Assembly: GCA_029856445.1 (NCBI GenBank) | Contig: JAHQWY010000003.1 | Coordinates: 1 to 34,430, forward strand | Direction: 5' to 3' | DNA: 34,430 nucleotides | Source of the DNA: Promethearchaeia archaeon | Lineage (GTDB): Archaea > Asgardarchaeota > Lokiarchaeia > Sigyniarchaeales > SOKP01 | Shown: piece by piece, positions 1 to 34,430 of the stretch | How positions within the stretch are numbered: position 1 is the stretch's first letter | Layout: the number at the start of each line of letters is the position of its first letter | Made by a program: the position numbers and the translations under genes | Notes under the pieces: generated by a model | What the model saw: only the letters and a program-made list of their open reading frames with translations | What the model was told of the DNA's origin: nothing | Databases searched by the model: none

Positions 1-32
1 TTCTAATATTAGTTTAAGATTTCATTATACGA

Positions 33-40
33 TTTATAAA
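33..40 (+). promoter_or_regulatory. TATA box for tRNA-Glu
   Basis: The sequence TTTATAAA lies about 35 bases before the tRNA 5' end, the distance expected for an archaeal TATA box with a short leader. Seen in sequence; promoter activity is inferred. Confidence 0.5.
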
Positions 41-74
41 AAAAACCGATTATGGAAACTCTTATAATAAATCC

Positions 75-177
75 GCTCCTATAGTGTAGTCCGGCCAAGC
101 AGTATTTATTATTTGAATATATACTTGAATGCTAGGCTTTCACCCTGGTGACCCGGGTTCAAATCCCGGTAGGAGCA
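75..177 (+). tRNA. tRNA-Glu (UUC) with a D-arm intron
   Basis: The acceptor stem pairs 75-81 (GCTCCTA) with 170-176 (TAGGAGC), with discriminator A177. The anticodon stem CTAGG/CCTGG (132-136/144-148) encloses loop CTTTCAC, giving anticodon TTC. The T arm is CCGGG-TTCAAAT-CCCGG (153-169). The D arm reads normally to AAGCA (97-101) and is then interrupted by about 28 bases (about 102-129) before TG and the anticodon stem. Removing them leaves a 75-nt tRNA with a normal D stem. The intron is therefore near position 24/25, not the canonical 37/38. AGCA and TGCT flank it and can pair, with GTAT/ATAC just inside. Exact splice points are uncertain by one or two bases. Confidence 0.88.
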
Positions 178-268
178 CTATTTTATATAGAAAGTGTATT
201 TTTATAATGTTCATAAACTATATGTTATCTACAAATCTTAATAAAACAAAATTTTAAGGGAAAAAATG

Positions 269-373
269 CGCCCCCGGCATGGTTTTCTTCTTGTTTAGAG
301 GTTGAACAAAGAAATCGAACATGCGACCGCTCGGTTAACAGCCGAGTGCTCTACCTAGCTGAGCTACGGAGGC
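269..373 (-). tRNA. tRNA-Asn (GUU) with a T-loop intron
   Basis: On the minus strand the acceptor stem pairs GCCTCCG (373-367) with CGGGGGC (276-270), with discriminator G at 269. The D arm is GCTC...GAGC. The anticodon stem CTCGG/CCGAG encloses CTGTTAA, anticodon GTT. The T stem is GCATG/CATGC, but the T loop starts TTCGA and then runs on for 33 bases instead of 2. Removing a 31-nt intron within 282-314 restores a 7-nt T loop and a 74-nt tRNA. The interrupting segment can fold on itself (TTGTT/AACAA). An intron at about position 59/60 is non-canonical and will confuse simple tRNA finders. Confidence 0.88.
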
Positions 374-393
374 TCAATTATTACCTTTTTTCG

Positions 394-401
394 ATATATA
401 A
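394..401 (-). promoter_or_regulatory. TATA box for tRNA-Asn
   Basis: Reading the minus strand, TTATATAT lies 21-28 bases upstream of the tRNA 5' end at 373. Position and composition fit an archaeal TATA box; no experimental support. Confidence 0.45.
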
Positions 402-472
402 TTTTATTAAATATAATATTTAGCTTTTTCTTTATTACTTTACAAATTAGACATATTATGATTCTCTATATT

Positions 473-997
473 CTAACTCTGAGTTGCATAATATATTAGC
501 CATTTTGCCATGGCCTGGAAGGATTCATTTATATTTATATTTTCTTTCGAGGAACAGAATACACACTGGTTACATTTCGCTCTAATAGCATAATCATTAG
601 CAACTTCAAATTCCACTTCATGATCTTGGAGGTCCCATTTCATCCCCAATAGAATTATTGGGATGAATCCTGCTTTTTGACGTATGATCTTAAGCCATTC
701 TGGTATTTCTCTAAAAGTATCATAATCACTTATATCAAAACAAATAAAAGCGCCACTTGCTCCCTTACAATAATCAGGTAGGAGCTCACGAAAACGTTTT
801 TCACCCGCGAAATCCCATAATTGCATTTTAACTGCTTCTTTTGTGTCAAGAATTTCAGATTTGGTATGAAATCCTGCTCCTATTGTCATTTTATAACCTT
901 CTTCGAATTTACCTGTACAATATCGAGTAATCATTGCTGTTTTTCCTACTCCCCCCGCTCCTGCAACAATAACTTTAAATATCCATGAACTTTGCAT
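473..997 (-). CDS. Ras/Rab-like small GTPase with altered G3 and G4 motifs
   Basis: A 174-residue single-domain small GTPase. Visible motifs are the P-loop GAGGVGKT (13-20), a Rab-like switch I TIGAGF (38-43), switch II WDFAGEKRF (61-69), a G4 region GMKWDL and a G5-like CSSKEN. Two positions depart from the family. The catalytic Gln of DTAGQ is Glu (DFAGE), and the Asn of NKxD is Met (MKWD). Both could change hydrolysis rate or nucleotide preference. There is no C-terminal cysteine motif for prenylation, as is usual in archaeal members. It stands alone between tRNA-Asn and divergent aIF1. Asgard genomes carry many such GTPases; the partner and cellular role cannot be told from sequence. Confidence 0.92.
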   Translation of the reverse strand: MQSSWIFKVIVAGAGGVGKTAMITRYCTGKFEEGYKMTIGAGFHTKSEILDTKEAVKMQLWDFAGEKRFRELLPDYCKGASGAFICFDISDYDTFREIPEWLKIIRQKAGFIPIILLGMKWDLQDHEVEFEVANDYAIRAKCNQCVFCSSKENININESFQAMAKWLIYYATQS

Positions 998-1305
998 TTT
1001 AGTTAATCACAGAAATATCACGTCATAAAGAATTAGCTTATTGATAAATAATAAAAATTTAGCCTTAAATATTTTTTTGAAAGTATTCGCATTGAAAAAA
1101 TCCAAAATAAAATTACATAAGATTGATCTAAAAAAAAACCTAATTTTTTAATGGTTTGAAGATTATAAATGAATTTACAGACACTGTTTTTAAATAACAT
1201 AAAGATATAAGCTAAAATAAAAAAGATTTTTATAAGATTTTGTTCTATTATTTTTTAGTACTGAATTTAATAAGTTTTAATTAAGAAAGGTTGTGATAAG
1301 AGAGT
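998..1305. other. Intergenic region, divergent promoters
   Basis: About 300 AT-rich bases between the small GTPase (-) and aIF1 (+). A TATA-like TTTTTATAAG at 1227-1236 is a reasonable promoter element for aIF1. I see no convincing small ORF or RNA gene here. Confidence 0.5.
1293..1297 (+). promoter_or_regulatory. Shine-Dalgarno-like site that decides the aIF1 start
   Basis: GTGAT (within GGTTGTGAT, 1289-1297) matches the 3' half of GGAGGTGAT, the complement of the conserved archaeal 16S rRNA 3' end. It ends 8 bases before the ATT at 1306, a normal spacing, and so supports AUU as the start codon of aIF1. The match is partial and was judged by eye. Confidence 0.5.
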
Positions 1306-1626
1306 ATTAAAGACGACGACATTTGTCCATTATGTAGCTTTCCAAAAGAACTCTGTATTTGTGATAGTTTAAGTGCTGATGAACAACAAATAGTTATTTC
1401 TAACGATAGAAGAAAATGGGGGAGAGTTGTAACTGTAATTACTTTTGTTGGAGATTTTGATGTAAATTTAAAAAATATATTAACAAAAGCAAAAAAAAAA
1501 TGTGCTTCTGGGGGAACTGTAAGAGACAACGGTGTTGAGCTTCAAGGAGATCATCGCTTTAAAATGAAAAAATTATTAATCGATTTAGGGTTTCCTGAAG
1601 AAAATATTCTTATCCAAGGATCATAA
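1306..1626 (+). CDS. Translation initiation factor aIF1 (SUI1), apparent AUU start
   Basis: A 106-residue homologue of eIF1/SUI1, the factor that enforces start-codon fidelity on the small subunit. The N-terminus carries the archaeal zinc motif CPLC...CIC (C7, C10, C17, C19). The SUI1 domain follows, with the signature CASGGTVRDNGVELQGDH and the ending LGFPEENILIQGS. The reading frame opens only after stops at 1294-1299, and its first codons are GAG AGT ATT AAA GAC. No ATG, GTG or TTG occurs in frame until an ATG deep in the C-terminal part, far inside the conserved domain. ATT 1306 therefore appears to be the start, placing I-C-P-L-C at residues 6-10 as in other archaeal aIF1. A second ATT lies at 1321. 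Gene identity is very secure; the AUU start is a strong inference. Confidence 0.93.
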   Translation: MKDDDICPLCSFPKELCICDSLSADEQQIVISNDRRKWGRVVTVITFVGDFDVNLKNILTKAKKKCASGGTVRDNGVELQGDHRFKMKKLLIDLGFPEENILIQGS

Positions 1627-1703
1627 TTAACACAGTATTATTTTAAGAAAGCTATATATTAACGATTTATATATCTAAAACAAATTTTATTTTAGTAGGT
1701 TTT

Positions 1704-2144
1704 ATGGATTCAATAATTTATAAAGTAATTTTTAAAGCAATTCAGTATATGGAAAATAAAAATCTTACTTTAAATTTTAAGAATCTTGGTTTTAAAAAAC
1801 CAATCATTGTACCTTCTAGGTTTCTTCAGGAACTAAAAATCTTGAGTGAAAAATCTGAAAATATATTAATTTTTCAAAATATTGAAGAAGTTATAACAGT
1901 AGGAAATATTAACTCTAATGTAAATTATAATTACTACTTGATTATCTTATTTACGTTAAAATCAGGGAAAGACAAATACGGATATTTAATTGGAAATGTT
2001 AAAAATCTAGGTGATATAACTATAGGAATTTGGCCATTTAATCGAGAGGTTTCAGAATTAACTCCTGAAATTATTATTGAAAACTACAACAATATCATTA
2101 ACAATCCTAGTGACTATAGTAAAATTTGTCTTATTTCTCAATAA
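1704..2144 (+). CDS. Hypothetical protein, 146 aa
   Basis: I do not recognise this protein. It starts with ATG after GTAGG (1694-1698), and a TATA-like TTTATATAT lies near 1665, about 40 bases upstream. It is AT-rich in codon use like its neighbours and rich in Asn and Ile. The pattern is a short helical N-terminus, alternating hydrophobic strands in the middle (about 45-110, including YYLIILFTLKSGKDKYGYLIGN) and a helical end. No signal peptide, membrane helix or cysteine motif is visible. It follows aIF1 on the same strand by 77 bases but seems to have its own promoter, so shared function is not implied. A small alpha/beta sensor or roadblock-like fold is possible but not supported. Confidence 0.7.
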   Translation: MDSIIYKVIFKAIQYMENKNLTLNFKNLGFKKPIIVPSRFLQELKILSEKSENILIFQNIEEVITVGNINSNVNYNYYLIILFTLKSGKDKYGYLIGNVKNLGDITIGIWPFNREVSELTPEIIIENYNNIINNPSDYSKICLISQ

Positions 2145-2173
2145 ATAAATTTGTTTTCTCAATCAGGTTTACA

Positions 2174-3112
2174 TTAAAATTTAAAACTAGGATCATGCTC
2201 TAATAAAAAATTTTTTAATTGACTTTTAATCGGCATCCCTGTTCTGGCTCCTAATTTCTGGATTTTTAAAGAGGCTGCAGCATTTGCATATTTGACTGAC
2301 TTTTCTAAATCCCATTTATGAATCCAATAAGCTACAGAAAAAGCACCATTAAATGTATCACCTGCCCCTGTTGTATCGATAATATCATCAACCTCAAATG
2401 TAGGCACTTCTTTCTGAAAATTTTCTGTAGTAACCAGTGCTCCCTTATTTCCTAAAGTTATGATGACAATAGGAATCCCTCTATTGATCAATTCATTAGC
2501 TGATTCTCTAGGGGTTTCACAATCTGTTATACTTTTAGCACCTTCAGCATTAGGAATTAGAACATCCGCATTCAATAAAATATGCTTTAAATTATTCCAT
2601 CCCTTTTGGGCAATTTGAGATTCCAAATCAATACTAATATTTACATCATATTCTTTTGCAATATTAATAGCTTTCTCTGCTATTTTAGAATGAATTATTG
2701 TAGTATGCAAAAGTTTTGATTTAGCAATATAGGATTCTGGTAAATCTGATAATGTTAACTTAGTAATTTGCATATGAGGTGATTGAATTATCGTTTTTTC
2801 ACCATTACAAATAAAAATAAAATTTACTGGAGTTTGTAATCCTGATTTCTTTAATGTAAATAATATATCCACTTTTTCTTTCTTAAAATCTTCTATTAAG
2901 AAATCTCCATAATGATCATTTCCAACAGCTCCAATAAAACCACAACTAACCCCTAAACGTGAAACTGCAACTAAATAATTTGCTGTTACGCCACCTGGAA
3001 AATAATGTTCACTTAAAGCATCTATTTTTTCATCTGGTTTAGGGAAATGTGGAATTTTGGAGACCCAATCAATGACAACTTCACCCAATCCAACTATATC
3101 TACTTTATTCAT
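2174..3112 (-). CDS. PfkB-family carbohydrate kinase
   Basis: A 312-residue ribokinase-fold sugar or nucleoside kinase. The N-terminal PfkB region has GGVTANYLVAVSRLG (40-54) and GAVGNDHYG (61-69). The C-terminal signature DTTGAGDTFNGAF (246-258) holds the anion hole and the catalytic Asp (D252). Length is typical. The nucleotide loop region IITLGNKGALV (217-227) is also as expected. The substrate cannot be assigned: ribokinase, ketohexokinase, adenosine kinase and other specificities share these motifs. It lies downstream of the RPA-like gene on the same strand, separated by 78 bases. Confidence 0.93.
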   Translation of the reverse strand: MNKVDIVGLGEVVIDWVSKIPHFPKPDEKIDALSEHYFPGGVTANYLVAVSRLGVSCGFIGAVGNDHYGDFLIEDFKKEKVDILFTLKKSGLQTPVNFIFICNGEKTIIQSPHMQITKLTLSDLPESYIAKSKLLHTTIIHSKIAEKAINIAKEYDVNISIDLESQIAQKGWNNLKHILLNADVLIPNAEGAKSITDCETPRESANELINRGIPIVIITLGNKGALVTTENFQKEVPTFEVDDIIDTTGAGDTFNGAFSVAYWIHKWDLEKSVKYANAAASLKIQKLGARTGMPIKSQLKNFLLEHDPSFKF

Positions 3113-3190
3113 AGGTCGATCAAAGTATAATATGAATAAAAGAATAATTAAGATATTTTATTAATGAGAAATGTGAATATTATAAAAATC

Positions 3191-4915
3191 CTAAGTTTCT
3201 ATAGTTTTCATTACTCTTTCTAATTCTTCATCAATGTCTAAATATTTGAAATCATACACCGAAATTTCATAAGAACTAGAATATTCACTAAATTTAGCTT
3301 TTCCCTTTATTATTATATCCTTACCTAGGAATTCAGAGGATTTTGTTTCTAAAAATTTTTCAAAATCTGGTGTTTCTCTAATTTGGACAAGTTTATTTGT
3401 TTCAACACCAAGAAGCTTCTCAGCTTTTTCTCCCATAAAGGTTGTTCTGATTGATCCATTACCATCATCGATTGTAAGATTAGTAATCATTCGAAATTCT
3501 GTTGTCTCTCTCGTGTCACAATCACAATTCTCTAGTTTTTTCATACATTTTGGACACGCTTCATAAATTGTTATGTTGTTAAGATCTCTAGCAATATAAC
3601 CCTTAATTTCTACAACCCCCGGGTTATTAATCGAATCAATTTTTATATAATTACCAGAAAAGGAAGTACCTTGACTTATTTTAGAAAAATCCATGATCTT
3701 GAGGTTTTCTATTTCTAAATCAATTAGATCTAGGGTAGAATCACTTATTGTAGAGATCTCATTTCTTTGGGAAAAGTTATTAAACCTTAATGAGACATTT
3801 TTTAACAACAATCCTTGACCGATTGATAATTTAGTTGAAAAATCTTCTGCCATATCTCGCCATAAGGTTACTCTAATCCAATTAGTATTATCACTAACAA
3901 TAAATCCTAATAAAGAAAGAATTTCACCCGATTTTGAAGTAATTTCTTTTAAATCATCAAGCGAAGTTATCACTCCTTTAAATGAGACAATACCATTAAT
4001 TTCTTGAAGTTTGTTAATATTCTTTACTAACCCTACTTCTATTTGAATGTCCTTTTGGATCTTTTTTATGATTGAGTATTTGGATGCATATAGATCAATA
4101 GTTCTAGAATCTAAAGAATTTAATCTTGGATTTAAATTTGAAATTGATATAACATCATTTACCTTTATAGATTCTAATTTTGTCGTGTCATCATTCCAAA
4201 ATGTTATTCGAATTGATCCTGTTGTATCTAATAAAGATAGGGAACTAACTTTTCCTAGTTCTCCATTTTTTCTCGTAAATTCCTTTATAGGTGATATTTG
4301 GATAACTTTTCCTTCCAATGATATTGACTTAAGATTTAAATTAACATCTTTGATATTTGTTAATTTAAATTTAATTTTAGGATATTTTTTATAATCTACA
4401 TCGTTAGGGGACAGGATAACTCCTCCGAATTTTCCTATATGAATTTCTTTATCTTCAAATTTTCCTTTTCTTACAGTTCCATTTACAATTTTAACCAATT
4501 CATTTTGTTGAAAATTATCTTTGTTAAATAAATCAACATGATCATCCCATAAGACAATTCGAATATCTCCTGTTGTATCATGTAATAGGAAAGACCCTAC
4601 ATAGCCAGTTCCTCCATCAACTTTATTAAATTTGTTTGCGTTATAAATTTCTTTTATTCTACCAATAATATTAATATTTTTCATATTGAATGTAATATCT
4701 GATATGAATATTTCAATATCATTCATTAAATCTTTATTTTCCTCTTTTACGTCAACGCCTAGCTCTCTAGCTATAACGAATAAGGCTCCTTCTTCTGAGA
4801 TTAAACCTTTTAATTCCTTCTTTTTATCTTCAACCATATCTTGTATTTCTTTTCTTGTTAAACCTGTACTTTCGATTATTTTATTAATATACGCCTCAGT
4901 TTTCATTTCGCTCAT
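3191..4915 (-). CDS. Single-stranded DNA-binding protein, large RPA-like, multiple OB folds
   Basis: A 574-residue archaeal replication protein A. A helical N-terminus (1-70) is followed by repeated OB folds, each marked by a strand pattern such as TGDIRIVLWDDH, TGSIRITFWNDD and NWIRVTLWRDM (roughly 75-175, 190-285, 300-395). A final OB fold contains a zinc finger CPKCMKKLENCDC (about 450-463), the arrangement of eukaryotic RPA70 and euryarchaeal RPA. It binds and protects ssDNA in replication, repair and recombination. A separate RPA32-like protein is encoded at 23866-24573 and could be a partner. The start ATG follows a 200-base AT-rich spacer shared with the divergent HisA-like gene. Confidence 0.93.
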   Translation of the reverse strand: MSEMKTEAYINKIIESTGLTRKEIQDMVEDKKKELKGLISEEGALFVIARELGVDVKEENKDLMNDIEIFISDITFNMKNINIIGRIKEIYNANKFNKVDGGTGYVGSFLLHDTTGDIRIVLWDDHVDLFNKDNFQQNELVKIVNGTVRKGKFEDKEIHIGKFGGVILSPNDVDYKKYPKIKFKLTNIKDVNLNLKSISLEGKVIQISPIKEFTRKNGELGKVSSLSLLDTTGSIRITFWNDDTTKLESIKVNDVISISNLNPRLNSLDSRTIDLYASKYSIIKKIQKDIQIEVGLVKNINKLQEINGIVSFKGVITSLDDLKEITSKSGEILSLLGFIVSDNTNWIRVTLWRDMAEDFSTKLSIGQGLLLKNVSLRFNNFSQRNEISTISDSTLDLIDLEIENLKIMDFSKISQGTSFSGNYIKIDSINNPGVVEIKGYIARDLNNITIYEACPKCMKKLENCDCDTRETTEFRMITNLTIDDGNGSIRTTFMGEKAEKLLGVETNKLVQIRETPDFEKFLETKSSEFLGKDIIIKGKAKFSEYSSSYEISVYDFKYLDIDEELERVMKTIET

Positions 4916-5110
4916 AATATAAAAATTTACCTTTTAAAATTATTTCATCAACTATTATTTAAAAAAAAAATTATTTATTTGTTAATTAAAATCTAATTCT
5001 TTTAAAATTAGAGAGTATTAAATAAAGGTAATTTTTCAAGAATGGATTGATGCATAAATCTAATAATAACAGTTATAGTCAAAGCAAATTTAAAAACCAA
5101 ATAATATCTC

Positions 5111-5116
5111 GAGGGG
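5111..5116 (+). promoter_or_regulatory. Ribosome binding site GAGGGG before the HisA-related gene
   Basis: GAGGGG sits four bases before ATG 5121, one of the few clear Shine-Dalgarno sites in the window, and fixes that start. Confidence 0.55.
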
Positions 5117-5120
5117 ACAT

Positions 5121-5861
5121 ATGAGGAAATTTAAAGTTATACCTGTATTAGATATATTAAATTCGGAAGCAGTACATGCTGTTAAAGGCGAAAGAGCTAG
5201 ATATAAACCTCTGAAATCAAAATTATTTAATTCAACCAACCCGATAGAAATATTGAAAGTTCTTAAGCATATTTATAAATTCAATGAATTTTATATAGCA
5301 GATCTAGATGCCATAACTCGTAAAAAACCTAATTTTGAACTATTAGCGGATCTCTTAAAGATCTCGAGAATACATATCTTAATTGATCCTGGAATAGTTG
5401 ATGTAAAAGACATTCAACAATTTTCTCAATATGAAATTAAAAAATTAATAATTGGGTTGGAGACAATCCAAAGTTTGGGAGTTGTAGAAAAGGCTTTAGA
5501 TATATTGGGTAAAAAAAATCTGATTATAAGTATAGATATGTATAAAGGAGAAATACTAACTAAAGCTAAGGGATTGATCAATAAATCTTCTTTAGAAATA
5601 ATTAATAGAGTCGAATCAATGGGTATTAAAGAGTTAATCCTTTTAGATTTATATAGGGTAGGGCAAAAAATTGGTGGTATCCCTCAACAATATTTTGAGA
5701 TTCAAGAATCTTTCGATGGAGACATCTATGTGGGTGGTGGAATTAAAGATTACAAAGATATTTTAAGCTATAAACAAAATAACTTCGCAGGGATATTAAT
5801 TGCAACTGCTCTTTATGACGGTACAATAGATATTGAAAAAGTAAGAAAAATTAGTTTTTAA
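5121..5861 (+). CDS. HisA-related TIM-barrel protein (COG1411-like)
   Basis: A 246-residue (beta/alpha)8 barrel related to HisA/HisF. The start FKVIPVLDILNSEAVHAVKG resembles HisA, keeping the first-strand Asp. Further barrel signals are IADLDAI, LIDPGI, ISIDMYKGE and the phosphate-binding ends YVGGGIKD and GILIATALYDG. It differs enough from true HisA to fit the archaeal HisA-related family, whose function is not settled. No other histidine gene is nearby. From memory this family often occurs with methanofuran/methanopterin genes, and MfnB is encoded about 0.9 kb downstream; that link is inference. It converges with the RING-like gene, with only 6 bases between. Confidence 0.85.
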   Translation: MRKFKVIPVLDILNSEAVHAVKGERARYKPLKSKLFNSTNPIEILKVLKHIYKFNEFYIADLDAITRKKPNFELLADLLKISRIHILIDPGIVDVKDIQQFSQYEIKKLIIGLETIQSLGVVEKALDILGKKNLIISIDMYKGEILTKAKGLINKSSLEIINRVESMGIKELILLDLYRVGQKIGGIPQQYFEIQESFDGDIYVGGGIKDYKDILSYKQNNFAGILIATALYDGTIDIEKVRKISF

Positions 5862-5867
5862 ATAGTT

Positions 5868-6395
5868 TTACTCAATAAAAATTACTCCTGTACTAGAGAC
5901 ATTTAAAGATTTTTTACAAACTGGGCATGTGTGCTTCATCCTTACCCAATCTGTCAAATGATCTTTATGTGCTTTTGCTTCACATATGGGACATCCAGTC
6001 ACTTCATCAAAAATTTCAATATTTTTACCGCATACGGAGCATTTAGTTTTTGAAGCAGTTGATACTTTAATTATATCTTTTTTAACATCTAATATTACTT
6101 TTTCAGTATTTTCAGCTGTTGGATTAATTTGTTTTAATTCATCTTTCGTATCAACACAAAATATTGATCCCTCTGTATCATCTTTTTTATTACCTATCCA
6201 GACAACCTTTCCTTTGAAATAGCTAGAACCCTCGTGTTCTAATGCTAGGTTTAGCCTTCGATCTTCCATAACGTAAGTCTGTATAACTTTTGTATATTTA
6301 AGATCCATAATGTCAGATAATTGGCTAATTACCTCTTTTGGTTCTTTAAATACTTCATTAGTAATATCTACTTTTGTAAATTCTTTAGGAGACAT
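5868..6395 (-). CDS. RING-like zinc-finger protein
   Basis: A 175-residue protein. The N-terminal 110 residues form an unrecognised, probably alpha/beta domain. The C-terminus is a cross-brace-like zinc finger with C119-x2-C122, C135-x2-C138, H143, H146, W150, C157-x2-C160. The stretch AHKDHLTDWVRMKHTCPVCK lines up with the second half of RING-H2 fingers (HxxC...W...CPxC), with His in place of the sixth ligand. RING domains recruit E2 enzymes in ubiquitin transfer, and Asgard archaea have ubiquitin systems, but no ubiquitin, E1 or E2 gene is adjacent. A non-enzymatic treble-clef or B-box-like zinc domain is the alternative. Confidence 0.8.
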   Translation of the reverse strand: MSPKEFTKVDITNEVFKEPKEVISQLSDIMDLKYTKVIQTYVMEDRRLNLALEHEGSSYFKGKVVWIGNKKDDTEGSIFCVDTKDELKQINPTAENTEKVILDVKKDIIKVSTASKTKCSVCGKNIEIFDEVTGCPICEAKAHKDHLTDWVRMKHTCPVCKKSLNVSSTGVIFIE

Positions 6396-6722
6396 TATAA
6401 CCCAATATTCTTTTTTTTATATTTAATAACAATGATTTAATTTAAATTTTTATATATATCTGTTCTAAAAGAAAGTTTGAAGACCTTTAAATAGAGCGGT
6501 TAAAAAATTACAAATCCAAATTAGTATTGAATAATTAGAGAGATTCTAATATTTCTAATGTGATCATATAAAAAACTCTTTAATTTATTATAGAATCCCC
6601 ACTCAGTTAATAGTTGTTAATCTTTTAAGACTATTAATAAAAACGTCTTGAATTTTAAATTAGGTTCTCAATGTTAGTCTCAAATAAATTTTTTAATATT
6701 TTTAAATTATATATGATAAGAA
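6396..6722. other. Intergenic region with overlapping inverted repeats
   Basis: About 330 AT-rich bases between two divergent genes. TTTTTATATATATC near 6440 could serve as TATA element for the RING-like gene. Two inverted repeats share bases and so exclude each other: TTAATAGT (6607-6614)/ACTATTAA (6630-6637) and AAGAC (6627-6631)/GTCTT (6645-6649). They precede mfnB. In such AT-rich DNA this may be chance. No small ORF stands out. Confidence 0.4.
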
Positions 6723-7457
6723 ATGAGCAAAAAAATTAAGCTTTTAATAAGCCCTAAAACAATTGAAGAAGCTAAGACTGTGATTTTAGCAAATGTTGAT
6801 TTTATTGATTGTAAAAATCCTGAAGAAGGTTCTCTTGGCGCGAATTTTCCTTGGATTATCAAAGAAATGAAAAATTTAATCCCTACCAATAGTACTCAAC
6901 TCTTGAGTGCAACTATTGGAGACTTTCCTAATTTACCTGGTTCTGCTTCTTTAGCAGCTTTAGGGGCAGCAGCATCTGGTGCTGATATAATTAAAGTAGG
7001 GTTAAAAGGTCCAAAAACCATTGAAGAGGGGGTAAAATTAATGAAATGTGTTGTAAGAGCAGTAAAAAACTATAATAGAGATATTATAGTTGTAACTGCT
7101 GGATATGGAGACTATTTACGAATGGATGGAGGACTAGACTTCTTATCAATTCCTATAATTGCAGCTGGAGCTGGAGCTGATATAGCTATGCTTGATACGT
7201 ATATCAAAGATAATAAAGGATTATTTGATTTTTTGAATGTTAGTGAATTGATTGAATTTAAAAATAAAGCTAATCAATTAAATTTAAAAGTCGCTTTAGC
7301 AGGGAATTTAAAGGAAAATGTTCTGCCTAAGATTAGGAAAGTTAATCCAGACATAATTGGTGTTCGGAGTATGGTATGTGAGGGATATGACAGAAACCAA
7401 GGTAGTATAAGGTTAGATCTCATTGAAAATTTAAAATCCCATTTATACAACCTATAA
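6723..7457 (+). CDS. mfnB: (5-formylfuran-3-yl)methyl phosphate synthase MfnB
   Basis: A 244-residue TIM-barrel enzyme (COG1891, MJ1099 family) that makes 4-(hydroxymethyl)-2-furancarboxaldehyde phosphate from two glyceraldehyde-3-phosphate, the first committed step to methanofuran. The family signatures are all present: LISPKTIEEA, FIDCKNPEEGSLGANFPW (with K31 matching the Schiff-base Lys), SATIGDFPNLPGSASLAALGAA, DIIKVGLKG, VVTAGYGD, AMLDTYIKDNKGLFDF and GVRSMVCEGYDRNQG. This implies that the organism makes a methanofuran-type C1 carrier, consistent with a tetrahydromethanopterin-linked Wood-Ljungdahl pathway. No other mfn gene is adjacent. Confidence 0.95.
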   Translation: MSKKIKLLISPKTIEEAKTVILANVDFIDCKNPEEGSLGANFPWIIKEMKNLIPTNSTQLLSATIGDFPNLPGSASLAALGAAASGADIIKVGLKGPKTIEEGVKLMKCVVRAVKNYNRDIIVVTAGYGDYLRMDGGLDFLSIPIIAAGAGADIAMLDTYIKDNKGLFDFLNVSELIEFKNKANQLNLKVALAGNLKENVLPKIRKVNPDIIGVRSMVCEGYDRNQGSIRLDLIENLKSHLYNL

Positions 7458-7566
7458 CACACAAGATCTTTAATATGAACTTTCATTATGATTTTAAAAA
7501 GATTTTTTAAATAGAATATACCTATGAAATATTTAATTTCTAAAGAATAAATAAAATTGATTACAT

Positions 7567-8382
7567 ATGTTTCACAAAGAACTAGGAATTATTGGTATTG
7601 GCAAAATTGGGACTGCCCTTTTGAGAGTATTAACTAATTCTAAAGCAATAGATACGGAAAAAATTATTATATATGATATCGATCAAGAACTTCTTCAAAA
7701 CAGAAGTAAAGAATTAAAAGTTGATTTTGCTGAAAGTAGTAAAACATTAGTTAAAGAAGCTAAATATATACTTATTGCTGTATTACCACAGGTAATCGAT
7801 GAGGTTTTAAAAGAAATTGGCTCATTGATTACAAGTGATCACGTAATAATTACAATTGCTGCGGGAATTTCAATAAACCATGTTAGTAAATATATCGACA
7901 AACAAGTGGGTATTATTAGAATTATGACCAATACTCCCCTATTAGTAAAAGCTGCTGCCTCAGCAATCTCATCTAATGAACATATAAAGCAACAGGAATT
8001 AGATTTTGTAAAGAGGTTGTTCAATGAACTTGGTATTATTGTAGAATTAGAGGAAAAACATTTGGATGCGGTCACAGGGTTATCAGGAAGCGGACCTGCT
8101 TATTTATTTATTATTATTGAAGCTTTAGCTGATGGGGGTGTAAAAATGGGACTACCGAGGGCAATATCGCTGAAATTAGCCGCTCAAATGGTGTTAGGTG
8201 CAGCAAAATTAGTGTTAGAGACTAATAAACATCCAGGAGAATTGAAAGATATGGTTGCAACACCGGGGGGTACAACCATTACAGCTATCCATGAAATTGA
8301 ATCCGCTAAATTAAGGGCTACACTTATAAGAGCAGTAGAAGCAGCAACATTAAAATCAAAATCTATGAATGAGAATGCTTAA
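7567..8382 (+). CDS. proC: Pyrroline-5-carboxylate reductase
   Basis: A 271-residue NAD(P)H-dependent reductase that forms L-proline from pyrroline-5-carboxylate. The N-terminal Rossmann fold has GIIGIGKIGTALL (8-20). The C-terminal dimerisation domain carries the P5CR signature GLSGSGPAYLFIIIEALADG...GLPR followed by PGGTTITAIHEIE. Length is normal. The gene's 3' end overlaps the convergent pantoate kinase gene by 20 bases, so their transcripts are antisense to each other there. No other proline gene lies nearby. Confidence 0.97.
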   Translation: MFHKELGIIGIGKIGTALLRVLTNSKAIDTEKIIIYDIDQELLQNRSKELKVDFAESSKTLVKEAKYILIAVLPQVIDEVLKEIGSLITSDHVIITIAAGISINHVSKYIDKQVGIIRIMTNTPLLVKAAASAISSNEHIKQQELDFVKRLFNELGIIVELEEKHLDAVTGLSGSGPAYLFIIIEALADGGVKMGLPRAISLKLAAQMVLGAAKLVLETNKHPGELKDMVATPGGTTITAIHEIESAKLRATLIRAVEAATLKSKSMNENA

Positions 8383-9346
8383 CTTTTTCGTCACTTACAA
8401 AACAAGGCCCTTTTCTATTAATTGATGTATTAAAAACTCTTATTTCTGGTTTGTAAGTCTCAAAAATTTCTCTAACCTCTCTTTCATTATCTTCTTTGCA
8501 AATCGCGTAAACAGATCTTCCTAATTGGTTCATGCTTGCGCCTAAAATCTTCAAATTATTTAGCTCTTTTATTAAGTCTTCGATTTTATTTAACTCAAGA
8601 ATCTTGAGCATTTCAGTTTCATCTACAAACTCAATTGAAGCTTTAATAAATGATTTTATATTTCTTTCTTTCAATAATTTTGCTTGAGCTCTTCTACCGG
8701 CTCTTTTAATTTTTAAATTTAATATTGGATCTGTTAAAATGGATTTGGTATGTATCATCCCAAAAGAACCACATACAATTTTTAAATTTGGAGGAAATTT
8801 AATACTTTCAGACACGCATGGATAACCTGGTTCTTTAAGGATACATAATCCACCACGCAATTGCCCACAAACTGTACCTAATCCCGTACGCTTTACAACC
8901 TCTGCAATGTGAGCAATTCTTCCTTTTTCAGTAATTGATAAATTTAAATTTAAAGCTTTATTCAAACCATAAATGGTACCCAATGCTCCAGAACCACTTG
9001 CTCCATATCCACATCCAACGGGTAAATCAAAATTATGAAAAATACTGATTTTTTTTGGACATGTTAATAATTTTTTAACGTTTTCATAGATATGGTATGT
9101 GGTTTCGGCCTTATCATCAACTTTTTCATTATTAATAAATACTCTTATTACATTATTTTCATGTTTTTCTAAATCTTTAATTAAAACAGTGGTTCTTCCC
9201 ACTGCACTTAAATTAAAACCAGCACCTCTTGAACCAATTCTTTCTGGATTTTTTATGCTTGTACCATCAATCTCATCAACAATTTCAAAAAAACCAGAGA
9301 TTCTATGAGGTACTTCATAAATTACTTCTCTTTTATTGGGAACCAT
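8363..9346 (-). CDS. Pantoate kinase (GHMP superfamily)
   Basis: A 327-residue GHMP-fold kinase of the archaeal CoA pathway, phosphorylating pantoate to 4-phosphopantoate. The start EVPHRISGFFEIVDE matches the family's characteristic VPHRISGFF, then GSRGAGFNLS, and the GHMP ATP loop PVGCGYGASGSGALGTIYGLN at about 109-129. The C-terminal part has the expected small GHMP domain. Its product is used by phosphopantothenate synthetase, encoded at 30368-31165, and pantoate comes from the ketopantoate reductase encoded at 31799-32806. The three genes are far apart. It overlaps proC tail to tail by 20 bases. Confidence 0.94.
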   Translation of the reverse strand: MVPNKREVIYEVPHRISGFFEIVDEIDGTSIKNPERIGSRGAGFNLSAVGRTTVLIKDLEKHENNVIRVFINNEKVDDKAETTYHIYENVKKLLTCPKKISIFHNFDLPVGCGYGASGSGALGTIYGLNKALNLNLSITEKGRIAHIAEVVKRTGLGTVCGQLRGGLCILKEPGYPCVSESIKFPPNLKIVCGSFGMIHTKSILTDPILNLKIKRAGRRAQAKLLKERNIKSFIKASIEFVDETEMLKILELNKIEDLIKELNNLKILGASMNQLGRSVYAICKEDNEREVREIFETYKPEIRVFNTSINRKGPCFVSDEKVKHSHS

Positions 9347-9414
9347 ATATCTAAGTAAATTAATTTATTAAATCATCTATATATTATTACATAAAAATAT
9401 TGAATGAAAATCTT

Positions 9415-10125
9415 ATGAAAGGAAATGTTGTTATAAAGATTGGTGGATCTTTACTATTTACTGAGAATAAAAAAATTAATTCAAATGAAATAGCTAAATT
9501 TTGCAGAATTTTAAAAAATAAAAAATTCACAGGAAAACTTGTTGTTATTTGCGGAGGAGGATTACTTGCAAGAGAATACATAGATGCAGTTCGATCGTTT
9601 AATGGATCAGAAGCTTTATGTGATACTTTTGGAATAGAAATTTCCCGGATTAATTCTAAATTATTAATCGCTTCCTTTCAAGATTTTGCATATCCTTTAG
9701 TGCCAAGTTCAATTGAAGAGCTTTCTAAAGCTTTACTTTTTGAGAAAATAATAGTAATGGGAGGATTACAACCAGGTCAATCAACCACTTCTGTAGCATT
9801 AGAAGTTGCTGAATTTATTGGGGCAGAGAATGTAATAGTTCTTACTGATGTAGAAGGCATATACGATAAAGATCCTAAAAAATTTACAGATGCAAAATTG
9901 CTTAAAAATCTCCACTATGATCAATTGAGGGAACTATTATTAGAAATGACTAATGATAAACAAGCTGCTGCAGGGGAGTATCGAATTTTTGACACAGTTT
10001 CTTTACAAATTCTAAAACGTAGTGATATCAGAGTTATAGTCATGTCAGGGAAAGATTTAAACAACTTTAGTAAGTTTTGGGACGGAGAAAAAGACATAAA
10101 TGGTACAGTAATCTCAAAGAAATAG
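9415..10125 (+). CDS. pyrH: UMP kinase, archaeal type
   Basis: A 236-residue amino-acid-kinase-fold enzyme that phosphorylates UMP to UDP. Visible are VVIKIGGSLLF, VVICGGGLLAREYIDAV, FNGSEALCDTFGIEISRINSKLLIAS, VMGGLQPGQSTTSVALEVAEF, VLTDVEGIYDKDPKKF and DTVSLQILKRSDIRVIVMSG. These follow archaeal PyrH closely and differ from MfnE, another member of the fold. I start it at ATG 9415 because archaeal PyrH begins just before the first strand. A TTG at 9400 would add five residues. It is divergent from pantoate kinase. Confidence 0.94.
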   Translation: MKGNVVIKIGGSLLFTENKKINSNEIAKFCRILKNKKFTGKLVVICGGGLLAREYIDAVRSFNGSEALCDTFGIEISRINSKLLIASFQDFAYPLVPSSIEELSKALLFEKIIVMGGLQPGQSTTSVALEVAEFIGAENVIVLTDVEGIYDKDPKKFTDAKLLKNLHYDQLRELLLEMTNDKQAAAGEYRIFDTVSLQILKRSDIRVIVMSGKDLNNFSKFWDGEKDINGTVISKK

Positions 10126-10202
10126 AGAAATCATAAAATATTTTAACTAATAAATTTTTATAAAAATTATTTATGGATTAGCATAAATAATTGGAAAATA
10201 AA

Positions 10203-10442
10203 ATGTCTCAATCTTCATGGAAGGATCAAATAAAAAAGAAATGGGGACCTCATAGCCATTGTCCTATTTGTGGTAAGGCTATGTCAACAGATAAAAAATT
10301 CTGTAGTCAGAATTGTAGAGATAATATGGTAGAACGTGAAAGAAAACAAAAGAAAAAGGGACGATTTCAATGTGTGTTTTTAATAGTAATGATGGTTGCT
10401 ATGATGTTATTTATGTTCATACTACCTTTAATCGGTAGTTAG
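10203..10442 (+). CDS. Small zinc-ribbon membrane protein (DUF2116-like)
   Basis: A 79-residue protein with an N-terminal zinc ribbon, HCPICGKAMSTDKKFCSQNCRD (two CxxC-type pairs), then a basic stretch (ERERKQKKKG) and one C-terminal transmembrane helix (about 56-79, VFLIVMMVAMMLFMFILPLI). This layout matches the DUF2116 family of archaea. The tail-anchored topology would place the zinc ribbon in the cytoplasm; Get3, which inserts tail-anchored proteins in eukaryotes, is encoded at 27939-28931, but a link is speculation. ATG 10203 is preferred over an in-frame TTG at 10191. Function is unknown. Confidence 0.85.
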   Translation: MSQSSWKDQIKKKWGPHSHCPICGKAMSTDKKFCSQNCRDNMVERERKQKKKGRFQCVFLIVMMVAMMLFMFILPLIGS

Positions 10443-10545
10443 GGAAGATTAGGCTCCAAATTAATCTCTTTAATTTTTCTTATAATAATCTGATCCTAAC
10501 GTTTAAACAATTCCCAATAATCTGATCTGGCTTTATAATTTTAAA

Positions 10546-10694
10546 TGCAGAGAGAGGGATTTCCAAAGGTTGCGAAAAGCCACAATATACCTGCCTTATT
10601 TGAACCCCCGTAGGCCTATGCCAATGGATCTTGAGTCCATCACCGCAAATCGCTTGTATCATAACAAGCTTTGACCGGGCTTGGTTATCTCTGC
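10546..10694 (-). tRNA. tRNA-Leu (CAA) with two non-canonical introns
   Basis: The acceptor stem pairs GCAGAGA (10694-10688) with TCTCTGC (10553-10547), discriminator A at 10546. The anticodon stem ATGGA/TCCAT encloses CTCAAGA, anticodon CAA, with a class-II variable arm (GGC-ATAG-GCC) and T stem GGGGG/CCCTC. Two insertions interrupt it. A 25-nt one in the D arm (about 10644-10668) begins with a hairpin CTTGT/ACAAG. A 39-nt one after T-loop TTCAAAT (about 10559-10597; boundary ambiguous by up to 4 bases) forms AAGG/CCTT and TTGTG/CGCAA stems. Removing both leaves 85 nt, a normal length. A CCA end is not encoded. Confidence 0.9.
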
Positions 10695-10720
10695 ATTTTG
10701 AAATAATAATGACATGAAAG

Positions 10721-10727
10721 ATATAAA
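10721..10727 (-). promoter_or_regulatory. TATA box for tRNA-Leu
   Basis: Reading the minus strand, GGTTTATATC contains TTTATAT 27-33 bases before the tRNA 5' end. It is the clearest TATA element in the window. Confidence 0.6.
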
Positions 10728-10766
10728 CCTTACCTTTTTTTGTTAAAAAGCAATCAACAAATATAA

Positions 10767-11129
10767 TTATTCTTTTTTCCTTACCTCATCTAAAACTTCG
10801 TTTATAAAATTAACTAAGGGTTTAATAATATCTTCCTCCTTCTCTCTATTTCTCAGAAATAAAAGGAGTAAGACAGGAGCCTCTAATACTTTGGAAGCTT
10901 TTTCAGCAATTATCGTACTTAATAATTTACTATTCATACCAAATAAATTATATGATGCTGTAGGTGATCTAATCCCCTCAACTACAGGAGGGCTCCCTAA
11001 AGTAACATTTCCTATTCCTAAATCCCGCTGATCAGAGATAAGTAACAAAAAACTCTTAAATAATTTGAAAAGATTTAAATAAATTATATTGTCATTAATT
11101 TCTATATTTCGTTCTGCCAATAATTTCAT
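10767..11129 (-). CDS. PAC3-like proteasome assembly chaperone (tentative)
   Basis: A 120-residue alpha/beta protein. From residue 30 the pattern KSFLLLISDQ..LGIGNVTL...SPTASYNLFG....LLSTIIAEK......PVLLLLFLRN...IIKPLVNFINEVL lines up by eye along its length with human PSMG3/PAC3 as I remember it. The order is strand, glycine turn, strand, LxG motif, helix, strand, helix. PAC3 and PAC4 guide assembly of the 20S proteasome alpha ring in eukaryotes. A PAC2-family protein is encoded at 14418-15227, which adds some support. No alignment was computed, so this is an inference. The gene heads toward tRNA-Leu; the 168-aa protein and roadblock-like genes lie upstream on the same strand. Confidence 0.5.
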   Translation of the reverse strand: MKLLAERNIEINDNIIYLNLFKLFKSFLLLISDQRDLGIGNVTLGSPPVVEGIRSPTASYNLFGMNSKLLSTIIAEKASKVLEAPVLLLLFLRNREKEEDIIKPLVNFINEVLDEVRKKE

Positions 11130-11194
11130 TAATTTATCAAATATTCTTCTAATTCCGTTTTAAATGATGTGTTCAATATCTGAAGCAAAAAAAA

Positions 11195-11701
11195 TTAATC
11201 TGAGGAAATTACTACATCAGAAATTCTTTGTCTTCTAATATCAAAATCATGATCTAAATGAATTGTTATACAATGAAGATCTTTTTTTTCAAGATTTTTA
11301 TGAACATAACTTACAGGGACAACGGGTAATTCTGATTCATTAACTATTTTTTTTGGAACGGGAATAAGAATAACTGCTTCACATCTCTCACAATTAACTA
11401 AAACTACTTTCACATCAGGAGATTCAATTTTCTTATACCTTTTTAGAACATCTGGAGCTAGATCTGGAGAATCTATCGATATTTTATCTTTCTTCTTTGG
11501 GGGTTCAGGAACAGAGGGGATATGAAGATCTTTGTGTTCCTTTGTTGAATAATCTGGTTGCTCAACAATTTTTTTTGGTTTTGAATCAGTGTTTTTTGCA
11601 TCAACCTCTTTCAATTTTACTCCTCCCTGCTTTTTAGAATCATTTCGTTTATGTCTTTTTCCCTTCTTATCTAAATTTTTATCCGTTTCCAAAATTGTCA
11701 C
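11195..11701 (-). CDS. Hypothetical protein with disordered basic N-terminus and conserved-looking C-terminal domain
   Basis: I do not recognise this 168-residue protein. Residues 1-85 are Lys/Asp/Pro-rich and probably disordered. Residues about 95-165 look folded, with a single CERC pair (VNCERCEAVILIPVPKK), then LPVVPVSYVH, DLHCITIHLDHDFDIRRQRISDVV. The ending resembles a strand pair with a conserved HxxTIxLDxDFxIRR pattern. It lies between the roadblock-like protein and the PAC3-like protein, all on the minus strand with short gaps, so it may act with the roadblock protein. That is inference from position only. Confidence 0.75.
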   Translation of the reverse strand: MTILETDKNLDKKGKRHKRNDSKKQGGVKLKEVDAKNTDSKPKKIVEQPDYSTKEHKDLHIPSVPEPPKKKDKISIDSPDLAPDVLKRYKKIESPDVKVVLVNCERCEAVILIPVPKKIVNESELPVVPVSYVHKNLEKKDLHCITIHLDHDFDIRRQRISDVVISSD

Positions 11702-11817
11702 TACTAGAATATATTTCAGATTTAACTAATTATATCATATCTGAAATAATAAAAAAGTTTTGACAAAAAATCTATTATTTTTTAATAATTTGTTCAAGGT
11801 TTATATTAAAGTAAAAT

Positions 11818-12453
11818 TTAAACGCCAAAAATTTGTCGTAATTCATTATATATTTTTGATAAATCAGAAATGATTTGAGCATTATTTTGTTGAAGATAAT
11901 AACTTACATATCCAGCTAAGCCCTCACTATCCTTTATCCAATCTAAGAAGGTTTTAATCTCGCCTTGTAGTTGTGGATCTATACTAGGGGCTCCACCAAC
12001 GGCAGCTGTTCCAACAGTAGTCGAAGTTCCTCCCATTTGGGATGCTTTTTGACCTAATTGAGCACTTGAATCCATATATGGTCCTTGTGATCTCATAGAT
12101 CCAACAGCCCTTTGTACATCCATTATTGCCCCACGAGCATCCCCATCTGGCTGAAGATAGCAAATAAGTTTATGTTCATCATCCTTTGCAGCGCAAATAC
12201 TTCCTTCGCCTTTTAAAGATATCGCGACCATACGTTCAGTCTCCATCTGCAATATCGAATATTTTACTCCTGAAACCATAATAAATTGAGCATTTTGACC
12301 CATCCAACTTGATACTACTCTATCAACATCTCCACTAATATCCCAGTTGTCTGTGCTATATATAATTTGTTTCCCTTTAATTACTGTTGCTGCTATAATG
12401 TTAGGATCTGATTGCATTAAATTATATACTGCGGTTGCAGGATCTACTGGCAT
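11818..12453 (-). CDS. Roadblock/LC7-like protein with C-terminal helical extension
   Basis: A 211-residue protein. Residues 1-115 show the roadblock/longin-like order: N-terminal helix (AVYNLMQSDP), strands IIAATVIKGKQIIYST, helix, then FIMVSGVKYSILQMETERMVAISLKGEGSICAAK and a closing helix AIMDVQRAVG. A flexible Gly/Ser/Thr-rich linker (about 125-165) leads to a C-terminal helical part (GEIKTFLDWIKDSEGLAGYVSYYLQQ...). In bacteria (MglB) and eukaryotes such proteins regulate small GTPases as GAPs or scaffolds. The nearest small GTPase in the window is at 473-997. Residue-level function cannot be told. Confidence 0.75.
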   Translation of the reverse strand: MPVDPATAVYNLMQSDPNIIAATVIKGKQIIYSTDNWDISGDVDRVVSSWMGQNAQFIMVSGVKYSILQMETERMVAISLKGEGSICAAKDDEHKLICYLQPDGDARGAIMDVQRAVGSMRSQGPYMDSSAQLGQKASQMGGTSTTVGTAAVGGAPSIDPQLQGEIKTFLDWIKDSEGLAGYVSYYLQQNNAQIISDLSKIYNELRQIFGV

Positions 12454-12573
12454 CTTTTTCTCCTTTTTTATGGTTTTGTTATAGACTTGTAAAAATTAGC
12501 GAAATTACATTTTATTATAAAATAATTATAAACTGATTTTTTAAAAATTTATCTATAACATTAATATAGCATT

Positions 12574-13038
12574 TTATTTCTTTTTTTTAATATTTATTTT
12601 GCCAAATTTTGGTTTATTATACAATTTATATTTATCAGAATTTTCTTGGTTTTTTTCTTGATATCCTAATTCAAAATTTAGTTTATTTTTATCGAAATTA
12701 TGGTGCAAATCATCTCGATTTCTCATATTTTTGAGGTGATCATTAAGATTTTTGGGATTTTTGAATAATTTTCCACAAGCAGGACAACTTGGTGACTCCT
12801 TTTCTAGAAGTCCTTTAGGCGTTGTAACAATGACAGGAAAATCCTTTTTTACTACGGGTTGACCTTTAGTATACCGACAAAAATGTTTAACCAATTTTCC
12901 ATATGGGGGATAATTAAAAAAAATCTTACTTCCATGCCGGCATTCCCAATATAATACATCTGCACCACATTTTGAGCATTTTGTTTGAAAAGATCGAAGA
13001 TAACAATGTTTTCCGTGTGATTTATAATAATGTCGCAT
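12574..13038 (-). CDS. Two-zinc-finger protein of unknown function
   Basis: A 154-residue protein with two zinc-binding regions. The first (about 20-53) has CSKC...YWECRHG...HFC. The second is a C2H2-type finger, CPACGKLFKNPKNLNDHLKNMRNRDDLHH (about 84-112), resembling eukaryotic C2H2 fingers with an extended His spacing. The C-terminus is Lys/Asn-rich and ends in a run of lysines, consistent with nucleic-acid binding. I do not recognise the family. It is divergent from TFB and shares a 159-base promoter region with it. Confidence 0.75.
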   Translation of the reverse strand: MRHYYKSHGKHCYLRSFQTKCSKCGADVLYWECRHGSKIFFNYPPYGKLVKHFCRYTKGQPVVKKDFPVIVTTPKGLLEKESPSCPACGKLFKNPKNLNDHLKNMRNRDDLHHNFDKNKLNFELGYQEKNQENSDKYKLYNKPKFGKINIKKKK

Positions 13039-13138
13039 TATATTAAGAGAAAGAACAAACTTATTAAAATGTTTCGATCTATAGTGAAAACCAAAAATTA
13101 AAAATTAAGATCATTATTAATGGATAAATCCTCAAAAC

Positions 13139-13156
13139 GCAAATATTTATATTTGC
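13139..13156 (+). promoter_or_regulatory. Inverted repeat covering the TFB TATA box
   Basis: GCAAATATTTATATTTGC has perfect 8-base arms around a 2-base centre and contains the TATA-like TTTATATT (13146-13153), about 45 bases before the TFB start. A dimeric regulator bound here would block TBP, so it could be an operator. The AT-rich middle means chance is possible; the GC-capped ends and position make it worth noting. Confidence 0.4.
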
Positions 13157-13197
13157 AAGATTAATTATGAGAATTAAAGAATAGAATTTTTAAAGGG

Positions 13198-14136
13198 TTG
13201 AATTTGGTGGATCTTTCAATACCTCAAAAAAATTTAAATTTATGCCCAGAATGTGGTAACAAAAATTTAATCTCTGACGATACACGCGGTGAGGTTGTTT
13301 GCAATGATTGTGGTTTAGTTTTAAGCCAAAGAGTCATAGATTCTGGCCCTGAATGGCGAGCATTCACTTCTGAAGAGGCAAATAGGAAAGTTAGAGTTGG
13401 AGCACCTACAACTTTAACTCTCCATGATAAAGGATTAAGTACTATGATAGGTTGGAAGAATAAGGATGCTTTCGGGAAAACAATCAGTCCAAAAATGAAA
13501 GCTGAGGTCTATCGTTTAAGGAAATGGCATGTCAGAACCCGAACTAATAAATCTATTGATAGAAACCTAGCATATGCTATGAATGAATTAGATCGATTTG
13601 CTTCACAACTTAATCTTTCTAAAGACATTAAGGAATCTGCAGCTCACATCTACAGAAAAATGGCGAATAAAAATTTAATCAGAGGGAGATCGATTGAAGC
13701 AATGTTGATTGCATCCATTTACCTATCCTGTAGACTAAATAATATACCAAAAACTCTCGATGATTTTATAGAATTTGCTTCAGTTGACAAAAAAAAGATC
13801 GCACGATGTTATAGACTTATACTAAATGAGCTTAAATTAAACATACATGTTTCTTCTCCGATAAATTTCATCCCTCGATTTTGTGCTGATTTAAAATTAT
13901 CTGGTAGAACTCAAAACAGAGCTGCATCGATTCTAGAGCTTGCTAAAATGCATCGAATTACAGCAGGAAAGGCTCCAACCGGTTTAGCAGGTGCAGCATT
14001 ATATGTTGCTGCGATACAAGAAGGAGAAAGGCGAACTCAAAAAGAGATTTCAATCACAGCAGGAGTTACTGAAGCAACCATCCGAAATAGATACAAAGAA
14101 TTAGTAAATCATTTGAAATTCAATTTAAACGTTTAA
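13198..14136 (+). CDS. tfb: Transcription initiation factor TFB (TFIIB)
   Basis: A protein of about 312 residues with an N-terminal B-ribbon (C16, C19, C35, C38), a B-finger/reader region (GPEWRAF...VGAPTTLTLHDKGL) and two cyclin-like repeats (about 110-200 and 205-300), with RGRSIEAMLIASIYLSCR and KAPTGLAGAALYVAAI as the repeat signatures. It bridges TBP-bound promoters and RNA polymerase. No in-frame ATG lies before the ribbon, so the start is TTG 13198 or GTG 13207. AAAGGG at 13192-13197 gives better spacing to GTG 13207. It converges with rpoP. Confidence 0.97.
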   Translation: MNLVDLSIPQKNLNLCPECGNKNLISDDTRGEVVCNDCGLVLSQRVIDSGPEWRAFTSEEANRKVRVGAPTTLTLHDKGLSTMIGWKNKDAFGKTISPKMKAEVYRLRKWHVRTRTNKSIDRNLAYAMNELDRFASQLNLSKDIKESAAHIYRKMANKNLIRGRSIEAMLIASIYLSCRLNNIPKTLDDFIEFASVDKKKIARCYRLILNELKLNIHVSSPINFIPRFCADLKLSGRTQNRAASILELAKMHRITAGKAPTGLAGAALYVAAIQEGERRTQKEISITAGVTEATIRNRYKELVNHLKFNLNV

Positions 14137-14169
14137 TAAAGGACCAATAATTTTAGAAAATGTTTAATT

Positions 14170-14319
14170 TTAACGAACTTTAATTCGTTTTATTACATCT
14201 GGTCTTTTCTTATATAAAATCCGAAATCCACAGTGAGAACATTTAATACCTGGAAGTGCGCTCAATTCTTTTTTACTTACTTCTTTCCCGCAACTCTTTC
14301 TAGCACACACATATTTCAT
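14170..14319 (-). CDS. rpoP: RNA polymerase subunit P (Rpo12/Rpb12)
   Basis: A 49-residue subunit of the archaeal RNA polymerase, homologous to eukaryotic RPABC4. The protein starts MKYVCARKSCGKEV and continues through LSALPGIKCSHCGFRILYKKRPDVIKRIKVR, the full family pattern with zinc ligands C5, C10, C27 and C30. The first pair is C-x4-C instead of the usual C-x2-C, a two-residue insertion. The ORF is short enough to be missed by length-filtered gene callers. It sits tail to tail with TFB. Confidence 0.93.
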   Translation of the reverse strand: MKYVCARKSCGKEVSKKELSALPGIKCSHCGFRILYKKRPDVIKRIKVR

Positions 14320-14417
14320 ATTATATTCAAATATTTTATGATTAAAATATTTTTTGCTTAAGAACAGTAAAATTGAAAAATTTAATGAAAAAGAAGTTGA
14401 TTATAAATTATTAGGTA

Positions 14418-15227
14418 CTAAATATAAAGCGATTTTCTTTTATCCTCTGTATCCACAACCTGGAGAGTATCAAGATCTTTTTCTAATTGATCTTTCTTAA
14501 TTTGAAGGTTTTTAGTTATATCTTCAATATTTTCTAGCGAATATTTCTTTTTAATTGGCAATGTAAACGATTTTTTAAGCATTTCTAAAAGTGTGATTGA
14601 TGCTCTTAAATCAGTAATATCCTCATTAACCATAGCCATATTATCTGTTTCAGCGAGAAAAACTAAACCATCAATATTAAATCGTGCTTTTGCTAGCGTT
14701 GGAATTAATCCATTTGCACCAATTATCACACCTTTCTGAATTTTTTGGCAATTAGTTACAACTAAATAATTTTCTAAAATTTCTCGATTTGTAGAGCTAA
14801 CAAATATTTGTGGAGTTTTTGAATTAAGTTTTCGACTGCTCACAGGATAAGCACCAAGCGCAACTATAAGTTTTATCCCGTACTGATTAATTATTTCTGT
14901 AAGGAAATTGGAGATACGATAAATTCCCTTAGGTGTTAAACTTTGAGCATCAGCAGTTATTAAAATAATATCTCTTAATTCATTTGGGTCTTTCCAAAAT
15001 AAAATTTCTGCTTTAGGAGCAGATAAGATACTATCATCAACTATCGCTCCTGCAGGATAATCATCAAAAATAATATCCATTAAATTTTGAGCATTAAGTT
15101 GCCCTATTAATGAATCTAAAGCAAATTTACCTACATCGGCAATTCCTGGCATTCCTAAGATACATAATGGCTTTATGAATTGTTTCTTAGAAAGGTCGAC
15201 ATGTTGAATAATTCTTATACCTTCCAT
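14418..15227 (-). CDS. PAC2-family proteasome assembly chaperone-like protein
   Basis: A 269-residue member of the PAC2/PbaA-PbaB superfamily (COG2047-like). Recognisable are LCILGMPGIADVGKFALDSLIGQLNA, IFDDYPAGAIVDDSILSAPKAEILFW, IILITADAQSLTPKGIYRISNFL, LIVALGAYPV and VIIGANGLIPTLAKARFNIDGLVFLAETDN. A C-terminal coiled-coil-like tail (about 235-260) ends in KSLYI. Archaeal PbaB carries a C-terminal HbYX motif (hydrophobic-Tyr-X) that docks on the proteasome; here the last residues are L-Y-I, which fits HbYX exactly. That supports a proteasome-linked role. No proteasome subunit gene is in the window. Confidence 0.9.
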   Translation of the reverse strand: MEGIRIIQHVDLSKKQFIKPLCILGMPGIADVGKFALDSLIGQLNAQNLMDIIFDDYPAGAIVDDSILSAPKAEILFWKDPNELRDIILITADAQSLTPKGIYRISNFLTEIINQYGIKLIVALGAYPVSSRKLNSKTPQIFVSSTNREILENYLVVTNCQKIQKGVIIGANGLIPTLAKARFNIDGLVFLAETDNMAMVNEDITDLRASITLLEMLKKSFTLPIKKKYSLENIEDITKNLQIKKDQLEKDLDTLQVVDTEDKRKSLYI

Positions 15228-15332
15228 AGATTAAACCTTCTTTTCACAAAAATATATCTAATAATAGGGTATTTTTATCAGTTTAAAATGGATATATTAT
15301 CCTCGTAGAATTTTAAAATCATCATGATAATA

Positions 15333-15345
15333 CGCTTTTAAAGCG
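15333..15345. repeat. Short palindrome upstream of the YkgJ-like gene
   Basis: CGCTTTTAAAGCG is a perfect 6-base-arm palindrome in an otherwise AT-rich divergent promoter region, followed at 15355-15368 by two AATATT palindromes. It could be an operator; nothing further supports it. Confidence 0.25.
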
Positions 15346-15447
15346 CTCGATCACAATATTTCAATATTATCCAAAAATTAATTTTTAGGTACAGCTTAAA
15401 TATCTTAATATAAAACTCAGTTTTTGTTTAAAGAAAGAAGAATATAA

Positions 15448-16047
15448 ATGACAAATTTAGAATATAAGTGTCAATTGTGCGGAACATGTTGCCATGAGAT
15501 TCCTGGAGAATATGTTAAAAGGATTCCTATATATCCAGACGAAGCAGATAGATTAATTGAAATAGCCAAAAAAAGAAATGTTGATTTCAGGATAATCGAA
15601 GATTTAGTCTTTCCAGATATAAAAAACGAAAAAATAATGGTCCTAACTTATCGAATAAGGTTAGATAATGAATCAAAAGGTTGCCCTTTTTATAGTAAAA
15701 CAACAGGTTGCACAATCCAGGATGTTAAACCTTTAGCTTGTCAAGCATATCCATTAGCTTTAAAACGACTTGATGCATTTAATTTTGCAATATCTATTGA
15801 TCCTTTATGTAATTTTGTTATTATGAATTACGATGAGTTAGAGAAAACCGATTTGGAAAAATTAAGAGAAATTTTTAAAGAAGAATATCCAAAAGCAGAA
15901 AATTTTTACCGAAAAAACAAAAAGCTTATGTTTAAAATTAGAAAATTAGAGGTTACTAACAAAATTAAAATCCCTCACGAAATAAATTTGGAGAACTTCA
16001 ATGATTATCTAAAAAGATGGAATCGTACAGAGATTAGAGTAAACTAA
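15448..16047 (+). CDS. YkgJ-family cysteine-cluster protein
   Basis: A 199-residue protein of the YkgJ/UPF0153 type, thought to bind zinc or an Fe-S cluster. The hallmark N-terminal cluster is CQLCGTCCHEIPG (C8, C11, C14, C15). It is followed by GCPFY...GCTIQDVKPLACQAYPL, the second conserved part of the family, and a later Cys in DPLCNF. The C-terminal 60 residues are basic and helical. The biochemical role of the family is not established. It is divergent from the PAC2-like gene. Confidence 0.88.
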   Translation: MTNLEYKCQLCGTCCHEIPGEYVKRIPIYPDEADRLIEIAKKRNVDFRIIEDLVFPDIKNEKIMVLTYRIRLDNESKGCPFYSKTTGCTIQDVKPLACQAYPLALKRLDAFNFAISIDPLCNFVIMNYDELEKTDLEKLREIFKEEYPKAENFYRKNKKLMFKIRKLEVTNKIKIPHEINLENFNDYLKRWNRTEIRVN

Positions 16048-16075
16048 TTTTGTTTCTGTGAATATTGGGATGAAT

Positions 16076-16468
16076 CTAAATTTTTAACTTTAAATCTTTA
16101 ATTAACTCTTTGAATTTGCTCTCTTCCAATTCTTTTTCATAGAATTTATTAAAACCTTCACTTATCACCTGGGCTAATATATGCTTACAGAATTTCCTTT
16201 TTTTATGTACAACAACGTTTTTATAGAAATCTTGACAAGAACAGAATAATCTTGGATAGATCAAATGTTCTTGATTTTCACCCATAGCAGTCCAAACGAT
16301 CCTATTTGACGGCGTGTAGATATATTTTGTAATTCCTCTTTTTAATACCTCTAATACGTCGTTAGATTTATCGGGAAATATGTTTTCTATGAATGAGATA
16401 AAATCTTCGTCAATTAATTGCTTTTGTTTCGCTTGTTCAAAAACCTTCAATAATAAATCTTTTGACAT
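16076..16468 (-). CDS. SWIM zinc-finger protein
   Basis: A 130-residue protein with a helical N-terminus (1-50) and a SWIM-type zinc finger CxCxnCxH: C76, C78, C94, H96 (FCSCQDFYKN...RKFCKHILAQ). In archaea and eukaryotes, small SWIM proteins (Sws1/SWSAP1 and relatives) work with RecA/Rad51 paralogues in recombination. No RadA paralogue is adjacent here, so that role is only suggested by the family. It is divergent from the glycosyltransferase gene. Confidence 0.85.
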   Translation of the reverse strand: MSKDLLLKVFEQAKQKQLIDEDFISFIENIFPDKSNDVLEVLKRGITKYIYTPSNRIVWTAMGENQEHLIYPRLFCSCQDFYKNVVVHKKRKFCKHILAQVISEGFNKFYEKELEESKFKELIKDLKLKI

Positions 16469-16519
16469 TTTCTCTAATATAGTAATAGTATCAATAAATA
16501 AAAAACGATCATCAAAATA

Positions 16520-17809
16520 TTGAATAATATATTATATCTTCCAACTCGATATTTCCCAGCCATTTCTGGCGCCGAATTCTATTTCCAAAGAATGGCAGAG
16601 ATATTAACTTCGAAATACAATTATAAAATAGATATTTATACTTCAAATGCTATAGATTTTAAAGCTTTACGAGATCCCAAAGGGAAGGTATTAAAACCCG
16701 ATAATAAATTATTCCATAAGGTAAATTCCCTGAAAATAAAAAGATTTCCAATAAATTATAACCTTTCAGAAAATGAGATTTATCAAAGGCTAAAAAATAT
16801 TGAGTCTTTTAATTCGTTAAATCTCAGTAGAGAATGTGTAACAAAATTTATTAAAAATGGACCATATTTAGAAGATTTAATAAAGTTCTTCATTACTAGT
16901 AATGAAGAGAATTATGATTTGATTCATACAACATTTTTCCCATATTTTAATTTAGTTATTTGTTTACTCTTTGGAAAAATTTTAGAAGTCCCCACGATTT
17001 GTACGCCCTTTTTTCATTTTTCAAATCCACGATATTCAGATTCAGTTTTAAATAAAATATTAAGCAAGTTTGATCGGATTATTGCTTGTACATATATTGA
17101 AAAAAAGATCTTAGTTGATAAATTTAAAATTCAAAACGAAAAGATAGACGTTATTCCTATGGGTGTAGATGATAAAATATTCAGAAGTAACCGTAAAATG
17201 CAAACAAATCATTATAAATTTAAAGAACACTTTTTCCATGAAAAGGAAAAAAAATTTAGATTAATACTTTATTGTGGTAACAAAAATTACGAAAAAGGAG
17301 CTATTAGCATTTTAAAATCCATTCCTCTAATTCTTGAAAAAATCAAAAATGTATATTTTGTATTTATTGGACCTTCAAGTAAAGCTTACAATCGTGAATT
17401 ATCTAAAATTCTAAAATTTAAACGTGCTAGAATAATCAATTTTACTCCAGATAATTTAACAGGTTATTATGATAAAAAAAAAATAGCAGCCTTTAAAGAA
17501 GCTGATTTATATTTAATGCCTAGTAGAACTGATGCTTTTGGAATTGCCTTTTTAGAGGCTTGGGCTGCTGGAATACCAGTTATTGGAGCAAGAATAGGTG
17601 CAACTCCGGAAGTAATAAGAGAAAACATTGATGGGCTTTTAGTTGAATTTGATAATCCTCTAGATATTGCCCAAAAAGTTATCAAACTGATAAAAAATAA
17701 AAGGTTGAAAAAGAAGCTTGGATTATCTGGTCAACATAGAGTTTCCCAAAGTTATACATGGGACATAATTGCTAAAAAAACGCATAATACATATCAAAAC
17801 TTATTATGA
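16520..17809 (+). CDS. GT4-family glycosyltransferase
   Basis: A protein of about 429 residues with a GT-B fold. The N-terminal Rossmann domain starts LPTRYFPAISGAEFYFQRMAEIL, the acceptor-side signature of GT4 enzymes. The C-terminal donor domain has ADLYLMPSRTDAFGIAFLEAWAAGIPVIGARIGATPEVI (about 330-370), including the E-x7-E type motif. It probably transfers a sugar from a nucleotide donor at the cytoplasmic membrane face; no transmembrane helix is seen. TTG 16520 is the likely start, as no ATG lies near the conserved N-terminus. The PLP enzyme follows 20 bases downstream and may be co-transcribed. Confidence 0.92.
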   Translation: MNNILYLPTRYFPAISGAEFYFQRMAEILTSKYNYKIDIYTSNAIDFKALRDPKGKVLKPDNKLFHKVNSLKIKRFPINYNLSENEIYQRLKNIESFNSLNLSRECVTKFIKNGPYLEDLIKFFITSNEENYDLIHTTFFPYFNLVICLLFGKILEVPTICTPFFHFSNPRYSDSVLNKILSKFDRIIACTYIEKKILVDKFKIQNEKIDVIPMGVDDKIFRSNRKMQTNHYKFKEHFFHEKEKKFRLILYCGNKNYEKGAISILKSIPLILEKIKNVYFVFIGPSSKAYNRELSKILKFKRARIINFTPDNLTGYYDKKKIAAFKEADLYLMPSRTDAFGIAFLEAWAAGIPVIGARIGATPEVIRENIDGLLVEFDNPLDIAQKVIKLIKNKRLKKKLGLSGQHRVSQSYTWDIIAKKTHNTYQNLL

Positions 17810-17829
17810 TCATAAAGTTGATGAAATAA

Positions 17830-19050
17830 ATGAAAAATATTTCAGGAAATCCATATTTAAAAAGGAAAAATGGAAAAGTACTAATTGATTCAATACTCTT
17901 AGATGAGATAATCGAGCAATATAAAACACCTTTACTGATTTTATTAGAAAACAGGTTAAGAGATAATATTAAGTCATTTGTTAGTATTTTCAATGAAAAA
18001 TTTGAAAATTTTCAGAGTTTCTATTCATTCAAAGCTAATTACTTACCAGAAATCTGTAAGATTATTTGTTCTGAGGGTATTGGGGCAAAAACAGTAAGTG
18101 TACCTGAACTTAAATTAGCACTGAAACTTGGTTTTTCCCCCGATAAAATTTTAGTGGGTGCCCCTTATTTACCAGAAACTCTTATAGAATTAAGTATTAA
18201 GAGCAAAGTAAGAGAAATTATAATATATAGTATAAAAGATTTAAAGAAAGTAAATGATATAGCCCAAAAACATAATCATGTCCAAAATATCTGCATTAGA
18301 GTAAACTCCCCGAAATATATGAGTAAATTGGGTATTAAATTTGATGATGATAAAATCAAATTATTGAAAAAATCGATATTAGCATTTAAAAATATCAAAT
18401 TAACATCTATATTATCTCATTTTGGGACCCAAATGAATAACATTAAACAATATGAAAAAAACATCAAATCTCTAGTTTTAAACTTAGAATTATTATCAAA
18501 ATATGATATTCTATTTGAGAGTGTGAATCTAGGTGGAGGTTTTCCAGAAGCAACTGTTATAGCTCAAAATGAACTAAAAAAAATTGCAGAAATGACAAAG
18601 AGTTATTTTAAAAAATCTAACTTACAATGTCCTATGATAAGTTTTGAGCCTGGAAGATATTTTGTAGGTGATTCTGGCTTATATATATCAAAAATTGTCA
18701 ATGTGAGTGAAGATCGTTGGATTTTTATAGACATAGGAAACCACATTTGTCCTAAATTTGCGAGATGCTCTTTAAGATTTTATAATGCTACTCAGATTGA
18801 TAAACCTCACAAATATAAAACCTCGATAGCTGGTATTGTCCCTACTGATCAAGATGTTCTAGCAAAAAATTACTTCTTTACTCAAGATTTAAGAGAAGAT
18901 GATAATGTTATAGTGACAAACACAGGTGCTTATTGTTTAACTTTTTCAAATCGTTTCCCTTATCCCTTACCAATAATAGTCCTTATCAATGGGGATAAAA
19001 TTACAAAAATATTTGATCCTGATTTAAACAAAGATTTTTCATTAAATTAA
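17830..19050 (+). CDS. Fold-type III PLP decarboxylase-like enzyme (DapDC/ODC family), atypical
   Basis: A 406-residue relative of diaminopimelate and ornithine decarboxylases. The PLP lysine is K68 in YSFKANYLPEI. The phosphate-binding loop NLGGGFP and the EPGRYFVGDSG motif are present, as is the C-terminal GAYCLTFSNRFPYPLP. The active-site segment that in DapDC reads roughly G-P-x-C-x-S-x-D is here GIVPTDQD, so the conserved Cys from the partner subunit appears to be missing. The SH(I/F)GSQ region is HFGTQ. Substrate is therefore uncertain and may not be diaminopimelate. It follows a glycosyltransferase closely, suggesting a joint role, perhaps in making an amino-containing surface compound; that is inference. 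Confidence 0.88.
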   Translation: MKNISGNPYLKRKNGKVLIDSILLDEIIEQYKTPLLILLENRLRDNIKSFVSIFNEKFENFQSFYSFKANYLPEICKIICSEGIGAKTVSVPELKLALKLGFSPDKILVGAPYLPETLIELSIKSKVREIIIYSIKDLKKVNDIAQKHNHVQNICIRVNSPKYMSKLGIKFDDDKIKLLKKSILAFKNIKLTSILSHFGTQMNNIKQYEKNIKSLVLNLELLSKYDILFESVNLGGGFPEATVIAQNELKKIAEMTKSYFKKSNLQCPMISFEPGRYFVGDSGLYISKIVNVSEDRWIFIDIGNHICPKFARCSLRFYNATQIDKPHKYKTSIAGIVPTDQDVLAKNYFFTQDLREDDNVIVTNTGAYCLTFSNRFPYPLPIIVLINGDKITKIFDPDLNKDFSLN

Positions 19051-19151
19051 GCTTGGATTAGTATCAAAAAATGTAATACCCCAATAATACATTAATTCTA
19101 ATTTTTTTATTATATTCTTTTTTGTAGCAAGAATTGATTAATTGATAAATT

Positions 19152-20258
19152 ATGGAATCATTTATTAATAAAGCGCGTAAAAGGGAAATAATTAGACCAC
19201 AGGCAGAAAGTTTTGGTTATGCTAATATAAAAATTATTGGGTGTGGTGGTGCTGGAAATAATACTGTTGATAGGTTAATGAAAATTGGAATAAGGGGTGC
19301 AACATGCGTAGCTGTTAATACAGATTGTCAGCATTTAGATAATGTCGAATCTCACCTGAAAATTTTAATTGGAAAGAATCTAACAAAAGGATTAGGGGCG
19401 GGAGGAAATCCCGAGGTAGGAAGAGCTGCTGCCGAAGAATCTCGGGAAGATTTGACCAAAGTATTAAGAGAATCTAATTTAGTTTTTATTACATGTGGTG
19501 AGGGCGGAGGTACAGGAACCGGAAGTGCACCAATTGTGGCTGAAATTGCCAAACTTGAAGGGGCAATAGTTGTAGGGGTAGTAACCCTTCCATTTGAAAC
19601 CGAAATAGGTCGTATTGACAAAGCTAAAATAGGTTTAAACTTATTAAAACGCTATGTTGATACATTGGTAGTAATAGATAATAATAGATTATTAGAAATA
19701 GCTCCAAATTTACCAATAATCGAAGCATTTAGTGTAGCTGATGAAGTTTTAGCTACAATGGTAAAAGGAATCACAGAAACAATCTCTTTACCTTCCTTAA
19801 TCAATCTAGATTTCGCTGATGTCAGAACTATTTTAAGTACAGGTGGAGTTGCCATTGTTGGTGTTGGTGAATCAAACAAGAAAGAAAGTCGAGTTGATGA
19901 TGCTATTGATGATGCTCTAAATACTCCCTTGTTAGATGTAAGTATTGAAGGAGCGAAAGGAGCTTTGATTCATATATGTGGAGGCAATGATATGACCCTT
20001 TCAGAGGCAAATTCAGTAGCTAAAAAGATTTCTGAAAAAATGGATGTGAATGATTCTATGGTTATTTGGGGTGCTCGAGTTTCAGATGAATTTGATGGGT
20101 TTATTAGGGTTATGTTGTTGATAACAGGGATTAAATCTCCTCAAATTTTTGGCAGTGGGTATTCAATGAATAGTTCAATCTTCCCTACTAAAACAAAATC
20201 TTCAAGGCTAAGTTTGTCTGACGATATTTTCAATATTGGTGAAATTACGTTTGACTAG
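19152..20258 (+). CDS. ftsZ: Cell division protein FtsZ
   Basis: A 368-residue tubulin-fold GTPase. Seen are the nucleotide-binding GCGGAGNNTVDRL (about 31-43), the tubulin signature GEGGGTGTGSAP (about 115-126), the loop VIDNNRLLEI, and the T7 loop NLDFADVR carrying the catalytic Asp. It forms the cytoplasmic division ring. The C-terminus (about 320-368) ends in a short acidic segment (SLSDDIFNIGEITFD) that may recruit partners such as SepF. The short N-terminal extension (MESFINKARKREIIRP) is typical of archaeal FtsZ. Asgard genomes usually carry FtsZ alongside ESCRT proteins. Confidence 0.97.
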   Translation: MESFINKARKREIIRPQAESFGYANIKIIGCGGAGNNTVDRLMKIGIRGATCVAVNTDCQHLDNVESHLKILIGKNLTKGLGAGGNPEVGRAAAEESREDLTKVLRESNLVFITCGEGGGTGTGSAPIVAEIAKLEGAIVVGVVTLPFETEIGRIDKAKIGLNLLKRYVDTLVVIDNNRLLEIAPNLPIIEAFSVADEVLATMVKGITETISLPSLINLDFADVRTILSTGGVAIVGVGESNKKESRVDDAIDDALNTPLLDVSIEGAKGALIHICGGNDMTLSEANSVAKKISEKMDVNDSMVIWGARVSDEFDGFIRVMLLITGIKSPQIFGSGYSMNSSIFPTKTKSSRLSLSDDIFNIGEITFD

Positions 20259-20290
20259 TCCTTTTTATATTTCTTTTTAAATTTAAGTGT

Positions 20291-20659
20291 ATGATAAACA
20301 AATTCTCTTCAGAAACACAAAAAGAAATTGATGGAATTATAAAAAAAATCAAAACGTGGAAAGATCTATTTAATATTAATCAAGAATTTTATTACGATGG
20401 CTGGTCCATTTCTTTAAAAGAAAAGAATGTCTATCCTCGTTGTATTATAATTTTTAAATCATATGAAAGTAATCAATTTTCTATTAGAAGCTTCGACATT
20501 TATCTTCGAAATTATCAAAAGGAAGAATATCATGAGATATATTCTGTTGAAAAGATAAAAAATCATCATGATCTAATAAAGGAATTAAAAGATGTTATTT
20601 ACGGAAAAGATTTAGGAAATCAGGTTTTACAAATCTATAATAAAACATTTTCAGAATAA
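20291..20659 (+). CDS. Hypothetical protein, 122 aa
   Basis: I do not recognise it. A helical N-terminus (1-35) leads to aromatic-rich strands (FYYDGWSISLKEKNVYPRCIIIFKSY...FSIRSFDIYLRNY, about 37-78) and a helical C-terminus. No cysteine motif, signal or membrane helix is evident. It follows ftsZ by 32 bases on the same strand and might be co-transcribed. Codon use is like the neighbours. It converges with the Dim2 gene, with 3 bases between. Confidence 0.7.
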   Translation: MINKFSSETQKEIDGIIKKIKTWKDLFNINQEFYYDGWSISLKEKNVYPRCIIIFKSYESNQFSIRSFDIYLRNYQKEEYHEIYSVEKIKNHHDLIKELKDVIYGKDLGNQVLQIYNKTFSE

Positions 20660-20662
20660 AAA

Positions 20663-21229
20663 TTAGAATTCTGGTTTATACATTTGTCTAAATTCTTCTT
20701 TCTTTTTGTCGTTATATTTATTTTCTATAAATTTTAAAACTGTATGATGAGGTATCCCTTTTATTATCATATTTATTGCTTTTCTAGCAATTTGTAGATT
20801 TTCATAAGCAGCGATTACAGAAACGGTTTTCCCATACACAGAGACATAACATTCAGTAAACCTTTCAAGAGCTTTTCGGATTTCTCCATTCCTCCCAATA
20901 ATTCGTCCTTTTACCCTTTTTATACGTTTCTCTGATTTTCCTAATATTAAAAATAGATTAAAAACTTCGAGATCATAATCATCTTCGATCAATTTCATAG
21001 CTTTAATAGGATTAAAACCTCTATTAATGGCATTTACTATCTTTTGAGCGGTATAAACATTTAGTGGTTTATAGTTTGGTTCATCTAATTTAGGTAAGAT
21101 TTCACAATCTCCTGTTTTACTATCTAAATTGATCTTTACTCCAAGCTTTTTTTCAATATCTTTCTTAACATGACCATCTGTTCCTATCAAGACCGCTATT
21201 CGATTTTTACCTATTTTCAATATTTTCAC
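20663..21229 (-). CDS. KH-domain ribosome assembly protein Dim2/Pno1
   Basis: A 188-residue protein with two KH domains: the first with ILKIGKNRIAVLIGTDGHVKKDIEKKLG, the second with VKGRIIGRNGEIRKALERFTECYVSVYGKTVSVIA, which holds the canonical GRNG loop. This is the archaeal homologue of Dim2/Pno1, which binds the 3' end of pre-16S rRNA and stimulates aIF2 binding. Archaeal Dim2 is usually encoded beside Rio1, as here (37-base gap). It is the last gene of a minus-strand ribosome-biogenesis cluster. Confidence 0.94.
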   Translation of the reverse strand: MKILKIGKNRIAVLIGTDGHVKKDIEKKLGVKINLDSKTGDCEILPKLDEPNYKPLNVYTAQKIVNAINRGFNPIKAMKLIEDDYDLEVFNLFLILGKSEKRIKRVKGRIIGRNGEIRKALERFTECYVSVYGKTVSVIAAYENLQIARKAINMIIKGIPHHTVLKFIENKYNDKKKEEFRQMYKPEF

Positions 21230-21266
21230 TTTAAACTGTTATATCTTTTAGAAAGATTAAAAATTT

Positions 21267-22115
21267 TTAAACCTCCATATTGATTACATCATAATAAAAA
21301 TCTTTAGGATCTGGTGTTTCAACACCTAATTTATTAAAATATTGAAAAATATTTTTGATATCTCTTACCAAAAAAACCTCTGCTTTAGGATGTTGGATTG
21401 ATACAGCTTGAGAGATGTCAATTACAACAGGACTCTGATTATGATATAAAATGTTGAACTCACTTAGATCTCCATGTACTAATTTTGCCTTTTGATATAA
21501 TAATTTTATAAATTTTAAGATTTCATTAAATAGGCTTACAGGTTCTTTGGGATTCTTAATATCTTTCAAAACAGGCGCAGGTATAGATTCAAAACCAATA
21601 TATTCCATAATTAAAATATTATTTTTAATAAATATTGGTTTAGGAACACGCAAATCTACTTTATATGCTCTTTTAAGATTTTTAAATTCTTTACTTGCCC
21701 ATAGGAATATAATTTTTGAAACATTGTGCGGAATTTTTTTAAATCTTGGATCTCCAATGATATATTTTTTCATCCATCTTGAAGTATTGCTATCAATTTT
21801 ATAAATTTTAACAGCAACTTCTTTTTCCTCTAAATCATATGCTAAATAAACATTAGCTTCTTTTCCAGCAGAAATAATGCCCTCTATTCTTTTTAATGGT
21901 CCATTTACTAATATTTTATTTAGATGAAAGACAGTACGTTCATCAAAAACAGATTCAATAGCAGCTCTCTTCTTTGATTGGTCTATTTTTTTAATTCTTT
22001 TATAATCAATTTTTGTTTTTTCTAACTCATCAATTCCGGAATTGAATTTCTTTTCTGATTTATCTTCTAAGAATCCTTCTTCATCCTCATCAATTTCGTC
22101 ATCGTGATCTTCCAA
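21267..22115 (-). CDS. rio1: RIO1-type atypical serine kinase/ATPase
   Basis: A 282-residue RIO kinase with an acidic N-terminal tail. The ATP loop is GIISAGKEANVY (79-90), Lys about 103 is in AVKIYKI, the catalytic loop is HGDLSEFNIL (214-223) and the metal-binding motif is IDIS (232-235), the RIO replacement for DFG. Like other RIO proteins it lacks an activation loop. It acts in late 40S/30S maturation in archaea and eukaryotes. The STGSR-type phosphate loop is replaced by SAGKEA, typical of Rio1. Gene spacing is 13 bases from NMD3. Confidence 0.95.
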   Translation of the reverse strand: MEDHDDEIDEDEEGFLEDKSEKKFNSGIDELEKTKIDYKRIKKIDQSKKRAAIESVFDERTVFHLNKILVNGPLKRIEGIISAGKEANVYLAYDLEEKEVAVKIYKIDSNTSRWMKKYIIGDPRFKKIPHNVSKIIFLWASKEFKNLKRAYKVDLRVPKPIFIKNNILIMEYIGFESIPAPVLKDIKNPKEPVSLFNEILKFIKLLYQKAKLVHGDLSEFNILYHNQSPVVIDISQAVSIQHPKAEVFLVRDIKNIFQYFNKLGVETPDPKDFYYDVINMEV

Positions 22116-22128
22116 TAAGTACTCCTCT

Positions 22129-23040
22129 TTATTTTTTTTTTATAATATTCTCATTAAAAAAGTAAGAATAGTCTTTTGTAAATTTAGAATTATTTTTACT
22201 TTTTAGTATGATTTTACTTTTTGTAATATTTTCTACTATAAATTCTTGATTGTCTATTAGAATTATATCATTAGTATCTACAGGTAAAAATTTTATCAAT
22301 GTTTTTAATCTATAGAGGTTTTTACCCTTCTGATTGTCTCTTCCTACCAATTTCTTTGATCTTTTTAACAAAAAATGATACTTTCCTTTTAGAAATTTTA
22401 TAATATAATTCATTAATTCGTTTGTACTGAGATATAAATCTACCCCATATTTTTGATCTTCGATCTTAGAAATGTATTGACGGGTGTCTTTATCAAAAAT
22501 ATTACTAACAAATTTATCTATTTCATTTAAAATTGTCTCAATCAACTCTAATTGGCTCTCATTTTTTACTCGAAGTTGGATAATTGATATAAAATAAGTG
22601 CCACCTCGTAAATTAGAACAATTCCTGCATAACATGTTATTTAAATTTAATTTTATTTCTTGCTGATGATAAATATTTGATGATCCCTTCAATTTTCCCA
22701 TGACAAGTATTTCAACGGATCTTATTAAACCTGTTGATGAATATACAATTGAATCTTCATTCGTTGAAAATAAAATCTCAATTTGCTTATTTTTGAGTAG
22801 TGATTTCAATAAAAACTTTTTAATAATCTCATAAAGGTTAGAAAACAAATTATCATTAGTAGGTTCAATCCATAAATCTCTTTTAGCATAACTACCACAA
22901 TCAATACAAACATTCACAGAAAAAGTCTTAGGTAACTCAAATAACGGATTTTCCTCTAAATAGCATTGAAGGCACATTCCGAAATGAGGAGAATCTTCAT
23001 TTAAACTTTTTCCACATATTGCACAAAATCGATTTGGCAT
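22129..23040 (-). CDS. NMD3-like ribosomal large-subunit factor
   Basis: A 303-residue homologue of the N-terminal part of NMD3. It has the characteristic zinc-binding cysteines CAICG (C6, C9), CLQC (C23, C26), CIDCG (C45, C48) and later CRNC (about 137-140), then the eIF5A/OB-like C-terminal domain (LPVDTNDIILIDNQEFIVENI). In eukaryotes NMD3 exports the 60S subunit; archaeal forms lack the C-terminal export signals, as here, and probably act in 50S maturation or anti-association. Its ATG overlaps the DUF424 stop as TAATG, which suggests coupled translation. Confidence 0.92.
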   Translation of the reverse strand: MPNRFCAICGKSLNEDSPHFGMCLQCYLEENPLFELPKTFSVNVCIDCGSYAKRDLWIEPTNDNLFSNLYEIIKKFLLKSLLKNKQIEILFSTNEDSIVYSSTGLIRSVEILVMGKLKGSSNIYHQQEIKLNLNNMLCRNCSNLRGGTYFISIIQLRVKNESQLELIETILNEIDKFVSNIFDKDTRQYISKIEDQKYGVDLYLSTNELMNYIIKFLKGKYHFLLKRSKKLVGRDNQKGKNLYRLKTLIKFLPVDTNDIILIDNQEFIVENITKSKIILKSKNNSKFTKDYSYFFNENIIKKK

Positions 23041-23336
23041 TAAAACATCATCTTTATAGCCATTGGTACCCCATTTATGGATCTAATTCCTTCTCTTGGT
23101 AGCAGTTTACACTCAATTGCTTTCTCGATTATTTTTTCTCCTACTATATTGAAAAAAGAAGCGTTCTTCAAAACATCTATAGCATCTTCTATCTTGATTA
23201 AATCTCCACCATAGAATCGGGTCGATATCTCAATTTTCAAATTACCCTCAGTGAAGACCTGATTAAGAAGCTCCTCATCACAACATGCTACAGTTTCACA
23301 ATCATCTCGAATGTGAATTTTTAGATAAACTCTCAT
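23040..23336 (-). CDS. DUF424 protein (COG2412)
   Basis: A 98-residue archaeal protein of unknown function. Recognisable are VYLKIHIRDDCETVACCDEELLNQVFTEGNLKIEIS...FYGG and the ending FNIVGEKIIEKAIECKLL...SINGVPMAIKM, matching the DUF424 family. It lies between aIF2-beta and NMD3 with a one-base stop/start overlap with the latter. The constant association with translation genes points to an RNA- or ribosome-related role, by context only. Confidence 0.9.
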   Translation of the reverse strand: MRVYLKIHIRDDCETVACCDEELLNQVFTEGNLKIEISTRFYGGDLIKIEDAIDVLKNASFFNIVGEKIIEKAIECKLLPREGIRSINGVPMAIKMMF

Positions 23337-23353
23337 GATTTTTTTTAAATGCT

Positions 23354-23767
23354 TTATTTCTCTTTAACTTCTACTCTGGCTCCGCAAGCAGTACATTTTA
23401 AATAAAGTTTTTTACCCTCCCGTTGAATTTGGGTGTCTGGTTTTTTACAAATACTACATAATACATATGTTTTTGTATAATTTTCAATTAACTTGTTCAG
23501 TACTTGCTCTTTATATTGACCTTTTAGAAATAATTGTTGTCCTCTTATCTCCCCCATTGTTCCTGCGCTCTTTAGAAAAATGCCTAAAAAATGTCTTCTA
23601 TCTCTATTAAGAGTACTGATTATTTTATTGAAATTTGTAATAAATGTATTTCTACTTTCTATTCTAAGTTCTACTTTAGGAATTTCGAATCTTGAGGATT
23701 TTTTTACATTTTCTGGTATTTTTTCATAAGCTTCCTCTAATAAATCCTCATAATCATTTAAATCCAT
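23354..23767 (-). CDS. Translation initiation factor aIF2 subunit beta
   Basis: A 137-residue subunit of the heterotrimeric aIF2 that brings initiator tRNA to the small subunit. The N-terminal helix binds the gamma subunit. The central alpha/beta domain has RRHFLGIFLKSAGTMGEIRGQQLFLKG, and the C-terminal zinc ribbon has C104, C107, C125, C128 (CSIC...CTAC). Length and motifs are as in other archaea. The initiator tRNA gene lies about 1 kb upstream. Confidence 0.96.
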   Translation of the reverse strand: MDLNDYEDLLEEAYEKIPENVKKSSRFEIPKVELRIESRNTFITNFNKIISTLNRDRRHFLGIFLKSAGTMGEIRGQQLFLKGQYKEQVLNKLIENYTKTYVLCSICKKPDTQIQREGKKLYLKCTACGARVEVKEK

Positions 23768-23865
23768 TATTTAATCATCTAGTTAATTATTATATAATTA
23801 TTAAATCAATAATAAGAAAAATATTTTTCCTTTATTTATAATAAAGTTATCAATTTTAAGGTGAT

Positions 23866-24573
23866 TTAGTAAGATTCAAAAATATCTATATCTGATTCAT
23901 AAATACGCGATTCTAAAATTAAATCATTAATATAAGATCTTAATTCAATATCAGGTATTTTTATTTCTCTCCTTAACCCTTCAAAATTTATTCCTTTACC
24001 CTTATCAGAATGTAATTTAATTACTGAGTATACTTGCTCCTTCAGATTATCTCCTTCAGTATAATCAAATTCCTCTTCAAATAGATTATTAACATCAGAA
24101 AGGACTGGAATTTCCTGAATATCTCCTGCTTTAATACGATTTATTATTTCAGCATTTCTTAGCAAAATAAGATTGGGTTCCTCTACTTTCTTAATAATTT
24201 CAATCCATAATGATATATATCCACCCTTTTTGCTAACCCGACCAACGACATCAACAATATCACCAACATCATATATATTATAATTATCTGGATTAACTCT
24301 ATCCTTAACCGCTCTAATCAAACCTGTGCTATCATCCAAATTAAAAAATACTCTCACATTTGCTGTTAACTCCTCTTCTAATCCAGTTTCAAATTCATCA
24401 GGTTCTATTACTTTTTCTTTCTTTTCTACTATAGTAGCAATTAGTCTGATTCTTTTAACTTTTCCAAAGATAGTTAGAAAACAATTCTCATTTTCGTCAT
24501 ATTTTCCTTCTTCAATATGTCTTATCCAGCAATGTATTGCTGGATTTCTCTTATAACCAGTACTTTCAGTCAT
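23866..24573 (-). CDS. RPA32-like OB-fold protein with C-terminal winged helix
   Basis: A 235-residue protein. Residues about 10-150 form an OB fold (FGKVKRIRLIATIVEKK...DDSTGLIRAV...IYDVGDIVDVVGRVSKKGGYISLWIEII), with the STGLIR pattern of RPA subunits. After an acidic linker, residues about 175-230 look like a winged helix (LKEQVYSVIKLHSDKGKGINFEGLRREIKIPDIELRSYINDLILESRIYES). This OB-plus-winged-helix order is that of eukaryotic RPA32. It could pair with the large RPA-like protein encoded at 3191-4915. It is the first gene of the minus-strand cluster, 98 bases before aIF2-beta. Confidence 0.85.
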   Translation of the reverse strand: MTESTGYKRNPAIHCWIRHIEEGKYDENENCFLTIFGKVKRIRLIATIVEKKEKVIEPDEFETGLEEELTANVRVFFNLDDSTGLIRAVKDRVNPDNYNIYDVGDIVDVVGRVSKKGGYISLWIEIIKKVEEPNLILLRNAEIINRIKAGDIQEIPVLSDVNNLFEEEFDYTEGDNLKEQVYSVIKLHSDKGKGINFEGLRREIKIPDIELRSYINDLILESRIYESDIDIFESY

Positions 24574-24758
24574 TATGATTCAATTACACCTTTAGATACA
24601 TTTAAAATTATTTCCATTTAATTTAGGAATTTTTATTAAAGGAATAATACGTCATCCTTTCTTTTTTTATTGCTCAATTATTTATTAAATCAAATGAGGA
24701 TCATTATTTTTAGGACTCAAGAAATTTTATTGGAAAAAACCTAAAAATAAGAGTTTAA

Positions 24759-24888
24759 TAGCGGGGGTTCGATTTGAACGAACGATCTCAGGGTTTCTCA
24801 ATGGAGTGGAAGTACCATTTATGAGCCCTGCGGCATAAACCAGGTTAGCCCACCATCCAGAATTTTTAGGTGACTAGCCCACCCCGCT
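24759..24888 (-). tRNA. Initiator tRNA-Met (CAU) with two introns
   Basis: The acceptor stem pairs AGCGGGG (24888-24882) with CCCCGCT (24766-24760), giving the A1-U72 pair typical of archaeal/eukaryotic initiator tRNA; discriminator A is at 24759. The anticodon stem CAGGG/CCCTG with three G-C pairs encloses CTCATAA, anticodon CAT. A 29-nt intron (24845-24873) splits the D loop after G15; its end repeats GGGCTA of the upstream exon. A 25-nt intron (24795-24819) lies at the canonical 37/38 site. Removing both leaves 76 nt. Exact splice points may shift by a base. Confidence 0.92.
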
Positions 24889-24908
24889 TTGAATAAATCT
24901 ATGAGATT

Positions 24909-24916
24909 ATTTTATA
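24909..24916 (-). promoter_or_regulatory. TATA box for initiator tRNA
   Basis: Reading the minus strand, CGGTATAAAAT places TATAAAAT 21-28 bases before the tRNA 5' end, a good archaeal TATA position. Confidence 0.5.
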
Positions 24917-25104
24917 CCGATATATACTAGTTTTATATATTGCAATATAAACCCCCATAATTAAATGTTTTACTTTTTACAAGTACTAAAGTTTAATTTT
25001 GAATTCTGAGGATAAAATTGCGTAAGATTATATTTTTTATGGAAAAAGTTTAACTTACTATTTTAATTACATAATAAAAGATTTATTAAGCTAATCAGAG
25101 AAAT

Positions 25105-26937
25105 ATGCCACTTTTAAATTCACCATTTATTGAATTTTTGCTCAATCCTTGGTTTCTCTTATCTCTATTCTTTTGGCTAATTGTCTTAGCATTAGTTTAT
25201 TTATTAAGAAATAAAAAAGAAGCTGCGTATTTATTCTTCCCATTGTTAGCAATGTTCAAAACTAAAAAATTAAATAATTTCTTAAGAAAGATTTCTAGAA
25301 AAGTACCAAAATTTTGGAAAATTTTTTGGACAATAGGTATCTTCATCTCATTTGGATTTGTCATTTTTGCATTTTATTTCTTTTTTACAAATTTTATTAA
25401 CCTACTTGTAAATCCCAGAATAGAACAAGCAGTATTACCTCTTATTCCTGGCGTAACAATAGATTTACCCTTATTTTTTTACTTAATTCTTCCTTTATTA
25501 TTCATTGTAACTACTCATGAATTTGCTCATGGAATCGCAGCGAGTGCAGACGGACTAGATATTAAATCTACAGGAGTCCTTGGAGCGGGTATTTTCTACA
25601 TAATTGCTTTTGGTGCTTTTGTTGAAGTTGATGAGAGAATTGTAAATTCAAATAAGGTTAACAGGTATACCCGGTTAAGAATTGCGGCAGCAGGAACTTA
25701 TGTTAACGGAATTACGGCAGTTGTTGCTTTTATTTTGCTATTATGTTTCCCTTTGATGATAGCACCATGGTATCGTCAAGTAACACAAGTTAATACTGTA
25801 TTAAAAGAGGATGAAGGCGGATTTAATTATGGGAACATCACCAGGGGAGATGCCATAATTGCTATTAAAAAGAGTGGTACTACTGATGAGAATTACGTAT
25901 CTCTTGATGAATTAAAAGGAGTTTCCTTAAGTAGTATTTTAAACAACAAATCGACATTAGAGTGTGCAATTAATGATAGTTTAACACTAAAGATTTATGA
26001 TCCCTCTTTAGATGCTTTTTTAGAAAAAAATATTACTTTAGGACCACGTTATTATATAGGCCTTAGATATGAATATACCTCTGATGGACTTGGTTTAAAA
26101 ATAAATAAAGTTCTTTCTTTAAGTGAAGGTGGAAACAATTTTGGTAATATTTCAGAAGGATTAACTGTGATAAAAATTAATGGAATTCCTATAAATGTTT
26201 CAAATGGAGACACATTAGAGAGAGTTTATACTTCCTCTTTTCAAAATGGTATGATTCTAAATAACATTAATTTTAGTACCGATTCAGCTAATTATACTTT
26301 AGATCTTAGGATCGATGGAGTCATAATTGGAATATATAGTAATTCATATTTTATGTATAAGAATGGTATAGCCAAATTCTTCACAAGTTTTTGGCCAGAA
26401 TTTCTATTAAGAGAACTATCATGGCTTTTTTTAATTGCCTTTAGTATTACTTTATTCAATATGCTCCCTTTACCTATATTTGATGGGGATAGGATGGTTA
26501 AAGAATTAATTAATTGGGGTATAGGAGAAAATTACAAATCATTGAAGAAAAAGAAAGATAAATTTTATTTTAAAAAGGAAGATAAAAATTATGAGTTATC
26601 AGAATATCGAGTTGAAAAAATTAACTCTATTGAAATTATTATGAAGGATCCATTAAGATCTATTGAACCAAGTACAATTAGACTTTCAGAAGATAATTAT
26701 CAAATTATTGATAAAATTGGGGATGGATTTAAGGATACTGTTTTATTGAACCTCCCTGAAAAAACAGAGTTAACGGAAAATTCGGTAGTTGAAATTTCTT
26801 ATGAACATTACTATGATGAGAAGAAGAAGATAAAGAATTTAATTCTAAATACACTAAGATTTATTACCATATTTATTATCCTCGGAAATTTCATTTTATC
26901 ATTTATTAAATTTGGTGGATTAATCTTTTGGATGTAA
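25105..26937 (+). CDS. Site-2 protease family intramembrane metalloprotease (M50)
   Basis: A 610-residue membrane protein. Hydrophobic segments lie near 17-34, 72-100, 121-137, 156-175, 193-218, 420-455 and 580-605. The zinc motif HEFAH (138-142) is in TTHEFAHGIAASADG, and the third ligand is in NMLPLPIFDGDRM (about 452-464), the S2P NxxPxPxxDG. Between them is a long extracytoplasmic insert of about 200 residues that reads as two PDZ-like units (NYGNITRGDAIIAIK and NFGNISEGLTVIKING). Another soluble insert (about 470-575) precedes the last helix. Such enzymes cleave transmembrane regulators; the substrate is unknown. Confidence 0.93.
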   Translation: MPLLNSPFIEFLLNPWFLLSLFFWLIVLALVYLLRNKKEAAYLFFPLLAMFKTKKLNNFLRKISRKVPKFWKIFWTIGIFISFGFVIFAFYFFFTNFINLLVNPRIEQAVLPLIPGVTIDLPLFFYLILPLLFIVTTHEFAHGIAASADGLDIKSTGVLGAGIFYIIAFGAFVEVDERIVNSNKVNRYTRLRIAAAGTYVNGITAVVAFILLLCFPLMIAPWYRQVTQVNTVLKEDEGGFNYGNITRGDAIIAIKKSGTTDENYVSLDELKGVSLSSILNNKSTLECAINDSLTLKIYDPSLDAFLEKNITLGPRYYIGLRYEYTSDGLGLKINKVLSLSEGGNNFGNISEGLTVIKINGIPINVSNGDTLERVYTSSFQNGMILNNINFSTDSANYTLDLRIDGVIIGIYSNSYFMYKNGIAKFFTSFWPEFLLRELSWLFLIAFSITLFNMLPLPIFDGDRMVKELINWGIGENYKSLKKKKDKFYFKKEDKNYELSEYRVEKINSIEIIMKDPLRSIEPSTIRLSEDNYQIIDKIGDGFKDTVLLNLPEKTELTENSVVEISYEHYYDEKKKIKNLILNTLRFITIFIILGNFILSFIKFGGLIFWM

Positions 26938-26967
26938 TAAAATAAATTTATCTTTTAATTGGTATTA

Positions 26968-27942
26968 ATGATTAATTACAATATTTTCTTGAAGAAAGGT
27001 AAATGTTCTTATTGCGAAAACTCAATTGTAATTGAGAGAAGATATTCAGGTGAAAACCTCTGCCCGAACTGTTTTGAGAAAAACATTGAAAAAACAATTT
27101 ATAAGACCATTTCAAAATATGGAATGTTAAAGCCTGATGATAAGATTATAGTAGCACTTTCAGGAGGTAAGGATTCATATACTCTTTTATATAATCTCAC
27201 TATGATTCAAAAAAACCTATACCATCCAAATAAGCTCATAGCATTAACAATAGACGAGGGTATAAAAGATTACCGAGAAAATAGCATTAAAAATGCGATT
27301 GAATTATGTAGAGAACTAAATGTTGAGCATCATATCATCACTTTTAAAGAAAAATTTGGTTTAACCTTAGATGAGATCATCAGGAAAAAAAACCAACTGC
27401 CTGATTACAAATATGCCTGTAATTATTGCGCAACAATAAGGAGGAGATTATTAAATGATGGAGCTAAAGAATTTGGAGGCACTATCTTAGCTATGGGACA
27501 TAACCTTACAGATATAGCAGAAACTTATCTTATGAATATTCTATACAAGCGTTTTCACTTAATAGCAAATCAGTATTTATATAGGAAAGAAAATTCAAAA
27601 TTAAGTCGGTTTTTTGTTAAAAAAATTACTCCATTAATGAGAATTCCTGAAGAAGAGATATTCTTATATGTAAATATTAAAAATTTCAATTATTACCCTT
27701 CACATTGCCCCTATAGAGAAAAAGATCCAATATTGAGAAAAAGGGTTTTGAATTTCATTCAAAAATGTAAAAATTCCAGCCCAGAAATAGAATTTAATTT
27801 ACTCAATGGTTTTTTAGAACTTTCAGCTATTCTATATAACTATAATAAGAAATTAGAATATCAAACATGTCAGTCATGTGGATACCCATGTACAAATACT
27901 TCTATCTGCACTTTTTGTAGTTTTTTAAAAGAGTTGAATTAA
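26968..27942 (+). CDS. tRNA 2-thiolation protein (TtcA/TtuA/Ncs6 family)
   Basis: A 324-residue PP-loop adenylating enzyme that thiolates tRNA. An N-terminal zinc finger CSYC...CPNC (13-35) precedes the PP-loop SGGKDS (65-70). The CNYC pair (151-154) and a later Cys in SHCPYREKDP supply the catalytic or [4Fe-4S] cysteines. A C-terminal zinc finger CQSCGYPCTNTSICTFC closes the protein, typical of the TtuA/Ncs6 branch. Targets could be U34 or position 54 of tRNA. ATG 26968 is chosen over an in-frame TTG at 26959. Its stop overlaps that of convergent Get3 by 4 bases. Confidence 0.93.
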   Translation: MINYNIFLKKGKCSYCENSIVIERRYSGENLCPNCFEKNIEKTIYKTISKYGMLKPDDKIIVALSGGKDSYTLLYNLTMIQKNLYHPNKLIALTIDEGIKDYRENSIKNAIELCRELNVEHHIITFKEKFGLTLDEIIRKKNQLPDYKYACNYCATIRRRLLNDGAKEFGGTILAMGHNLTDIAETYLMNILYKRFHLIANQYLYRKENSKLSRFFVKKITPLMRIPEEEIFLYVNIKNFNYYPSHCPYREKDPILRKRVLNFIQKCKNSSPEIEFNLLNGFLELSAILYNYNKKLEYQTCQSCGYPCTNTSICTFCSFLKELN

Positions 27943-28931
27943 TAGGATTTTTCTATTAAAAATTCTCCCATTTCTTTAAGTTTATCATATTCTCTTATTT
28001 CTTCTTTGAATAACGGTACTTCAATTAGATTCTTATGCAATTTCTCACTAAATATTTCTCTTATTTTTATCAAATTTTTTTCTTGCATTTTTCGTCTTGC
28101 CTTACAGAACTCACATAGTTCAGTTGGATCTTGGTATAATTGATTCACTACAATATTAGAGACAGAAATGTTATTTTTAATTAATTCATTTAGCAAACGT
28201 CCAGTTTCAGTAATAGCCATTTCTTCAGGGATCATTACAATTACAAATGAATTTTTGACGGGATTTGTAAGATCCTCTCTTGCATTTAAAATAGATTCAT
28301 TTAATCTTTCTAAAATTTCTAAAGAATCATCTTTTTTTTTTTCTTCACGAGAAAATAGTCTTTTTACTGCCCCAAACATGTTACCTATTTTTATTCTCAT
28401 TTTTATTAATTTTCCTATCCATCCAGATAGAGTTTCTGGTAAGCTTAGAAATCTTAGGGTATGGCCTGTGGGAGCAGTATCAAATATAATTAAATCATAA
28501 TCGTGGTCTGTTTCAACGAATTCTAATATTTTCCCAAAAGCTAAAGCCTCATCAATTCCAGGCGGTGTCATCGAAGCTAATTCTTCCATATCCCCAAAAA
28601 GTGGCACATTTTCCATTAACCCAGACATGCCCATTTCTTCCATTGGATTTATATTAGTTATTCCCCTAAATTCTGCCATATTTGCCTTAGGATTTATCTC
28701 TAAAGCAGTAAGATTTTCTATTCCTTCAATATGAGTAGGTACACCTGGTAATAATTCTACACCTAAACTATCTCCCAAAGAATGAGCAGGATCGGTACTT
28801 ATAATCAATGTATTTCTTCCGTGTTCTGCTGCCCAAATTGCCGAACTTGCAGCACAACTAGTTTTTCCTACTCCTCCTTTACCTCCAAACATGATCATTT
28901 TTAAATTTAATAAAAGATTCTTTAACTGCAT
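27939..28931 (-). CDS. get3: Get3/ArsA-type ATPase
   Basis: A 330-residue deviant-Walker-A ATPase. The P-loop is GGKGGVGKT (16-24), switch I is STDPAHSLGD (45-54), switch II is DTAPTGHTLRFLSLP and the A-loop region is near NQLYQDP. The zinc-type CxxC of Get3 is present (CEFCKARRKMQ). A methionine-bearing groove segment ENVPLFGDMEELASMTPPGIDEALAF fits the tail-anchored substrate site. It is single-domain, like archaeal Get3, unlike tandem bacterial ArsA. Likely role is targeting tail-anchored membrane proteins. It lies 66 bases downstream of aRF1. Confidence 0.95.
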   Translation of the reverse strand: MQLKNLLLNLKMIMFGGKGGVGKTSCAASSAIWAAEHGRNTLIISTDPAHSLGDSLGVELLPGVPTHIEGIENLTALEINPKANMAEFRGITNINPMEEMGMSGLMENVPLFGDMEELASMTPPGIDEALAFGKILEFVETDHDYDLIIFDTAPTGHTLRFLSLPETLSGWIGKLIKMRIKIGNMFGAVKRLFSREEKKKDDSLEILERLNESILNAREDLTNPVKNSFVIVMIPEEMAITETGRLLNELIKNNISVSNIVVNQLYQDPTELCEFCKARRKMQEKNLIKIREIFSEKLHKNLIEVPLFKEEIREYDKLKEMGEFLIEKSY

Positions 28932-28997
28932 CTTTGAAATTACACCTGTTTAGTTATTTTAAAATTTAGAATTAAGTTTAATTTAATTTTGTTAATT

Positions 28998-30278
28998 TTA
29001 ATAGTCAATTTTATACCTAAGAATACCAGCTATTCCACCAAAAGTACTATACAACATTTCACCCTCTTCTGTTTCAGTTGATAAAATTTCTACATTTGTA
29101 CCAGTTGATTCAGCTATTTCTCCAAGTTCTTCAATTAATGAATTAATTTCAATAATTCTAAATGAATTTGAATTACATTGTGGGCAGCTTTCTTCTTGAA
29201 TATCTCCACTAAATTTTTCTAATAAATTTTCCGTTATAGTTCTATTTTCAGTATAATCGCAATTTGAACATCCTAATTTGACTATATGGGTTTCTAGCTT
29301 TTCAGAAAGCAGGAGCATATCAACAGCGCCGTAATTTAATGCTCTTTGTATTTCTTCTAACCCATAAGTTGCTAATCCTGTATCATTAGAAATCTCCTTC
29401 ATAAAACGTTGCATAGCTTCTTTTTCACGAATATATTTAACATTTTCGATTTGATCCTTAACTTTTTCTATTAAAGCACGAATTCCTTCAACACCACCAT
29501 ACCCGATATCTACAACATCAAAAATTTTATCCTGTAATCTATAATCTAGACTCTCATCCTTTACAAATTTTTCTTTTGAGGGTCCTGGACCTCCCACAAA
29601 AATACCCTTTAAATCTTCAATTTGTAAAAATACTTCATTTACAGTTTCAGAAATTCGTCGATAGAAAGCAATTTCTGCTTCTTGATTTAATCTTTCAAAT
29701 CTTCGCTGTGATTGCCCACCTGCTGAATGTTTAGAATGAATACCTGAAGTAAATTCTTTTATAACTTCGACTTTATTGCCTTTAATATAACCAACAGCAG
29801 ATTCTTTTCTTCCAATTACTAACAAACCATAAGTCTCAGTAGGTGTAAGCATATCCTCTAAAGGCCATAACAAAAATTCACTCGCACAGTGATATCTAAA
29901 TGTGGTAATTCTATCAGGAGGTTCAATAATTGTTAGTTCATTTCTTTCCGTTCCAGGAGTATTATTTTGAGGTATTGCACCAGAAAACATAACCAAACCA
30001 TTATCAGGTGCTTCCTTTATGTTTTTTAATTGTCCTAAGAGACTATTAATACTATCAAGTACATTCTTTCTGGTTAATTTTGATTTGATATTTTGACTTT
30101 CACTAATTTCGTTCTTTAAATAATTTGTAACATCAGAAATTTTTTTATCATGAGGAATATACAACGAAATTAATTCAGTATGAAATCCCCTTTTATTCCT
30201 AAGTTCATCTAATTTCTGTTTCATTTTATAAATCTGTAAATCATTTGATTTCTTTTTTTCTACTGCACTCATATCCAT
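28998..30278 (-). CDS. prf1: Peptide chain release factor aRF1 (eRF1-like)
   Basis: A 426-residue class-1 release factor. Domain 1 carries NIKS (63-66) and YxCxxxF (129-135) for stop-codon reading. Domain 2 carries GGQ (187-189) in HSAGGQSQRRFERL for peptidyl-tRNA hydrolysis. Domain 3 has the zinc-type cysteines CSNCDY...CPQC, a minidomain kept in archaea. All three stop codons are expected to be read. It is divergent from phosphopantothenate synthetase with 89 bases between. Confidence 0.97.
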   Translation of the reverse strand: MDMSAVEKKKSNDLQIYKMKQKLDELRNKRGFHTELISLYIPHDKKISDVTNYLKNEISESQNIKSKLTRKNVLDSINSLLGQLKNIKEAPDNGLVMFSGAIPQNNTPGTERNELTIIEPPDRITTFRYHCASEFLLWPLEDMLTPTETYGLLVIGRKESAVGYIKGNKVEVIKEFTSGIHSKHSAGGQSQRRFERLNQEAEIAFYRRISETVNEVFLQIEDLKGIFVGGPGPSKEKFVKDESLDYRLQDKIFDVVDIGYGGVEGIRALIEKVKDQIENVKYIREKEAMQRFMKEISNDTGLATYGLEEIQRALNYGAVDMLLLSEKLETHIVKLGCSNCDYTENRTITENLLEKFSGDIQEESCPQCNSNSFRIIEINSLIEELGEIAESTGTNVEILSTETEEGEMLYSTFGGIAGILRYKIDY

Positions 30279-30331
30279 CTACTAAGATTACAAATTATAC
30301 AAAAAATTAATATTTTTTCTTTATACCAATC

Positions 30332-30339
30332 TATATAAA
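30332..30339 (+). promoter_or_regulatory. TATA box for phosphopantothenate synthetase
   Basis: TATATAAA lies 29-36 bases before ATG 30368, so the transcript would be leaderless or nearly so; no Shine-Dalgarno site is visible. Confidence 0.45.
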
Positions 30340-30367
30340 GAACTGTATTTAATACATGTGAAAAAAT

Positions 30368-31165
30368 ATGACTCTGAATGAAAATCAAAACAATGGAATC
30401 CCTGAAACACACCCACGATATCAAAGTCTAAAATTTCGACATAAGATAATCGATGGTATGAAAAAATTAGTTGTAGCTGAGGCTGGATTGATAGCTCATG
30501 GTAGAGGTGAATGTTTTGATTATATTTTAGGTGAAAAAACAACTAAAACCGCAAGATATGCAATAAGAGCCGCTGTGGCAGCATTATTATTAGCTAAGAA
30601 ACCAGTGATTAGTGTAAACGGTAATGTGGCTGCTTTAGTCCCCAATGAACTGGTAACTTTATCAAAATTATTAAACATCCCTCTTGAAATCAATTTATTT
30701 TACCATAAGGAAGGACGAATAAAAGCAATAACGGATGTTTTAACAAAAGCTGGAGCTACCGATATCAAAGGAATCAATGAAGATAAAATGGTTGAGCTTG
30801 AGGGACTTGAAAGTAATAGAAGAAAAGTAGAATTAATCGCTAAGGCAGATATTGTTATGGTTCCTTTAGAAGATGGTGATCGTACGGAAGCTCTAAAAAA
30901 GCTTAATAAAAAAGTAATAGCCGTCGATTTAAATCCTTTAAGCAGAACTGCTCTTTGGGCTGACATTACAATCGTTGATAATATCGTAAGAGTTATACCT
31001 GAAATGATAGAAATCTCAAAAGAATTAAAGAAATTAAATAAGGCTGAATTAAACTATATTCTGGAAAAATTTGACAATAAATTGAATATTCAAAAAACAC
31101 TGGATTTAATAATCGATTATATTAAAGAACAAAAAAAGATAGCATTCAACATCCAAAAGAAATGA
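30368..31165 (+). CDS. 4-phosphopantoate--beta-alanine ligase (phosphopantothenate synthetase)
   Basis: A 265-residue archaeal enzyme (COG1701/DUF137) joining 4-phosphopantoate and beta-alanine, the step after pantoate kinase. The family's marks are clear: IPETHPRYQSLKFRHKIIDGM, AGLIAHGRGECFDYILGEKTTKTA, AAVAALLLAKKPVISVNGNVAALVP, EINLFYHKEGR, VMVPLEDGDRTEALKKL and VIAVDLNPLSRTA. The order of motifs and length are typical. The archaeal route replaces the bacterial pantothenate synthetase/pantothenate kinase order. Confidence 0.95.
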   Translation: MTLNENQNNGIPETHPRYQSLKFRHKIIDGMKKLVVAEAGLIAHGRGECFDYILGEKTTKTARYAIRAAVAALLLAKKPVISVNGNVAALVPNELVTLSKLLNIPLEINLFYHKEGRIKAITDVLTKAGATDIKGINEDKMVELEGLESNRRKVELIAKADIVMVPLEDGDRTEALKKLNKKVIAVDLNPLSRTALWADITIVDNIVRVIPEMIEISKELKKLNKAELNYILEKFDNKLNIQKTLDLIIDYIKEQKKIAFNIQKK

Positions 31166-31271
31166 ATTTATGAATTCTCTGTATACATAAAAACTTAAAA
31201 GTTTCAAATATTATAACATATATATTAACAATGCCGTTTTTGAGTTACTCATCTTTTGAGCAAGCTAAGCA

Positions 31272-31802
31272 ATGACTACTAATAAAGATATAAAGATAAG
31301 TACTTTTACCGATACTAATAATCAAAAAATTATTATAAAGAGATGTAACTTGGATGATTTAGATGGAGTTATAAAAGTAAATGAAGAGGAACTTCCAGAA
31401 GATTATCCCTACTTCTTTTATAAGAGCATACTTGATAATTACCCCGAATCTTTTTTAATAGCTCAAAATAGTTTCGGAAAAATTATTGGTTACATTATGT
31501 GGAGGGTAGAAAAGACTCCTTCAATAGATAGTTTACGGTATGTCAATACGGGTCACCTTGTATCGATTGCGGTCTCACAAGGATATAGAAAGAAAGGAAT
31601 AGCAAAAAGTTTATTAACAAATAGCATGAATGCAATAAAAAAGTATAAGATTCATGAATATGTTTTAGAGGTAAGGGTTTCAAATTATAATGCAATTAAG
31701 CTGTATGAGCAATTCAACTTCAAAATCTCGAATATTAAGAAAAATTATTATCGAGATGGAGAAAATGCTTACTACATGACCCTAAAAGCAAAAAAACGTT
31801 AA
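31272..31802 (+). CDS. GNAT N-acetyltransferase, RimI/Ard1-like
   Basis: A 176-residue acetyltransferase. After a variable N-terminus (1-17), the GNAT fold follows: IIIKRCNLDDLDGVIKVNEEELPEDYP, GYIMWRV, LVSIAVSQGYRKKGIAKSLL (the acetyl-CoA loop Q-x-x-x-K-G-I-A) and EYVLEVRVSNYNAIKLYEQFNFKI, which holds the RimI/NatA signature VRxSNxxAIxLYxxxGF. Archaeal members acetylate protein N-termini. The convergent PanE gene overlaps its 3' end by 4 bases. Confidence 0.93.
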   Translation: MTTNKDIKISTFTDTNNQKIIIKRCNLDDLDGVIKVNEEELPEDYPYFFYKSILDNYPESFLIAQNSFGKIIGYIMWRVEKTPSIDSLRYVNTGHLVSIAVSQGYRKKGIAKSLLTNSMNAIKKYKIHEYVLEVRVSNYNAIKLYEQFNFKISNIKKNYYRDGENAYYMTLKAKKR

Positions 31803-32806
31803 ATTAATGAAGCTTCTAACCCTTTAATTAAATGAGTTAATAATTCATTTATGGGTGTCTTAATGCCTAATTCTTTTGCATAAATTAAGACCCTACCATT
31901 AATAAAATCAATCTCAGTGACCGTCCTATTTAAAATATCCTGTAGCATCGAATTCTTATTTTTTGATGTTTTTTTTGCTACATCATAAGTTTCAGCTATA
32001 AAATCTTTATTGGATAGCTTGATTTCCTTCAATTTTGCCACTTCAACTGCTTCTTCAACGGCTTCAGCCATCAATTGCTTTAATCCTTCCGATTCTAATA
32101 ATTGACCATTAGTTAAATTAGTTAAAGCCCCAAAAGCATTAATTCCTATATTTACAAAAACTTTCTCCCAAGATTCCTTATTTATATCTTTAGCAATTTG
32201 AGTCTTTAAACCCGCTAAATGGAGAAGCTCTTTTAAAAGATTCAAATCTTCATTTGCTTTGGTTAAATCAACATGATTATTATTGATATCTTCTAGAAAT
32301 GGAAAACCAATTTTTGTAAATCCATCTCCAGTGTGAATTAAATTACCTGGGGATTCCAAAAATGCCCCATTTGAAGTTACAATCCTTATTATCTTTGATT
32401 TCGGTATATAATTACTAATAATCTCTTCATTTCCAATCCCATTCTGTAAAATAACAAACCAGTCACTTACATCAATAAGTTTTTCATATTGGAGCACAGC
32501 TTTTTCCATATCATATGTCTTTGTAGTAAGAAAAATGTAATCAAATCTAAAATATTTATCCATTTTCAATTTTTCTTCTAGAATTTTCTCGTTTTCATAT
32601 GCGAGAATATCATTAATTTCTTTTACATCTTGATTCTTCTTAATTTTTAATCCTTTTTTGTCAATAGCTTCCTTATGTTCTCTCTGGCAGAAAAATATTA
32701 CTTCTAAATCATAGATTTCAGATTTAATATTTGCTAAATACCCGCCAAATAAACTACCTATGGAACCAGCTCCAATAAATCCGATCCTTATCTTTTTCCT
32801 TCCCAA
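31799..32806 (-). CDS. panE: 2-dehydropantoate 2-reductase (ketopantoate reductase)
   Basis: A 335-residue NAD(P)H-dependent enzyme making pantoate for CoA. The N-terminal Rossmann loop is IGFIGAGSIGSLFGGYLA (about 7-24). TKTYDMEKA and LQNGIGNEE are family positions, and the C-terminal helical domain has KESWEKVFVNIGINAFGALTNLTNG with the catalytic Lys and Asn. Pantoate kinase and phosphopantothenate synthetase in this window carry out the next two steps. It is 56 bases downstream of the DUF72 gene on the same strand. Confidence 0.94.
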   Translation of the reverse strand: MGRKKIRIGFIGAGSIGSLFGGYLANIKSEIYDLEVIFFCQREHKEAIDKKGLKIKKNQDVKEINDILAYENEKILEEKLKMDKYFRFDYIFLTTKTYDMEKAVLQYEKLIDVSDWFVILQNGIGNEEIISNYIPKSKIIRIVTSNGAFLESPGNLIHTGDGFTKIGFPFLEDINNNHVDLTKANEDLNLLKELLHLAGLKTQIAKDINKESWEKVFVNIGINAFGALTNLTNGQLLESEGLKQLMAEAVEEAVEVAKLKEIKLSNKDFIAETYDVAKKTSKNKNSMLQDILNRTVTEIDFINGRVLIYAKELGIKTPINELLTHLIKGLEASLI

Positions 32807-32862
32807 GTTCCTTCAAAAACCCTAAAATAAATAAAAATATTCTTATCTCAGTTCTATCTAAT

Positions 32863-33732
32863 TTATTTTAAAAACTTATCTAAATCTGTTTGACCTTTGG
32901 AATATTCGCCAGTTTTTTTCTTAAGATCCAAAAGACTTACATTTTCCGGTGAATTCTTTGGCTGCAGTGTTAATTCTTTCATTAACATTAAAGAATTTTT
33001 TGCTGCATATCCAGAAAAATGATTATTAAAATAAATCCCTATTCTCTCCACTTTTGGTATTATTTTACGTATTGATTGTGCAAATCTTTTTATTTCATCT
33101 TCCTTAAAAAAATAATCAAACCATATTTTTTTTCCAAATCCATGAAACCTTACATATGCCAAATTTGAATTTGTTACATCCATCCTGGGAGGTAATAAAG
33201 GCTCGACAACAGCACAATATGTCAAGGACTTATCTTTCAAGTAGTTAAACACCTCATCATCCATCCATGATTTATGTCTAAACTCTACGGCTAAGTAATA
33301 CTTTTCGTCTTTAAGCTCTGTTGGCCAATTATCTACAAATTCTTTTAAATTACTAAAATGGTCCTTTTTATTAAATGAAGGTGGTAATTGTATCAGAAAT
33401 GATAATAATTTTTTAGCATTAATTAGAGGTTCCATTGAATTTAAATAATGATATAATTCATTCGAGCACAATTCAATATCTAATTTATACTCATGTGTAA
33501 TTTTCTGGGGTATTTTTGCTGAAAAGATAAAATTACTTGGCGTTTTATCTACCCAATTTTGAACAACTCCCCTTGGTGGTATATTATAAAATGTAGTATT
33601 AATCTCATTTGTATAAAAAACTTCAGAATAAAATAAGAGAAAATCCTCTTGTCTTAAGCTTTTTGGATAGAAATTACCAATCCATTCATCATAACCCCAT
33701 CCAGATGTACCGATCAAAACCTTGCTTTCCAT
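32863..33732 (-). CDS. DUF72 (YecE-like) TIM-barrel protein
   Basis: A 289-residue member of the DUF72 family. The start KVLIGTSGWGYDEWIGNFYPKSL is diagnostic, followed by FYSEVFYTNEINTTFYNIPP, FIFSAKIPQKITHE, LAVEFRHKSWMDDEVF and YVRFHGFGKKIWFDYFF. The fold is a TIM barrel; the biochemical role is not known. The gene is the last protein-coding gene before the structured RNA and the 23S rRNA. Confidence 0.93.
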   Translation of the reverse strand: MESKVLIGTSGWGYDEWIGNFYPKSLRQEDFLLFYSEVFYTNEINTTFYNIPPRGVVQNWVDKTPSNFIFSAKIPQKITHEYKLDIELCSNELYHYLNSMEPLINAKKLLSFLIQLPPSFNKKDHFSNLKEFVDNWPTELKDEKYYLAVEFRHKSWMDDEVFNYLKDKSLTYCAVVEPLLPPRMDVTNSNLAYVRFHGFGKKIWFDYFFKEDEIKRFAQSIRKIIPKVERIGIYFNNHFSGYAAKNSLMLMKELTLQPKNSPENVSLLDLKKKTGEYSKGQTDLDKFLK

Positions 33733-33985
33733 AGTTAACTCTCTATTTTTTTACGATTTCTTTAAATCATCATTTCTCATTGCTAATAATTACTTACATT
33801 CGTATTTAAACTTTAAAATTCACTTAGTTTTCTGATTTTATTTAAGTTTTATTTTGATAGTAATAATCATTAATTCATTAATTATTAAATCTCAAAGGCT
33901 CTAATTTATCTATTAAATTTTATGAATTCTGACCATAAAATTTTTAACCAAGGATTTATTCTTATATTTCGTCGATTGTATTTTT

Positions 33986-34236
33986 ACTTTCGATAATTAT
34001 TGGTGAAAAAATATCTCATCCAAATGGATGACATACACCTTTAATTGGCAGCGGACTTGTGGAAGTATATCTCATGAGTAGAAACATGCGAGAAATTGAA
34101 TCCATAACGACAATATAGTGAATTCTTTATTACGGCGCATGAAGTAACCCATGACTGAGATATTACAGGAAGCAATTTACCAAGCCAAGCATGAAAAATC
34201 GTGCTCATAAGAACATACTCCCTATATTATTAAAGT
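33986..34236 (+). ncRNA. Structured RNA candidate, possibly RNase P RNA
   Basis: A stretch of about 250 bases, less AT-rich than the spacer before it, with nested pairings found by eye. Outer helix: ACTTT-cg-ATAAT (33986-33997) with ATTAT-t-AAAGT (34226-34236). Next is a hairpin GGTG..CATCC-AAAT-GGATG..CACC (34002-34039). Then a long-range helix pairs GGAAGTAT (34061-34068) with ATACTCC (34215-34221), one A bulged. Inside are CTCATG/CATgcGAG (34071-34092) and AGCATG/CGTGCT (34188-34205). The order outer helix, hairpin, long-range helix with GGAAG on one side and AGAAC before the other resembles P1-P3-P4 of RNase P RNA. The conserved CR-I and CR-V sequences are only partly matched, so identity is tentative. 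It could instead be 23S leader structure. Confidence 0.35.
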
Positions 34237-34331
34237 CTACTTATTTTTCGTCTCGATTTAATAATTATTTTTACCAAATCTGAATACGCAAACCCTTAGG
34301 CAAGCAATCTGAATCTTTCCTCAATTAGACT

Positions 34332-34430
34332 CCAATACGCCTCCGCTATTTGGTGGATATCTTGGCTTGGGCACCGATGAAGAGCGTGACAAGCTGCGAT
34401 AAGCTCGGGTTAGTCGCATGAAGACGCTGA
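34332..34430 (+). rRNA. 23S rRNA, 5' part (continues beyond the window)
   Basis: The end of the window carries the conserved 23S opening: GGTGGAT...GGCTTGGGCACCGATGAAGAGCGTG...AAGCTGCGATAAGCTCGGGTTAGTCGCATGAA, matching helices near the 5' end of archaeal 23S. The mature 5' end is estimated from the usual distance of about 20 nt before GGTGGAT and is not exact. No 16S gene lies upstream in the window, and no tRNA-Ala lies between, so the usual 16S-tRNA-23S order is absent on this side. Confidence 0.93.

Follow-up and report, generated by a model that had tools for sequence, protein, structure and literature searches.

How is a core translation factor made when its reading frame offers no ordinary start codon? 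The window, the whole 34,430-nucleotide stretch of Lokiarchaeal DNA that we analysed, carries a gene for the initiation factor aIF1 (SUI1 family) that raises this question. A first-pass annotation described a frame closed by stops at 1294-1299, with no ATG, GTG or TTG ahead of the CPLC zinc motif and the first ATG deep within the domain, and it proposed a start at ATT 1306 with GTGAT 8 bases upstream. Direct reading bore this description out: GTGAT lies at 1293-1297, and the first in-frame ATG, GTG or TTG is the ATG at 1564, which is codon 87 of 106 counting from the ATT. The SUI1 domain scored 63.2 bits against a Pfam cutoff of 25.5 (PF01253), and both the zinc motif CxxC...CxC (CPLCSFPKELCIC) and the basic loop DRRKWGR aligned to the solved aIF1 4mo0. 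This was the only SUI1 match in the genome. The gene was missing from the list of ORFs built on canonical starts, as the annotation had foreseen for gene callers; because such programs accept ATG, GTG and TTG alone, aIF1 is missed or truncated, and this core single-copy translation factor may seem absent from Asgard gene sets.

For a chance comparison, we collected greedy non-overlapping frames over 186 kb of the same genome. The aIF1 frame had the latest first canonical start among the 148 frames of at least 100 codons. Of the 122 frames that reached 150 codons, not one lost more than half its length for want of a canonical start; a wider habit of noncanonical starts in this genome was not observed. 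A few further start-less frames in flanking loci appeared by eye to be antisense or spurious. The features of the locus are collected in Table 1.

Table 1. Features of the aIF1 locus, in positions of the window
Feature	Position	Strand	Evidence
Promoter-like conserved block with TATAAG (TATA-like; putative)	1231..1258	+	TATAAGATTT..TTCTATTATTTTTTAG, common to most Loki-family orthologues
Shine-Dalgarno-like AGGTTGTGAT, equal to AGGAGGTGAT with two internal mismatches	1288..1297	+	Conservation; 16S 3' end
In-frame stops TGA (1294-1296) and TAA (1297-1299), closing the frame 5' of the ATT	1294..1299	+	Sequence reading; TGA kept in genus-mates
aIF1 (SUI1) CDS read from AUU, 106 aa	1306..1626	+	PF01253, E 3e-17; alignment to M. 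jannaschii-type aIF1 4mo0, E 1.6e-25
Putative ATT start codon	1306..1308	+	ATT in 41/43 distinct Loki-family orthologues; stop one codon 5' in L013, L043 and L101
Zinc-binding CPLC...CIC motif, aIF1 N-terminal domain	1324..1359	+	Sequence and 4mo0 alignment
Earliest in-frame canonical start, ATG	1564..1566	+	Too late to yield the domain

We gathered genus and family orthologues by searching whole genomes and genome contigs. Counting the window, 14 genus-mate orthologues were readable, and the canonical start was absent from every one of them. Wherever the start region of a genus-mate orthologue could be read, it had AGGTTGTGA(T/A)A and after it ATT AAA, with the in-frame TGA. Across the 43 distinct Loki-family orthologues, the two exceptions to ATT at the start position were one ATC and one ATA, whereas conserved isoleucine codons within the gene were mostly more mixed (codon 18, for example, was ATA in 30, ATT in 7 and ATC in 3). 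The putative start codon is poor and has been conserved as poor. In L013, L043 and L101, the codon between the upstream stop and the ATT is AGC, AAA or CCT, so that the ATT is the sole near-cognate codon common to all species. An ATG at this position in related genomes would have spoken against the annotation's proposal; the ATT, ATC and ATA of the Loki-family relatives favour it.

The same comparison bears on whether the true start lies in a spliced upstream exon, or whether the gene is a pseudogene or carries a sequencing error; nothing in favour of these readings emerged. The identical arrangement recurs in dozens of independent MAGs, and the orthologues are under purifying selection (median dN/dS of 0.06 over 321 pairs). 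Upstream of the Shine-Dalgarno-like element, we found no coding exon in the Loki-family orthologues, conservation there being limited to the promoter-like block, and the gene adjoining aIF1 upstream is on the opposite strand. We therefore rejected assembly error, a pseudogene and an upstream exon, all of which are highly improbable.

The ATT follows a conserved Shine-Dalgarno-like element at normal spacing. In the 43 Loki-family orthologues, the start lies mostly 9 bases 3' of AGGTTGTGA, and the core AGGT(T/C)GTGA is kept in nearly all genus orthologues and in several sister genera. The 16S 3' end of genus-mates is the standard GGATCACCTCCT, with which the element in the window pairs except at two central bases. 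Shine-Dalgarno sequences are uncommon in Lokiarchaea (PMC7531240; PMC12993045); in this genome, matches of at least 5 bases preceded 16 of 144 other genes, versus 5 in shuffles. The TATA-like block lies about 75 bases 5' of the ATT, a position that would give a leader of roughly 45 to 50 nucleotides.

A second, diverged aIF1 copy is present in some Loki-family genomes (L016, L040, L093, L094 and L102). Behind GAGGTGA, at the aligned position, these copies too read ATT or ATA, with GTG or ATG in frame as well; in L040, L093, L094 and L016, GAGGTGA or GGAGGTGA lies about 8 nucleotides 5' of the ATT or ATA. Two genomes, G015 and G017, had no SUI1 match at estimated completeness of 97 and 94 percent, which may reflect an assembly gap or a true loss.

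A GTG at 1293, within the Shine-Dalgarno-like element, opens a short frame (GTG ATA AGA GAG TAT TAA) from which a ribosome might shift by +1 at TAT TAA into the aIF1 frame, in the manner of bacterial RF2. A stop is present at this position of the GTG frame in 27 of the 43 distinct relatives, but it comes with any ATT that has AA or AG after it. L030 (ATC AAA) has no stop there, the stop in L127 comes earlier, L123 lacks the GTG, and the arrangement has no counterpart in the ATA and CTG lineages described below. The GTG also has no Shine-Dalgarno sequence of its own at usable spacing. An RF2-type programmed shift predicts a conserved short upstream frame ending at the shift site, and 27 of 43 fell short of this; we regard such a shift as scarcely credible. 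Initiation of aIF1 at a near-cognate codon, here AUU, is very probable from the comparative sequence evidence, namely the conservation of the codon, the nearby upstream stops, the spacing of the Shine-Dalgarno-like element and the swapping among near-cognates.

That swapping became apparent across the other Asgard lineages. Many lineages have ATT, ATC, ATA, CTG, GTG or TTG at the aligned start position; other lineages have ATG. The annotation's AUU is supported at this locus, but across lineages the codon may be any of six near-cognates. Clear cases outside the Loki family, each with a Shine-Dalgarno sequence, had ATA (L057, L062, L064, L135, L136 and L146) or CTG (L155, L156, L241, L242-L245, L250 and L256), often with an in-frame stop directly upstream, which in several cases falls between the Shine-Dalgarno sequence and the start. 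When no start was assumed, the stretch from the upstream stop to the zinc motif contained no ATG, GTG or TTG in 62 of the 171 distinct aIF1 genes from Asgard archaea; leaving out one masked and one misanchored locus gave 60 of 169. The noncanonical start is not phylum-wide, since ATG occupies the expected position in several families (f4, f8, f13, f15, f16, f17, f18, f19, most of f20, f23 and f25). Start calls were ambiguous in genus g2, families f5 and f6 and parts of f3, f14 and f20, because GTG, TTG or ATG also lies nearby in frame.

On a protein tree, the AUG/non-AUG label required 9 changes and codon identity 19, which indicates that non-AUG codons swap among themselves; the tree has few columns and many open forks and the start labels were set by eye, so these counts are indicative only. 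One clade with good support comprises 11 rows, each from a different genus; all 11 have GTG or CTG, in exchange with each other, and none has the ATG that is a single mutation away.

Two comparisons delimited the phenomenon. No Asgard aIF1A gene among 50 lacked a canonical start, and 19 had only GTG or TTG available. The aIF1 genes of TACK and DPANN archaea, of the same SUI1 family, start with ATG in 52 of 53 and 29 of 30 cases, respectively, with one GTG in each group (pooled, ATG in 81/83 and GTG in 2/83); these loci are mostly the better-scoring matches, so that rare exceptions were possibly missed. We settled the TACK and DPANN starts by reading the rows, which showed ATG in each case where automatic anchoring had wrongly called no start. 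A plasmid search for euryarchaeal aIF1 returned just haloarchaeal copies and YciH-like matches. Within the genes and groups sampled (aIF1A; TACK and DPANN), the noncanonical start was confined to aIF1 and, there, to Asgard archaea.

Why should this factor have such a start? Published work on aIF1 suggests an answer: according to passages of PMC6237735, aIF1 destabilises non-AUG initiation in S. solfataricus, and abyssi aIF1 holds the complex dynamic for proofreading. A Lokiarchaeal aIF1 that likewise rejects non-AUG codons, and whose own start is non-AUG, would repress its own gene. The Shine-Dalgarno-like element would position the small subunit on the aIF1 mRNA, and ordinary initiator Met-tRNA would translate it from the AUU, presumably inserting methionine. 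By driving the initiation complex to reject non-AUG codons, a surplus of aIF1 would repress its own mRNA, and a shortage would lift the repression. Given the published destabilisation of non-AUG initiation, the best explanation, and a probable one, is negative feedback by means of a start codon that is poor on purpose, as in infC and eIF1. The feedback logic fits the aIF1 biochemistry in those passages. For the whole reading, AUU initiation behind a Shine-Dalgarno sequence together with aIF1 feedback on its own mRNA, we estimate a probability of about two in three.

Alternatively, the AUU may be a start that serves low expression alone, with no feedback from aIF1. A weak start cuts the output of any gene, the level of aIF1 could be set low in this way, and GTG and TTG, which occur in some Asgard aIF1 genes, are frequent among the aIF1A controls too. 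However, the starts beyond ATG, GTG and TTG sit in the very factor that discriminates against them and never in aIF1A, and conservation of a Shine-Dalgarno sequence in a lineage poor in them argues against a mere need for low expression. We consider this alternative unlikely and favour the feedback reading because such starts are confined to this factor, near-cognates replace one another and the Shine-Dalgarno sequence is retained.

The nearest known systems to the Asgard aIF1 start are bacterial infC and eukaryotic eIF1. Like aIF1, IF3 is an initiation fidelity factor whose own gene, infC, starts with AUU behind a Shine-Dalgarno sequence, and changing the AUU to AUG abolishes autocontrol in Escherichia coli (Butler et al. 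1987, by its title as cited in PMC9845219). IF3 belongs to another protein family, whereas aIF1 is archaeal and of the SUI1 family; infC uses AUU and is autocontrolled, whereas aIF1 uses several near-cognates across lineages and its autocontrol is predicted. Eukaryotic eIF1 (SUI1) is a homologue of aIF1 in which the stringency factor likewise reads a poor start; its autoregulation acts through an AUG in poor context (Ivanov et al. 2010, as described in PMC9082881 and PMC6237735). It differs in combining a weak-context AUG with scanning, whereas the aIF1 gene here has a non-AUG codon and a ribosome placed by a Shine-Dalgarno sequence.

The annotation knew of no archaeal precedent, and in a full-text search of the open-licence literature we likewise came across no account of archaeal aIF1 being autoregulated or starting at a non-AUG codon; an earlier report may exist elsewhere. 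The passages of PMC6237735 that recall eIF1 autoregulation do not mention the start of the archaeal aIF1 gene itself. If the feedback reading is true, the logic known from bacterial IF3 and eukaryotic eIF1 extends to archaea, in the lineage closest to eukaryotes, and the poor aIF1 start offers a direct and cheap test of Asgard start-codon stringency. A more speculative and rather doubtful extension takes the mechanism back to the Asgard ancestor from which eukaryotes also descend. There, a/eIF1 would already have controlled itself through a deliberately poor start, a near-cognate codon behind a Shine-Dalgarno sequence; eIF1 would have taken up a weak-context AUG once scanning had replaced the Shine-Dalgarno sequence, and bacteria would have arrived at the same solution on their own through IF3.

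Elsewhere in the window, positions 79-179 (GCTCCTA...TAGGAGC) resemble a tRNA (Glu-like, with a TTC loop triplet) that seems to contain an insertion of about 30 nucleotides; it is absent from the ARAGORN output. A 52-nucleotide Rfam tRNA match at 322-373 on the minus strand, at 30.3 bits barely over the gathering score, could be spurious or could mark a tRNA that is short or otherwise odd. The region 13198-31165 appeared by eye to be rich in information-processing genes (TFIIB, FtsZ-like, RIO kinase, aIF2 beta, aRF1 and uS2), of which aIF2 beta, aRF1 and uS2 have ATG starts.
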